Of a DNA stretch of 51,876 nucleotides, positions 1 to 51,876 are shown one piece after another. Numbering within the stretch: the first letter of the stretch is position 1; each line of letters starts with the position of its first letter. The notes beneath the pieces were generated by a model. That model was not told where the DNA came from. It ran no database searches and saw only the letters and a program-made list of their open reading frames with translations. Both the position numbers and the translations under genes were made by a program. The stretch is taken from IMG/VR virus record IMGVR_UViG_3300036398_004909, positions 1 through 51,876 of that record, one strand, 5' to 3'. This stretch comes from a virus.

Positions 1-642
1 TTGAACGTAATATCTTTTTTCATCAATATTATCAATCGTGGATTCGTCACCAACACTCTCCAGTATGATAGGGAAATAATTACCTTTTATGTTAACGTAA
101 GACTGTGATGAACTAAAAGTTTTTAATACTTTTTGATTTAAAACATTTAATTCTGCCATACGATAGGTAAAAAATCTAATAGTATACGTTAAATCAACAC
201 CAACTGGCTGTGGTGCCATATAAACATCCGCACCTTTACGATTGCCGTCCCAAGTTGGAACCACCATATATGGAAAAGTTTTTCTAACAGGAATTTTAAA
301 ATCACTTGGGTTAGTACCTGGTTGGCCTTCTGGTTTTCTAACAACAGAAATAAAAGGTATTTTTATATTTTTATATTTATCAGAACTTTGCCAGGTTTTG
401 GTAAACTCTGTCCACCTTTGAGCCGTTAAAAACGTAACAGGAATTTTTTCACCATCAATAACCAACTCTAGTTCAGTATTTACCCAATCAACAAAACCAC
501 CATCTAAATCAGTAAAATCAATACCTCTTGGCAAAGGCGTATTTTTTTGGTCAATAAAATTTTCCAAATACTGTCTTGGGTTAGTTTGTTGTAAACCAGG
601 TTGTAAATCTAAATCTTTTTTTATTTTTTTAGGTAGTCCCAT
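1..642 (-). CDS. Tail-completion / sheath-terminator protein, T4 gp15-like (partial)
   Basis: The reading frame is open from an ATG at 642 to the left edge, so the C-terminus is missing (about 214 residues visible). It starts MGLPKKIKKDLDLQPGLQQT. Its later part, with VDLTYTIRFFTYRMAELN followed by a loop and a YFPIILES strand, resembles by eye the T4 gp15 region around its IYELSIFTRYEDD stretch, where gp15 caps the contracted sheath and tail tube. This comparison is from memory and is only moderate. The start lies 3 nt after the stop of the next minus-strand gene, which suggests a shared transcript with it. A tail-terminator role agrees with gp13 lying 2.5 kb away. It could instead be another virion protein of the same fold. 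Confidence 0.5.
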   Translation of the reverse strand, partial: MGLPKKIKKDLDLQPGLQQTNPRQYLENFIDQKNTPLPRGIDFTDLDGGFVDWVNTELELVIDGEKIPVTFLTAQRWTEFTKTWQSSDKYKNIKIPFISVVRKPEGQPGTNPSDFKIPVRKTFPYMVVPTWDGNRKGADVYMAPQPVGVDLTYTIRFFTYRMAELNVLNQKVLKTFSSSQSYVNIKGNYFPIILESVGDESTIDNIDEKRYYVQ

Positions 643-645
643 TTA

Positions 646-1161
646 TTAAAATTTTGGCAAAAACTCATTACTATCTGCATTAACGCAGTTTATTGTTCTG
701 TAATAACCTTTATAACCAAGCCTTGTATGTTTGTTATCTGAGAATATTTTACCATCATTTGCAACGGTAAAATATTTTATATTATCTTCTTTATCGACAT
801 AACCAATGTAATCACCATAGGAAATATCACAATCTAATTCGTCTAACTGTTCTTGAAAAATATGAAAAGTTAATTTACCATATTCTAAATATCGGTTCAT
901 ACCACCAGAATATGCTTTATTTTCACTTTGGTCTAAAACAAAACGAACCCTAAGTTCTTTTGGCGATTTAAACCTAATTTCATTTGATTTTGCTTCACCA
1001 TAAACCGCATCAACTTCTGTTTGAGTTCTATCAACCTCAAAAAGAACAACTACAAAGTTTAAATCACCTTCTAGATGTTCGCGGGCCATTTCGTTTTCAA
1101 TTCCGAAGTCTATACTATCATAGAATTTCCCAAGTCTTTGTATAGGTCTGCGTTTAGCCAT
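646..1161 (-). CDS. Putative neck / head-completion protein (T4 gp14-like, tentative)
   Basis: A 171-residue protein starting MAKRRPIQRLGKFYDSIDFG. An upstream TTG at 1167 is in frame, but the ATG at 1161 is preferred; it has an AATATTTAT promoter-like motif 14 nt upstream. The segment ISYGDYIGYVDKEDNIKYF resembles by eye the GDLIYFPMDNSLFEI stretch of the T4 neck protein gp14, but the protein is shorter than gp14 (about 256 residues). No signal peptide or membrane segment is visible. It is followed directly by the gp15-like gene, and gp13 lies across the helicase gene, so a head-tail connector role is reasonable. The coding call is safe; the function is weak. Confidence 0.55.
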   Translation of the reverse strand: MAKRRPIQRLGKFYDSIDFGIENEMAREHLEGDLNFVVVLFEVDRTQTEVDAVYGEAKSNEIRFKSPKELRVRFVLDQSENKAYSGGMNRYLEYGKLTFHIFQEQLDELDCDISYGDYIGYVDKEDNIKYFTVANDGKIFSDNKHTRLGYKGYYRTINCVNADSNEFLPKF

Positions 1162-1175
1162 AATCAACTTTTTTT

Positions 1176-1184
1176 ATAAATATT
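1176..1184 (-). promoter_or_regulatory. Late-promoter-like motif AATATTTAT
   Basis: Read on the minus strand this is AATATTTAT, one base from the recurrent GATATTTAT motif, 14 nt before the ATG at 1161. The gene it precedes looks like a virion protein. Confidence 0.4.
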
Positions 1185-1225
1185 TAGTAAACACCTATTT
1201 TATTTATTTTTTATAAATTGTTGAT

Positions 1226-1234
1226 TATATTTAT
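1226..1234 (+). promoter_or_regulatory. Late-promoter-like motif TATATTTAT
   Basis: TATATTTAT lies 8 nt before the helicase start and is one base from the GATATTTAT motif. Because the surroundings are very A+T-rich this is one of the weaker examples. Confidence 0.3.
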
Positions 1235-1242
1235 TCTACTTT

Positions 1243-3060
1243 ATGGTAGATTTAACTAGATTAAAAAGTAAAACAACATTAGAAAAGTTAAAAAACTATG
1301 TAGGTGAAAATGAACACATTTTAAAAATGAAAAAAAAATTCGAAAATGAAGGTTTTTTCATTTTAACACCAAGTCAAATATCTTACATAGAAGAAAATTA
1401 TAATTTTTCACCCATAGAATTCAATAAAATTGTTGAGATAACCGCTTATTTTGGTGAACAATTAAAAGAAAAATTTGCTTTAAAAAACGTACCTGAAAAA
1501 GTTTTTATTGAAAAACTTTTAAGTGATGGTGAAAAATCTTATCACGTCAAAGGCAAACTTTATAAAAACCAAAAAGAAAGTGTATATTATCATATACCAA
1601 AAACACAATTACTAACAGATTTATTTTTTGAATCATATGAAGATTTAGAAGTTGATTTTGAATCTGTTAATAAAGTAAATAAAAAAAATAGAAACTTATT
1701 TCCACACCAAGAAACTGCAATAAAATTTTTATTAAAAAGAGACAAATCTATTTTATCTGACGATATGGGTTTGGGAAAAACGAAATCGGCAATCGCTGCA
1801 GCTTTGTTATCTGGTGCTGAAAAAATATTAGTTGTTTGCCCTGCAAACGCAAAAATTAACTGGTTTCGTGAAATTACTGAATATTTGGATGAAGAAATGG
1901 CCACCATAGTTAAAAGTGGATATTGGCAACCAAAAGTTTTTACCATTATTAATTACGATATTTTAAATCGTTTTCACGAAATTCAAGATAAAAGAAAAAA
2001 AGAAGAAACCAAAAGTTACATTAATGAAGAAAAATTTGATTTAATGATTGTTGACGAGGCTCATATGATAAAAAATAAAGACAGCATTCGTGGTAAGATT
2101 GTTGCACAAATCGCTGAAAATATTCCTAAAGTTTGGTTATTAACAGGAACGCCGATATCAAATAGACCAATGGATTACTACAATCTATTAAAGATTTGTA
2201 AAGTTCCAGTAACTGATAATTTTCAACATTTCGCATATCGTTATTGTGCTGCGAAATCATTTAATAAAAAATTAGCATCAGGTAAAATTAAAAGAATTTG
2301 GTTGACCGATGGTGCTTCTAATTTAGAAGAGCTACATCAAAAAACTAAAAATTATATTCTTCGTAGAAAAAAAGAAGACCATTTAGATTTACCACCTAAA
2401 ATTATTTCACCTTTTTATTTAGAGTTAGAAAATAGAAAAGGTTACGAAAGTGCTTTTGAAGAATACGTTACTTGGTTAAAATTAGAAGGTAGAAGATTAG
2501 GACCAGCGAGACAAATGGTGGAAATGGTGGTTTTACGAAAATTTATTTCACAGGAAAAAATTCCACACACTATTGACATGGTGCAAAACTTTTTAGAACA
2601 ATCAGAAACCAAAAAAGTTATTATATTTACTGTTTTCACTGAAAGTTTAAAAAAATTAAAAGACGAACTTGGTGACATTGCGGTTTGTCACAACGGTGAA
2701 ATGTCGGATAAGGAAAAACAAAAAAGTATTGATAAATTCCAAAACGATCCAAAAGTTAGGGTTTTTATTGGTAATATTGTTTCAGCTGGTTCCGCAATCA
2801 CATTAACTGCATCAGATACAACTTTGTTTCATGATATCGATTTTGTTCCTGCAAACCACCAACAAGCTGAGGATAGATCCTACCGTATCGGCCAAGACAA
2901 AACGGTTAACATATATTACCCCATATTTGAAAATAGCATAGAAGAAAAAATTTACGAAATTCTACAAAAGAAAAAAGAAATAATATCTAAAGTTATGGGC
3001 GAAAAAGTTGATCACATAGATATTGCTGAAGATTTTATTTCAACTTTATTTAAAATATAA
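1243..3060 (+). CDS. SNF2-family DNA helicase / ATPase
   Basis: A 605-residue superfamily 2 enzyme of the SNF2 type. Visible motifs in order: Walker A DDMGLGKTKSA (from about residue 173), motif Ia VVCPANAKINW, Walker B/DEAH box VDEAHMIKNK (about 270), motif III LLTGTPISNR, and the C-terminal helicase motifs including QAEDRSYRIGQ (about 543-549). The first 150 or so residues are a non-helicase extension. Such enzymes translocate on duplex DNA and remodel protein-DNA or branched structures. In T4 the unrelated-in-detail SF2 helicase UvsW promotes branch migration; a similar recombination or repair role is an inference here. It sits alone between oppositely oriented neck genes. Confidence 0.93.
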   Translation: MVDLTRLKSKTTLEKLKNYVGENEHILKMKKKFENEGFFILTPSQISYIEENYNFSPIEFNKIVEITAYFGEQLKEKFALKNVPEKVFIEKLLSDGEKSYHVKGKLYKNQKESVYYHIPKTQLLTDLFFESYEDLEVDFESVNKVNKKNRNLFPHQETAIKFLLKRDKSILSDDMGLGKTKSAIAAALLSGAEKILVVCPANAKINWFREITEYLDEEMATIVKSGYWQPKVFTIINYDILNRFHEIQDKRKKEETKSYINEEKFDLMIVDEAHMIKNKDSIRGKIVAQIAENIPKVWLLTGTPISNRPMDYYNLLKICKVPVTDNFQHFAYRYCAAKSFNKKLASGKIKRIWLTDGASNLEELHQKTKNYILRRKKEDHLDLPPKIISPFYLELENRKGYESAFEEYVTWLKLEGRRLGPARQMVEMVVLRKFISQEKIPHTIDMVQNFLEQSETKKVIIFTVFTESLKKLKDELGDIAVCHNGEMSDKEKQKSIDKFQNDPKVRVFIGNIVSAGSAITLTASDTTLFHDIDFVPANHQQAEDRSYRIGQDKTVNIYYPIFENSIEEKIYEILQKKKEIISKVMGEKVDHIDIAEDFISTLFKI

Positions 3061-3068
3061 AAGTAATG

Positions 3069-3077
3069 GATATTTAT
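3069..3077 (+). promoter_or_regulatory. Candidate late promoter GATATTTAT
   Basis: Exact GATATTTAT, 16 nt before the start of the gp13 homologue and just after the helicase stop. It is a clear example of the recurrent motif in front of a virion gene. Confidence 0.5.
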
Positions 3078-3093
3078 CTATTAAAAAACCTAA

Positions 3094-4239
3094 ATGGCTT
3101 TAGTAATAGATGATATCGAAAAGGAAAAAGTTTTCCGTCAAATCAGACATAGGTTAGGTGCTCCACTTAGAAAAATAGAATTATCCGATGAACAACTTTG
3201 TACTTTATTGGAAATTGCTATCGAAGATCATTCGGCCTACATAAATGAATGGTTGGTGGAATCACAATGGTCTTCTTTAGACAATATAAATTTAAACACA
3301 ACAGACTTAACCAAGGCATTAACAACCAGAGGTCAGGATTATGAGGATAGTTTTACTTATGCGTATTCTAAAATTGTTGGTTTACAAGCTAGAGGCCCTT
3401 GGGAGTTAAAACAAGATTATGTGGTTTTAAATGACCACCAACAAGTGTATCAAATACCAGCTGGTCGTGAGGTAAGTGAAGTACTTTATTTCCAACCGCC
3501 AACTGTAGATTACGCTTTATATTCTAATTATGGTTTTGGTGATTATGGTTTTGGTGGTGGTGTTGCTCAATTACCTTATGGTGCTGCTGGTGGTGGTTTT
3601 GGATACGGTGGTTTTTATTTGGCACCAGCTTTTGATATTGTATTAAGAAACTCAGATTATAATTTAAAACAAAGATTAGTTAGTTCAGAATTAATCTATT
3701 GGATTACGGCAGGCCCTAACGGTACTAAATTTTTACATTTAGCACCACCTCCAGGTAGTCGTTTAGCTTTTGGACGTGGTGGTTTTGCCGGAGGTAATTC
3801 CATCAATGTTGCCGGTAGTCGAGTTTGGTATTGGTATTACGAAACAACGACGGCTGAAGATCGTTTACGTTGTTTAAACGCAAATAAAGATATTGTAAAA
3901 TTACCTTCTGACGTTCCGATTGATGTTGTTAATTTTACAGAATTAAACACACCATCAAAACAATGGGTCAGAGATTATTTTACTGCCTTATGTAAAGAAA
4001 CTTTAGGTAGGGTTCGTGGAAAATTTGGTGGTGTTTTGGGTGTTGCTGACGCTGAGGTTACAATGGATTATGAATCTTTATTGTCAGAATCCAAAGAAGA
4101 TAAGGAGAAGTTGATGACACGTCTTAATGAAAGACTAGAAAGATTACGTCCGGATAACATGTTGACCAGAAAGGCAACAGAGGCTGAACAATTAAATAAA
4201 ATGTTACAATACAGACCTTTAGGTTTTACAGTTATATAA
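3094..4239 (+). CDS. gp13: Neck protein, T4 gp13-like
   Basis: A 381-residue neck (head-to-tail connector) protein. The N-terminal stretch RQIRHRLGAPLRKIELSDEQ followed by an acidic helix matches the start of T4 gp13 (RRLGAPIINVELTPDQI). The C-terminal stretch SKQWVRDYFTALCKETLGRV matches gp13 [20 protein letters not shown], and both proteins end with a hydrophobic GF/G-I-V tail. In T4, gp13 with gp14 completes the filled head and gives the tail-docking site. The middle (about residues 140-175) is rich in Gly/Phe/Tyr (YGFGDYGFGGGVAQLPYG), as in T4 gp13, which also has a Gly-rich middle. The homology is read by eye from remembered sequence but covers both ends. Confidence 0.85.
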   Translation: MALVIDDIEKEKVFRQIRHRLGAPLRKIELSDEQLCTLLEIAIEDHSAYINEWLVESQWSSLDNINLNTTDLTKALTTRGQDYEDSFTYAYSKIVGLQARGPWELKQDYVVLNDHQQVYQIPAGREVSEVLYFQPPTVDYALYSNYGFGDYGFGGGVAQLPYGAAGGGFGYGGFYLAPAFDIVLRNSDYNLKQRLVSSELIYWITAGPNGTKFLHLAPPPGSRLAFGRGGFAGGNSINVAGSRVWYWYYETTTAEDRLRCLNANKDIVKLPSDVPIDVVNFTELNTPSKQWVRDYFTALCKETLGRVRGKFGGVLGVADAEVTMDYESLLSESKEDKEKLMTRLNERLERLRPDNMLTRKATEAEQLNKMLQYRPLGFTVI

Positions 4240-4240
4240 A

Positions 4241-7200
4241 ATGGCACAATTTTTTACTCGCCCAAACATAGAAGATAGAACCATGGTACAATACAGTTCA
4301 ATGGTAATTAATTTATCAGGAACTACGGCAATCGCAAACCCTGGGTATTTAAAAATTAACCAAGGTGCGGCACCAGGTTTAGTTGCAACATCTTTAGATT
4401 TTGATGGTACCGTTGTTTGGGGCCCAGTTAGTGGTTTAAGTTGGTCGATATCAGCTTGCACCTCACCCTTATACGTTAATAATATTGTTGCATGTCCGTC
4501 ATCAGCTGGTACCATTGTGGTACAATCGGGAATCTTAACGGTTAACGGAGCTTTACAATTAAACCCAACATTATCAGGTGGTACCGCTGGTGACCGTCTT
4601 TTAGTTATAGATAGTAATGGTTATGTTAAAGTTGGTCAAACAGGTACTTCTATAAGTTCTTTAAGTTATAACAATAACAACTTAACCTTAATCTTAAACG
4701 ATGGTAGTATTTTTACTGCAACCATTAACACAATGACAGGATTAACTATTAATGGCAATTTAACCGTTAGTGGTAACACAAGAATTGTTGGTAATACTTC
4801 TGTAATTGGTAATTTAAATGTTACTGGTAATACTTCTATTAACGGTTCAGTAAGTGCGACAACTTATTATGGTGATGGTTCTAATTTAACAGGTATTCCT
4901 GACTACTACGTGACTGGTGGTACTTTTGGTGGTAATGTTTTAACTTTAAATCGCCAAAACGGTTCTGTCACGATTGCAGGTTTTACTGGTTTTACTGATA
5001 ATTTTGTAACTGGTGGTACTTATAATTATAGTACCGGAACTTTAACATTAAACAGGCAAAACGGTTCTCTTTCAGTTTCTGGTTTAAGTTTTACAGGCAA
5101 CACTTTAGGTACTTGTATTACCGATATATACGTTCAAAATTTATATGGTTGTAGTAATCCTATAACAATAGGGAGTTCACTTAAAAGTTCTGCAGGTGGC
5201 TCTACCGCGGCAGGAACATCAGCTTTTGCTTTCGGTAACAATGTTGCTGCGACAGGTAACTTTTCCATGGCTCAAGGTAATGGAACATCAACTGCTGGTG
5301 GAACATATGCTCATGCAGAAGGTGCTAATACAACCGCTAGTGGGTTAGGTTCTCACGCAGAGGGGTTATCAACAACATCATCAGGTCAATATGCACATGC
5401 TGAAGGTAGAGGGGCTGTTGCGTCAGGAAACTATTCACACGCACAAGGTTTATTTACAAACGCAACAACAGAAGGAACTTTTGCATCAGGTTCAGGTTCA
5501 ACCGCATCGGGAGCAAATTCTTTTATCCATTCAGTTGGATCAACGGTTTCTGGTAATAGGTCAGTTGTTTTAGGTGGTTTTGGAATAAACGGAACATCAA
5601 ATGATTTTGTTTATGTCCCAAGTTTAAACATTAACACAACACCAACAAATAATGATTCAAATGCTCAAATTTTATCAAGAAATTCTAGTACCGGTAATAT
5701 TGAATATACTAATCTATCTTTATTAACCGCTTATACTGATACTTTTGTAACCGGTTTTACTTATAACAATGCAAACAGGTTAACAATAAGTAGAAACGGG
5801 AGTCAACCTGATTTAACGGTTTCAATAAATAATTTTACTGGCCTAACTGTTAATGGTAGTTTATCCGCGACAACCTATTATGGTAATGGTTCAAACTTAA
5901 CTGGTATCCCTGATTATTATGTTACAGGTGGTACCTATTCGGCTGGTACCTTAACTTTAAACCGCCAAAACGGTTCTTTAACTATACCAAACTTTCCAGT
6001 ACCTTCCGCACCAAATAATAGTGTTCAGTTTAATAACAATAACACTTTTAGTGGTAGTAGTGTTTTTACCTTTAACGGTAATGGTCTAAGTCTTGGATCG
6101 GTTTCGGCATCAACGAGTCAAAGATTGGTATTATCTAATGATGTTGATAACCCTGATTTATGGATACAAAGTCAATATAATCAAAGAATTATTTTTAATA
6201 ATTCAACTACAAATAGAAAATGGTATATTAGTTCAGATGCACTACCCACAGGTGTGAACGCAAGAGATAATTTTGGTATTGGTACAGGATCAAACGCGGC
6301 TGTTGCGATATTCCAAATACATAGAGCAGGTAGTTTTAGTGGTTTAACATCTGATAGAGTGTTAATACAAGGTGAAGGATCTAATCAACTCGGAATTTTA
6401 CGTGTAAATGGACAAGTACAATTCCCAAAATATGGTGAAATACCGTCAATATATAGTGGCACACCTAGATATTATTTAGCGGTAAATTCTTCTGGTGATG
6501 TTATTACCACAAATGTAACACTGGGTACTGTAACCGCAGATACTTTTGTAACTGGTTTTACTTATAATAACGCAAACACATTAACAATAAGTAGAAATGG
6601 GGGACAACCAGATTTATCAGTTAATATTAACAGATTAACGGGATTAACTGTTACAAACGGTTTATCCGCAGATACCTTAACATTAACCACAATGGCGGTA
6701 ACTGCAAGTACTAGTACCCAAGCTTTAGTTAGAAATACAACAACTGGTGTTGTTGAAAGTCGACCATTTGGTTTGGAAAGTATTATTCTTGTAACTTCAG
6801 CTTCAACCATACCAATAGCAGGCGTTGGGCCAAGTTTCGATTCGATTAAAGGCATACCACAAGGCCAAGTTATTACGGGTTATACCACTATATATAGTAA
6901 CAATGTTTCCCAATCCGGACCAACAGTAAACACTAACTTTGGTACATATGATAATACAACAGGTTTATTTACGACAAATGTGAATGCGACTTTAATGTTA
7001 AACGCATATATACATTTAAAACCAGACACTAGCACATCAACCGCGTGGTCACTTTCGGGGACTGGTGAATTTGGTATTGGTATTTGTCCTAATAACGCAA
7101 CTGATATTTATGTTGGTGATTATCAAACAATAATCCCTGACCCTGATACGGCACAATATGTTTATGAATTGTATGGAGCAAACGCACCAAGAACAAATCA

Positions 7201-7339
7201 AATAGATATCAGTATTAGCACTGTAATTTACGCAGCTTCTGGTTCTAGTTTTAGAGTTAAAGTTTTAAATAAAACCGATAGAAACTATGCTGGTGTTCAA
7301 GGTGACGGTATCAGATTTTCAATAACAAGAATAATGTAA
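4241..7339 (+). CDS. Tail-fibre-like adhesin with YadA-head repeats and C1q-like C-terminus
   Basis: A 1032-residue Thr/Ser/Asn/Gly-rich protein starting 1 nt after the gp13 stop. Middle (about residues 325-450): 14-16 residue repeats of the form GxYAHAEGxxTxASGxxSHAEG, the pattern of trimeric autotransporter (YadA-like) head domains. Around them are repeated beta modules such as DTFVTGFTYNNANRLTISRN and two copies of ATTYYGxGSNLTGIPDYYVT. The last 170 residues look like a C1q/TNF-type beta sandwich (starting near ILVTSASTIPIAGVGP) that would form the trimeric tip. It is probably a receptor-binding or decoration fibre. It is a paralogue of the next gene in its repeat and tip regions. The receptor cannot be read from sequence. 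Confidence 0.82.
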   Translation: MAQFFTRPNIEDRTMVQYSSMVINLSGTTAIANPGYLKINQGAAPGLVATSLDFDGTVVWGPVSGLSWSISACTSPLYVNNIVACPSSAGTIVVQSGILTVNGALQLNPTLSGGTAGDRLLVIDSNGYVKVGQTGTSISSLSYNNNNLTLILNDGSIFTATINTMTGLTINGNLTVSGNTRIVGNTSVIGNLNVTGNTSINGSVSATTYYGDGSNLTGIPDYYVTGGTFGGNVLTLNRQNGSVTIAGFTGFTDNFVTGGTYNYSTGTLTLNRQNGSLSVSGLSFTGNTLGTCITDIYVQNLYGCSNPITIGSSLKSSAGGSTAAGTSAFAFGNNVAATGNFSMAQGNGTSTAGGTYAHAEGANTTASGLGSHAEGLSTTSSGQYAHAEGRGAVASGNYSHAQGLFTNATTEGTFASGSGSTASGANSFIHSVGSTVSGNRSVVLGGFGINGTSNDFVYVPSLNINTTPTNNDSNAQILSRNSSTGNIEYTNLSLLTAYTDTFVTGFTYNNANRLTISRNGSQPDLTVSINNFTGLTVNGSLSATTYYGNGSNLTGIPDYYVTGGTYSAGTLTLNRQNGSLTIPNFPVPSAPNNSVQFNNNNTFSGSSVFTFNGNGLSLGSVSASTSQRLVLSNDVDNPDLWIQSQYNQRIIFNNSTTNRKWYISSDALPTGVNARDNFGIGTGSNAAVAIFQIHRAGSFSGLTSDRVLIQGEGSNQLGILRVNGQVQFPKYGEIPSIYSGTPRYYLAVNSSGDVITTNVTLGTVTADTFVTGFTYNNANTLTISRNGGQPDLSVNINRLTGLTVTNGLSADTLTLTTMAVTASTSTQALVRNTTTGVVESRPFGLESIILVTSASTIPIAGVGPSFDSIKGIPQGQVITGYTTIYSNNVSQSGPTVNTNFGTYDNTTGLFTTNVNATLMLNAYIHLKPDTSTSTAWSLSGTGEFGIGICPNNATDIYVGDYQTIIPDPDTAQYVYELYGANAPRTNQIDISISTVIYAASGSSFRVKVLNKTDRNYAGVQGDGIRFSITRIM
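5738..5866 (+). repeat. Intragenic module repeat, copy 1 (copy 2 at 6538-6676)
   Basis: The DNA coding DTFVTGFTYNNAN...LTISRNG...PDL occurs here and again at about 6538-6676, with high nucleotide similarity. A second pair, coding ATTYYG(D/N)GSNLTGIPDYYVT, lies at about 4852-4923 and 5864-5935. These are duplicated fibre modules and could allow recombination within the gene. Confidence 0.7.
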
Positions 7340-7354
7340 AAAATATAATATAAA

Positions 7355-9388
7355 ATGTCATTAAATTTAAGAAGTTCAGGAACCCCTTTAACACAACCAC
7401 AATTAGATAGTAATTTTACTTTTCTTTTTGGTAGAGATATTACTGGGACAACTGTATCTGGAAATACGGTTTTTTTAAATAAACAAAATGGTACAAGTTT
7501 TAGTTTTAATATACCTTCTTTTACAGGAAACACTTCAGCTTCTTGTATAAATGATTTATATGTTAGTAACATTCACGGGTGTTCACCAATAACAATTCAT
7601 GATTCTATTCAAAGTGTTGGTTCTTTCGCAAATGGTTTTCGTAGTTTTGCTTTTGGTGATGATGATAATACAGCTAGTGGTGATTTTTCTTTTGCAATTG
7701 GTGAGACTACAATAGCAAGTGGTAATTCTTCACACGCGGAAGGTGTAAGTACAACAGCAATTGGTTATGGTTCTCATACAGAAGGCAATAGCACAGAAGC
7801 TATTGGTAATTATTCACACGCGGAAGGTGAAGGTACAACATCGAATGGCATATCTTCACACGCGGAAGGTTTTACTACAACAGCAACTGGTGATTATTCA
7901 CATGCGGAAGGATCGACAACACTAACCACTGGTGCTTATTCTCACGCAGAGGGTAGGGGTACTAAAACAGAAGGTGATTATTCACATGCAGAAGGTGAAA
8001 ATACGATAGCAACCGGTGAAAGATCACACGCGGAAGGTCGTGATACGCGGTCACTTGGTTGGTGGTCACACGCAGAAGGATCTGGGTCTTATACTGGTGT
8101 ATATGGTTATACAGTCACAAACACAACAAACGGTGTAATCACGTTAGATTCTACCTATGGTAATGTTGTGTCACAGTTTACCGGTATGACTTATGTTATG
8201 ACTAACGCTTCAGGGATGTATGGTACAATAAGTGGGACACCGACTTTTGATGGTACTAATACAATAGTATATATAAATGAAACTGATGGTGGAGAAACGA
8301 TAATAGCACCAATGGAAAATCCACAAGCTGAATCGGCCGACCAAATATTAGGCGGTTATTATTCACATGCGGAAGGTCAAGGCGCAATAGCACGTGGTGA
8401 CAATTCACATGCGGAAGGAGGGCTTCTATCTTTTTCATCCCCAGGAGGTGGTACAATATTTACAAGAACAGTTGCCAATGGATCTTATTCACACGCAGAA
8501 GGTATTGCAACTAAAGCTTTAGGTAATAGTTCACATTCACAAGGTATTTTAACAGAGGCTATTGGTACCTATTCATTTGCGTCAGGAAGTAATTCAAAAG
8601 CTTATGGGTTCACTTCCTTCATACACTCAACTGATTCTATCTTAACTAGTGGTGCAACAAATTCGGTTTTATTGGGTGGTCAAAACATCACGGGTTCATC
8701 AAGTAATACTGTTTATGTTCCGAATTTAAATATTAATTACCAACCAAACACACATACAGGTACAACTTCGCAAGTTTTGGTTAGAGACAGTGTTACAGGT
8801 AATGTTGAAGTTAAAAATATTGGAAATGTTTATTATTGTGCTTTATTTATAAATTCTAGTAGTCAACCACCTGCAGGTATTATACCGTCGGTAACAATAG
8901 CTAATGGTGGTATCGCTGATAGAGGTAAAAGAATTACTGGTTTTACACAGATAGTATCAAATGGTGTTGTCTCTAATTCAACGGGAGTAGGTAATTATGT
9001 GACATCACCACCAAGTTGTAGTTTCGGTACTTTTAATAATAATAGTGGAGTTTTTAGTATAACACAAGCAGGTCTTTATCTTATTGAAGGATCGATACAT
9101 CTTAAATCGGATAATGATTCTTCTGTTTATTGGCAATCAGTTTCGGCAGGTACTTTTGGTTTAGGTATTCACCCGGCAAATGATACTGATATTTATGCAG
9201 GAAATTATATGGCAGTATTACCTAATGTGCAATCAGAAATTGATGTAACAGTAAGTACTTTAATATATGCTGACGGTACAAATGATTTTGTCTCTCTAAA
9301 ACATTTAAATTGGACTAATAGAAGTTATAACGGTACAGTTTACACTAGTAGTGATGTCATCAGGTTTTCAATAACAAAAGTGTATTAA
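7355..9388 (+). CDS. Second YadA-head-like fibre protein with C1q-like C-terminus
   Basis: A 677-residue protein starting MSLNLRSSGTPLTQPQLDSN. Residues of about 90-390 contain more than ten copies of SHAEGxxTxAxGxY, each about 14-16 residues; this is the left-handed beta-roll repeat of YadA-type trimeric head domains. The array is interrupted at about residues 245-325 by a non-repeat insertion. The last 160 residues (from YYCALFINSSSQPPAGIIPS) again look like a C1q-like tip and end DVIRFSITKVY, close to DGIRFSITRIM at the end of the preceding gene. The two genes are thus paralogous. The start of the next gene overlaps its stop. It is likely a tail fibre or short-fibre tip. Confidence 0.82.
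   Translation: MSLNLRSSGTPLTQPQLDSNFTFLFGRDITGTTVSGNTVFLNKQNGTSFSFNIPSFTGNTSASCINDLYVSNIHGCSPITIHDSIQSVGSFANGFRSFAFGDDDNTASGDFSFAIGETTIASGNSSHAEGVSTTAIGYGSHTEGNSTEAIGNYSHAEGEGTTSNGISSHAEGFTTTATGDYSHAEGSTTLTTGAYSHAEGRGTKTEGDYSHAEGENTIATGERSHAEGRDTRSLGWWSHAEGSGSYTGVYGYTVTNTTNGVITLDSTYGNVVSQFTGMTYVMTNASGMYGTISGTPTFDGTNTIVYINETDGGETIIAPMENPQAESADQILGGYYSHAEGQGAIARGDNSHAEGGLLSFSSPGGGTIFTRTVANGSYSHAEGIATKALGNSSHSQGILTEAIGTYSFASGSNSKAYGFTSFIHSTDSILTSGATNSVLLGGQNITGSSSNTVYVPNLNINYQPNTHTGTTSQVLVRDSVTGNVEVKNIGNVYYCALFINSSSQPPAGIIPSVTIANGGIADRGKRITGFTQIVSNGVVSNSTGVGNYVTSPPSCSFGTFNNNSGVFSITQAGLYLIEGSIHLKSDNDSSVYWQSVSAGTFGLGIHPANDTDIYAGNYMAVLPNVQSEIDVTVSTLIYADGTNDFVSLKHLNWTNRSYNGTVYTSSDVIRFSITKVY
7729..8505 (+). 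repeat. SHAEG coding repeat array
   Basis: A run of in-frame, degenerate repeats of about 42-48 nt whose core is TCACAYGCRGAAGG, coding SHAEG. A smaller set is at about 5300-5460 in the preceding gene. They are protein-structure repeats, not CRISPR: the periods vary and the frame is kept throughout. Confidence 0.8.
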
Positions 9389-11166
9389 TGGACATAAAAA
9401 ACAACTATTATTTTAAAAATTTTGAGACCATAAATTTGGTTTACAATGAATATTGGGATTTTAATCTTGCAAATGATAAAACTGGTGATTTTATTCCTTA
9501 TGCCATTAATTGTAAAGATAGTTGTGGTCATGTGATTATAACGGATGGTTTGGTTGCATGGTTTGATATTAACAACAGTGGTACCACAACGTCAAGTTAT
9601 AGTTTGACTTCTTTGGTAGAATGGTCAGGTTATACCTTGACACCTTCTAGCGGCTTTACCTTAAATGATTGGGGATTAACGGGGGTTGATAATGGTAGAA
9701 CTGATTGTTTATCAGGAAAAACTTTAACTATAACATCAGCAGATACTAGATTAGTTTTATACGCTGTTACTGGTTATAGTATTACATATAATTCAGAATC
9801 TGGTTGTACAGTTGGCCCTGGAATTTATACCTATCCATATGAAACTCATTATAATGTAGAAGCTTTAGGTGGTTGTCCCGTTGGTAATACTGTTTGTTTA
9901 AACGGTGGCTTTTACCAAGGGTTTTTTAAATTAGATAACGACAAGCCATCACCAATTAACGAATTAAGTGTTGATCCTTGTTGTCAAAGTGGATATACCT
10001 TAACTTCAACTTCTGGATATACAAAATGGCAAGTAATGCCAACAGAATTTCCAAATGGCTGGTCAATGGAGACTTGGATTAAATGGGATAACTCTTATTG
10101 TTCTTCAGGGAATACATCAGGTCTTACTTTAAATGATAATTTCACAGGAAATACCAATTTCTTTTTTTATATTGGCACACGAGCAGAAAATAAATTTTGG
10201 AATGATTTTTCAGGTGAAACAGGATATACGACTACCACTGGTATTCCATTACAAAGAACAGCTTCTTTAGAATACGAGGAAAAAGTAGTAGAACCAAATA
10301 GTGGCGTTAGTTGGTTTACCAGAAATACTAGTTGTAGTTGTGGTTGTCAGGTTACTTGTGATGTTTGTGGTACTGTTACCACAGGGTATGTTGACCCAAG
10401 TTATATTTCAGGTGGTCAAAACTGGTTTTCTCAGGGCAGTAGTCAAATAGCAACTTGTTGTAGCGTTTGTAACACGCCAGTATTAAATTCGGTAGTTACT
10501 GGTTATAGTTATAATTATTGTGACCAGTTATCAGAAAACGCTTTAGGTTTTAGAATTACAAATGATGGTCGAATTGGTTACCGTAAGATGACAGTTACGG
10601 GTGATTGTTATAATAATAAATTTTTAATAACTGGAACCGTTATGGAAGAAGGTTATTCTGACGCAAATATTATGCCAACAGGAAACACATGGACGCATGT
10701 TGTAGTGACTTATATTGAGGGTGGTTCTAAATATGGTTTGCCGGCAGGTACTTTAACTTTTTGGGTTGATGGTTTGGCAAAATATAAAGTTTATGATTTT
10801 ATTGGCTTACAATTACGTGCTTTAAACGAATGGAGTGATAAACAAATAGGTGTACCTTTTAATATGAGTTGGGGTGGTGGTACACAAGGTCTAACAGAAA
10901 GTCAAACATTTGGTGGTCCAGACCCAGCTGATAAAAATTTAGATATTGAAAAATACTTTGCAGGAACTTTTGAAGGTGAGTTATCACAATTACGTTTTTA
11001 TGAAAAGGCTTTAAATGTTTTAGAAATTAGAAATAACTTTTTTGTTGATTGTCGAAGATATTGTAAAGACAATACTTTTGGTGGTGCACAAATTGTACAA
11101 CCAGGAAACAATAACTGTGGTAGTTGTAAAAGTCCACTACCACCTTATATCATAATACCATGTTGA
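9388..11166 (+). CDS. LamG/concanavalin-like, cysteine-rich adhesion protein
   Basis: A 592-residue protein whose ATG overlaps the stop of the fibre gene before it (TAATG), so the two are probably translated together. Residues of about 195-560 show a split LamG-like (laminin G / concanavalin A-type) jelly-roll: GWSMETWIKWDN, then NTWTHVVVTYIEGG, LTFWVDGLAKYKVYDF and EGELSQLRFYEKALNVLEIRN. A cysteine-rich insert (CSCGCQVTCDVCGT, about residues 312-325, and further C pairs nearby) lies inside the lectin fold. The family usually binds carbohydrate; here it would be a host-binding subunit beside the fibres. The C-terminus CKSPLPPYIIIPC is Pro/Cys-rich. No enzymatic motif was seen. Confidence 0.75.
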   Translation: MDIKNNYYFKNFETINLVYNEYWDFNLANDKTGDFIPYAINCKDSCGHVIITDGLVAWFDINNSGTTTSSYSLTSLVEWSGYTLTPSSGFTLNDWGLTGVDNGRTDCLSGKTLTITSADTRLVLYAVTGYSITYNSESGCTVGPGIYTYPYETHYNVEALGGCPVGNTVCLNGGFYQGFFKLDNDKPSPINELSVDPCCQSGYTLTSTSGYTKWQVMPTEFPNGWSMETWIKWDNSYCSSGNTSGLTLNDNFTGNTNFFFYIGTRAENKFWNDFSGETGYTTTTGIPLQRTASLEYEEKVVEPNSGVSWFTRNTSCSCGCQVTCDVCGTVTTGYVDPSYISGGQNWFSQGSSQIATCCSVCNTPVLNSVVTGYSYNYCDQLSENALGFRITNDGRIGYRKMTVTGDCYNNKFLITGTVMEEGYSDANIMPTGNTWTHVVVTYIEGGSKYGLPAGTLTFWVDGLAKYKVYDFIGLQLRALNEWSDKQIGVPFNMSWGGGTQGLTESQTFGGPDPADKNLDIEKYFAGTFEGELSQLRFYEKALNVLEIRNNFFVDCRRYCKDNTFGGAQIVQPGNNNCGSCKSPLPPYIIIPC

Positions 11167-11167
11167 T

Positions 11168-11176
11168 GATATTTAT
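11168..11176 (+). promoter_or_regulatory. Candidate late promoter GATATTTAT
   Basis: Exact motif placed between the LamG gene stop and the BppU-like gene, 8 nt before the ATG. The gap between the genes is only 18 nt and is almost filled by the motif. Confidence 0.5.
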
Positions 11177-11184
11177 TAACTAAG

Positions 11185-11574
11185 ATGGCACAAAATTTTT
11201 TCATTCGTAAGAACAGCACACTTCCGGTAGTTAAGTTAAAATTAACTAATGACGGTAGAAGTACCTATCGTCAAATATATGACCGTTTAGAAAACGCTGC
11301 AATCACCTTCAGTATGATAGATGATAAAGGTAATTATAAAGTTTTTAATAAAGCAGGATTACTTTTACCAGTAGATAAGGCCCTATGTAAAGAAGATGGT
11401 GAATATTATCTAGGTTACCAATTTGACATTAAAGATGTAAACCAGGCAGGTTCTTTTAAAGCGGAATTTAGAGTTGATTTTTTAGACAATGGTGAGAGTT
11501 TAATTGTTCCAATTAGGGAAGACTTATATATAAATGTATTAGATAGTTTTACAAAAGCTAAAATTGTATGTTAA
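11185..11574 (+). CDS. Ig-fold baseplate/fibre protein, BppU N-terminus-like
   Basis: A 129-residue protein. Its pattern is a polar start, LPVVKLKLTNDG, then AAITFSMIDDKGNYKVFNK, an acidic turn, GYQFDIKDVNQAGSFKAEF and a final LYINVLDS strand. This follows the Ig-like N-terminal domain of phage baseplate upper protein (BppU) and related fibre-anchoring domains (LPVLxLxL ... ATVxFxM ... AGxYxAEFxV). The similarity is one of pattern and recalled from the family. It lies at the end of the adhesion module, so it may fix fibres to the baseplate. Confidence 0.55.
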   Translation: MAQNFFIRKNSTLPVVKLKLTNDGRSTYRQIYDRLENAAITFSMIDDKGNYKVFNKAGLLLPVDKALCKEDGEYYLGYQFDIKDVNQAGSFKAEFRVDFLDNGESLIVPIREDLYINVLDSFTKAKIVC

Positions 11575-11575
11575 A

Positions 11576-11944
11576 ATGAAAAATCTTATAAGAAAAATAT
11601 TAAGGGAAGAATTTGATGATTTTGATTGGGTGGGGGAAATTAAACAATTTTCACCCGCTGAAGAATTTTTGTATGAAATTATGTCAAATTTAACAATGGT
11701 CCCTTCAAAAAATAGTCCAGGTTTAATGTTATATAAGGATGAAAGTGGACTAAATTTAATGGCGGATGATGCGGATAGAGATGAAAAAAATCCTTATTTA
11801 TTAGTTAATTATGATAAAATTTGGAGAAAATTAAATCAAAAATTTGGTCTTAACAATCAGGAAATCAAAGACTTATGCGTGCGTATGCTGGAAATGACCC
11901 ATAAACGAAAGGTATTGACAGCGGAGACTACAAAGCCCGTATGA
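11576..11944 (+). CDS. Small protein with capsid-targeting-like N-terminus; 3' end fused to CRISPR-like array 1
   Basis: A 122-residue protein of unknown function. The ATG at 11576 is chosen over 11564 because it gives the shared N-terminal peptide MKNLIRKILREEFDDF and avoids overlap with the gene before. It is a paralogue of 47993-48364: both share KQFSPAEEFLYEIMSNL and NYDKIWRKLNQKFGLNNQE (D-Y-D-K in the other copy). The last residues LEMTHKRKVLTA are encoded by the first repeat of the array and the stop codon falls in the first spacer. The true functional C-terminus may therefore be before the repeat. The N-terminal peptide with LRE resembles a T4-type prohead-protease signal, which suggests a packaged internal protein. 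Confidence 0.7.
   Translation: MKNLIRKILREEFDDFDWVGEIKQFSPAEEFLYEIMSNLTMVPSKNSPGLMLYKDESGLNLMADDADRDEKNPYLLVNYDKIWRKLNQKFGLNNQEIKDLCVRMLEMTHKRKVLTAETTKPV
11808..11886 (+). repeat. 79-nt leader-like sequence before array 1 (second copy at 48237-48315)
   Basis: This 79-nt stretch and 48237-48315 differ at one base (T/C at the codon after GGAAA). The rest of the two paralogous genes upstream is clearly more diverged. The identity continues into the first repeat. High nucleotide conservation just outside a repeat array is what a leader or a recombination site would show; it is also coding sequence in both copies. Confidence 0.6.
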
Positions 11945-12054
11945 TTGGTCCTGCTGGAGATGATCCATAAACGAAAGGTATTGACAGCATCCTTCAACTG
12001 ATACAGAAGATACCCCTGGCTGGAGATGACCCATAAACGAAAGGTATTAACCTG
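11887..12054 (+). CRISPR. CRISPR-like array 1: three 36-nt repeats, two 30-nt spacers
   Basis: Repeats at 11887-11922, 11953-11988 and 12019-12054; unique spacers at 11923-11952 and 11989-12018. The period is exactly 66. The repeat begins GCTGGARATGAYCCATAAAC and ends GGTATTGACAGC, so its ends GCTG/CAGC are inverted repeats. The last copy is degenerate at its 3' end (TTAACCTG instead of TTGACAGC), as is usual for the distal repeat of a CRISPR array. The spacers share no sequence with each other and are richer in G+C than the surroundings. The first repeat is read as the C-terminus of the gene upstream. No cas gene is visible in the window. Strand is given by the degenerate end and is tentative. 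Confidence 0.68.
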
Positions 12055-12062
12055 ATATTTAT
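12054..12062 (+). promoter_or_regulatory. Candidate late promoter GATATTTAT
   Basis: Exact motif touching the end of the degenerate last repeat of array 1 and 5 nt before the next ATG. If it works as a promoter, the transcript would start at or very near the start codon. Confidence 0.45.
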
Positions 12063-12067
12063 AAAAT

Positions 12068-12412
12068 ATGAAAAATCTTATAAGAAAAATATTAAAAGAA
12101 GAAATCGCCACCAGCAAGAGTTTTGAAGACTTTGCTGAAAAAAGATTTAAAGGTGCGGAAAAAATCACCAATAATGCAAAAGAAAAAGGTGGTCCAGCAA
12201 TGTTAACCTATCACCATTTTAGAGTTAAATTACCTTACTATAAAAAAGCAATGGAAGGTAAATTTGATTTGGAAGAATCAAAAAAAGAATTTAAAAAATA
12301 TCTAGATGAATTATGTGACTTATCTGAAAACGTTGAAATGGGACAAGTAGAATTTCAAAAATTAGTTGGTCTTATAGAAGTTTTAGGTGAACTCATAATC
12401 AAACAAAAGTAA
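12068..12412 (+). CDS. Small protein with capsid-targeting-like N-terminus
   Basis: A 114-residue protein starting MKNLIRKILKEEIATSKSFE, the same N-terminal peptide (DNA nearly identical for the first 33 nt) as the gene at 11576. The rest is unrelated to that gene: a charged, helical protein (KFDLEESKKEFKKYLDELCD) with no recognised domain. If the peptide is cleaved after LKE, the mature part would begin EIATSK. It may be an internal head protein. It stands between array 1 and the DNA polymerase gene. Confidence 0.65.
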   Translation: MKNLIRKILKEEIATSKSFEDFAEKRFKGAEKITNNAKEKGGPAMLTYHHFRVKLPYYKKAMEGKFDLEESKKEFKKYLDELCDLSENVEMGQVEFQKLVGLIEVLGELIIKQK

Positions 12413-12431
12413 TTTACTATCTCAAAATATT

Positions 12432-12460
12432 TCGTTATCTTTATTAAAAATTAATAACGA
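12432..12460 (+). repeat. Inverted repeat upstream of the DNA polymerase
   Basis: TCGTTAT (12432-12438) and ATAACGA (12454-12460) can form a 7-bp stem with an A/T-rich loop, 39 nt before the polymerase start. There is no T-run after it, so it is not a typical terminator. T4 gp43 represses its own translation by binding a hairpin near its start; a similar role here is only a guess. Confidence 0.3.
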
Positions 12461-12499
12461 GTTGGTCTTACTGTACCCGTCCAAAACAGATGAAATATT

Positions 12500-15367
12500 A
12501 TGAGCAAAGAAAAAATTTCCCAAGCGACCCCCACTGAGATTGAAAATTTTTTAAAAGGTCGTGACCCTGAAAAATATATTGTAGGAATAGAATTAGACCA
12601 AACAGATGATTGGTCGGTTGATAATTCTAATCGTGTTTATCTTATGATTGATGACCCTGAAAAGGGTAAAAAAATTAAAACCCAAAAGTTTATACCTTTT
12701 TTATGGACTAAATCTTTAAAAGATACTGGTTTCTATGGTGATGATGTTGAAAGAATGAAGTATGAGGCAAAAAGACACGGAATTTCTACAGAAAAATTAA
12801 GAACCGATGATAATCAACGTTTAGAAGATGGTTTTAAATATTTGGTTAAAACAACTGGTACTTATCGTGATTTGGTTAACTTTTTTAAAAAAGGTGGTTT
12901 AGACCCCTGGAAACGAAAAGACGTTATACAAATATTACAACCGATTGAACAATATATGATTCAAACCGGTAAAAGGTTGTTTAAAGGTTTTGATGATTAT
13001 TCTGAAGTTCATAAAGTAGTATTCGACATTGAGACCACTTCTTTAGAACCAGAAGAAGGTCATATATTTTTGATTGGTATTAAGGATAATCGTGGTTTTA
13101 GAAAGATTTTAAGTGCTTACGATGAAAATGGTGAATGGACGACTGAAGCTGAAAAAGAAATGATTATAAAGTTTTTTGAAACTATTTCTGAACTTAACGC
13201 TTCGATTATTACTGGTTATAATTCTGAAAACTTTGACTGGCACTATATTTTAGGTAGGATGAAAATATTAGGAATCGTCAATGAATATGTTAGAGTTTCA
13301 CCCAGAGGTGATAAAACTAAAACTTATACTTCAGATGGTTTTATTAAAACTAAACATCCTGGAATTCCTTTAACACGTAAAACTGCATCACTTAAATTGG
13401 GTGCGGAGTTGGAGCAATATGAACAAACAAACATGTGGGGTTATAATATTTTAGACACCTTACATCGTGTTAGACAAGCACAAGCATTAAATTCAAACAT
13501 TAAAGAAGCGGGTTTGAAATATATTGCAAAAGAAGCAAAGGTAGAAAGAGGAAATCGTGTTTATGTCGATGGTTTACAATTAGGTAGAATTTGGAATGAA
13601 AATAAACAATATTATTATAATCCTACAAGTGGTCAGTGGCATGGTTTAGAAGAAGATAAACCAGAACCAAAAATGGTGGAAAATAAAAAAGGTGAAATGG
13701 TTGTTATTGACGGATATGAAGATAAGTGGGATATTGTTGATGGTCGATTTTTAATTACGGAATACTTAACGGATGACTTACTGGAAACCGAACAAGTAGA
13801 TGATATTTACACCCAAGCAGGGTTTTTAACAGCATCACTGGTACCAACAACTTTTAGCAGAACCATTACAATGGGAACTGCGACACTTTGGAAATTATTG
13901 ATGATGGCGTGGTCGTATGAAAATAGTCTCGCAATTCCAGATACACTACTAAAAAGAGATTTTACTGGTGGTCTTTCCAGACTTTTACATTTGGGTTATA
14001 GTAAAAAAGTTGCAAAATTTGACTACGCATCACTTTATCCGTCGATTCAATTAACGCACGAAGTTTTTCCTGATTGTGATATTACGGGTGCTCTAAGAGC
14101 TATGTTATTGTACTTATCCGAAACACGTAATAAGTATAAAGCTTTAATGAATGAATCGAATGCAGCTGGTGACGCAAAAGCAGCTTCCATGTACGATAAA
14201 AAACAATTACCAATTAAGATTTTAAATAATTCCGCTTTTGGTTCTATTTCCGCTCCACATATTTTTCCTTGGGGCGATATTGACATTGGTGAGATGATTA
14301 CTTGTACAGGTAGACAGTATTTAAGAACCATGATTACTTTTTTTATGGAAAGAGGGTACACACCTTTAGTGTTAGATACTGATGGGGTTAATTTTTCTTG
14401 TCCTGAAGATGCTGACAACCGAGAATATATTGGTAATGGTTTACATCGTTTTGTTAAAAAAGGAGTTGTATATAAAGGTATTGATGCCGATGTTGCTGAG
14501 TATAACGAAAGGTTTATGCACGGTGTTATGGGTCTTGATATTGATGATATTATGGATGCAACAATTAATTTATCCAGAAAAAATTATGCAATTTTAAAAC
14601 CTGGTGGAAAAGTTAAACTAACAGGTAATACCATTAAGGGAAAAACAATACCTAAATATATTGAAAAGTTTTTAAGTAAAGCAATTAGATTGTTGTTGGA
14701 TGGTAAAGGTAAGGAGTTTGTTGATTTTTATTATGAGTATTTAGAAAAAATTTATAACAAACAAATACCTTTGGTAGATATCGCAAATAAATCAAAAGTT
14801 AAAAAAACCATTGGGAGCTATAAAAAAAGAGGTACCGACAAAAACGGTAGGGAACTATCTAGACAAGCTCACATGGAATTAATTATTCGTGATGGTATTC
14901 ACATAAACTTGGGTGATACCATTTATTATATTAATAATGGAACTAAAAAATCTCACGCAGATATCACAACCAGTAAAACTAAAAAAGACCCACCAGAAGG
15001 TACTCTTAAATTTAATTGTTATTTGATTACCGAAGACCAGATTAAGAAAAATCCTGATTTAACTGGCGAATATAATGTACCAAAATACATTGATGCTTTT
15101 AATAAAAAAGTTGAGCCACTTTTAGTAGTGTTTCCTTTACATATTCGAGAATCTTTAATTATTGAGAACCCAGAAGACAAACAATATTTCACTTCTAAAG
15201 AATTAGAGTTAATTGGTGGTATTGCAACAAACCCAGAAGACCAAGATACCTTAGAAGAATTGATGACTATGAGTGAAGGTGAGGTTAATTTTTGGAATAG
15301 AAAAGGTGTTTCCGAAACTTATATGATAAAAGATAGATTTCAAGAAAATAAAGAAATTGTTATATAA
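12500..15367 (+). CDS. gp43: DNA polymerase, family B (T4 gp43 type)
   Basis: A 955-residue replicative polymerase with proofreading. Exonuclease motifs: Exo I DIETTS (D176/E178), Exo II YNSENFDW (about 240) and Exo III YLTDDLLET (about 420). Polymerase motifs: A DYASLYPSI (D508), B KILNNSAFGS (about 573) and C DTDGVNF (D626, D628). Motif C has Gly where most family B enzymes have Ser or Thr (DTDS), but both catalytic Asp are kept. It is slightly longer than T4 gp43 (898 residues). It copies the phage genome together with clamp and loader proteins that are not in this window. An inverted repeat precedes the gene; no GATATTTAT motif does, which fits expression before the late phase. Confidence 0.96.
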   Translation: MSKEKISQATPTEIENFLKGRDPEKYIVGIELDQTDDWSVDNSNRVYLMIDDPEKGKKIKTQKFIPFLWTKSLKDTGFYGDDVERMKYEAKRHGISTEKLRTDDNQRLEDGFKYLVKTTGTYRDLVNFFKKGGLDPWKRKDVIQILQPIEQYMIQTGKRLFKGFDDYSEVHKVVFDIETTSLEPEEGHIFLIGIKDNRGFRKILSAYDENGEWTTEAEKEMIIKFFETISELNASIITGYNSENFDWHYILGRMKILGIVNEYVRVSPRGDKTKTYTSDGFIKTKHPGIPLTRKTASLKLGAELEQYEQTNMWGYNILDTLHRVRQAQALNSNIKEAGLKYIAKEAKVERGNRVYVDGLQLGRIWNENKQYYYNPTSGQWHGLEEDKPEPKMVENKKGEMVVIDGYEDKWDIVDGRFLITEYLTDDLLETEQVDDIYTQAGFLTASLVPTTFSRTITMGTATLWKLLMMAWSYENSLAIPDTLLKRDFTGGLSRLLHLGYSKKVAKFDYASLYPSIQLTHEVFPDCDITGALRAMLLYLSETRNKYKALMNESNAAGDAKAASMYDKKQLPIKILNNSAFGSISAPHIFPWGDIDIGEMITCTGRQYLRTMITFFMERGYTPLVLDTDGVNFSCPEDADNREYIGNGLHRFVKKGVVYKGIDADVAEYNERFMHGVMGLDIDDIMDATINLSRKNYAILKPGGKVKLTGNTIKGKTIPKYIEKFLSKAIRLLLDGKGKEFVDFYYEYLEKIYNKQIPLVDIANKSKVKKTIGSYKKRGTDKNGRELSRQAHMELIIRDGIHINLGDTIYYINNGTKKSHADITTSKTKKDPPEGTLKFNCYLITEDQIKKNPDLTGEYNVPKYIDAFNKKVEPLLVVFPLHIRESLIIENPEDKQYFTSKELELIGGIATNPEDQDTLEELMTMSEGEVNFWNRKGVSETYMIKDRFQENKEIVI

Positions 15368-15388
15368 TTATATAAATTAATTTTTATG

Positions 15389-15397
15389 GATATTTAT
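15389..15397 (+). promoter_or_regulatory. Candidate late promoter GATATTTAT
   Basis: Exact motif (TGGATATTTATAAATT) 5 nt before the ATG at 15403, in the 35-nt gap after the polymerase gene. Confidence 0.45.
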
Positions 15398-15402
15398 AAA
15401 TT

Positions 15403-15666
15403 ATGATGTTAGATTTACAAGAATTTGTTGCTTACGATATAGCTTTAAAATTAAAAAAATTAGGGTATTCAACCCCTTTGACTAGTTATTATAACATCTA
15501 CAACAAACATGTTTTCTTTTCTAATAATGGAATTCATAATGAAGCTATTTGGGCACCTAATTACAAACAAACTTTAGATTGGTTAACAATAGTTTTTGGT
15601 TTAAAAATTAAGCCAACAAAAGAATATATTATTAAAGCGGTCAATGAATTAAGTGAAAAATTATAA
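15403..15666 (+). CDS. Small conserved phage/Bacteroidetes protein of unknown function
   Basis: An 87-residue protein: an N-terminal ALKLKKLGYSTPLTSYY motif, a short polar middle (NGIHNEAIWAPNYKQT) and an aromatic end LDWLTIVFGLKIKPTK. Small proteins of this ALxLKxLGF...WLxxxxG pattern are frequent in Bacteroidetes and their phages; their function is not known to me. It has its own motif upstream and stands alone in a short interval, so it is probably expressed as a single late gene. An ATG one codon downstream would also serve. Confidence 0.7.
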   Translation: MMLDLQEFVAYDIALKLKKLGYSTPLTSYYNIYNKHVFFSNNGIHNEAIWAPNYKQTLDWLTIVFGLKIKPTKEYIIKAVNELSEKL

Positions 15667-15684
15667 AATAAATCGTTTTTCTAT

Positions 15685-15693
15685 GATATTTAT
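15685..15693 (+). promoter_or_regulatory. Candidate late promoter GATATTTAT
   Basis: Exact motif 14 nt before the ATG at 15708. It would drive the compact run 15708-18187, whose genes overlap or abut. Confidence 0.5.
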
Positions 15694-15707
15694 AAAGAAA
15701 AGAAAAA

Positions 15708-16310
15708 ATGATAAATTTTGTAAACGAATTCATTTATTTTGATGGTAAAAGAATACCCAATAGAGATGATGTGAAATCGGCTTCTAACAGCACCACAGAT
15801 CCAATATTTAACCCTGAAGATGGTGAACAATTAAAAAATGCGACAGCCCAACAACGTCAACAAGGGTATCGAGGGTATTATTCATTGGTACCGATGCCAG
15901 CCGTTAAAACACCTTTAGCTGATGATAGTTATCCAACAATGGTTTCCTATATGGATGATGAGAAAAATATTAGGAATTTTAATAAAAACAAATTAAAAAA
16001 CTTTAAAGTCAAAAGAAGAATTAAAGAAGTTGCAAAAAATAAAATAGACAATATGATTGAAGATATTGTTAATAAAAAAATAGCGAAAGATATTTTAAAT
16101 GTTAGAAAAAACGGCATTCCAGATATTGATGTTGTTAGTGAAGAAAACCCGATTTTAGTTAGGAAATTAAAAAATTTAGTTGATATTGTTGATTTGAACC
16201 AGGCGACAGGTGAACAAAAAGGCGTTATTTTAAATTTTTTAATCAATAACATCGGTACTGTTGATATTCCTGTAGAATATAAAGAAGAAATTGTAAAAAA
16301 ATTAAAATAA
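15708..16310 (+). CDS. Unknown protein, probably virion or assembly
   Basis: A 200-residue protein, MINFVNEFIYFDGKRIPNRD. The first 90 residues are polar and low in secondary structure signals (NSTTDPIFNPEDGEQLKNAT); the rest is lysine-rich and helical (FNKNKLKNFKVKRRIKEVAK). No catalytic motif or membrane segment is seen. It is first in a tight run of five genes behind a GATATTTAT motif; its stop is directly followed by the next ATG. Position and late-type promoter suggest a structural or assembly function, but there is no homology I recognise. Confidence 0.6.
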   Translation: MINFVNEFIYFDGKRIPNRDDVKSASNSTTDPIFNPEDGEQLKNATAQQRQQGYRGYYSLVPMPAVKTPLADDSYPTMVSYMDDEKNIRNFNKNKLKNFKVKRRIKEVAKNKIDNMIEDIVNKKIAKDILNVRKNGIPDIDVVSEENPILVRKLKNLVDIVDLNQATGEQKGVILNFLINNIGTVDIPVEYKEEIVKKLK

Positions 16311-16847
16311 ATGGCAAATTCACAGTTACAAGGGCATTATTGGGATTTACCTGAAGAATTACAAAATCATTTAAAAAGAATTATGCGAGCCTATAAAGGC
16401 GAGGAAAACGTAGAAGGATATCAAAGGTTAAAAAATTTAATTTCAAATTCAAAAATCAGTTATGAAGAATTAAAAAGAATTAAAAATTTTTTCGATACAC
16501 AACCACATAATACTGATTATATGGATGATAAAAAACAAACAACACCTTTTATTTTAAATGGTGGTTTAAAAATGAAAAGTTGGGTAAATAGCACCTTAAA
16601 TAACGCTAGAAGTTCTATAAACGCAAACAAAAAAATAAAAACAAATACTGGTATGGTTGGTAGTCATTATAAAAATGATGACATGTCGTTTAACACAAAG
16701 GTAAAAACCGACGATGTTAAAATTAAAACCTCACACCAAAAAAGTATTTCTGAATCTCAACATATTTATGAGATAGAAAAGATGGAAAACATCATAAATA
16801 TTTTTAATAAAAACAAAGAATTATGCCACAAATCGCACCAATCCTAA
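16311..16847 (+). CDS. Unknown protein, probably virion or assembly
   Basis: A 178-residue basic protein, MANSQLQGHYWDLPEELQNH. The N-terminal 60 residues look like a small helical domain (YWDLPEELQNHLKRIMRAYK ... YEELKRIKNFFD). The remainder is Asn/Lys-rich and probably extended. The start abuts the stop of the gene upstream, and the end overlaps the next gene by 25 nt, so the set is probably translated as a unit. The YWDLP-EEL-HL pattern looks familiar from T4-like environmental phages, but no function can be named. Confidence 0.6.
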   Translation: MANSQLQGHYWDLPEELQNHLKRIMRAYKGEENVEGYQRLKNLISNSKISYEELKRIKNFFDTQPHNTDYMDDKKQTTPFILNGGLKMKSWVNSTLNNARSSINANKKIKTNTGMVGSHYKNDDMSFNTKVKTDDVKIKTSHQKSISESQHIYEIEKMENIINIFNKNKELCHKSHQS

Positions 16848-17164
16848 CAGATGCAGCTAGTGTTCAAAGCTTTGGACCTGGTGGTATTTTAAATCAATTA
16901 CCTGGTTTAAAACAAACAGCAGACGCTGAAAGATTAACATTAACCACAATAAATGAATATAAAAATTTAGCGGGTAACCAATATGGGTCGACACACCCAA
17001 ATGCTTTAAGTGATAACGACGAAAAAGGTCGTGGTGACGCAAATAACCAAGTAGGTACCATTATTGATATTCAAACGCAACAATTTTTAACATATAGTTC
17101 TGGTAACAAATACGAACCAGGAGCGGGTTACAACAACTTTAACTATCCACAACAATATTGGTAA
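16823..17164 (+). CDS. Unknown protein, Gly/Asn-rich C-terminus
   Basis: A 113-residue protein, MPQIAPILTDAASVQSFGPG. The start overlaps the preceding gene by 25 nt and has an A-rich upstream sequence (AAAGAATT). The C-terminal half is polar and ends YEPGAGYNNFNYPQQYW, suggesting an exposed tail or a packing peptide. No domain is recognised. Its stop is followed 2 nt later by the WYL-domain gene. Confidence 0.6.
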   Translation: MPQIAPILTDAASVQSFGPGGILNQLPGLKQTADAERLTLTTINEYKNLAGNQYGSTHPNALSDNDEKGRGDANNQVGTIIDIQTQQFLTYSSGNKYEPGAGYNNFNYPQQYW

Positions 17165-17166
17165 TA

Positions 17167-17547
17167 ATGAAGCTTTACTCTATTCTAAATGAACTTATTT
17201 TAGAAGCAGCTTCAGATACTGAGGTTAGTGATGCTATTGTTAAACACAACAGGGTTAAAATAAGATATGAGGAACCAGATGGTCGATATAGTACTCGTTA
17301 TTTGGAATCTTATGTTTTAGGGCTTTCTAAAGCCGGTAATCCAATTGTAAGAGCATATCAATACGCTGGTGACACTAACACAGAAATAGGCTGGAAAACA
17401 TTTAGATTAGATAGAATAATGGATTGGGAGGAAATGAACGAAAGGCCATTTACAAACCCAATTTCAGATAGAATAAGTGGGATACCAAAATATAATCGTT
17501 TTGGTGACCGTAGTATGATAAGTATAAATAAACAAGCAAGATTTTAA
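17167..17547 (+). CDS. WYL-domain protein with capsid-targeting-like N-terminus
   Basis: A 126-residue protein; the ATG at 17167 follows the previous stop by 2 nt. Residues 1-15 are MKLYSILNELILEAA, an amphipathic peptide with ILE-A, which fits a T4-type prohead-protease site. Residues of about 24-92 fit a WYL domain (an SH3-like ligand-binding fold): AIVKHNRVKIRYEEPDGRYS, then VLGLSKAGNPIVRAYQYAGD, then WKTFRLDRIMDWEEM. WYL domains mostly occur in transcription regulators and CRISPR/defence regulators, where they bind nucleic acid or ligands. Here there is no HTH domain. It could be a head-packaged nucleic-acid-binding protein; this is inference. Confidence 0.68.
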   Translation: MKLYSILNELILEAASDTEVSDAIVKHNRVKIRYEEPDGRYSTRYLESYVLGLSKAGNPIVRAYQYAGDTNTEIGWKTFRLDRIMDWEEMNERPFTNPISDRISGIPKYNRFGDRSMISINKQARF

Positions 17548-17548
17548 A

Positions 17549-18187
17549 ATGGATCCTAAATTATTAGCAATTCTCAAGAAGGCAAAAGCAATTGATAAAG
17601 CCGCAGAAAAGTTTGATACCGGTGCGGTAAAAAGATCACAAACACCTGGTTTAACAAACGATAGAAATGTAATGTCTGAAAGTTACTCCGACTATAACAC
17701 ATCGATAAACGAAAGCGTTGAAGTAGGCAGTGAAATGTACCGAGAAAAAGTACAAAGTTCCAAATTACCTGCAGCAATTCAAAAAGCGATGTTAGAAAAT
17801 CCAATACCACAATTAAACCCAATGAGTGATATTGACGATGAAGCTATTAGAGAATTACGTGGTGTTGCCCCAGTTAAAGAATCGGTTAGAAAACCTGTTT
17901 ACAGTGAAGACGACGAAATTGATATGTTTGCACAACCAACAAAAAAACCAGAAATTAAAAAAAGAAAAATGGTAACTGAAAATTTTGAAACAAGTTCAGT
18001 TAATGTTGATGAAGCACATTTAAGAAAATTAATTGCGTCGGAAATTTCAAAAGCTTTACCTAAAATAATTGAGAATTATTTTGAATCTAGGTTGGTTAAA
18101 GAAAATGTTCAGTTTAAAGCTGGCAATACAATTTTTTCTGGAAATGTTATGCCAATGCCTAATATAAAAAAAAGGAATAACAATTAA
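17549..18187 (+). CDS. Unknown, largely disordered protein with C-terminal helix
   Basis: A 212-residue protein, MDPKLLAILKKAKAIDKAAE. The middle is polar and rich in Pro/Glu/Lys with the motif LPAAIQKAMLENPIPQLNP. A helix is likely near residues 150-185 (DEAHLRKLIASEISKALPKI). The composition and late position would suit a scaffold or core protein, but this is a guess and no family was recognised. It is the last long gene of the 15.7-18.2 kb run, before a terminator. Confidence 0.55.
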   Translation: MDPKLLAILKKAKAIDKAAEKFDTGAVKRSQTPGLTNDRNVMSESYSDYNTSINESVEVGSEMYREKVQSSKLPAAIQKAMLENPIPQLNPMSDIDDEAIRELRGVAPVKESVRKPVYSEDDEIDMFAQPTKKPEIKKRKMVTENFETSSVNVDEAHLRKLIASEISKALPKIIENYFESRLVKENVQFKAGNTIFSGNVMPMPNIKKRNNN

Positions 18188-18203
18188 ATAAAAAAAAGAA
18201 ACT

Positions 18204-18263
18204 ATGACAACAAAAGGCTGTGGTTGCAAAGGTAACAAAGGAACCCCAAAAGGTAAAAAATAA
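18204..18263 (+). CDS. 19-residue Cys/Lys/Gly peptide
   Basis: ATG at 18204, preceded by an A-rich stretch, encodes MTTKGCGCKGNKGTPKGKK and stops at 18263, just before a terminator. The CGCKG motif and high Lys/Gly content could bind metal or nucleic acid. It is very short, so the call rests on position (end of the operon, good start context) and on the non-random composition. Confidence 0.35.
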   Translation: MTTKGCGCKGNKGTPKGKK

Positions 18264-18280
18264 CCTTTACAAAAAAGAAA

Positions 18281-18308
18281 AAAACCCCACTATTATGTGG
18301 GGTTTTTT
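18281..18308 (+). terminator. Rho-independent terminator
   Basis: CCCCAC (18285-18290), loop TATTAT, GTGGGG (18297-18302), then TTTTTT; flanking A and T runs extend the stem. It closes the 15.7-18.3 kb gene run before the sugar island. Confidence 0.88.
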
Positions 18309-18335
18309 ATTGCATTAAAATTAAATAAAATATAT

Positions 18336-19655
18336 ATGAAAGATAAAATTAAAGTATTAGTTATTTGTTCAGACCGTTCAGGTGTGGCAAAGTTTAGGTC
18401 GTTAGATCCACATTTAAGATTACAAGAAATGTATCCAGATGATTTTTTTGTGGATATTATAACAGCAGGTATTGATAGTATTAACTGGGATGATGATAAC
18501 TATTTAAAGAGTTTTCATATTGTTCATTTTCATAGAACAATAACCGACAATGTTAATGGGCAATTACAACCAGTTTACGGTGAAAATGCAAAAAGAATTT
18601 TTAATAAATTTAAAAAATTTGGCATAATTTCAGTTATGGATATTGATGATTACTGGATGCCATCACCTGATCACCCTGCATACGTAATGTTAAAACAAGC
18701 AAAATTAGATGAACTCATTAAAAGTAATTTTCCGTTAGTTGATTATGTCACAACAACAACTAAAATTTTTGCAGATGAAATTAGAAAATACAATAAAAAC
18801 GTTATTGTTATTCCAAATGCTATAAACCCAGAGGAACCACAATTTCAAAAAAAATTGGTCACAAGTGATAAAAAATTTCGTATTGGTTGGTTAGGTGGTA
18901 GTTCACATTTAGAAGATTTGCGTTTAATAAAACAAGGTTTAAATGTTTGGATGGCGTCTGAAGAAGCTAAAGATACACAATTGGTTTTATGTGGTTTTGA
19001 TACTCGTGGTAGCATGACCGAAAATAACCCGCAGACTGGAGAACAAAAAACCAGAAAAATCTTACCGCATGAAAGTGTTTGGGCTCGTTATGAAGAACTT
19101 TTTACCGATGATTATAAAATATTGAGTCCAGAGTATAAAAAACATCTTTTAAAATATTCACAAGAAGATGATTTTAAAGACATTAATGAACCTTATCGTC
19201 GTGTTTGGACAAAACCAATTACAACATATGCTTCTAATTACAATTCTTTTGAGATTTCTTTAGCTCCTTTAAAAGAACATATGTTTAATAAAGTAAAATC
19301 ACAATTAAAAGTTATTGAGGCTGGATTCCATAAAAAGGCTTTAATCGCTCAAAATTACGGGCCTTATACTATTGATTTGGTAAATGTTATGGAGTTTGGT
19401 GGCAAAATTAACGAAAAAGGTAATGCAATTTTAATTGATTCTGGAAAAAATCACAGTGATTGGTTAAAAGCAATTAAATTATTACACAGAAACCCACAGC
19501 TTATTGAAATAATGGGAGAAAATTTATATCTTTGTGTCAAGGAAAAATATCATATTGATGTGACCACAAAAACAAGGTCAGATTTTTATTCCGAAATTGT
19601 AAAAAGAAATCAAAAAGAAACACAAGAACTAATAACCGAAAGCAATGCAATTTAA
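18336..19655 (+). CDS. Glycosyltransferase, GT4-like
   Basis: A 439-residue protein. The ATG at 18336 is preferred to 18297, which lies inside the terminator hairpin. A Rossmann-like start KIKVLVICSDRSGVAKFRSL, a middle VVIPNAINPEE and RIGWLGGSSHLEDL (start of the second Rossmann domain), and the donor-binding region SLAPLKEHMFNKVKSQLKVIEAG fit a GT-B enzyme of the GT4 group. It would use a nucleotide sugar; acceptor unknown. It is the first gene of the sugar island and overlaps the exonuclease gene by 11 nt. Confidence 0.82.
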   Translation: MKDKIKVLVICSDRSGVAKFRSLDPHLRLQEMYPDDFFVDIITAGIDSINWDDDNYLKSFHIVHFHRTITDNVNGQLQPVYGENAKRIFNKFKKFGIISVMDIDDYWMPSPDHPAYVMLKQAKLDELIKSNFPLVDYVTTTTKIFADEIRKYNKNVIVIPNAINPEEPQFQKKLVTSDKKFRIGWLGGSSHLEDLRLIKQGLNVWMASEEAKDTQLVLCGFDTRGSMTENNPQTGEQKTRKILPHESVWARYEELFTDDYKILSPEYKKHLLKYSQEDDFKDINEPYRRVWTKPITTYASNYNSFEISLAPLKEHMFNKVKSQLKVIEAGFHKKALIAQNYGPYTIDLVNVMEFGGKINEKGNAILIDSGKNHSDWLKAIKLLHRNPQLIEIMGENLYLCVKEKYHIDVTTKTRSDFYSEIVKRNQKETQELITESNAI

Positions 19656-20352
19656 CATCGAAAAACTACTATTTTTTGACATCGAAAGTGTAAGTCAATA
19701 CGAATTTCTTAAAGATTTACCTGAAGAAGATTATAAACAATGGTTATCTTATTATGATAACTTTAGAGAAAGAGTGACCGATGAAAATCGAATCACTAAA
19801 AAAATGGCTGAAGAAGAAGTTAAGCAAGAAGTTTATAGACAAACTGCGGCATTCTTCCCTGAATTTGGTAAGGTCGCCTGTATTTCTATGGCCTTTGTAA
19901 CTAAAGACGGTAAAGTTAAATTTGAATCTTTTTGTGGTCAAGATGAAGTTGAAATCTTAATGAACACTCGTAAAATTTTTGACAAGGTAGAAACATTAGG
20001 TTTTGAACTTTGTGGTCAAAATATTAAAAACTTTGATATCCCATTTTTGGCGAAAAGATACGTTATTAACGGGTTAAAACCACCAAAGTTGTTTCCAAAC
20101 CACAACACTAAACCTTGGGAGTTAAAAGTTGTCGATACCAGAGACGTTTGGAATTTTGGCGGTAAGAGCATTGGTTCTTTGGATTTGATATGTAGTGTTT
20201 TAAAAGTTGATTCTCCTAAAAACGGTGAAGTTAAGGGTGATAGTGTGACTACTAATTTTTGGGAAGGTAAATACGAAGAAATTAAAACTTATTGTCAAAA
20301 AGACGTTAAAGCTTTAGTAGATATTATAACAAAATTTAATAATTTAAAATGA
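19645..20352 (+). CDS. Stand-alone 3'-5' exonuclease, PolB-exonuclease-like
   Basis: A 235-residue DnaQ-fold nuclease. Exo I FFDIESVS (about residues 10-16), Exo II CGQNIKNFDIPFLAKR (about 132-147) and Exo III YCQKDVKALVDI (about 217-228) contain the acidic residues that bind two metals. It resembles the PolB-like predicted 3'-5' exonucleases found as separate proteins in Bacteroidetes and phages. It may act in repair, recombination or host DNA breakdown. The start overlaps the glycosyltransferase gene and its stop overlaps the dUTPase start (ATGA), so it is translated with dUTPase, a nucleic-acid pair inside the sugar island. Confidence 0.86.
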   Translation: MQFNIEKLLFFDIESVSQYEFLKDLPEEDYKQWLSYYDNFRERVTDENRITKKMAEEEVKQEVYRQTAAFFPEFGKVACISMAFVTKDGKVKFESFCGQDEVEILMNTRKIFDKVETLGFELCGQNIKNFDIPFLAKRYVINGLKPPKLFPNHNTKPWELKVVDTRDVWNFGGKSIGSLDLICSVLKVDSPKNGEVKGDSVTTNFWEGKYEEIKTYCQKDVKALVDIITKFNNLK

Positions 20353-20945
20353 AAAGTGATTTAGAAAATTATATTAAAGAATTAGTTCACAGAAAAAAAT
20401 TAGGTTTAATTTCAAATGACGAAATCACGGAATTAGACAGGCTCTTAAATGTAACAAAAAATATGGAATCATCTTTTAAATCTGAAAATGTTGATTGGGG
20501 TAAATTACAAATAAAATTTGTAAATCTATCTGACAACCCTGATCCTATTTGGGCTAAAGAAGGTGATTCTGGTTTTGATTTAAGAGCTAACGAAAGTGGC
20601 ATATTAAAACCGTTGGAAAGAATGTTAATTTCTACTGGGTTGTTTTTTGAAATACCTAAAGGATATGATATCGAAGTAAAATCTAGAAGTGGTTTAGCTT
20701 TTAAACATGGTATAGGTGTTTTAACTGGTACTATAGACCAAAATTACAGAGGTGAAGTAAAAGTACTATTATTTAATATTAGTAATGAAAATTTTGAATT
20801 TAAAAAAGGTGATAGAATTGCACAAGCTATTGTTAGAAATAGAATAAGTGACGATTTTGGTGCCTTAATTAAATTACAAGAGCTAAATCAACTTTCAGAA
20901 ACTGAACGTGGTTCAGGTGGCTTTGGATCAACTGGTAAAAATTAA
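20349..20945 (+). CDS. dut: dUTPase with N-terminal extension
   Basis: A 198-residue trimeric-type dUTP diphosphatase that converts dUTP to dUMP and PPi, keeping uracil out of phage DNA. All five motifs are present: I EGDSGFDLRA (71-80), II KSRSGLA (111-117), III GTIDQNYRGEV (127-137), IV KKGDRIAQAIV (152-162) and V RGSGGFGSTG (187-196). The first 50 residues are an added helical segment not usual in the family (about 145-150 residues). Its start overlaps the exonuclease stop. Confidence 0.95.
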   Translation: MKSDLENYIKELVHRKKLGLISNDEITELDRLLNVTKNMESSFKSENVDWGKLQIKFVNLSDNPDPIWAKEGDSGFDLRANESGILKPLERMLISTGLFFEIPKGYDIEVKSRSGLAFKHGIGVLTGTIDQNYRGEVKVLLFNISNENFEFKKGDRIAQAIVRNRISDDFGALIKLQELNQLSETERGSGGFGSTGKN

Positions 20946-20949
20946 TATT

Positions 20950-21255
20950 ATGTCACATTATAGACCACTACCCGATTACTTAACAATTAAAGCATCAACA
21001 ATAGATGGCCTTGGTTTGTTTACTAATGTAGATATCGACGCTAATTTTGTAATCGGTATTACACATGTTTTAGACAGTCGTTTTGAAGACCACTACATTA
21101 GAACACCACTAGGTGGTTTTTTTAACCACTCAGAAACACCAAATTGTGAAGTTATTTATGATAATGATTTTATAAAATTAAAAACAATTAAGAATATTAA
21201 AGCCGGTGAAGAGCTAACCTCAAAGTATACACTGTATAACCCAATAAAAGAATAA
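20950..21255 (+). CDS. Small SET-domain protein (putative lysine methyltransferase)
   Basis: A 101-residue protein; ATG at 20950 is preferred to 20908, which would overlap dUTPase. SET signatures are present: IDGLGLFTNVDIDANFVIG (about 18-36), the catalytic/knot motif GGFFNHSETPNCEV (55-68) and AGEELTSKYTLY (85-96) with the conserved tyrosine. SET enzymes transfer a methyl group from SAM to protein lysine. The protein is shorter than most (SET domains are about 120-130 residues) and has no pre- or post-SET cysteines. The target is unknown: a host or virion protein. Confidence 0.78.
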   Translation: MSHYRPLPDYLTIKASTIDGLGLFTNVDIDANFVIGITHVLDSRFEDHYIRTPLGGFFNHSETPNCEVIYDNDFIKLKTIKNIKAGEELTSKYTLYNPIKE

Positions 21256-21259
21256 AAAT

Positions 21260-21496
21260 ATGAAAATAAAATTAATTGTTATTGTTTTTTCACTTTTTTT
21301 GTTGTTAACATCTTGTTTTTCTTTAACGGATGTGCCAACGAACAATCTTTATCCTTACCATTATTATAGGCCAAATTGGTATTCGCCTTACTGGTACTCA
21401 CCTTACTGGCCAAATAATAACTATTACTATTTAGACCAATACGGTTGGCAATATAGAACTTACCCCAGAGCCTGGAGACACCCTAGAAGAAGATAA
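21260..21496 (+). CDS. Small lipoprotein, Tyr/Trp/Pro-rich
   Basis: A 78-residue protein: lysine-containing start, hydrophobic segment LIVIVFSLFLLL and lipobox LTSC (Cys at about residue 19), so it should be lipidated and placed in an envelope membrane. The mature part has repeats of WYSPYW and many Tyr/Pro/Asn, ending with a basic WRHPRRR tail. Phage lipoproteins are often superinfection-exclusion factors, which is a reasonable guess; a host-derived lipoprotein is an alternative. Confidence 0.7.
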   Translation: MKIKLIVIVFSLFLLLTSCFSLTDVPTNNLYPYHYYRPNWYSPYWYSPYWPNNNYYYLDQYGWQYRTYPRAWRHPRRR

Positions 21497-21500
21497 AATT

Positions 21501-21992
21501 ATGTCAGTAGTAGCAGTAAAAGTTGAAAAAAATAAAATTGTAATTGGTGCTGATTCAGTGCTTATAAATGGTTATACACAAGAAAAAGATAAAATGGCAA
21601 AACTGTTCCAAAATGAATGGTTAATTTGCGGTGATGTCGGTGAGGCCCAAGAAGGTGCTCTTTTTCAAATATTTTCAAAAACAAGAAAACCCAGAGAGGC
21701 TTCGGTTGAAGCGGTGACAGAATATCTTTTTGATTTTTTTTCCTGGAAAAGAGAAAAAACTGATGCCGATAAATTAGAAAATAGTTACATTATTATTTTT
21801 AATAAAAAGGTTTTTCTAATTGAAGGTTTTTACGTTAAGGAAGTTACGGATTATGCGGCTATTGGTGCTGGGATGGATTTTGCTCTTGCAGCTCTATATC
21901 TAGGTTCCTCAGTAAAAGACGCGATTAAAGCCGCTTGCCATTTATCAATTTTATGTGAAGAACCTGTTAATATTATTACTGTTGAAATTTAA
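21501..21992 (+). CDS. HslV/proteasome-beta-like Ntn-fold protein
   Basis: A 163-residue protein that follows the HslV pattern: a first strand pair SVVAVKVEKNKIVIGADSVL, then KMAKLFQNEWLICGDVGEAQ (compare HslV [20 protein letters not shown]), and a final YAAIGAGMDFALAALYLGSS (compare [20 protein letters not shown]). In HslV and proteasome subunits the nucleophile is Thr1 after processing. Here the chain starts M-S-V-V, so there is no Thr; Ser2 after Met removal is the only candidate. It may be a Ser-type hydrolase or an inactive homologue. No HslU-like ATPase gene is visible nearby. Confidence 0.68.
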   Translation: MSVVAVKVEKNKIVIGADSVLINGYTQEKDKMAKLFQNEWLICGDVGEAQEGALFQIFSKTRKPREASVEAVTEYLFDFFSWKREKTDADKLENSYIIIFNKKVFLIEGFYVKEVTDYAAIGAGMDFALAALYLGSSVKDAIKAACHLSILCEEPVNIITVEI

Positions 21993-22005
21993 AAAATAAA
22001 AAAAT

Positions 22006-22179
22006 ATGGAAAATTTATACGATTATTATTTTCACTATAACACTTACACAAAAGAGTGGAATGCTTTTTTAAGAACCGAAAATTCAAAATATCTGAATGG
22101 TGACGCCGTTGTTTATAGTGATCAAAACATCAATAATTTGATTAAAAAAATCAAAGAAATACAAAAAGTAGAATCTTAA
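22006..22179 (+). CDS. Small conserved protein (57 residues)
   Basis: ATG at 22006, after AAAAAAT, encodes a protein starting MENLYDYYFHYNTYTKEWNA and ending KKIKEIQKVES. Small proteins of the LYDYYFHYNxYTxxWNA...YLNG type are common in Bacteroidetes and their phages, as far as I recall; function unknown. The stop overlaps the start of the next gene (TAATG), which supports translation. Confidence 0.68.
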   Translation: MENLYDYYFHYNTYTKEWNAFLRTENSKYLNGDAVVYSDQNINNLIKKIKEIQKVES

Positions 22180-23744
22180 TGGTAAGTGTTGTTTATTCAA
22201 CCAGGAAACCCAATAAAGAGTTTCAAGAGTATATTAAAAAAACAATTGGTTTAAAAGATTTTGAAATCTATGAAATTGTTAACAATGGCCAAAAATCCTT
22301 AACCCAATGTTATAATGAAGGCTTAGATAACACCAAAAATAACATTGTTGTTTTTTGTCACGATGATCTTCTTTTAAAAGAAGGTTGGGGTAAAAAAATT
22401 ATAAAACATTTTCAAAATACCGATTATGGTATTTTGGGGATGGCAGGAACTACCGACATGGCAGAAACAGGTCGTTGGTGGGAAGATCAATCAAAAATGG
22501 TTGGCATTGTTTCTCATTCTCACCAAGGGAAAACCTGGGAAAATAGATATTCTGAAAATTTTGGTGATGATATCATAGAAACAGTCATTCTTGATGGTTT
22601 ATTTTTTGTTGCCCATAAAGACAGAATTAAAAAAAGATTTGATGAATCATTTAAAGGTTTTCATCTTTATGATGTTGATTTTACGTTTAATAACCATTTA
22701 AATGGTGTTAAAGTTGGGGTTATGTTTGATATTAAGATAACCCATAAATCAATTGGGATGACCAACGAAGAGTGGGAAAAAAACCGTGAACAGTTTGTCC
22801 AAAAATATAAAGACAACCTTCCTTACAAAATTAAACCAGAAGTTAGGTTTATTGGCACACCCTTCAGTAAAAAATTAAAAGAAAATCCAAAAATTGCAAT
22901 CATAATTCCAACAAAAGGTAACGTCCATCTATTAAAACAATGTATTAATTCTATATATGACCAAGATGGTTATACTATGTTTAAAATTTATATAGCCGAT
23001 ACAGGATCAACGGAGGAGGAAAAAACGGAAATTAAAAATTTTATTTCAAAAATGACCGAATGTAAATTAATTGAATATGATTTTTATAATTTCGCCGTTA
23101 TCAATAATGACGTTGTTGAAAACCATATTGATAAAGATACTGAACTTTTATTGTTTTGTAATAATGACATTAAATTGTTAAATGATGCAATTACAAGAAT
23201 GGTTGTGGTTTATCTTAAAAACAAAAAAACAGTTGGTACCATTGGTGCTCGTTTACATTTTGGTGACAATACGGTACAACATTCAGGTATTAGAGTTTTT
23301 TTAAATCAAGAACCAAATGGTATGTACAGAATAATATTAACTCATAAAGGTTTTAAAAGTTATTATTCTTTCTATGGCGACAATAGAAAAATATTTGGTA
23401 ATACTGGTGCGTTTTTAATGATTAACAAAGAATTATTTTTAAAAATTGGCGGCTTTAATACGAACTATAGAGAATGTTTTGAAGATGTAGAATTAAACAT
23501 TCAATGTTTAAACCATAATAAAGAAAATATTTTTTGTGGTGATGCAGTTTGTTATCACTATGAAAGTCAAACCAGAAACAAAGATGAAAAAAAGGCCAGA
23601 AGAGAATATGAAGATTATTCAAGACTATTAATCCCTTTTGTTGTTAATAATAAAAAAACTTATCATTATTTTGATAATATTGATGCCAAAAATTTAGATC
23701 ACATTATTAAAATATCAGATGAGTTAAAACAATTTTTAAGATAG
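22179..23744 (+). CDS. Two-domain glycosyltransferase (GT2 fold)
   Basis: A 521-residue protein with two GT-A-type halves. Residues 1-215: MVSVVYSTRKPNKEF, then VVFCHDDLLLKEGW and YDVDFTFNNHLNGVKVGVM, as in the glycosyltransferase-like family with a DD metal/sugar site. Residues of about 237-521: AIIIPTKGNVHLLKQCINSI, LLLFCNNDIKLLND and GGFNTNYRECFEDVELNIQC, a standard GT2 domain. It should add two sugars, or one with an accessory domain, to a growing glycan. It starts on the stop of the small gene upstream. Confidence 0.86.
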   Translation: MVSVVYSTRKPNKEFQEYIKKTIGLKDFEIYEIVNNGQKSLTQCYNEGLDNTKNNIVVFCHDDLLLKEGWGKKIIKHFQNTDYGILGMAGTTDMAETGRWWEDQSKMVGIVSHSHQGKTWENRYSENFGDDIIETVILDGLFFVAHKDRIKKRFDESFKGFHLYDVDFTFNNHLNGVKVGVMFDIKITHKSIGMTNEEWEKNREQFVQKYKDNLPYKIKPEVRFIGTPFSKKLKENPKIAIIIPTKGNVHLLKQCINSIYDQDGYTMFKIYIADTGSTEEEKTEIKNFISKMTECKLIEYDFYNFAVINNDVVENHIDKDTELLLFCNNDIKLLNDAITRMVVVYLKNKKTVGTIGARLHFGDNTVQHSGIRVFLNQEPNGMYRIILTHKGFKSYYSFYGDNRKIFGNTGAFLMINKELFLKIGGFNTNYRECFEDVELNIQCLNHNKENIFCGDAVCYHYESQTRNKDEKKARREYEDYSRLLIPFVVNNKKTYHYFDNIDAKNLDHIIKISDELKQFLR

Positions 23745-23784
23745 AATAAATTTACATTTTTAAAAAAAAAATTAATTTTAAATT

Positions 23785-24186
23785 ATGGGACACCTTATAC
23801 AAAACTTTAAAACAAAAAAAATAGAAGATATTATTGAGAACTGGGAACACACAGGTCTAATATCTAATGAAATGGTAAAAAATAAACAAAATGTTGCACT
23901 TTCTTATGAGTTAACCGCGTTGTATCTTTTATCAAAAAGTGATTTTGATAGTGACAAAAACGACCTATCAACATTAATTTTCCCTGTTATGTGTAGGATT
24001 TTTAGTAAATACGAGGAAAATTTAACAACTGATACCATTTTTGAAGAGGTTGTTAAAATAATAAAAGAATTCCAAACAAAATTAGAATCTACCGACAAAA
24101 CTGAATGGTTAAAACCTTTTGTGGATACTGATTATGAGGCAGAATTTATTGTCGATTTCTGTGCTAATTATAGTATAAAAAAATAA
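23785..24186 (+). CDS. Unknown helical protein
   Basis: A 133-residue protein, MGHLIQNFKTKKIEDIIENW, predicted to be mostly helical with acidic and lysine-rich segments. No motif, signal or membrane segment. It sits between two glycosyltransferase genes with a 40-nt T/A-rich gap before it and a 5-nt gap after it. Function not recognised. Confidence 0.6.
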   Translation: MGHLIQNFKTKKIEDIIENWEHTGLISNEMVKNKQNVALSYELTALYLLSKSDFDSDKNDLSTLIFPVMCRIFSKYEENLTTDTIFEEVVKIIKEFQTKLESTDKTEWLKPFVDTDYEAEFIVDFCANYSIKK

Positions 24187-24191
24187 AATAT

Positions 24192-24968
24192 ATGAAATTA
24201 GGCTGTTCCTGGAACGTGTTTGATGGGGAAGAACTTTTAGAAGGTTCAATAAAACAAATAAGACAACATGTGGATTATGTAAGTGTTGTTTACCAAACAA
24301 CATCTAATTTTGGTAATGCGTGTAATCCAGAGTTATTACCACTTTTAGAAAGGTTAAAATCAGAAGGATTAGTAGATGAGTTATTTGAATACAATCCTAA
24401 AGTAAACAAAGGCGGACATTTCAATGAAATTCAAAAAAGAAATATTGGGTTATCCTTATCTCAAGGAGCTGGGTGCACACATCATATGTCAATGGATTCT
24501 GACGAATACTATTTAAATTCAGAATTTGGAGATCTTAAAAAGATTATAATAGAAAGTGACTATGACTCATCTTATTGTCAAATGCAAACATATTATAAAT
24601 CTTTTGAATATGCCTTGGATCCGCCAGAAACTTACTATGTTTCATTAATATTTAAAATTAAAAGTGATTCTAACTATTTCTTAATGGCACCATCACCTGT
24701 TTTAGTTGATCCAACAAGAAGATTGTCCCCAAGTAATAAACCAATAGTTTTAGATAGGAAAGATATACAAATGCATCATATGAGTTTTGTTAGAAAAGAT
24801 ATAGGTATAAAATTAAATAATTCATCAGCTAACGTATCTTTTATGGATAAAATACCAAAAATAACAAACCATTATATTAATTGGACATTCCCAAATAAAG
24901 TTATGTGGGCAAGTGGTGAATTATTAAATGTTAAAAAAGTAAACAACCAATTCAATGTCGAAATCTAA
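24192..24968 (+). CDS. Glycosyltransferase-like protein (GT-A fold)
   Basis: A 258-residue protein. The start MKLGCSWNVFDGEELLEGSI and HVDYVSVVYQTTSNFG, with MSMDSDEYYLN (a DxDE metal/nucleotide-sugar motif at about residue 98), fit a GT2/GT92-type GT-A fold that describes substrates with a DSDE box. It likely transfers a sugar in the same pathway as its neighbours. It overlaps the RgpF-like gene by 14 nt. Confidence 0.7.
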   Translation: MKLGCSWNVFDGEELLEGSIKQIRQHVDYVSVVYQTTSNFGNACNPELLPLLERLKSEGLVDELFEYNPKVNKGGHFNEIQKRNIGLSLSQGAGCTHHMSMDSDEYYLNSEFGDLKKIIIESDYDSSYCQMQTYYKSFEYALDPPETYYVSLIFKIKSDSNYFLMAPSPVLVDPTRRLSPSNKPIVLDRKDIQMHHMSFVRKDIGIKLNNSSANVSFMDKIPKITNHYINWTFPNKVMWASGELLNVKKVNNQFNVEI

Positions 24969-25713
24969 AATAGCTGTTTTAATTCATTTATTTTATACCG
25001 ATTTATGGTATGAAATTGAGTCTTACCTAAAAAATTTAGAGGATTTCGAGTATGATTTATACATTAACATTGTCGATGGTTATTATAATGAAGAGATAGT
25101 TGATAAAATACTTAAATTTAAACATAACGTTAAAATTTTAAAATCACCAAATAAAGGGGTGGACGTTGGTGGGTTTTTATATCTATACAATTCATTAGAT
25201 AGTAGTTACGATTTAATATTAAAAATACACACAAAAAAAAGTATCGGATTACCAAACAAACCGTCTGATTACGTTAGGGTTTACGGTCCACAATTGGCAA
25301 AAGAAAAAGGTAATCAATGGTTTCATAAATTAATGAAAGGCGTTTTAAGATCTAAAAACCAAGTTAAAGATATTATTGAGCTATTAGAAAATGAAACCCC
25401 TTTTGCAATGGCCGGTTTAGATTGTGAAACTTATATAGGACCTAATTTAAAACAAGTTAAAGAATTAGGAGATAAATTTAACATACCAACAGATTTTAAC
25501 GGTGATAGAATTAAAAATGCTAGTTTTGTTGGTGGTACTATTTTTTGGGTAAAGAATGATATTCTTAAAAAATATTTAACAAAAGATAATATAAAATATC
25601 TATTAGAATTGTTACCAGAAGGTTACCAAAACGAACCTTCATATAATCACGCTTTAGAAAGACTATTTGGTATGATGGTTTATAACGAAAATAAAAAAAT
25701 AATTAATTTATGA
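24955..25713 (+). CDS. RgpF-like rhamnan-synthesis-type glycosyltransferase
   Basis: A 252-residue protein. LIHLFYTDLWYEIESYLKNL at the start, NKGVDVGGFLYLYN and LILKIHTKKS (about residues 88-97) are the signatures of the RgpF family, which builds rhamnose-containing polysaccharides in bacteria. VGGTIFWVKNDILKKYL follows. The start overlaps the previous gene and the end overlaps the methyltransferase (ATGA). The sugar need not be rhamnose. Confidence 0.84.
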   Translation: MSKSKIAVLIHLFYTDLWYEIESYLKNLEDFEYDLYINIVDGYYNEEIVDKILKFKHNVKILKSPNKGVDVGGFLYLYNSLDSSYDLILKIHTKKSIGLPNKPSDYVRVYGPQLAKEKGNQWFHKLMKGVLRSKNQVKDIIELLENETPFAMAGLDCETYIGPNLKQVKELGDKFNIPTDFNGDRIKNASFVGGTIFWVKNDILKKYLTKDNIKYLLELLPEGYQNEPSYNHALERLFGMMVYNENKKIINL

Positions 25714-26375
25714 CACTAAGTGAAATAGCTGAAAAAAATACTACCGACAAAAGAATTTTAGAACATAATTACGTTCAGTTTTACGAAAAATATTTTGACT
25801 CAATTAGAGATAAAAAATTAAAAATACTTGAAATAGGTATCTACAGGCCAGCCCCTAATTCAGGTAGATTAGTTGGTGCTTCTTTAAAAACTTGGTATGA
25901 TTACTTTCCTAAAGCTGATATATACGGTGTTGACTTAACTGATTTTACTGATGTAGAAAACGATAGAATTAAGACGACAATATGTAACCAAGCTAATAGA
26001 GAGGATAAAAGTGATTATCCGGGTTTAGAAAGTGTTATTAAAAAATTTGGGGGTGAGTTTGATATAATAATAGATGATGGTGGTCACACTATGGAACAAC
26101 AATTAGTTACATTAGGTTACATGTTTAAATACTTAAAAAATAACGGTATTTTTGTTATAGAAGACTTACACACATCCTATTTTGCCCCACACGCATATAA
26201 CAATACAAATACTAAAAATACAACACTTAATGTATTACAAGAATTTCAAAAAAACAGTAAAATTTATAGTGAATTCATAACAGATGAAGAGTTAAATTAC
26301 TTAAATAACCATATTGAAAAATGTGAAATTCATAAAGCGAACATTTCAGAAATATCTTTTATAATTAAAAAATGA
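25710..26375 (+). CDS. SAM-dependent methyltransferase (sugar O-methylation type)
   Basis: A 221-residue class I methyltransferase. SAM-binding ILEIGIYRP (about residues 40-48), an acidic turn IYGVDLTDF, DIIIDDGGHTMEQQLVTLGY (about 112-131) and VIEDLHTSYF are typical of the MycE/MycF and cephalosporin-hydroxylase-like sugar methyltransferases. It probably methylates a sugar hydroxyl on the glycan. It is a paralogue of 27829-28512 (SLKTWYDYFPKA against SLKMWYEYFPNA). It overlaps both neighbours by ATGA. Confidence 0.82.
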   Translation: MTLSEIAEKNTTDKRILEHNYVQFYEKYFDSIRDKKLKILEIGIYRPAPNSGRLVGASLKTWYDYFPKADIYGVDLTDFTDVENDRIKTTICNQANREDKSDYPGLESVIKKFGGEFDIIIDDGGHTMEQQLVTLGYMFKYLKNNGIFVIEDLHTSYFAPHAYNNTNTKNTTLNVLQEFQKNSKIYSEFITDEELNYLNNHIEKCEIHKANISEISFIIKK

Positions 26376-27136
26376 AAATAAATTTAAAAGACGTTACTTT
26401 TATTATACCTATCAAGTTAGATTCCAATGATAGGTTAAACAACTACACAATAGTTATTAATCATTTAACAAATTTATTCGATACCAATATCATAGTTTGT
26501 GAATCAGATAGAAATTCAAACGAAAATCTATTAAAAATTCACGAAAATATTGAGTATGTTTTTTATGAAAATAAAACAGATTACTTTCATAGAACAAAAA
26601 TATTGAATATCATGACAAAAATGGCTAAAACTAATATTATTTGTAATTACGATACTGATGTAGTATTTCCAGAACAACAATACATATCTTCTGTTAATAA
26701 AATTAAAAAAGATAATTGTACTATAGTTTTTCCGTATGGTGGTAAATTCATGAATGTACCTAATAAATTTTTTGATTTAATTAAAAATAACAATTTTTAT
26801 GAAATAGACGAAGATTTATTAGAACTTGCCCATCCTAACTCATTGGGTGGTGCATTCTTTTTTGATAAAGAAAAATATACTACAGTGGGGTTAGAGAATG
26901 AAAACTTCATGTCATGGGGTTTTGAAGATAATGAAAGAGTTTCTAGACTCCAAAAACTAAACCACCAAATATGTAGGGTACCAGGATTATTATTCCATCT
27001 AAATCACCAAAGGGGTGTTGATAGTGTACCTGAAAATCCTTATTATAGAAAAAATATGCAAGAATATGGTAAAATAAATTCTATGTCGAAAACTGATTTA
27101 GAATCTTATATAAAAAATTGGTATTGGGTTAATTAA
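26372..27136 (+). CDS. Glycosyltransferase (GT2/GT7 C-domain-like)
   Basis: A 254-residue protein. FIIPIKLDSNDRLNN at the start, ICNYDTDVVFPEQQYI (DTD motif, about residue 92) and the C-terminal LGGAFFFDKEKYTTVGLENE followed by FMSWGFEDNERVSRLQKL fit GT-A enzymes with a galactosyltransferase-type C-domain (GG...ENF...WG.ED). An HxxHQRG ending is also seen. It is within the tightly coupled block. Confidence 0.8.
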   Translation: MKINLKDVTFIIPIKLDSNDRLNNYTIVINHLTNLFDTNIIVCESDRNSNENLLKIHENIEYVFYENKTDYFHRTKILNIMTKMAKTNIICNYDTDVVFPEQQYISSVNKIKKDNCTIVFPYGGKFMNVPNKFFDLIKNNNFYEIDEDLLELAHPNSLGGAFFFDKEKYTTVGLENENFMSWGFEDNERVSRLQKLNHQICRVPGLLFHLNHQRGVDSVPENPYYRKNMQEYGKINSMSKTDLESYIKNWYWVN

Positions 27137-27137
27137 T

Positions 27138-27827
27138 ATGTTTTTTTCAATAGTAATTCCAACATATGAGTATAAAGGTAAAGCACCTGATTTACTAAAC
27201 AAATTGTTAGAAAGTATTAATTCACAAACATTTAAAGATTATGAAATTATAATATCAGATCATAGTGTCTCTGATTTAGTAAAAAATTTCATTAATAGTG
27301 AATGGTCTAAATTACCTGTGATTTATTATAAAAATGAAAGAGGAAGAGGTAATAGTTCTATTAACATGAATGAAGGAATAAAAATAGCTAAAGGTAATTA
27401 CATAAAAATAATGCACATGGATGATTGGTTTTGTGATAATGAATCTTTAGAGGTAATAAAAATGTCAATAGATAAAGAACCAAACAAAAAATGGGGTGGT
27501 GTCGGTTTTAATCATTTTTCAGAAAATACAAAATTAACTGAAAGATATTATATGCCACACATAAATCCTAACATTAGAACTTTACTTGGTTGTCCGAGTG
27601 TATCATTTTTTATTAATGATAGAGATAATTTAAACTTATTTGATGAGTCCCTAATTATTATAAACGATTCTGATATGCACATAAGATTAGGTAAAAAATA
27701 TGGTGACCCAATATTTGTTAACAAATATTGTGTAACAATAAGAATGTCAAATGACCAAGTATCAAACCAAGTTTCAGAAGAAAAACACATAAAAGAAATA
27801 GAATATTACCAAAATAAAAATTTTTAA
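27138..27827 (+). CDS. Glycosyltransferase, GT2
   Basis: A 229-residue GT2 protein: FSIVIPTYEYKGKAPDLLNK, LESINSQTFKDYEIIISDHS, NMNEGIKIAKGNYIKIMHMD with DDW as the metal site (about residues 94-96). It lacks a membrane segment, so it is likely cytoplasmic. It starts 1 nt after the gene before and precedes the second methyltransferase. Confidence 0.86.
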   Translation: MFFSIVIPTYEYKGKAPDLLNKLLESINSQTFKDYEIIISDHSVSDLVKNFINSEWSKLPVIYYKNERGRGNSSINMNEGIKIAKGNYIKIMHMDDWFCDNESLEVIKMSIDKEPNKKWGGVGFNHFSENTKLTERYYMPHINPNIRTLLGCPSVSFFINDRDNLNLFDESLIIINDSDMHIRLGKKYGDPIFVNKYCVTIRMSNDQVSNQVSEEKHIKEIEYYQNKNF

Positions 27828-27828
27828 A

Positions 27829-28512
27829 ATGGATAAATTAACAGAATTAGCGAATAAATACGCTTCAGACAAGGGGACGGTAACTCCCTCAACAGGTCAT
27901 CACGGACCTAGATTACATTTTACACCAAAATATAATGCACATTTTGAATCAATAAAAAACCAAAAATTAAATATTCTTGAGATTGGGATTGGTTCAGGTC
28001 CATCATTAAAAATGTGGTATGAGTATTTTCCTAACGCGACTATACATGCTATAGATATTAATAGTCAAGAGCAACATAATAATGAAAGAGTTACAACTTA
28101 CATTTGTGATCAATCTAATAGAGAAGATTTAAAAAAAGTTATGGATAAAGTTGGTGAAGTAGATATCATAATTGATGATGGTTCACATGTAATAGACCAC
28201 CAACAAATTAGCTTAGGTTTTTTATTTGAATACTTAAAAAAAGGTGGTCAATATTGGATAGAAGATTTACATACTTCCGATAAATCTATTTGGCAAGGTA
28301 AAGAACTTTATGGTTACAATATGTCATTTAACGATGGGGAATCGACGGTAGAAGTTCTCGAATACTATCTAAATAAAAAAGTATTTAATAGTCCATTTTT
28401 AACGGAAAAGGAAAACAATTATTTAACCAGCAATATAGAATCAATGGTTATTTACGATTTACCGCCAACATTTTACGGTTTTAATAAGCTTTGCTTAATT
28501 GAAAAAAAATGA
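27829..28512 (+). CDS. SAM-dependent methyltransferase, second copy
   Basis: A 227-residue class I methyltransferase, paralogous to 25710-26375. It has ILEIGIGSGPSLKMWYEYFP (about residues 44-63), DIIIDDGSHVIDHQQISLGF and WIEDLHTSD. The N-terminal KYASDKGTVTPSTGHHGPRL is a metal-rich-looking loop typical of this group. Probably a sugar O-methyltransferase with a different position or sugar. Overlaps the epimerase by ATGA. Confidence 0.82.
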   Translation: MDKLTELANKYASDKGTVTPSTGHHGPRLHFTPKYNAHFESIKNQKLNILEIGIGSGPSLKMWYEYFPNATIHAIDINSQEQHNNERVTTYICDQSNREDLKKVMDKVGEVDIIIDDGSHVIDHQQISLGFLFEYLKKGGQYWIEDLHTSDKSIWQGKELYGYNMSFNDGESTVEVLEYYLNKKVFNSPFLTEKENNYLTSNIESMVIYDLPPTFYGFNKLCLIEKK

Positions 28513-29438
28513 AAATATTAATAACAGGGGGTGCTGGTTTTATAGGGTCAAAATTAATCGATAGATTATTATTAGATAATCATGAAATTATAGTTTTAGA
28601 TAATTTTTTAAATCAAATTCATGGTAATAAACCCACTTTAAAAAATGGGGTTAAATATATTTTTGGGGATGTAAGAAAAAAATCTGATTGGTTAAAATCA
28701 CTAAAAGAGAATCCTGAAATAATTTTTCATTTGGCCTCTGAAACAGGTACCGGTCAGTCTATGGATAAAATAAATAGATACGTCAATACTAATGTTGTAG
28801 GTACGTCAATTATGTTGGATTTGGTTAATAGTAATAAATACGGTGTAAAAAAAATAATACTAACATCAAGTAGGGCGGTTTATGGGGATGAAGAAAATAT
28901 AGAATCAAATTACGTATTAAAACCCAAATCAGTTTATGGTGTGACTAAATTAACACAAGAACAATTAATTATTACTGGGTGTAATATACCATACACAATA
29001 TTACGATACCAAAATGTTTATGGAGAGGGCCAAAGTTTAAATAACCCCTATACTGGTATAATTACAATATTTAGTAACATTTTTGAAAAGGGTGGTGAAG
29101 TTTCTATTTTTGATAACGGTTTGGCGACTAGAGATTTTATACATGTTAATGATGTTGTTGATGCTACCTACTTGGCTATAAATGAAAAAACTAATTATAA
29201 CATATATAATGTTGGTACTGGTATTGATGTACCCATATTAGAGGTTACTAAAAAATTAAAAAATTTAATAAATAAAAATTCTACAATAAAAATAATTGAT
29301 TACCACAGAAAAGGTGATATAATTAATGCAAAGGCGGATATAAAAAAAATAATCACGGATTTAAATTGGTCACCAATAGTAACGTTAGATGAGGGATTAG
29401 AAAGATTTGTGGAATGGTTTAAATTAATAAAAAAATGA
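28509..29438 (+). CDS. NAD-dependent nucleotide-sugar epimerase/dehydratase
   Basis: A 309-residue extended SDR enzyme. NAD-binding ITGGAGFIGSKL at the N-terminus, ILTSSRAVYGDE with the catalytic Ser, and KSVYGVTKLTQEQL with the YxxxK pair. The family includes UDP-glucose 4-epimerase and dTDP-glucose 4,6-dehydratase; length and motifs favour an epimerase/dehydratase of the GalE/WcaG group. It prepares an activated sugar for the transferases around it. The exact substrate cannot be read. Confidence 0.86.
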   Translation: MKILITGGAGFIGSKLIDRLLLDNHEIIVLDNFLNQIHGNKPTLKNGVKYIFGDVRKKSDWLKSLKENPEIIFHLASETGTGQSMDKINRYVNTNVVGTSIMLDLVNSNKYGVKKIILTSSRAVYGDEENIESNYVLKPKSVYGVTKLTQEQLIITGCNIPYTILRYQNVYGEGQSLNNPYTGIITIFSNIFEKGGEVSIFDNGLATRDFIHVNDVVDATYLAINEKTNYNIYNVGTGIDVPILEVTKKLKNLINKNSTIKIIDYHRKGDIINAKADIKKIITDLNWSPIVTLDEGLERFVEWFKLIKK

Positions 29439-30211
29439 TAACATCAAATTTAGTAGGTGGTTTGGGAAACTATATGTTTCAAATAGCGACAGCATTTTCT
29501 TTAGCTGTAGAAAATAAAGACGAATTATTATATAATATTAATGATAGTGTAACAATACACAAACATTTAAACAGTTATTTAAATAATATTTTTAATAAAA
29601 TAAATTTTACAAATAAAAATTTATTAATAACTGAAATATATGAAGAGCCACATTTTCATTATAAAAAAATAGAATATAAGCCAAATTTAAAGTTAAACGG
29701 ATATTATCAAAGTGAAAAATATTTTATTAACAATAGAGATAAAGTAATAGATTTATTCAAAATAAATCCTGAAACTGAATTATACATAAAAAATAAATAT
29801 GGTGATTTTTTGAAAGAAGATATCTGTTCTTTACACGTTAGAAGAGGTGATTACTTAAAATTCCCTGATTATCATCCAGTATGTGATGTTGATTACTATT
29901 TAAATTCTGTAAAGGAAATTGGTGAGGACACATTATATTTTATTTTTTCAGATGACGTTGAATGGTGTTTAAAAAATTTAAGTTTTATAAAAAACAAAAT
30001 TTTTATTGAGGGTAATGAAGATTACCAAGATTTATTTTTAATGACAAAATGTAAAAATAATATAATAGCTAACTCTTCTTTTAGCTGGTGGGGGGCGTGG
30101 TTAAATAACAACCCCAATAAAATAGTAATAGCACCCAAAAAATGGTTTGGTTTACGTAATTCACATTTAAACACTTCTGATTTATATTGTGAAAATTGGG
30201 TAGTATTATGA
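29435..30211 (+). CDS. Alpha-1,2-fucosyltransferase-like, GT11
   Basis: A 258-residue enzyme: N-terminal GGLGNYMFQIA (8-18), HVRRGDY (134-140), and NSSFSWWGAWLN near residue 213. These are the three GT11 motifs of alpha-1,2-fucosyltransferases, which use GDP-L-fucose. With the GDP-sugar enzymes immediately downstream it should add fucose or a related 6-deoxy-L-sugar (colitose has been seen to be used by such enzymes). Overlaps neighbours by ATGA at both ends. Confidence 0.9.
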   Translation: MITSNLVGGLGNYMFQIATAFSLAVENKDELLYNINDSVTIHKHLNSYLNNIFNKINFTNKNLLITEIYEEPHFHYKKIEYKPNLKLNGYYQSEKYFINNRDKVIDLFKINPETELYIKNKYGDFLKEDICSLHVRRGDYLKFPDYHPVCDVDYYLNSVKEIGEDTLYFIFSDDVEWCLKNLSFIKNKIFIEGNEDYQDLFLMTKCKNNIIANSSFSWWGAWLNNNPNKIVIAPKKWFGLRNSHLNTSDLYCENWVVL

Positions 30212-31137
30212 AAAATAAAATTTTAATAACAGGTTCTAACGGATTATTAGGGTCTGCTTTTAGAACTATTTTAGGTGATAAAAATCATGTTTATCACACA
30301 AGAAAAGACTGTGATTTAACACTAGAAAAAGAAACAATTGATTATATTACAAAAATTGTTAACGAACAAAATATTGACACTATAGTTCATTGTGCAGCAA
30401 AGGTTGGTGGTGTTAAGGCTAATTCTGAAAATAATGAAGGTTTTTTTATTGAAAATTATAAAATAAATAATAACGTAATAAAAGCTGCTTTTCATAACAA
30501 AATACCTAATTTTGTCAATATACTATCTACTTGTATATTTCCCGACAATAATATAAATTACCCCTTAACACCAAAACAAATTGATTACGGGGCACCACAC
30601 AATTCAAACTATGGTTATTCATATGCTAAAAGATTGTCTGGGTATGAGACTAAAATTTTTAGAAACATCACAGGTTTAAATTGGTTTTCAGTAGTACCAA
30701 CAAATATTTATGGACCTTACGATAATTTTAATATAGAAAATAGTCATTTAATACCTGGTTTAATACATAGAGCTTTTTTAGCTAAAAAATATAATCAAAA
30801 ATTTGTTGTATGGGGTGATGGTAAAGCTCTTAGACAATTTATATATGCCGAAGATTTGGTTAAATTAATCTTATGGTCTTTAGATAATTGGAAAGTTGAA
30901 GAGCATTGTATGTTAGTTAACGAAGAAGAGGTTTCCATTTTAGAAATTGTTGATATTATTAAAAATAAAATAGGTATTCAAAACGAAGATATTATTTTTG
31001 ACGAAACAAAACCTAAAGGGCAACATAGAAAACCCGCCATTTCGGATATGAAAATATATGATTTTGTACCACTTAAAAAAGGGATTGAAGAAACAATTGA
31101 TTGGTTTATAAAAAACTATGATACTATTAGAAAATGA
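30208..31137 (+). CDS. fcl: GDP-L-fucose synthase / ColC-type epimerase-reductase
   Basis: A 309-residue SDR enzyme; ATG at 30208 (ATGA overlap) is chosen over 30196. Motifs: ILITGSNGLLGSAF, VHCAAKVGGVKANSENN, ILSTCIFP with catalytic Ser at 107, and YSYAK (Y137, K141), close to the S107/Y136/K140 triad of E. coli Fcl. It performs the 3,5-epimerisation and 4-reduction giving GDP-L-fucose; the homologue ColC does the equivalent step in GDP-L-colitose synthesis. The next gene is a ColD-like enzyme, so ColC function is a real option. No GDP-mannose 4,6-dehydratase is visible, so its substrate must come from elsewhere in the genome or from the host. Confidence 0.88.
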   Translation: MKNKILITGSNGLLGSAFRTILGDKNHVYHTRKDCDLTLEKETIDYITKIVNEQNIDTIVHCAAKVGGVKANSENNEGFFIENYKINNNVIKAAFHNKIPNFVNILSTCIFPDNNINYPLTPKQIDYGAPHNSNYGYSYAKRLSGYETKIFRNITGLNWFSVVPTNIYGPYDNFNIENSHLIPGLIHRAFLAKKYNQKFVVWGDGKALRQFIYAEDLVKLILWSLDNWKVEEHCMLVNEEEVSILEIVDIIKNKIGIQNEDIIFDETKPKGQHRKPAISDMKIYDFVPLKKGIEETIDWFIKNYDTIRK

Positions 31138-32300
31138 AAAAAATTGATTTAATACAGGACACAATAGATAATAAAGACATCGATTTATTAATTGAGTGGC
31201 TAAAAGAGTACCCAAAATTAACTAAAGGGTTAAAAACAATTGAATTTGAAAATAAATGGTCTAACTGGTTAGGTTGTAAATATTCTGTTTTTGTTAACTC
31301 AGGTTCTTCAGCTAATTTACTGATGTTATATGCTCTAAAAATATTAGGTATGATGAGGAATGATAAAGTTTGTGTACCCTCATTATGTTGGGCCACAGAT
31401 TTAGCCCCTGTTTTACAACTAAAGATGGAGCCAATCTTAGTTGATTGTAATTTAGAAAATCTATCAGTTGATTTAAATCATTTAGAAAACTTATTTAAAA
31501 AAGAAAATCCTTCTGTATTACTTTTAGTCTCAGTTCTTGGTTTATCCCCAGACATGGACAAAATTACAGATTTATGTAAAAAATACGATGTTATATTATT
31601 AGAGGATAATTGTGAATCACAGGGTACGATATATAAGGGTAAAAAATTAGGTAACTTTGGGTTAATGTCGTCTTTTTCCACATATTTCGCACACACAATG
31701 TCAACAATTGAAGGTGGTATGGTTTCCACTAATGATGAAAAAGTTTACCACGCTTTATTACAATTAAGAAGTCATGGTTGGGATAGAGATTTACCAGATT
31801 GGAAACAAAAAGAGTTAAGGGACCATTGGAAGGTTAGTGATTTTTCTACTTTATATACTTTTTATATACCAGGGTTTAACCTTAGAAGTACTGATTTACA
31901 AGCAAAAATAGGTATAGACCAACTAGATAAAGTTGATTTGATGATAGAAAATAGATATAATAATTTTTTATACTATAAATCAAAACTAGAGAATAAAATA
32001 TGGTTTCCAAAAACTATAGAAGATAGTTACACATCAAATTTTGCGATACCAGTTATTACTAAATCTATAACAGATAAAAATAACATGGTAAAAGATTTGG
32101 CCGAAAACAACATAGTATGTCGACCTTTAATATCAGGGTCTATGGGGACGCAACCTTTTTATAAAAGTTTATACGGCGAAAATAAATTACCAAACTGTAC
32201 AAAAATAGACGAATGTGGTCTATATGTACCAAACCACGATAAGTTAACTATAGAAGATATAGACAGAGTTTGTAAAGTTTTATTAAAATATGAAGCCTAA
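31134..32300 (+). CDS. colD: ColD-like GDP-4-keto-6-deoxymannose 3-dehydratase (PLP)
   Basis: A 388-residue DegT/DnrJ-family enzyme. At the PLP-lysine site it has FSTYFAHTMSTIEGGM: His187 stands six residues before the Glu of EGG, where aminotransferases have Lys. Such a His is the hallmark of the 3-dehydratases ColD (His188, also 388 residues as I recall) and RfbH. PLP-binding residues NSGSSANLL (55-63) and LLEDNCESQGT (155-165), and LRSHGWDRDLP, are present. The enzyme removes the 3-OH, giving a 3,6-dideoxy sugar, probably leading to colitose with the gene upstream. Substrate assignment is inference from motif plus neighbour. Confidence 0.86.
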   Translation: MKKIDLIQDTIDNKDIDLLIEWLKEYPKLTKGLKTIEFENKWSNWLGCKYSVFVNSGSSANLLMLYALKILGMMRNDKVCVPSLCWATDLAPVLQLKMEPILVDCNLENLSVDLNHLENLFKKENPSVLLLVSVLGLSPDMDKITDLCKKYDVILLEDNCESQGTIYKGKKLGNFGLMSSFSTYFAHTMSTIEGGMVSTNDEKVYHALLQLRSHGWDRDLPDWKQKELRDHWKVSDFSTLYTFYIPGFNLRSTDLQAKIGIDQLDKVDLMIENRYNNFLYYKSKLENKIWFPKTIEDSYTSNFAIPVITKSITDKNNMVKDLAENNIVCRPLISGSMGTQPFYKSLYGENKLPNCTKIDECGLYVPNHDKLTIEDIDRVCKVLLKYEA

Positions 32301-33096
32301 AGTTTATGGATTTATACCTGAAGAAAATCTTATTGATTTAGATTTTTCTTGTAGGTTAGTAGTTGACCCCAATAAGGAGTATTTTAATTTAGTAAAAAAA
32401 GAAAGAGAATCTTTTGATAAGATGATTTTAATTCACGGATGTGAACCAAAATCTATTAATAATATTACAAAAGAAATAATAGAAAACAGTCAGTTTTTTG
32501 ATAAAATCTACTCTTTTGATGAAGAGGTTTTAATAAATTGTAAAAATAGTGAAATATTTCAATTTGGTTCTTGTTGGACGTTAACTGATAAAATCGGTGA
32601 ATCAATAATGAAAGAGTCTGAATTTGTAGAAAAAAATTTTAATAAAGAGTTTAAAGTCAGTTTTATAAAATCAAACAAAAACTCATTAGAGGGTCATAGA
32701 CTCAGAAATTCTGTACCAGAACTACTTAAAAATAAAAGTTTTAAAATTTTACACATGCAGAACATACCGATTAAGTTCCCGCTTTTTAAGGACTCAATGT
32801 TCCATGTATCAATAGAAAATACAAGAGAAAAAAATTATTTTACAGAAAAAATTATCGATTGTTTTATGACAAAAACCATACCCATTTATTGGGGATGCCC
32901 CAACATAATAGATATTTTTGATAAAAACGGTATTCTAGTCTTTAATGACTTGTCTGAGTTAAATTATATATTAAAAAATTTAACTGAAGAAGATTATCTA
33001 AAAAGAATAGGTTCTGTGGAAAAAAATTATATAATATCTAAAAAATTTGCTTTCTTTTTTGAAAGGATTAATAACATTTTAATAAATTTAAAATAA
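32290..33096 (+). CDS. Alpha-1,3-fucosyltransferase-like, GT10
   Basis: A 268-residue protein. The motif SIENTREKNYFTEKIIDCFM (174-193), followed by TKTIPIYWGCPNI, matches the GT10 nucleotide-binding signature (ENS...DYVTEKL..AF...VPVxxG). GT10 enzymes transfer L-fucose (alpha-1,3/1,4) from GDP-fucose. It starts inside the end of colD (11-nt overlap), so it should be co-translated, and it is the second fucosyltransferase-type enzyme in the island. Confidence 0.82.
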   Translation: MKPKVYGFIPEENLIDLDFSCRLVVDPNKEYFNLVKKERESFDKMILIHGCEPKSINNITKEIIENSQFFDKIYSFDEEVLINCKNSEIFQFGSCWTLTDKIGESIMKESEFVEKNFNKEFKVSFIKSNKNSLEGHRLRNSVPELLKNKSFKILHMQNIPIKFPLFKDSMFHVSIENTREKNYFTEKIIDCFMTKTIPIYWGCPNIIDIFDKNGILVFNDLSELNYILKNLTEEDYLKRIGSVEKNYIISKKFAFFFERINNILINLK

Positions 33097-33098
33097 AT

Positions 33099-33800
33099 AT
33101 GATAACTTTTTTAAGTTTTGCTGATAAAAAATATTCTTTAACTTTAGAGAGAATAAAAAATGAGGCCATATCTTCTTCTTTTTTTGATGAAGTAAAAACT
33201 TATAATGAAAATGATTTACCTGAAGATTTAAAAAATTTTTGTAACTCAAACCGTAGAGGGTTTGGGTATTGGGTATGGAAACCCTATTTTGTATATAAAA
33301 CAATAAAAGAAATAGGTGAAAATGATATTTTAGTTTATTGTGATGCCGGTTGTACTATAAACCAAAAAGGTAAAAATAGGTTTGATGAATATATTGAAAT
33401 GGTAAAAAATGACCCTTACGCTAACATATCTTTTCAAATGGACCATTTAGAAAAAAGATTTTCTAAAGGTGATATTTTTAAATATTTTGATGCCTACAAC
33501 CAATTAGACACGGGTCAGATAGCTAATTGTACTATAATTTTGAGGAAAAATGAACATACAATGAATTTAGTTAAATTATGGTATGAAACATGTATTAACG
33601 AAAGACATTTAATAACAGATATACCGTCACAATCACCTAATGATCCTATATTCTTTGATAATAGACACGACCAATCAATTTTTTCTGTTATAAGAAAAAA
33701 ATATGGTACAATTTTTTTAGAAGACGAAACTTATAAATTAAACAATGACGGAAGTTTTGACATAAAATACCCCATTCATTGCTCAAGAGTAAAATTTTAA
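33099..33800 (+). CDS. Glycosyltransferase-like protein
   Basis: A 233-residue protein. MITFLSFADKKYSLTLERIK, then RRGFGYWVWKPYFVYKTIKE (about residues 51-70), NDILVYCDAGCTIN (about 77-90) and a late DNRHDQSIFSVIRKK fit a GT-A-like family of capsule and LPS glycosyltransferases (DxG metal site). It is the last plus-strand gene of this block; a minus-strand gene follows convergently. The sugar is unknown. Confidence 0.7.
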   Translation: MITFLSFADKKYSLTLERIKNEAISSSFFDEVKTYNENDLPEDLKNFCNSNRRGFGYWVWKPYFVYKTIKEIGENDILVYCDAGCTINQKGKNRFDEYIEMVKNDPYANISFQMDHLEKRFSKGDIFKYFDAYNQLDTGQIANCTIILRKNEHTMNLVKLWYETCINERHLITDIPSQSPNDPIFFDNRHDQSIFSVIRKKYGTIFLEDETYKLNNDGSFDIKYPIHCSRVKF

Positions 33801-33819
33801 AAAATTTTTTAGTTATAAT

Positions 33820-34260
33820 TTATAAATTGTAGTTTATAATATAATCACTACAGATACCAACACATTTAGATGTGTCATCACCGTTTAATTCAGGCATAAC
33901 TGCGATACTATTTTTAATAGGTTGTTTTCCTGGGTAGGCCCAAATATATTTAAAAGATGTTAAAGTTATGTCATCTTCTTGATGCCAAAAATAATGAAAT
34001 TCATATTCACACTCTTTAAAAAAAGTTACAGCTTCAATGTTTTTACAGTGAACCCATAACTTACCAATTCTATTTAATAACCACCCAATATCAATTAAAT
34101 GTTCAGGTTTATCGTGTCCTAAAAAAAGGTTACCATCTTTATACCAAACATCAACCTCAACCTCATAACCTTTTTGGATAGCCAAATCAATGTAAGTTGG
34201 TTCATTTTCCATATTTTCTATTTTCCCATTTATGTTGCCTCTGTGTGATATAAGTTTCAT
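33820..34260 (-). CDS. Short GDPD-like (glycerophosphodiesterase-fold) protein
   Basis: A 146-residue protein starting at the ATG at 34260 (two TTG codons upstream are less likely). MKLISHRGNINGK has the HRG of glycerophosphodiester phosphodiesterases, and YEVEVDVWYKDGNLFLGHD has the E.D and GHD residues. LWVHCKNIEAV and HYFWHQEDDITLTSFKYIWA follow. Full GDPD enzymes have about 240 residues, so this is a compact form. Similar proteins accompany polysaccharide genes in bacteria and phages. It could act on a glycerophospho-sugar. It is convergent with the gene at 33099. Confidence 0.76.
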   Translation of the reverse strand: MKLISHRGNINGKIENMENEPTYIDLAIQKGYEVEVDVWYKDGNLFLGHDKPEHLIDIGWLLNRIGKLWVHCKNIEAVTFFKECEYEFHYFWHQEDDITLTSFKYIWAYPGKQPIKNSIAVMPELNGDDTSKCVGICSDYIINYNL

Positions 34261-34325
34261 CAACAAAATATAATAATTAAACTTTATTAATGAAGTCTTA
34301 TTATTATAATTAATAAAAAATTGCG

Positions 34326-35687
34326 ATGGATTTTAAATTAATTATTTTTGATTTAGATGGTGTTTTAATAGATACTAGAGACTTACATTTTGAAGTTCTA
34401 AATGAGGCATTAAATGAGGTGTCTAACGAGTATGTTATTTCTTACAAAGATCACCTTTCTAAATTCGATGGTTTATCGACTAAAAAAAAGTTAGAAATTT
34501 TATCAAATGAAAAAGGGTTACCATTAGAATATCACGATTTTATTTGGAAAAGAAAGCAATCTTTAACATCAGAAAAACTAAAAACTTATTTAAAATATGA
34601 TGAAAAAATAGTTAAAATAATTAAAAAACTTAAAGAGGATGGGTTAAAAGTTTGTGTAGCATCCAATTCTATTAGAGAAACTATCAAAATCTCGTTAATG
34701 AAAATAGGTGTTATGGAACATATAGACTATTTTATTTCTAACGAAGATGTAAACTCACCAAAACCCCATCCAGAGATATACATGAAATGTATGATAAAAG
34801 AAAAAGTCTTACCTAAAGAGACTCTAATTATTGAAGATTCGTATATAGGTAGAACAGCAGCTATCCAATCTGGTGCTATTCTATGTCCAGTTAAAAACCC
34901 AACAGAAGTTACTTTAGAAAGAATTTACGAAGTTATGAACAGAGAAGTGAAAGATCCTAAATGGGAGGATAAAAAAATGAATATATTGATACCTATGGCA
35001 GGAGCCGGAAGTAGATTTAGTAATGCCGGATATTCTTTCCCAAAACCGTTAATACAAGTTGGTGATAAACCTATGATACAAGTTGTTATTGAAAATTTAA
35101 ATATTGATGCTAATTATATCTTTTTAGTTAGAACAGAACAATACGAAAAGTATAATTTAAAATCACTATTAAATATTATAACCCCCAACTGTAAAATCAT
35201 TTTAGTAGACAAACTAACTGAAGGTGCTTGTAGTACCACATTACTGGCCGAAAATTATATTAACAATGATAGTCCGCTTTTAATAGCAAATTCAGACCAA
35301 TTTATTGAGTGGTCTTCTGGGGAATTTTATCATTCAATAAACTCTGTTGGTATAGATGGAAGTATTTTAATTTTTAATAATAACCACCCTAAGTGGAGTT
35401 ATGTAAAATCAGATCAATACGGTAATGTTATTGAATTAAAAGAAAAAGAGGTTATTAGTAATGACGCAACTGTGGGAATTTATTATTGGTCTAAAGGATC
35501 TGATTATGTAAAATACTCACATCAAATGATAGATAAAAATTTAAGGGTTAACGGAGAGTTTTATGTCGCACCAGTTTATAACGAAGCGATATCAGATAAT
35601 AAAATTATCAAAACATATAAAATAAATAAAATGTGGGGATTGGGTACACCAGAGGATTTAAAATATTATTTAGAAAATAAAAAATGA
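34326..35687 (+). CDS. HAD phosphatase - sugar nucleotidyltransferase fusion
   Basis: A 453-residue fusion. Residues 1-215: HAD hydrolase with FDLDGVLIDTRDLHFEVL (D9/D11), VCVASNSIRETIK and SPKPHPEIY, IEDSYIGRTAA, a beta-phosphoglucomutase-type enzyme. From Met218: MNILIPMAGAGSRFSNAGYS and FPKPLIQVGDKPM, LLIANSDQFIEW, a sugar-phosphate nucleotidyltransferase that makes an NDP-sugar. In one chain it could dephosphorylate a bisphosphate and then activate the sugar. An internal ATG at 34977 could also give the transferase alone. Followed by an overlapping cupin gene. Confidence 0.86.
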   Translation: MDFKLIIFDLDGVLIDTRDLHFEVLNEALNEVSNEYVISYKDHLSKFDGLSTKKKLEILSNEKGLPLEYHDFIWKRKQSLTSEKLKTYLKYDEKIVKIIKKLKEDGLKVCVASNSIRETIKISLMKIGVMEHIDYFISNEDVNSPKPHPEIYMKCMIKEKVLPKETLIIEDSYIGRTAAIQSGAILCPVKNPTEVTLERIYEVMNREVKDPKWEDKKMNILIPMAGAGSRFSNAGYSFPKPLIQVGDKPMIQVVIENLNIDANYIFLVRTEQYEKYNLKSLLNIITPNCKIILVDKLTEGACSTTLLAENYINNDSPLLIANSDQFIEWSSGEFYHSINSVGIDGSILIFNNNHPKWSYVKSDQYGNVIELKEKEVISNDATVGIYYWSKGSDYVKYSHQMIDKNLRVNGEFYVAPVYNEAISDNKIIKTYKINKMWGLGTPEDLKYYLENKK

Positions 35688-36001
35688 AAACATATAATTT
35701 AAAAAATATGATTCGTGGTTGGTTCATAGGTAATTTTGAACCAAGTTTATATAAAACTAATTTTGAGGTTGGTGTTAAAAGATATAAGTCCGGTGATAAA
35801 GAAAAAAAACACTACCATAAATTATCAAAAGAATTTACTGTGATTATTCAGGGTGTTGTTAAAATGAACGGTGTTGTTTACAAAGAGGACGATATTATTC
35901 AAATAGATGAATTTTATGAAACCGATTTTGAATGTATTGAAGACGCTGTAACGGTTATTGTAAAAACAAATAGTAACCGCGATGATAAATACGTTGTTTA
36001 A
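35684..36001 (+). CDS. Small cupin-like protein
   Basis: A 105-residue single-domain protein with the order KRYKSGDKEKKHYHKLSKEF (about 31-50; HxH metal-ligand pair), FTVIIQGVVKMNGVVYKEDD and IIQIDEFYETDFECIEDAV, the two cupin motifs. Small cupins near sugar nucleotidyltransferases often act as sugar isomerases or binding modules. It overlaps the fusion gene by ATGA, so they probably act together. Confidence 0.7.
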   Translation: MKTYNLKNMIRGWFIGNFEPSLYKTNFEVGVKRYKSGDKEKKHYHKLSKEFTVIIQGVVKMNGVVYKEDDIIQIDEFYETDFECIEDAVTVIVKTNSNRDDKYVV

Positions 36002-36007
36002 TATTAA

Positions 36008-36658
36008 CTATTGTCTACCTAACCAGTGTTTTATGAAGTATGGGTTAGTAAAAAATTCCCTATTAACACGAATACCAATTTCAGTCATTTTATAACCTTC
36101 TTGTTCTAATACCAAAGCCCATAATCTTTCCATACCTTCTGATTCCATTTTATTTGTTGGTAAGATTTTATTAAACCCTCTAGATTTTAATCTATCTAAA
36201 ACTAATTTTTTGATATAAACAGTTGGGCCGAATAATGCCCATCTTGGTTCTAAAAATGAATAGTTAGTATTTTTTGTTATTTGTTCATAACAAAAATTTC
36301 TCATAGCAGAAGGTCCATAAGTCGATGGGTTATACTCATACGGGAAATATGATAGTGTCGTTACGTCCCTATTTTTAAAATCACTCACATCACCAATCAA
36401 TATCATAGAATCTTGAATTAAATAAAAAAAATCTTCTTCCGGGTAAGTTTCATGACAGTACCATAAAGCACCTTCCAAATAGTTAGTATTCCCAATATCA
36501 GCAGTAATAACACTTTCAGGTAATTTTTTAAAATATTCTTTATTATCAGAATTACTGTCTACTACAACTATTTTTTCTTCAGGGTGAAACTTAATGATTG
36601 AATTAACACAATCTAATATTAATGACTTTTCAGTCCATTTACAGGCAATTACAAACAT
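36008..36658 (-). CDS. Glycosyltransferase-like protein
   Basis: A 216-residue protein: MFVIACKWTEKSLILDCVNS, EEKIVVVDSNSDNKEYF, a DSMILIGDVSDF segment and a C-terminal ESEGMERLWALVLEQEGYKM. The pattern is of a small GT2-like enzyme without an obvious DxD. It is on the minus strand, convergent with the cupin gene and 1 nt from its minus-strand neighbour, so the two form a separate small operon. Confidence 0.62.
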   Translation of the reverse strand: MFVIACKWTEKSLILDCVNSIIKFHPEEKIVVVDSNSDNKEYFKKLPESVITADIGNTNYLEGALWYCHETYPEEDFFYLIQDSMILIGDVSDFKNRDVTTLSYFPYEYNPSTYGPSAMRNFCYEQITKNTNYSFLEPRWALFGPTVYIKKLVLDRLKSRGFNKILPTNKMESEGMERLWALVLEQEGYKMTEIGIRVNREFFTNPYFIKHWLGRQ

Positions 36659-37462
36659 TTATGAATCGTATTGTTTAGTGTAATTAATAAAAAATTCAAC
36701 ATCATCTTTTCTATATACCTCACAAAATCTTTTAGGGTAGGATTCTATATTTATATTGTCCATAGTTGATTGAACGTATAATATTCTACAAGGATCTAGT
36801 CTACCACAACCATTGTCATACGGGTTATCAATGATGGTTCTATAATTAGGCCATGTATTTGATATTTTATCCATGGTTGGAGAATCTGAATAGAAAAAAA
36901 TATCGTAAATCCTATTAGGCCAATGCCAACCCCTAGGACCAAAGTTATTGTGATAAATGGTGTTAGGTTTTGAATAATTGATTAAATCTAAATGATTAAC
37001 AAATAATAAATCAGGTCGACCCTTTAAAACAATGTCGTATTTAAAGTTATTCTCTTCTTCATATTTTTTTTTCATCATTATACTATCGTGAGTTTTATAC
37101 ATATATGGTATAGAACTAGCTGAACCAGCACCGTACCCAGAAAACTCACCTTTATTTTTCCAATTTAAAAAAATTTCTTTTAAGTGAGGGTCAGTAGAAT
37201 CTAACCAAGAGTCAAAATTTTCAATTTTAATGTCTTTTATATTTGGGAAAGATTCTTTTATCGATTCTATTGTAAAATCTTTACTTAATTTTTCAATACC
37301 CCCCTGTATTAAGTGTTGATGTGCTGAAAATCCTATATGATCCCAAACAGATATAAAAATGTCTGGATTTAAAGGATTTGTAACAAACTCTTTTAAATAC
37401 TTTCTAACGTTTTCATCGTCAAAACTTCTAAGTTCACCGGCTATACAATAAGCAATTCTCAT
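36659..37462 (-). CDS. Capsule-type glycan protein, probable glycosyltransferase
   Basis: A 267-residue protein starting MRIAYCIAGELRSFDDENVR. Motifs: NPDIFISVWDHIGFSAH, a KYDIVLKGRPDLLF stretch and RIYDIFFYSDSPTMDK. This IAGxLRSF...KGRPDL type is found in polysaccharide and LPS gene clusters of bacteria and phages; the enzymology is unclear to me. The upstream region is A/T-rich without a good GATATTTAT motif. Confidence 0.62.
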   Translation of the reverse strand: MRIAYCIAGELRSFDDENVRKYLKEFVTNPLNPDIFISVWDHIGFSAHQHLIQGGIEKLSKDFTIESIKESFPNIKDIKIENFDSWLDSTDPHLKEIFLNWKNKGEFSGYGAGSASSIPYMYKTHDSIMMKKKYEEENNFKYDIVLKGRPDLLFVNHLDLINYSKPNTIYHNNFGPRGWHWPNRIYDIFFYSDSPTMDKISNTWPNYRTIIDNPYDNGCGRLDPCRILYVQSTMDNINIESYPKRFCEVYRKDDVEFFINYTKQYDS

Positions 37463-37519
37463 TTTAAAATATTTACATAAAATATAAAAGATTTATTTTA
37501 TTAATAAATACTATTAAAC

Positions 37520-38308
37520 ATGACTAAAAGAAGAAATAAAAAACTAACCGAAGAAGAAATACAAGAAATTGAGTCTTTCATTGGTAAACACCCAGAAGAA
37601 GATAAAATATTAACACAAATAAGAATTGAAGTTAAACCTAAAACTGAGAATCAAAAAAAATTAATCCAAGCAATCAAAGAAAATGAAATTATTATTGCTT
37701 CAGGTTTTCCTGGTAGTGGTAAAACTTTTCTTAGTTGTGCGGAAGCCCTCAAATTAATTAAAAATCCACAAACACCATATAAAAAAATTATTCTTGTTAA
37801 ATCGGTAACTACGTTAAAAGATGAAGAGATTGGTTTTTTAAAAGGAACAATGGAAGAAAAAATGGAACCCTTTATGGATTCTTTTTTGGATAATTTTAAT
37901 AAAATTATTGGTGAGTATTTAACAGGTAAATTAAGAGAACAAAAATTAATTGAAATTAAACCAATAGCTTACGTCAGAGGAAGAAGTATTGATAATTCAG
38001 TTATCATTATTGATGAGGCTCAAAATATTTCTTTGGATAATATGCGTACCTTAATGACCAGAATCGGTGATAATTCAAAATTAATTATTTTAGGTGATAT
38101 TAAACAAAAAGACATTCGTAATAAACGTGAAAGCTCTTTGGAGATTGTTTTAAACAGGTTTAAAGATAAAAACAGTTTTGGTATTGTTGAACTTAGAAAC
38201 GAAGAAGACATTGTTAGAAATCCAATTATTAAAGTTATCGAAGAAATTTTTGACCAAATAGACGACGAAAAAAGTAATAATGGTAAAAAACAAATATTAA
38301 AAGATTAG
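37520..38308 (+). CDS. phoH: PhoH-like ATPase
   Basis: A 262-residue PhoH family P-loop protein. Walker A ASGFPGSGKT (60-69), IILVKSVTTLKDEEIGFLKG (about 93-112), Walker B VIIIDEAQNISLDNM (about 160-174) and LIILGDIKQKDIRN. PhoH is a common auxiliary gene of marine T4-like phages; it is an ATPase, probably acting on RNA, with unclear role. Its last base is shared with the GTG start of the next gene, so the two are coupled. Confidence 0.93.
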   Translation: MTKRRNKKLTEEEIQEIESFIGKHPEEDKILTQIRIEVKPKTENQKKLIQAIKENEIIIASGFPGSGKTFLSCAEALKLIKNPQTPYKKIILVKSVTTLKDEEIGFLKGTMEEKMEPFMDSFLDNFNKIIGEYLTGKLREQKLIEIKPIAYVRGRSIDNSVIIIDEAQNISLDNMRTLMTRIGDNSKLIILGDIKQKDIRNKRESSLEIVLNRFKDKNSFGIVELRNEEDIVRNPIIKVIEEIFDQIDDEKSNNGKKQILKD

Positions 38309-38904
38309 TGAGAAAATATAAAAATATTAGATTGAGAAAATCACCAATAATAGAAGAAAGGGTGAAATTAATCAATAGAATTATTAAAGAAACTATTAAT
38401 GAAAGTTTTGAATCTGTGATTAATACTGATTATGAGTTAATAGAAGAAAATTCAAATATTTTAATATATAGATTTAAAACAAATAGTGGTTATAGTTACG
38501 ATTTAGAATTTATTACAGATTTTATTGAGAATGATAAAAAATTTTATAATGGAAAAATTTTAAAAGACTATATCGATTCCGATTATATTGAACCTACCAT
38601 AGACATTGCTTTTGTGCCTTCTGAGGTTAACATGGAAGATAGAGATTCACCTGAATTATATACAAAAGAAACGAATAGGTATGAAACTATTGAATTAATG
38701 GGTAGAATATCTTTTTTAATAGAAGAGTTTATAAAAAACAATCCAAGAGTAAAAGTTTATATTATTGGTAAAAATACCAAAGAAATTAAATTAAGTATTT
38801 ATTTAAAAATATTTGATAATATATTTTCTGATAACTTTTATAAAACAGAAGGTCGTAGTTTAGGTTATCCCAGCGGTGCTTTTTATTTTATAAAAAAACA
38901 ATAA
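38308..38904 (+). CDS. Unknown protein, GTG start
   Basis: A 198-residue protein that starts with GTG within the PhoH stop (TAGTG). It is rich in Lys/Ile/Asn, with SPIIEERVKLINRIIKETIN near the N-terminus, YDLEFITDFIEN and a C-terminal stretch GRSLGYPSGAFYFIKKQ. No known motif was identified. The tight overlap with phoH implies coexpression. Confidence 0.6.
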   Translation: MRKYKNIRLRKSPIIEERVKLINRIIKETINESFESVINTDYELIEENSNILIYRFKTNSGYSYDLEFITDFIENDKKFYNGKILKDYIDSDYIEPTIDIAFVPSEVNMEDRDSPELYTKETNRYETIELMGRISFLIEEFIKNNPRVKVYIIGKNTKEIKLSIYLKIFDNIFSDNFYKTEGRSLGYPSGAFYFIKKQ

Positions 38905-38930
38905 CAATAAAAACAAATATTAAAAATTTA

Positions 38931-39596
38931 ATGACAATAGGCGTTTCAGTTAACGGCGTACTCCGTGATTACTTTGGCAAAATAGAAAAAACACACACGA
39001 AATATTTCAATCCTGAAGATGGGCAAGAAATAAAAATTAAAGATTATGATTTGGAAAAATGGATAAAATTTCCTGAAGAAGAAATTGTAAGACAAGAAAT
39101 TGAATTTAATCCTGATTTTAATTTAAAAGATTTTGTACAAACAGATTCTAGTTTTAAAATCGAAGAAGTTAAAGATGATCCAATAACGGTTGATGATTTT
39201 ATCTACGATAAATGTTGTTTGGAAATTTTTGGTTATGCAGAAGAAGAAATGGATGGTATTGTACAAGCTCTAAATGATTTTGATCTTCATTTAAAAATGT
39301 TAAAGAAAGATTATGAGGTAGTAATCACCAGTAGAGAGGCAGGTCGAAGTGTACCCGCAACTCTTTTCTTTTTATCAAAAACAGGTTGTATGATACAAAA
39401 CGTTAAATTCACAATGGGAACCACTGATTGTTGGGATTTTGTTGATATTATGATTACAGATCATCCTGAAATTTTATCAACTAAACCAGAAAATAAAATT
39501 ACAATTAAAGTCGAAAAACCGTTTAACTCCCATATAGATTCTGATTACACTGTTAGAAGTATTAAAGAACTTACTGGTTTGGGGGTTTTTAATTAA
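38931..39596 (+). CDS. HAD-like protein with degenerate motif I
   Basis: A 221-residue protein that follows the order of the 5'(3')-deoxyribonucleotidase branch of HAD enzymes: IGVSVNGVLRDYFGKIEK at the start, VVITSREAGRSVPATLFF (motif II-like, about 130-147) and DFVDIMITDHPEILSTKPEN (motif IV-like), ending with a Lys-Pro-Phe-Asn. The usual DxDG is here SVNG, so both catalytic Asp of motif I are missing; it is probably not a phosphatase. Residues 25-90 are an acidic insertion. It may bind a ligand or protein. Confidence 0.5.
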   Translation: MTIGVSVNGVLRDYFGKIEKTHTKYFNPEDGQEIKIKDYDLEKWIKFPEEEIVRQEIEFNPDFNLKDFVQTDSSFKIEEVKDDPITVDDFIYDKCCLEIFGYAEEEMDGIVQALNDFDLHLKMLKKDYEVVITSREAGRSVPATLFFLSKTGCMIQNVKFTMGTTDCWDFVDIMITDHPEILSTKPENKITIKVEKPFNSHIDSDYTVRSIKELTGLGVFN

Positions 39597-39632
39597 CGTT
39601 TACTTATAAAAAAACTTATATAATTTTAAAAT

Positions 39633-40013
39633 ATGAATAAATTTAAAAAAAATGATAATCCAGAAATGTTTGCCATCGCTGGTAGTCAATACTATTTCGA
39701 CTTGGACGAATTAAGTCGTTATATTAGGGTTGAAAAAACTGAAAGTGTTGAAGATATTCTTAATGAAGCGAAAAAAGAAATGACTGGAGACCCTGAAAAC
39801 GCCGAAGAAGATGCTGAGATCTTAGGTCAAATAGTAGATGTCACCAAATGGGAAACCATTAAAGTTATGTTTGAATGTGTTTTAAGCGACCAAGGGCCAA
39901 TAGATGAGGCTATGGGTATAGTGAGCCTTTCAAATCAATTATCAATACCTTTTAAATTATCATTTAATACATTACTAAAAAATAATATAATAAAACAACA
40001 ATATGGAAAATAA
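39633..40013 (+). CDS. Unknown acidic protein
   Basis: A 126-residue protein. The region KTESVEDILNEAKKEMTGDP is acidic, and the C-terminal PIDEAMGIVSLSNQLSIPFK is helical. No motif identified. Its end overlaps the glycosyltransferase start by 11 nt, so they are likely translated together. Confidence 0.6.
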   Translation: MNKFKKNDNPEMFAIAGSQYYFDLDELSRYIRVEKTESVEDILNEAKKEMTGDPENAEEDAEILGQIVDVTKWETIKVMFECVLSDQGPIDEAMGIVSLSNQLSIPFKLSFNTLLKNNIIKQQYGK

Positions 40014-41082
40014 CACAAAAGAACTAATCAAAAACGCGATTCAAAATCTAGAAAAAAAAGATTTTAGAATTTTTTTCTTTGTTATGGATACAAAGGGAAA
40101 TGCTGTTGCCAGTTTGGCAAATATCTATGAACATGCCAGAATTTTACGTCAATTAGGTTATGACGCACAAATTCTACATGAAAAAAATGATTATCCAGCC
40201 ATTGGGCCAATTTTAGGTGAAATTTACGCTGAAATACCACATGTATCTGCTGAGGGGCAACAATTAAAAGTAAATACACAAGATTTTATTGTGATACCAG
40301 AGATTTTTGCAAACGTTATGGAACAAACAGCAAAATTACCGAGCAAAAGAATCGTTTTTGTTAACTCATATGATTATATTTTTGAAATGTTAATGCCTGG
40401 TAAGAATTGGGTAGAATACGGTATCACCGATGTCATCACTACAAATGAAAAACAAAAAGAATATATTACCGATTTATTTTCTAACAGAATTAACGTTGAA
40501 GTAGTACCTGTTAGTATACCTGAATATTTTAAACCTTCTGAAAAACCTAAAAAACCGATTATTGCGATTGCGACTCGTGATCAAAGAGATTTGGTGAAAA
40601 TATATAAAAGATTTTATCTTAAATATCCACATTTAAAATGGGTTTCATTCCGTGATATGCGTGGATTACCAAGAGAGGTTTTTGCGAATTCATTAGCTGA
40701 ATGTTGTTTGGCAATATGGGTTGACGATATCGCTGGGTTTGGTACTTTTCCGGTGGAAGCAATGAAATGTGACGTTCCAGTTTTAGGTCTTGTACCTAAC
40801 ATGTTACCAGAATGGATTTCAGATAAAAATGGCCTTTGGACACATGAGGTCAACAAAATTAGTGATTTAGCTGCCAATTATTTTCAAGCCTGGTTGGAGG
40901 ACGCTGAACCTGAAGAAATTTACACTGAAATGGCTAAGATGAAAGATTCTTACACTTTGGAACAACAAACACTTAAAGTACAGGAAGTTTATAACAAAAT
41001 TTTTGAAAAAAGAATTGAAGAATTAAAATCAGTGATCCCTGTTGAGATAGAAGTTGAAAATAATGTAGAAATTGAAAAATAA
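40003..41082 (+). CDS. Glycosyltransferase, GT4-like
   Basis: A 359-residue GT-B-type protein. The N-terminal domain begins RIFFFVMDTKGNAVASLANI and LRQLGYDAQILHEKND, with the linker VEVVPVSIPEYFKPSEKPKK. The C-terminal domain carries IAIATRDQRDLVKIYKRFYL and, in the donor region, AGFGTFPVEAMKCDVPVLGL (about residues 244-263). It is likely to transfer a nucleotide-activated sugar. Last pair of the island together with the next gene. Confidence 0.78.
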   Translation: MENNTKELIKNAIQNLEKKDFRIFFFVMDTKGNAVASLANIYEHARILRQLGYDAQILHEKNDYPAIGPILGEIYAEIPHVSAEGQQLKVNTQDFIVIPEIFANVMEQTAKLPSKRIVFVNSYDYIFEMLMPGKNWVEYGITDVITTNEKQKEYITDLFSNRINVEVVPVSIPEYFKPSEKPKKPIIAIATRDQRDLVKIYKRFYLKYPHLKWVSFRDMRGLPREVFANSLAECCLAIWVDDIAGFGTFPVEAMKCDVPVLGLVPNMLPEWISDKNGLWTHEVNKISDLAANYFQAWLEDAEPEEIYTEMAKMKDSYTLEQQTLKVQEVYNKIFEKRIEELKSVIPVEIEVENNVEIEK

Positions 41083-41088
41083 AAAAAT

Positions 41089-41889
41089 ATGAATACCACA
41101 AAAACCACTGTTATTATACCAATCCATAAAATGGATGATAGTTTACAAAATTATTTTGAAAACGCAATTAAAAGTATTGAATCACAAAAAGTAAGGCCTG
41201 AAGAGGTTTTAATTGTAACCACAAAAGATGTGGAAATAAATAAAAGTGTTTTAGAAAACATTAAACACAGAATTGTCATTAACGAAGGTAAAACCGATTT
41301 TTGTTCCCAAGTTAATTTAGGGGTTGAAAATGTTAAAACTGAATATTTTAGTATTTTAGAAGTCGATGACGAATATTCTAAAATTTGGTTTAGTAATGTC
41401 ATTAAATACCTTGAACATTATCAGGAAGTTGATACCTTTTTACCAATTGTTTTGGATGTCAACACTGAAGGTCGTTTTTTACACTTTACAAATGAACCAG
41501 TTTGGGCAAAAGAATTTTCTGATAAATTAGGTTTTCTAGACAATGATTCTTTATTAAATTTTCCTAACTTCCAATTAAGTGGTGCGGTAATTAAAAAAGA
41601 GGCTTTTGAAGCAGTCGGTGGTTTAAAGCCTAGTATTAGACTACATTTTGTGTATGAGTTTTTCCTTAGAATGACTTATTATGATAAAAAAATCATGACA
41701 ATACCAAAACTAGGTTACAAAAAAACTAACATGCGACCTGATTCACTTTTCTTTAACTACTACAATGAAGGTTCAGAAAAAATTGATGTTATTGAAGCCA
41801 GATTTTGGTATAATACCGCTAGAAAGGAGTGTTATTTCCGTGCTGACAGAGGTATAAAATTCGATAGAGCGACTGCCACGATAGTTTAA
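41089..41889 (+). CDS. Glycosyltransferase, GT2
   Basis: A 266-residue GT2 protein: TTVIIPIHKMDDSLQNYFEN, SIESQKVRPEEVLIVTTKDV, YFSILEVDDEYSKIW (EVDDE metal site, about residue 92) and FQLSGAVIKKEAFEAVGGLK. No membrane segment. It is followed by a 164-nt gap before the sigma factor gene. Confidence 0.86.
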   Translation: MNTTKTTVIIPIHKMDDSLQNYFENAIKSIESQKVRPEEVLIVTTKDVEINKSVLENIKHRIVINEGKTDFCSQVNLGVENVKTEYFSILEVDDEYSKIWFSNVIKYLEHYQEVDTFLPIVLDVNTEGRFLHFTNEPVWAKEFSDKLGFLDNDSLLNFPNFQLSGAVIKKEAFEAVGGLKPSIRLHFVYEFFLRMTYYDKKIMTIPKLGYKKTNMRPDSLFFNYYNEGSEKIDVIEARFWYNTARKECYFRADRGIKFDRATATIV

Positions 41890-42053
41890 ACAAGGTTTTT
41901 TAAAGCATTTCTAATAAATCTTAAAAATAGTAGCCAACATGATATTTGTAATAAAAATAATATCATGGATAAAATCAATAAATAACTGATAAAAAAAATA
42001 TCAAAAGCATTGGTTCTATACCATAACAAGAAAAAAAATGATGATACGATTTA

Positions 42054-42833
42054 ATGGATGATAATCAACTAAAAAGGAGAGGTCGAAAGCCTAGTAAAGA
42101 TCCTTATTTTGGTGTTGTAGAAGAATCGGCAGTTAAAGAATTTTTAACATTAGGATCCTTGATTCAGGATGAAAACTCCTCTGAAGGTTATATATGGACT
42201 GGCACGACAGCTGAAATATATCAAAGAGATAAAATTTACAGAGATCATTTAAAGGCACCTTTAGATAAAATGATTGAGAGTATTATTAGAAGATATAAAT
42301 TATACTCTAAAACAATGTCATTTGATGATCTACATTCCGACACTTTATCTTTTTTAATGGTAAAATTCCATAAATTTAAACCATCAAAAGGTAAAAAATC
42401 CTATTCTTACTATGGTACCATTTGTAAACATTATTTATTAGGAAAACTAATGAAAGATGATAAAAAAATGAAAACTTTAATATCGTATGAAGATGTTTCT
42501 TCTGAAATTGAAGAAAATAAAGAGTTTTCATATGAAATGGAAGACGGTGAAATTAGTATTTGGATTTTAATAAATAAAATAACCGAATCCATTAAAGAAG
42601 ATATAAAATCCAATATTTTAACAGAAAATGAAGTTAAAATAGGAAACGCTTTAGTTTCAATATTAGATAATTGGGAAAATATCTTTGAATCCCAAACTTC
42701 TACCAACAAATACAACAAAAATTTGATTTTATATTACATACGTGAAATGACTTCTTTAGAAACTAAAGAAATTAGAAACGCAATGAAAAGATTTAAATCA
42801 ATATATAAATTAGTTAGAAGTGGTGATTTATAA
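42054..42833 (+). CDS. gp55: Late-transcription sigma factor, T4 gp55-like
   Basis: A 259-residue protein. The N-terminus has an AT-hook-like RRGRKPSKDPYFG. Residues of about 65-135 resemble sigma region 2: LKAPLDKMIESIIRRYKLYS, TMSFDDLHSDTLSFLMVKFH and KFKPSKGKKSYSYYGTICKH (compare FDDLxSxGxxGLxxAxxKFDPxKGxxFSTYA). The C-terminal part ends with an ETKEIRNAMKRFKSIYKLVR helix. T4 gp55 (185 residues) directs host RNA polymerase to late promoters. It is followed by a GATATTTAT motif and virion genes, which it may serve. The gp55 assignment is from pattern and context. Confidence 0.68.
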   Translation: MDDNQLKRRGRKPSKDPYFGVVEESAVKEFLTLGSLIQDENSSEGYIWTGTTAEIYQRDKIYRDHLKAPLDKMIESIIRRYKLYSKTMSFDDLHSDTLSFLMVKFHKFKPSKGKKSYSYYGTICKHYLLGKLMKDDKKMKTLISYEDVSSEIEENKEFSYEMEDGEISIWILINKITESIKEDIKSNILTENEVKIGNALVSILDNWENIFESQTSTNKYNKNLILYYIREMTSLETKEIRNAMKRFKSIYKLVRSGDL

Positions 42834-42847
42834 AAATCACTGCTTTT

Positions 42848-42856
42848 GATATTTAT
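42848..42856 (+). promoter_or_regulatory. Candidate late promoter GATATTTAT
   Basis: Exact motif in the 41-nt gap after the sigma factor gene and 18 nt before the ATG at 42875. It would drive 42875-46427. Confidence 0.5.
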
Positions 42857-42874
42857 ATTATAAAAACAACGATT

Positions 42875-43276
42875 ATGGCAAGACCTAAAAAAAAAGAAAT
42901 TCAATTAACAACTGATAGTTTTTTATCTTTAGCACAAGAAGCTTACAATGAATTGGTGGAACAAAGAAGTACTTGTATTAGAACAATCAATGAAAATAAA
43001 AATAAAGTTGTTATTGAAGATGTTCACGATCTCGCGAACTTAAACAAAGCAAACTCTGATTTATTAAAAATAGTGGATTCTACTATTGATAAAAAAATAA
43101 CAATGGTAAAATTATTTAGTCAATTACTATATAAATCAGAATTATCAAAAGAAAACACATCTAATAACGCTATAACACCAGAAGATATGGCTTTATTACG
43201 TGATATCTTTAAAGAAGACGTTAAAACAGATGGCGGTTCAAATGGTGATGATAAAAAAGAGTATAATTTAAAATAA
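42875..43276 (+). CDS. Small helical protein (possibly terminase small subunit)
   Basis: A 133-residue, mostly helical protein MARPKKKEIQLTTDSFLSLA with NLNKANSDLLKIVDSTIDKK and EDMALLRDIFKEDVKTDGGS. The size and helical-hairpin-like layout resemble phage small terminase subunits such as T4 gp16 (164 residues), but there is no HTH I can point to and no large subunit is adjacent in the window. The last A of its stop is shared with the next ATG. Treat the function as unknown. Confidence 0.55.
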   Translation: MARPKKKEIQLTTDSFLSLAQEAYNELVEQRSTCIRTINENKNKVVIEDVHDLANLNKANSDLLKIVDSTIDKKITMVKLFSQLLYKSELSKENTSNNAITPEDMALLRDIFKEDVKTDGGSNGDDKKEYNLK

Positions 43277-44682
43277 TGGCTTTTATTGATGATAAACAAA
43301 ATATTGTTACTGGTTTAAATATTTTAGAGATTTTAAACGAATTACCTAAAAAAAAAGCAATTTCTTCTTTAGAATCTGTAAACTCTAAAGATAAAAATTT
43401 AATACAATTTATCATTGATTTATTATCACTTACTTGTCGTGATAGCAGTACCAACCCAAAGGATAGGGGTCGTTGTGAAGCTTCTAGAATTTTAACCGAA
43501 ATATTAACACAATTTTTTCCTGCTTTAATTAGAATATTAAAAGAAGGTATTATAAAAGCTATTAAAGCCGGTTTAATGTGTGGATCAGATTTTACAGTAC
43601 CAAACATTGAACTAAAAATAAAAATGTCTGAATTGGATTATAACGGTCTTTTAAAGTTAAACCCAAATAGTCCTAATGGTTCACTTTTTTATGGTATAAA
43701 CTCATCAACAGATATTAATTGGTTTTTATATAATTTAATACAAAATGGTGGTAGTTCTAATTGGGGAAATATATTTGATTTTACTTTTGACCAATCAAAT
43801 GAAGAATTAAACATCAAAACCACAAGCAATGTCCAAAATCAAAAATTTGAAGAATTCTTAACCAAATATCTGGATTCTATTGAGTTATTTTCTTCTTCCA
43901 ATTTTTTAACACGTTTAACTGATAATTTAACAGGTTCATTAACATCTAATCTTTTTCCAAGTTTAGAAAACATAATTAACCAAGAAAAAACAAATAAAGT
44001 TATTGAGAAGATAAACAACACGGATACATGTGAAGCCGAATACGAAGTTAGTGATAATTATTTTGTTTTTAGTAATGATGAATTATTTGAAATAGAAAAC
44101 ACATCGACACAAAAATTTGCTGGTGCAACAAACTTAGATTTGGGTTGTGGGACTTTTTCTTCAACAATATCAGCGGATACCTTTAAAGTTATTTTTGATA
44201 ATATTAAAAACGCAAACCCAAATCAAATATCACAAGTAATAGAAGAATCGATAACAACAATAAATTTAAATTTAACAAGTAATGTAGGTGATGCCGATAA
44301 AAACGTCGCCTCTAATTCGTTAAATTTAAAAATGATTAAGTCGATACCTTTAGTTTTAAGTAATGTTATTTTTGAACCTAAAATAGTTTTACTTTACTTG
44401 ATGTCACTAAAAATGGTTAAAGGGCCTTTAAATAATGACACCCCAAATCTTAGTGTTAAAAATAGTTTTGATTTTAGTAGTGCGTCAAAAGTTTTTTTTG
44501 AATTTGTGGTTAGAGAATCTTTAGCTGCCTTATTAGAAATACTATATAATCAATTAAAAAAAGAAATTTTAAATTTATTGATATTAACAACAACCTCAAT
44601 TGTTAAAGAACAATTAAAATTAAAATATAAAATATTATCAGGTTCACTTTCAACCACAAACCCGCCGATACCCCAACCCTAA
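43276..44682 (+). CDS. Probable virion protein, function unknown
   Basis: A 468-residue protein, MAFIDDKQNIVTGLNILEIL. The N-terminal 110 residues are hydrophobic-helical (LIQFIIDLLSLTCRDSSTNP, then LTQFFPALIRILKEGIIKAI), the middle is polar and beta-rich, and the end returns to helices (LAALLEILYNQLKKEILNLL). It lies in the late block between the sigma factor and baseplate-like gene and is preceded by overlapping gene 42875. It is likely a baseplate or tail protein. No homologue recognised. Confidence 0.6.
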   Translation: MAFIDDKQNIVTGLNILEILNELPKKKAISSLESVNSKDKNLIQFIIDLLSLTCRDSSTNPKDRGRCEASRILTEILTQFFPALIRILKEGIIKAIKAGLMCGSDFTVPNIELKIKMSELDYNGLLKLNPNSPNGSLFYGINSSTDINWFLYNLIQNGGSSNWGNIFDFTFDQSNEELNIKTTSNVQNQKFEEFLTKYLDSIELFSSSNFLTRLTDNLTGSLTSNLFPSLENIINQEKTNKVIEKINNTDTCEAEYEVSDNYFVFSNDELFEIENTSTQKFAGATNLDLGCGTFSSTISADTFKVIFDNIKNANPNQISQVIEESITTINLNLTSNVGDADKNVASNSLNLKMIKSIPLVLSNVIFEPKIVLLYLMSLKMVKGPLNNDTPNLSVKNSFDFSSASKVFFEFVVRESLAALLEILYNQLKKEILNLLILTTTSIVKEQLKLKYKILSGSLSTTNPPIPQP

Positions 44683-44693
44683 CAACATAAATT

Positions 44694-45161
44694 ATGGCCA
44701 AATGTAAAGATACTAGCGTAGGTTCTAACAATAATTGTGTTCCTAACTTTAAAAACCCAAATTCAATATTAAACAGTATTTTATGTTTATTTAATTCAAC
44801 ACCAAAAGTGGGATTAACAGCAATGCCTTCTGTTTTGAACTTAAATTCTAGGTTAACAAGATGTGCTGGCGGTGGTTTAAATGCTTCAAAAGTCGCGTCA
44901 AGAATTATTCAAAGACAATCAGAGGCGGGAATACCCATTGGGCCTTTAGCCGATGGATCGCCAAGCCCTGACGAAATAATGGAAAAAATTAGAATTGAGG
45001 AGATTATTAACGCGATAACAACCGAAATGGTTTTAGACGTTGCAATACAACCAGGTTCTAATGTTGTTTCTACAGTTACATCTCCTGTTGGCCCTTTACC
45101 AGCAAACGGTGTTGTAACCACAATAGCTAAAGGCCAAGCAATAGTAAATCCTTGTGTTTAA
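44694..45161 (+). CDS. Unknown virion-type protein
   Basis: A 155-residue protein with several Cys (MAKCKDTSVGSNNNCVPN) and Pro/Gly segments (VVSTVTSPVGPLPANGV). A short helix KIRIEEIINAITTEMV is seen. Its stop overlaps the context of the next start, and the late block suggests a virion component. No family recognised. Confidence 0.58.
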   Translation: MAKCKDTSVGSNNNCVPNFKNPNSILNSILCLFNSTPKVGLTAMPSVLNLNSRLTRCAGGGLNASKVASRIIQRQSEAGIPIGPLADGSPSPDEIMEKIRIEEIINAITTEMVLDVAIQPGSNVVSTVTSPVGPLPANGVVTTIAKGQAIVNPCV

Positions 45162-45162
45162 T

Positions 45163-45345
45163 ATGGAAAATATAAAAAATAAATCAAATACAGAATTGGC
45201 TAAAATACAAAAAGATTTGGCCGATGAATACGAAAAAGTTAGACAAGATTTGTTAAAAACCTATAACTATTGGTTATCTATTGAGAAAAAATACAATGAA
45301 ATTATTGTTGAATTAAATAACAGATTTGGTGTTAATAATAAATAA
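45163..45345 (+). CDS. Short coiled-coil protein
   Basis: A 60-residue protein; ATG at 45163 preferred to a GTG at 45154 inside the preceding gene. MENIKNKSNTELAKIQKDLA, then heptad-like residues through DEYEKVRQDLLKTYNYWLSI, suggest a coiled coil. It may be a scaffold or chaperone for the baseplate-type gene that follows 2 nt later. Confidence 0.6.
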   Translation: MENIKNKSNTELAKIQKDLADEYEKVRQDLLKTYNYWLSIEKKYNEIIVELNNRFGVNNK

Positions 45346-45347
45346 AA

Positions 45348-46427
45348 ATGGAAAATGTTAAACTTTTTAATAACAACAATGCGTTTGGTGATATAACTAA
45401 TATTATTTGGGCTTACGCAAAAGTTGTCGATATTAACGACCCTTATGACGCGGGTAGGATTAAAGTTCGTATGCCAATAGAAGATAGGGATACTAGCATA
45501 GGGCTGGAAGATTTATCACTAGATGACGGTGGTTTGCCCTGGTGTGAACCTTTGTTACCAAAATACTTAAATATAGTGCCAGAAGTTGGTCAATTAGTTA
45601 AAGTAACGACTTTTAATATAAAAAATAAAAAAATAAGAAGACAATATATAGGCCCCGGTATTTCTCAAATAGCCGCATCAGATTTATTGAATCCTGAATA
45701 TGATACTCAAAAAACCAAAATAGAATTTAGTAGTTACACGGGTAAGTGGTCAGCAAAAGGTGATGCGATTGACGGTGATTGGAAGATATATCCAGATAAA
45801 AGTGATGTTGCTTTTTTAGGAAAAAGAAATACAGATATTATTTTACGTAATAAAAATTTTTTCGATGAAATACAATTACGTGTTGGGAAAATTGACTCGG
45901 TTACATTGAATTCAGCGTCAAACAGTTCTTTTAGGGATTCCCCTCTTATTTTAAATAAAAAAAATCCTGGTTATATTACAATAAATTTTACAGAAGCTTC
46001 TGGATTACAACAAAAAGGTATTAGTAATAACTATAAAAATTTAAATCTTCAAAAAGATAGATCACATGTTAATATTGTTGCCGACCATATTAATTTTATA
46101 AGCCATTTAACAGGTGATCAACCAAAAATTTTACAAGGTCAAAATATTGTACAACAAATAGACGTAGAAAATTCAAAATTACACCCAGTAATTTATGGGG
46201 ATGTTTTGTGGGATTTTATGCAATTATTAAGATCTTACATTGAGGGCCATGTGCACAAAGGTGCTGGAAAAACAATACCAGACGAAAATTCAGTTAAACA
46301 AAATTTAATTAAATGGTTTAACGATAATATGGGTACCCCTTCTAAAAAAACAACCTCAAACGGCAAGGATACTTATATTGAAATTGATAATTGTACATTT
46401 TTAAGTAAAGGCGTAAAAACTAATTAA
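45348..46427 (+). CDS. Baseplate spike / gp5-like OB-fold protein
   Basis: A 359-residue protein. Near residues 20-43 it has IIWAYAKVVDINDPYDAGRI and KVRMP, the OB-fold signature of gp5/VgrG/gpV-type baseplate spike proteins (V.DxxDPxxxGRVKVRxP), followed by DDGGLPWCEPLLPKYLNIVP and VGQLVKV. The C-terminal part contains a repetitive polar beta region and a YIEGHVHKGAGKTIPDEN motif. In T4, gp5 is the hub-spike with an embedded lysozyme; no lysozyme domain is obvious here. It is probably the tail spike/hub; the T4 gp5 identity is by domain only. Confidence 0.72.
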   Translation: MENVKLFNNNNAFGDITNIIWAYAKVVDINDPYDAGRIKVRMPIEDRDTSIGLEDLSLDDGGLPWCEPLLPKYLNIVPEVGQLVKVTTFNIKNKKIRRQYIGPGISQIAASDLLNPEYDTQKTKIEFSSYTGKWSAKGDAIDGDWKIYPDKSDVAFLGKRNTDIILRNKNFFDEIQLRVGKIDSVTLNSASNSSFRDSPLILNKKNPGYITINFTEASGLQQKGISNNYKNLNLQKDRSHVNIVADHINFISHLTGDQPKILQGQNIVQQIDVENSKLHPVIYGDVLWDFMQLLRSYIEGHVHKGAGKTIPDENSVKQNLIKWFNDNMGTPSKKTTSNGKDTYIEIDNCTFLSKGVKTN

Positions 46428-46434
46428 ATCTTGG

Positions 46435-46443
46435 CATATTTAT
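46435..46443 (+). promoter_or_regulatory. Late-promoter-like motif CATATTTAT
   Basis: CATATTTAT (followed by AGTAAAAAG), one base from GATATTTAT, 14 nt before the ATG at 46458. Confidence 0.35.
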
Positions 46444-46457
46444 AGTAAAAAGATTTA

Positions 46458-47996
46458 ATGGGTATTTTACATACATATTTTACGAAAAATAATACAATAG
46501 TTAGGAATTCTTACGTTAACACGGGTAAAAATCCTGTTGTCGAGTTATTCCATGGTGGTTCATTAAATGCCGACCAAGTAACTTATTCTAGATATATATT
46601 TAGTTTTGATTTTACGGAAATACTCCAAAGGTTGAATGCTAAACAAACAACTTTGGATAAAATGTCACACACTTTAAAAATCACAAACACTTCAACATTT
46701 GATGAAGAACAATTTTGTAAAAGTGTTAATTCTTGTATTGGGGATGTTAAAAGATCAACTTGTTTTGATTTAATTCTTTTTGAAGTTCCTGAAGCTTGGG
46801 CAGAAGGTGATGGTTACGATTATACCGATGTTAAAATAAGTTGTTCCGATAGTGATAGAACTTATTGTGAGGGGCCATCAAACTGGTTTCAAAGAAATAA
46901 TCTAATAAATTGTTGGTCAATCCCTGGTATCTATAGTGACCCAACAAATTGGTGTTCTGGAAGCACTTCTGGAGCAACTTCAGGTGGTACTACATGTTCA
47001 GGTGGTACTAATTTAATTATTGCAACACAACATTTCGATTATGGTGACGAAAATGTTAATATCGATATCACTTCTTATATTAACAATTTAATTTTAAGTG
47101 GTTATACCGGTTTAACTTATGGTTTAGGATTGGCATACGCAAATGCTTTAGAAATTGCACCATTGGAAAACGCAGAATATGTTGGTTTTTTTAGTCGTCA
47201 CACAAATACTGTTTATGAACCCTTTTTAGAAACTAAATGGGATGACACCATAAAAGACGATAGAGACAACTTTTATTTAAATAAAGATAACAACATATGT
47301 CTTTATGTTAATGCGGGTGGACAAGCAACTAATGCAACTTTTTCAGGGGTAACCATTTACGATCAATTAGGTAATGTTTTTAAAGAAATACCACCTTCTG
47401 GAATTACACAAGTAACCACGGGCGTTTATTGTGTTAATTTTGCGGTCGACGATAATCCGGCATCAGGTTATTGTGGCAATATCCAATTCACTGATGTGTG
47501 GCAAGACGTTACTATTGGTAACAAAAATTTAGGTGATGTTGAACTTAGTTTTATTGTTTTAGAGGCTGATGACTACTATCGTATAGGTTCTAGTAATAGT
47601 GCTGGTGCAAACGGTTTAGGTGTCGGCAAGGCTACCAATTTGTCTATTTATGAATATGATGTTAATATTCGTGGTATTAAATATAAAGAAAAAATTAAAA
47701 GAGGTGATACTAGAAGAATTAATGTTGATATCAGAATTCCATACACATATGATTCTACTGTTACATTAGATAAGGTTTATTATCGTATGTATACTTTAGA
47801 TAATGGAACTACACAAATAGAATATATTGATTGGCAAGAAATAAGTAGAACACCAGATGGTAACTTTTTTATTGTTGACACTTCTTGGTTTATACCTAAT
47901 GATTACTTTATTGAGATTAAAATAGAATCAGGTAACGAGGTTAGGACTTTTCCACAAACAATCTCGTTTACAATTGTATCAGAAAAAAACGTATGA
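46458..47996 (+). CDS. Large virion/adhesion protein, function unknown
   Basis: A 512-residue protein, MGILHTYFTKNNTIVRNSYV. It is beta-rich and polar, with TYSRYIFSFDFTEILQRL, YTDVKISCSDSDRTYCEGPS and a Ser/Thr/Gly-rich CSGSTSGATSGGTTCSGG linker (about residues 172-188), then two Ig-like strand sets (ITQVTTGVYCVNFAVDDN and VTLDKVYYRMYTLDNGTTQI). Such proteins often form fibres or decorate the baseplate in this virus group. It overlaps the small paralogue gene that carries array 2. Confidence 0.58.
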   Translation: MGILHTYFTKNNTIVRNSYVNTGKNPVVELFHGGSLNADQVTYSRYIFSFDFTEILQRLNAKQTTLDKMSHTLKITNTSTFDEEQFCKSVNSCIGDVKRSTCFDLILFEVPEAWAEGDGYDYTDVKISCSDSDRTYCEGPSNWFQRNNLINCWSIPGIYSDPTNWCSGSTSGATSGGTTCSGGTNLIIATQHFDYGDENVNIDITSYINNLILSGYTGLTYGLGLAYANALEIAPLENAEYVGFFSRHTNTVYEPFLETKWDDTIKDDRDNFYLNKDNNICLYVNAGGQATNATFSGVTIYDQLGNVFKEIPPSGITQVTTGVYCVNFAVDDNPASGYCGNIQFTDVWQDVTIGNKNLGDVELSFIVLEADDYYRIGSSNSAGANGLGVGKATNLSIYEYDVNIRGIKYKEKIKRGDTRRINVDIRIPYTYDSTVTLDKVYYRMYTLDNGTTQIEYIDWQEISRTPDGNFFIVDTSWFIPNDYFIEIKIESGNEVRTFPQTISFTIVSEKNV

Positions 47997-48364
47997 AAAA
48001 CCTTATAAGAAAAATATTGAGAGAAGAATTTGATGATTTTGGTTGGGCAGAAGAATTGATTGGTAACACTAAACAATTTTCACCCGCTGAAGAATTTTTG
48101 TATGAAATCATGTCCAATTTAAAGGTGGTTCCTTCGGAAAATAATCCAGGTTGGATGGAGTATAAGGATGAAAGTGGGGTTATTTTAATGGCGGATAATG
48201 TGGATAGAAATGAAAAAATCTCCCATTTATGGGTTGATTATGATAAAATTTGGAGAAAATTAAATCAAAAATTTGGTCTTAACAATCAGGAAACCAAAGA
48301 CTTATGCGTGCGTATGCTGGAGATGACCCATAAACGAAAGGTGTTGACAGCAGTTTTTCGATGA
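47993..48364 (+). CDS. Small protein with capsid-targeting-like N-terminus; 3' end fused to CRISPR-like array 2
   Basis: A 123-residue protein, paralogue of 11576-11944. It starts MKNLIRKILREEFDDFGWAE; shared parts are KQFSPAEEFLYEIMSNLK and DYDKIWRKLNQKFGLNNQET. The last residues LEMTHKRKVLTA are encoded by the first repeat of array 2 and the stop lies in its first spacer. The start overlaps the preceding gene by ATGA. Unlike the first copy it is followed by a longer array and a strong terminator. Function unknown; the N-terminal peptide with LRE suggests packaging into the head. Confidence 0.7.
   Translation: MKNLIRKILREEFDDFGWAEELIGNTKQFSPAEEFLYEIMSNLKVVPSENNPGWMEYKDESGVILMADNVDRNEKISHLWVDYDKIWRKLNQKFGLNNQETKDLCVRMLEMTHKRKVLTAVFR
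48237..48315 (+). repeat. 79-nt leader-like sequence before array 2
   Basis: Second copy of the 11808-11886 stretch, with one difference in 79 nt, directly preceding the first repeat of array 2. It is also the 3' part of the 47993 gene. Confidence 0.6.
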
Positions 48365-48549
48365 TCAGATCCTCTATGTTTGCTGGAGATGGTTCATAAA
48401 CGAAAGGTGTTGACAGCACAAGAAGTCCAAAAATCAAATCAAGAACAGCTGGAGATGGTTCATAAACGAAAGGTGTTGACAGCATTGAGTACTTTAATGA
48501 TCACCCCTTTAATGCTGGAGATGGTTCATAAACGAAAGGTGTTGACAGA
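48316..48549 (+). CRISPR. CRISPR-like array 2: four 36-nt repeats, three 30-nt spacers
   Basis: Repeats at 48316-48351, 48382-48417, 48448-48483 and 48514-48549; unique spacers at 48352-48381, 48418-48447 and 48484-48513. Period exactly 66. Repeats begin GCTGGAGATG and end GGTGTTGACAGC. The first has ACCC where the next three have GTTC; the fourth ends with A instead of C. Terminal GCTG/CAGC is an inverted repeat. The repeat is a close relative of array 1 (TATTGACAGC there, TGTTGACAGC here). In array 2 the repeats stay in one reading frame, but the first spacer has an in-frame stop, so this is not a protein repeat. No cas genes are visible. Confidence 0.72.
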
Positions 48550-48572
48550 TCCAATTATTTAGAGTATAAATA

Positions 48573-48600
48573 AAAAAACCCAGATTAATCTGGGTTTTTT
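48573..48600 (+). terminator. Bidirectional rho-independent terminator after array 2
   Basis: ACCCAGATT and AATCTGGGT (48578-48595) form a perfect palindrome flanked by an A run and a T run. It ends both the plus-strand array 2 transcript and the minus-strand gene that stops at 48620. Confidence 0.85.
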
Positions 48601-48619
48601 CTTTTAATATTAAAAATTT

Positions 48620-49039
48620 TTAAGCGTAATATTTTCCTTTTGACATCGCATCTTCACGCTTTTTCATGTAATCCATTTTCTTTTTCTTCATGTAATCCAT
48701 TTGTTGCATTTTGTTTCTTTGTTGAACAAACTTAGCAATTTTTTCTTTGGAATCCAACAACTTATTTTGAAGTGCTAAAAACTGCCTTCTCATACCATCA
48801 ATATCTTTGGCAAAACCATCATTACCTGTAACTTGTTGACATAAATCACCGAATTTCTGACCAGCCCCACTAACCATTTGAATGATATCTTCTACGGAAG
48901 ATAATTCACCATTATTTGTTTGTAACAACTCAATACTTTTTTCTTCTTTTGGTTTTGGCATCGATTGTTCTTCCTCACGAATAATTTTTTTAACCAACTT
49001 TTCAATATCGTTTTCATTTAATTTAATTATATTTTTCAT
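48620..49039 (-). CDS. Charged helical protein with capsid-targeting-like N-terminus
   Basis: A 139-residue protein; the ATG at 49039 is chosen, because the GATATTTAT motif stands 15 nt before it and it gives MKNIIKLNENDIEKLVKKII with IREE shortly after. The remainder is Lys/Gln/Met-rich and ends with two repeats of MDYMKK (QQMDYMKKKKMDYMKKREDA). This composition resembles internal or scaffold-core head proteins of T4. It is convergent with array 2. Confidence 0.62.
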   Translation of the reverse strand: MKNIIKLNENDIEKLVKKIIREEEQSMPKPKEEKSIELLQTNNGELSSVEDIIQMVSGAGQKFGDLCQQVTGNDGFAKDIDGMRRQFLALQNKLLDSKEKIAKFVQQRNKMQQMDYMKKKKMDYMKKREDAMSKGKYYA

Positions 49040-49054
49040 ATTAATGTTTTTTAT

Positions 49055-49063
49055 ATAAATATC
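49055..49063 (-). promoter_or_regulatory. Candidate late promoter GATATTTAT (minus strand)
   Basis: Exact motif on the minus strand (ATAAATATC on the plus strand), 15 nt before the ATG at 49039. Confidence 0.5.
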
Positions 49064-49079
49064 AACAAAAGAAATAAAA

Positions 49080-49110
49080 TTGACAATTTCAGATAAAATT
49101 TGTAATTTTG
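49080..49110 (+). promoter_or_regulatory. Bacteroidetes-type promoter
   Basis: TTGACA (49080-49085) and TAATTTTG (49103-49110) fit the Bacteroidetes consensus TTG - about 20 nt - TAnnTTTG. The start codon at 49128 is 17 nt after it. It is unlike the GATATTTAT motif, so it may be an early promoter used by the host sigma factor. Confidence 0.6.
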
Positions 49111-49127
49111 TTTTATAAGTAAAAAAA

Positions 49128-49868
49128 ATGGCAAAAAAGAAAGATATCAAAATTCAAAACCCCAAATTTACAATTGATTTAATTGAAATTTTGGCCGAAA
49201 ATGACCCAACAGATAGCAACAAATACTTACCTTTTATGGTTAAACAGGCAGAAAGTTGGGTTGATTGGTTGATAAATGAACTTAAAAATAACACTTTTAA
49301 AGACATGTTTGAAACTATAAGAGATTTTGAAGATATGTCTGCCAAAAATTTAATCAGCAACAAAGACATCTATTCTTATAACAACAACCAAGAAATTGTT
49401 GATTCTATAAAAATGGCAAAAGAAAAAATCACCAAAAGTCAAGTAAAAAAGAATGAAACCATAATACTACATGAAGATGACCGTTATTTGGTTTTACAAC
49501 CATTAACCAGCAGAAGCTCTAACTTATATGGGAAAGCAACTAAATGGTGTGTTTCATCAGAACAAAATGATTTTAAAAAATATTTTAACCAATATATAGA
49601 TTCAGGTTCTCTTGTTTTTTTTATCGATAAATCAGTTAAAGAAGAAGAGACAAGAAATGAAACACTTTCAAAAATTGCATTCCACAGAGATAACGTAAAA
49701 GGTTTAACCGTTTGGGACACCAAAGATGTTCAATTAAATGCTGAAACCATACTTGGCTTATCGGAAATAATTCCAACAGACATATTAAGTATTATTATGA
49801 AAGCAACTAAAGATAAAACTAATAGAGAGTTGGCCGAAGAAAAAGGCATCAAAAAAGAAACTTTTTAA
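49128..49868 (+). CDS. Phage protein of unknown function with KWC motif
   Basis: A 246-residue protein. Residues of about 115-165 contain HEDDRYLVLQPLTSRSSNLY, GKATKWCVSSEQNDFKKYF and GSLVFFIDKS; LYGKATKWCVSS is the distinctive element. Proteins with this YG..TKWC...Y...G.L.F.ID pattern occur in many Bacteroidetes phages and marine phages; I do not know the function. The N-terminal 50 residues include ESWVDWLINELKNNTFKD. It has a Bacteroidetes-type promoter, so it may be an early protein. Confidence 0.7.
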   Translation: MAKKKDIKIQNPKFTIDLIEILAENDPTDSNKYLPFMVKQAESWVDWLINELKNNTFKDMFETIRDFEDMSAKNLISNKDIYSYNNNQEIVDSIKMAKEKITKSQVKKNETIILHEDDRYLVLQPLTSRSSNLYGKATKWCVSSEQNDFKKYFNQYIDSGSLVFFIDKSVKEEETRNETLSKIAFHRDNVKGLTVWDTKDVQLNAETILGLSEIIPTDILSIIMKATKDKTNRELAEEKGIKKETF

Positions 49869-49879
49869 CAAAAATTAAA

Positions 49880-50143
49880 ATGGAGTTTAAAACGCTAAAA
49901 GAACAATATATTGATTTGGTAACTGAAAAAGTATCCATTAATAAAGAAGATCTTACAGAAACCGAATCCACCATAATCGATATTGGTTACAATTTGTTGG
50001 TTGAAAAATTGGAAGATATAAAAATTCTAAAAGATGAACTTCGTAGAATTTCCATTGATTTGGCTAACATGAAAGTTTTTAATGCAGATGTTAAAAATAA
50101 ATATTGTGATGATTCCGATATCTTAGATGAAGATTGTTTTTAA
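49880..50143 (+). CDS. Small acidic protein, function unknown
   Basis: An 87-residue acidic protein, MEFKTLKEQYIDLVTEKVSI, helical throughout, with Asp/Glu-rich end CDDSDILDEDCF. It follows the KWC gene by 11 nt and overlaps the end of the minus-strand gene by 4 nt. No family recognised. Confidence 0.58.
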   Translation: MEFKTLKEQYIDLVTEKVSINKEDLTETESTIIDIGYNLLVEKLEDIKILKDELRRISIDLANMKVFNADVKNKYCDDSDILDEDCF

Positions 50144-50820
50144 ACAATTTGACTTAAAAACTTCCTAATGGAACGACGAATGACACCTTTCTCAATATTA
50201 GGAAAATTCTCTTGTAATTCAATAAATAATTTATTTGTTAAATAACTTTTATTACCTTCGATGAAATAAGGTTTTTCATCTACAACAATATAGGGTTTAT
50301 TATCATAGATATCTGGGATTGTTAATCTATTGATTTCATAATTATCCTCCAAATAAGAAATAATTGGATCTTCGACCCTAAAAGGATCTCTTCTGGTAAG
50401 TTCAAAAGCCCAATCATATTCTTCAGATTCTTTTAAAAATGTTGTTTTAAAAAAAGGTTCTAAAACTTTTATAAGATGTAAATATTCGTCAGAAATTTGC
50501 ATATTTGTTGCTGTTCTCGCAACGTGCTCAAGTTCACTTTTAATATTTTTAATATTGAAATCTCTTGCAAACCAAGTTTCATATGTTCCAAGATTATCAC
50601 GAATATGATACATATCTTGTTCAGGGAAGTCTTCATCTCTATCAACATCAACAATAAATTTGGATCCTATAAGTGGTTTTTTATCTTTTAAAAATTTATT
50701 TAACTCTGAATAAAGTAATTCTGCCTCACTTTTTGGGTTATCTTGGTAATATTTTATTATATGATAAACCCAATCATATTCTTCAGATTCTTTTAATATT
50801 TTACGGATTAAATTTTTCAT
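50140..50820 (-). CDS. Two-unit protein with capsid-targeting-like N-terminus
   Basis: A 226-residue protein starting MKNLIRKILKESEEYDWVYH, with the shared N-terminal peptide. The segment LKESEEYDW recurs in the second half (TFLKESEEYDWAFELTRRD), with an exact 28-nt DNA repeat (50409-50436 and 50769-50796). The rest is acidic and alpha/beta. The second copy could be an internal cleavage site if the peptide is a protease signal. A GATATTTAT motif lies 5 nt before the ATG. Unknown function; packaging in the head is an inference. Confidence 0.62.
   Translation of the reverse strand: MKNLIRKILKESEEYDWVYHIIKYYQDNPKSEAELLYSELNKFLKDKKPLIGSKFIVDVDRDEDFPEQDMYHIRDNLGTYETWFARDFNIKNIKSELEHVARTATNMQISDEYLHLIKVLEPFFKTTFLKESEEYDWAFELTRRDPFRVEDPIISYLEDNYEINRLTIPDIYDNKPYIVVDEKPYFIEGNKSYLTNKLFIELQENFPNIEKGVIRRSIRKFLSQIV
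50409..50436 (+). repeat. 28-nt direct repeat, copy 1 (copy 2 at 50769-50796)
   Basis: CCCAATCATATTCTTCAGAT and the following TCTTTTAA occur identically at both places, 360 nt apart, inside the 50140-50820 gene. They encode LKESEEYDW on the minus strand. It looks like a recent duplication of the N-terminal signal. Confidence 0.8.
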
Positions 50821-50825
50821 ATAAT

Positions 50826-50834
50826 ATAAATATC
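50826..50834 (-). promoter_or_regulatory. Candidate late promoter GATATTTAT (minus strand)
   Basis: Exact motif on the minus strand, 5 nt before the ATG at 50820, in the 15-nt gap between two minus-strand genes. Confidence 0.5.
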
Positions 50835-50835
50835 C

Positions 50836-51876
50836 TTAAAAATTGATTTCGTATTTATAATTACCACAATCCCAAACAGTCAAATAACCGTTCTCTGTCA
50901 TTATTTGATTTTCAGTTTTATTTTTATCGTAACCTTTTTTTACTAAAATATCTTTTCTGAAATTATACCTATGATACCTTCTATCGTCACCGATTACATA
51001 CCAATAATTAGGTTTAGTTTCCGATACCAAATTAAAACCTATTTTTGAATATAAATTGTTTTCGTCTACGGTCCATCTTTTATCAGCATAACTTATTATT
51101 TTATCTGGATTGTATTTTTTAACAAAATATTTTAATAATTTAGAAGCAATGCCAACAACATTATTTGAAGAAAACCTAACCAATTCAAAATGGTTATCTT
51201 CTTTTTTTGAACCTAAAACGTTTCTTAAAGTAGAAAAAGTCATTACCGCAACTAATTCTTCACCATAAAAAGCACCTATTTTATAAGTTGATTTATCAAT
51301 ACCCTGGATGTGGTTTTTTAATAAAAATTTATTTTTTTCCTCTGTTGTTATTTCTTTTATTTCGCATTTACGAGCATATGTTTTTTTACCAGATAATCCT
51401 AATATGTTTTTAATTTTACTTTTAACAATTTCTTTATTTTTTATCCATTCATCAGAAAAAATATGGTATAATTTTATTCCATTTTTTTTGGCCAAATTTT
51501 GTTTATCTAAATGGTAATTTTTTGATTTGCCCATTTTTTCTGAATGCCAAAATAAACCATTATATTCAAAACCAACCATTAAATCTGGTATAAATATATC
51601 TATTTCAACACCTTGTAAAATTTTTTTATGATTATTTAAAACTTGAAACCCTAAAGATGTTATAAAATCAGAAATTTCTTTTTGACTTTTAGATGTAAAA
51701 TTATTTTCAACATTTAACCTCCCTTTATCGAGGTATAATTTACATTCTTCTTTAAAATTTTCTGAAAAAATTTCTCCATATTTTTTCACATATTCTTCAA
51801 GTGATATATTATGTGACTTTAAATGGGTATTTGAAATTGATCTAAAAGGTTGGTTACATATGTTACAGTTAACAAA
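50836..51876 (-). CDS. Homing-endonuclease-like protein (Vsr/EDxHD-type), partial
   Basis: The frame is open to the right edge, so the N-terminus is missing; at least 346 residues. The visible start has a zinc-finger-like CNICNQPFRSISNTHLKSH. A nuclease-like core follows: GVEIDIFIPDLMVGFEYNGL, FWHSE, an H..K and GIKLYHIFSDEW, of the EDxHD/Vsr kind found in phage free-standing homing endonucleases. The C-terminal part (ELVAVMTFSTLRNVLGSKKE and SYADKRWTVDENNLYSKIGF) is a frequent partner domain of these proteins. Such genes spread between phages by cutting homologous sites. An internal GTG at 51789 should not be taken as the start. Confidence 0.8.
   Translation of the reverse strand, partial: FVNCNICNQPFRSISNTHLKSHNISLEEYVKKYGEIFSENFKEECKLYLDKGRLNVENNFTSKSQKEISDFITSLGFQVLNNHKKILQGVEIDIFIPDLMVGFEYNGLFWHSEKMGKSKNYHLDKQNLAKKNGIKLYHIFSDEWIKNKEIVKSKIKNILGLSGKKTYARKCEIKEITTEEKNKFLLKNHIQGIDKSTYKIGAFYGEELVAVMTFSTLRNVLGSKKEDNHFELVRFSSNNVVGIASKLLKYFVKKYNPDKIISYADKRWTVDENNLYSKIGFNLVSETKPNYWYVIGDDRRYHRYNFRKDILVKKGYDKNKTENQIMTENGYLTVWDCGNYKYEINF

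Follow-up and report, generated by a model that had tools for sequence, protein, structure and literature searches.

A putative colitose module

We identified four overlapping genes that, with a probability of about two in three, form a phage module for making and transferring a GDP-activated 3,6-dideoxy-L-hexose, most likely L-colitose. They lie in the window, a linear 51.9-kb stretch of DNA that is a whole IMG/VR record and probably a fragment. 3,6-Dideoxyhexoses are known constituents of bacterial O-antigens. All on the plus strand and overlapping in order by 4, 4, and 11 bases, the genes encode a GT11 glycosyltransferase that is a candidate colitosyl- or fucosyltransferase (29435–30211; PF01531, 8.2e-32), a predicted GDP-4-keto-(3,6-di)deoxymannose epimerase/reductase, an Fcl/ColC-type SDR of the human-FX branch (30208–31137; PF01370, 1.5e-38), a predicted PLP/PMP-dependent GDP-4-keto-6-deoxymannose 3-dehydratase of the ColD type with His187 for Lys (31134–32300; PF01041, 1.8e-65), and a GT10 glycosyltransferase of the fucosyltransferase family, recognized in its C-terminal part (32290–33096; PF00852, 4.7e-06). 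Every one of these family matches exceeds its curated Pfam cut-off. A preliminary description of this DNA had placed four overlapping genes at 30208–33096; the ORF coordinates and overlaps uphold the overlapping sugar-gene set, but that interval covers only three of the four because the GT11 gene sits directly before its start. Compared with the related contig L005, the genes have dN/dS values of 0.25, 0.11, 0.07, and 0.13, and this purifying selection, together with the recurrence of the GT11-Fcl-ColD order in another phage group, argues that the cluster is not due to chance.

In the proposed route, GDP-4-keto-6-deoxymannose would come from the host's Gmd, or from a phage gmd beyond the fragment, as in relatives. 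The ColD-type enzyme would remove its C3 hydroxyl through a PMP Schiff base, with His187 as base/acid, and subsequent hydrolysis would give GDP-4-keto-3,6-dideoxymannose. The Fcl-type enzyme would then epimerize C5 and reduce C4 to yield GDP-L-colitose, which GT11 and/or GT10 would use to place colitose as a terminal residue. The preliminary description had left the choice between GDP-fucose and GDP-colitose; the ColD-like enzyme (by sequence, fold, and His187) and its recurrent pairing with Fcl speak for such a pathway, while the reductase falls off the ColC branch and gmd is missing here. GDP-colitose is the likeliest predicted product of the Fcl and ColD pair.

The ColD-like enzyme

The ColD-like identity of the predicted PLP enzyme is well supported. 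Its best sequence match in the PDB is ColD (9e-61), and structure modeling, proposed earlier as a check, gave a confident model (pLDDT 94) closest in fold to ColD at a TM of 0.9 (top Foldseek match 2r0t, 1e-36, TM 0.89–0.90). PF01041 and Foldseek both assign it the DegT/DnrJ/EryC1 (type I PLP) fold, and in sequence and fold it is nearest to ColD (2gms), ahead of GDP-perosamine synthase and E1. The claim that histidine replaces lysine as in ColD is borne out by the alignment, in which His187 stands opposite both ColD His188 and the lysine of a phage Lys-type paralogue and is invariant in 20 of 20 aligned relatives. Further residues share columns with ColD (D158/D159, S182/S183, N249/N248, and R330/R331, window enzyme first), whose mechanism is treated in PMC8987622. 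We rejected an E1/RfbH identity: the [2Fe-2S] cysteines found in those enzymes (CYC...SCGTC in E1) and in SpnQ are missing from the PLP enzyme, where the aligned positions are L, D, D, and K, and its score against the RfbH NCBIfam model (202 bits) lies under the cut-off of 423.

The reductase and its pairing with ColD

The best match of the reductase is human GDP-L-fucose synthase, both by sequence (PDB, 1.6e-64) and by fold (Foldseek 4bl5, 7e-30; model pLDDT 84). It scores 190 bits against the NCBIfam Fcl model NF047922, whose cut-off is 500. The previously named S107 (in S-T-C, with C109), Y137, and K141 (in YSYAK) are all present, counted from the ATG at 30208, and S107, C109, Y137, K141, and H180 are conserved in alignment A4. 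By clade and fold the protein belongs with GDP-L-fucose synthases; with ColC it shares the Fcl-family SDR type, the Ser/Tyr/Lys triad, and a gene partnership with ColD, but a quick tree groups it with human FX/TSTA3 and phage relatives, away from E. coli ColC and outside the ColC clade. The earlier Fcl/ColC-type label thus holds for the family but not for orthology, and since the reductase sits on the human FX/TSTA3-type branch, ColC here denotes a role rather than family membership. The reductase may work like ColC while not being filed as ColC, a role that we infer because it is paired with ColD in relatives.

Those relatives were found by an alignment-based genome scan; a scan with a single ColD sequence gave none. 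The order GT11-Fcl-ColD occurs in the window and in L005, L023, L107, L109, and L111–L113, with L110 having them one gene apart. Fcl relatives at 59–81% identity have ColD adjacent or one gene off, and this holds across two phage groups whose PhoH proteins are only ~39% identical. An Fcl homologue at 53% identity (L187) has no ColD beside it, and close viral kin (L006–L009) carry ColD and Gmd with no recognized Fcl within the sequence compared. A gmd homologue, which the preliminary description suggested seeking, is absent from the ORFs of the 51.9-kb record and from a 108-kb sister contig. It follows in the same cluster of four close relatives (L109–L112), which therefore encode a complete predicted route from GDP-mannose to GDP-colitose, and gmd also lies in the ColD cluster of L006–L011 and of cyanophage ACG-2014f. 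Two structural proteins of the window (43276–44682 and 46458–47996) had no match in the phage collection.

A less likely but serious alternative is that the Fcl-type reaction ends in ordinary GDP-L-fucose, used by GT11 and GT10, with the ColD-type dehydratase supplying a separate 3-deoxy sugar or working alongside, so that the phage would make fucose, perhaps with another sugar, rather than colitose. The reductase is FX-type, with equivalents of C109 and H180 of the double-epimerizing fucose synthases, but E. coli ColC retains both equivalents, and these residues therefore cannot discriminate between fucose and colitose. More distant Fcl relatives (L114/L115, 42–46%) adjoin Gmd without ColD, GDP-fucose is accepted by GT11 and GT10 enzymes, and GDP-fucose genes are described for a cyanophage and as active in chlorovirus PBCV-1 in PMC9602691 and PMC7019647, respectively. 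Against fucose stands the retention of ColD beside Fcl among the 59–81% identical relatives in both phage groups.

Other fates for the ColD product are also conceivable. In the quick tree, E. coli ColD lies on a very long branch in another clade, while the window enzyme falls within a 27-row clade holding most of the cellular enzymes with ThDP neighbors. Its nearest cellular kin include a clade adjoining ThDP (E1 alpha/beta) genes, several without Fcl, and a ColD-type product can therefore feed other pathways. GDP-4-keto-3,6-dideoxymannose might thus receive a C2 unit at C4 from a ThDP enzyme, giving a yersiniose-like branched sugar instead of colitose, and in a phage of the same lineage (L125/G011) a His-type ColD (51%) has an E1-type pair next to it. 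We consider this improbable for the window, where no ORF had a reported blast match to E1 alpha/beta references and the overlapping neighbor of the ColD-type gene is of Fcl type rather than an E1 pair.

Even less probable is a sugar 4-aminotransferase of the GDP-perosamine synthase type, the identity that database labels give the PLP enzyme (phrog_3139 is called 'aminotransferase', and cyanophage homologues are annotated likewise). The fold is common to aminotransferases, but histidine stands for the catalytic lysine in the window enzyme and all aligned relatives, and on His187 we rejected this identity. A Lys-type, perosamine synthase-like paralogue exists as a separate gene in L010, and the comparison reviewed in PMC8987622 gives ColD and E1 as lacking transaminase activity. 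The cyanophage family annotated 'aminotransferase' includes predicted His-type 3-dehydratases. It is scarcely credible that the whole cluster is functionless host DNA, decayed or picked up by accident, and we rejected host contamination: island gene content is variable and often host-like, but phage genes flank both sides, dN/dS is 0.07–0.25, and the same gene order recurs in independent phage contigs.

Glycosyltransferases and known systems

The earlier GT11 and GT10 family calls agree with Pfam matches above cut-offs and with motifs. GT11 carries the motifs HVRRGDY (HxRRGDY) and SSFSWW. Its counterpart in the E. coli O55 cluster for the colitose O-antigen, a GT11 of the alpha-1,2-fucosyltransferase family, shares 33% identity with it. 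GT10 matches PF00852 at 26.8 bits (cut-off 23.9) with an EN...Y.TEK donor motif, ENTREKNYFTEK, and its gene is 95% identical at the nucleotide level in L005. PMC11987014 describes WbgN and FUT2, both GT11 enzymes, as transferring L-fucose and L-galactose as well as L-colitose.

The phage set shares its enzyme families with the E. coli O55 colitose pathway (Gmd, ColD, ColC, and the GT11 colitosyltransferase WbgN). Both ColD enzymes are His-type dehydratases without an Fe-S cluster, and colC-colD and the phage Fcl-ColD genes both overlap by 4 bases. Identity is 33% for ColD and 32% for ColC, whose reductases lie on different branches; the O55 cluster holds gmd and GT11, whereas the phage fragment holds GT11 without gmd, adds GT10, and has no recognized flippase or polymerase. 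In cultured Synechococcus phage ACG-2014f, gp223–gp226 form a single run of gmd, an Fcl-type gene, a gene for a His-type 'aminotransferase', and GT11 inside a larger glycan cluster; unlike the window, this phage has gmd. Its ColD-like and Fcl-like proteins (34% and 29% identical to the window's) are on other branches, so the set is probably an independent acquisition. Cyanophage S-SCSM1 carries GDP-fucose genes (PMC9602691), and the GMD and GMER of PBCV-1 are active, with fucose and rhamnose as products (PMC7019647). As far as the available parts of these papers report, both resemble the window in combining viral GDP-4-keto-6-deoxymannose chemistry with fucosyltransferases and differ in having fucose as product and no 3-dehydratase. 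Dideoxy-sugar synthesis had been called unusual for a phage; the window is not the only phage sequence with such a set, ACG-2014f carrying gmd-fcl-ColD-like-GT11. In the open-licence literature, covered largely through titles and abstracts, we found nothing linking colitose to phage-encoded genes. The phage set also provides viral enzymes of the colitose pathway and of the GT11/GT10 families that can be put to the test.

An exchangeable glycan island

By blastn, a sister phage (G008, the 108-kb contig) is 96–99% identical to the window on both flanks of an island (24831–37502), whose left edge falls inside the ORF at 24192–24968. In the sister, the island (~24.8–37.5 kb) is replaced by an unrelated 12.3 kb encoding an E1-type 3-dehydratase, a GDP-mannose 3,5-epimerase, two GT11 enzymes, and one GT10. 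A PhoH-like gene (37520–38308, +; phrog_170, 4e-69) forms the constant right-hand border, and PhoH follows the island in the compared relatives reaching that point; on this comparison, we read the island as a glycan cassette that is open to exchange and ends at phoH. Such exchange between near-identical phages was our most surprising result and lies outside anything the preliminary description claimed.

On the plus strand before the four genes, the island encodes an RgpF-like protein (rhamnan synthesis; 24955–25713; PF05045, 6e-28), a glycosyltransferase with a Glyco_transf_7C domain (26372–27136; PF02709, 2.7e-08), a GT2 glycosyltransferase (27138–27827; PF00535, 6.4e-15), a methyltransferase-like protein (27829–28512; weak Pfam matches under cut-off), and a GalE-like NDP-sugar epimerase (28509–29438; PF01370, 7.1e-50; under NCBIfam cut-offs). 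We rejected the last as gmd, its best PDB match being UDP-glucose 4-epimerase (4zrm, 2e-45). After the four genes, on the same strand, come a conserved protein with no Pfam match (33099–33800; 75% identical in L005), a HAD phosphatase fused to a sugar nucleotidyltransferase (34326–35687; PF13419, 1.1e-29; PF00483, 3.7e-12), and a small phage-family protein overlapping the preceding gene (35684–36001; phrog_24762, 3.2e-33).

The T4-like cyano- and pelagimyophages have hypervariable host-recognition islands that are also variable, rich in glycosyltransferases, and set between conserved modules (PMC7029224). The window's island differs in its phoH border, in consisting mostly of nucleotide-sugar and glycosyltransferase genes, and in being swapped between phages 96–99% identical at the DNA level. 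A phage making 3,6-dideoxyhexoses, with near-identical phages carrying different sugar genes at one site, would suggest that a sugar presented during infection is under diversifying selection. We tentatively suggest, at less than even odds, that one phage lineage with a constant genome swaps a whole cassette of nucleotide-sugar and glycosyltransferase genes beside phoH, such that near-identical phages would show different terminal rare sugars: L-colitose here; L-galactose, a CDP-linked 3,6-dideoxyhexose, or both in the sister; and, in a third phage, a dideoxy sugar branched at C4. This would be a counterpart, on the virion, of O-antigen serotype switching.

Colitose may cap a phage-encoded glycan, probably one attached to virion proteins; we regard this as roughly an even bet and somewhat likelier than its addition to the host O-antigen, itself a substantial possibility. 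The virion is favored because no flippase, polymerase, or ligase family was recognized among the window genes and because conserved glycosyltransferases lie just past phoH, next to the variable ones. One conserved core glycosyltransferase outside the island (GT1-like; 40003–41082, +; PF00534, 7.4e-07) has relatives in 69 viral contigs.

The four-gene glycan module

The window (51,876 bases, the whole of a virus record classed as linear) has phage genes on both flanks of its glycan genes, encoding a helicase, a head-tail adaptor-like protein, a family B DNA polymerase, PhoH, a baseplate/tail-lysozyme-like protein, and a homing endonuclease. The module comprises genes for a GT11 glycosyltransferase (29435-30211), an Fcl-type reductase (30208-31137), a PLP enzyme (31134-32300), and a GT10 glycosyltransferase (32290-33096), with successive overlaps of 4, 4, and 11 bases. 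The preliminary description had already reported four overlapping genes, but GT11 precedes position 30208, where it placed their start. We compared the window with related viral and cellular contigs, numbered with an L. Against L005, dN/dS is 0.25 for GT11, 0.11 for the reductase, 0.07 for the PLP enzyme, and 0.13 for GT10, values that indicate constraint on each of the four proteins. The dS of GT10 is 0.18, against 0.72-1.01 for its neighbours, a sign that this gene was exchanged separately and recently.

From what is known of this family, we infer with roughly 90% probability that the PLP enzyme is a C3 dehydratase, a strong reading because sequence, fold, active site, and literature agree with it. 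The top sequence matches in the PDB are ColD structures (9e-61). An AlphaFold2 model of the kind the preliminary description had called for, built from 18 relatives (pLDDT 94), has ColD as its top Foldseek match (1e-36, TM 0.89-0.90), with GDP-perosamine synthase and E1 behind. The histidine proposed to stand in place of lysine does so: His187 shares an alignment column with ColD His188, is unchanged across 20 relatives, and is a lysine in the Lys-type paralogue of L010. D158, S182, N249, and R330 align with ColD D159, S183, N248, and R331, and the window enzyme lacks the [2Fe-2S] cysteines of E1/SpnQ. According to a review, this His takes the place of the aminotransferase Lys, ColD has no Fe-S cluster, and neither ColD nor E1 showed transamination under conditions that allowed it in SpnQ (PMC8987622).

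The reductase contains the expected S107, Y137, and K141, as well as C109 and H180; the latter two cannot separate ColC from Fcl because E. coli ColC retains both equivalents. Human GDP-L-fucose synthase (FX) is the top match in sequence (1.6e-64) and fold (7e-30), and a tree groups the reductase with FX and phage relatives, apart from E. coli ColC. Its proposed colitose role is based on pairing with ColD. Among distinct reductase relatives (59-81% identity), ColD lies immediately 3' of Fcl in L005, L107, L109, L111, L112, L113, and L023, and one gene intervenes in L110 (61%); the gene tables of L108 and L107 are identical. The more distant L114 and L115 have Gmd nearby and lack ColD, while L187 (53%) has neither beside its reductase homologue.

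The E. coli O55 cluster (NC_013941) includes gmd, manC, manB, and one GT11 gene; colC and colD lie beyond gnd and share a 4-base overlap. Both WbgN of E. coli and human FUT2, which are GT11 enzymes, are reported to transfer any of L-colitose, L-fucose, and L-galactose (PMC11987014), so the sugar used is not deducible from a GT11 annotation alone. The gmd homologue that the preliminary description had suggested looking for was not found by TIGR01472 profile search (cut-off 415 bits) in the 51,876-base window or the 108-kb sister phage contig G008. Within ColD clusters, gmd exceeds the cut-off in L006-L011 and cyanophage ACG-2014f and falls slightly below it (396-410 bits) in L109-L112. The L112 order, GT10-GT11-Fcl-ColD-unknown-Gmd-unknown-PhoH, would provide every step from GDP-mannose to GDP-colitose, along with two transferases. 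For the window phage, the intermediate would have to be supplied by the host or by phage DNA outside the record.

Exchange of the glycan island

By blastn, G008 matches window positions 1-24,830 at 96-99% identity, with a gap at 5868-6539, and positions 37,503-50,874 at 99%. Between them, window 24831-37502 (about 24.8-37.5 kb) corresponds to a different 12.3 kb in G008 (49320-61656; L214, L118), and a single 115-bp GT11 stretch is all that aligns. The G008 island encodes two GT11 and one GT10 proteins, a GT17-like protein, a radical SAM protein, a plant-like GDP-mannose 3,5-epimerase-like protein (PDB 2c59, 6.6e-95), and a dehydratase resembling E1/RfbH that has both the His and the cysteine motif (PDB 3bcx, 4.7e-75; 348 bits, cut-off 423). 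The sugars predicted for this island are L-galactose and, less certainly, a CDP-linked 3,6-dideoxyhexose. This swap is seen in two metagenomic contigs and may instead reflect chimeric assembly at the island borders; against this, phoH-bordered islands recur in many further contigs. L005 retains the GT11-Fcl-ColD-GT10 block at 85% DNA identity amid different surrounding genes. The island ends at phoH in the relatives that extend to it, and the genes 3' of phoH are conserved, among them two glycosyltransferases (40003-41082 and 41089-41889). The simplest picture would be a glycan with a conserved core and a variable cap.

Also in the island, at 34326-36001, a HAD phosphatase-sugar nucleotidyltransferase fusion is followed by a small protein (phrog_24762); relatives of the fusion (33%) adjoin phoH in sister islands L126, L131, L134, and L215. 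Outside it, the 5868-6539 stretch absent from G008 lies in ORF 4241-7339 (1032 aa in the window, 765 aa in G008), which adjoins a YadA-head-repeat protein (7355-9388) and is perhaps a variable fibre or adhesin. The window has two related copies of one sequence, at 11576-11992 and 47993-48416, which is repeated near the G008 start as well (1404-2334); identities among copies in the two contigs are about 80-88%, and the sequence is a repeated small gene.

No Wzx, Wzy, WaaL, or priming transferase was recognised among the window's Pfam, NCBIfam, and PHROG matches, which mildly favours direct transfer to protein over O-antigen assembly, although host enzymes could fill those roles. None of the 45 listed window genes has a Shine-Dalgarno-like motif upstream (background 8.6%), and their leaders are A-rich. 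This pattern resembles that of Bacteroidota, a weak hint of such a host.

Related phages and cellular relatives

Virus-encoded routes to GDP-deoxy sugars are already known, as are variable islands of glycosyltransferase genes. What is new is a dideoxy-sugar module whose reductase is of FX type, together with the allelic exchange of this module for another sugar island between phages that are nearly identical. In the open-licence literature we found no paper stating dideoxy-sugar synthesis by phages. The preliminary description held that such synthesis would be unusual in a phage, but the window is not the sole case, since cultured cyanophage ACG-2014f carries a comparable row of consecutive genes: gmd (555 bits, TIGR01472), then those for an Fcl-type protein sharing 49% identity with E. 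coli Fcl, a His-type enzyme annotated as "aminotransferase", and a GT11. Phage sequences are scattered over a quick ColD tree with some open forks: the window with L005-L007 and L023; L010; ACG-2014f with L011; and LR756502.

L023 (464-8280), an 8.3-kb contig binned as Lokiarchaeota, has the window's GT11-Fcl-ColD order on a single strand (40%, 59%, and 71% identity, respectively) and is probably a misbinned phage contig. L125, a phage of the window's lineage, has genes for a short E1-type ThDP pair (2866-4012, PF00676, 8.5e-15; 5070-6218, PF02779, 1.7e-7) adjoining SDRs and a ColD relative of the His type (51%), making a C4-branched 3,6-dideoxy sugar a possible product. Cellular ColD relatives in L026 (6301-8312), L029 (5954-7974), L044, and L079 likewise adjoin dehydrogenase E1 alpha/beta-like genes, an arrangement that suggests branched dideoxy sugars in uncultured bacteria.
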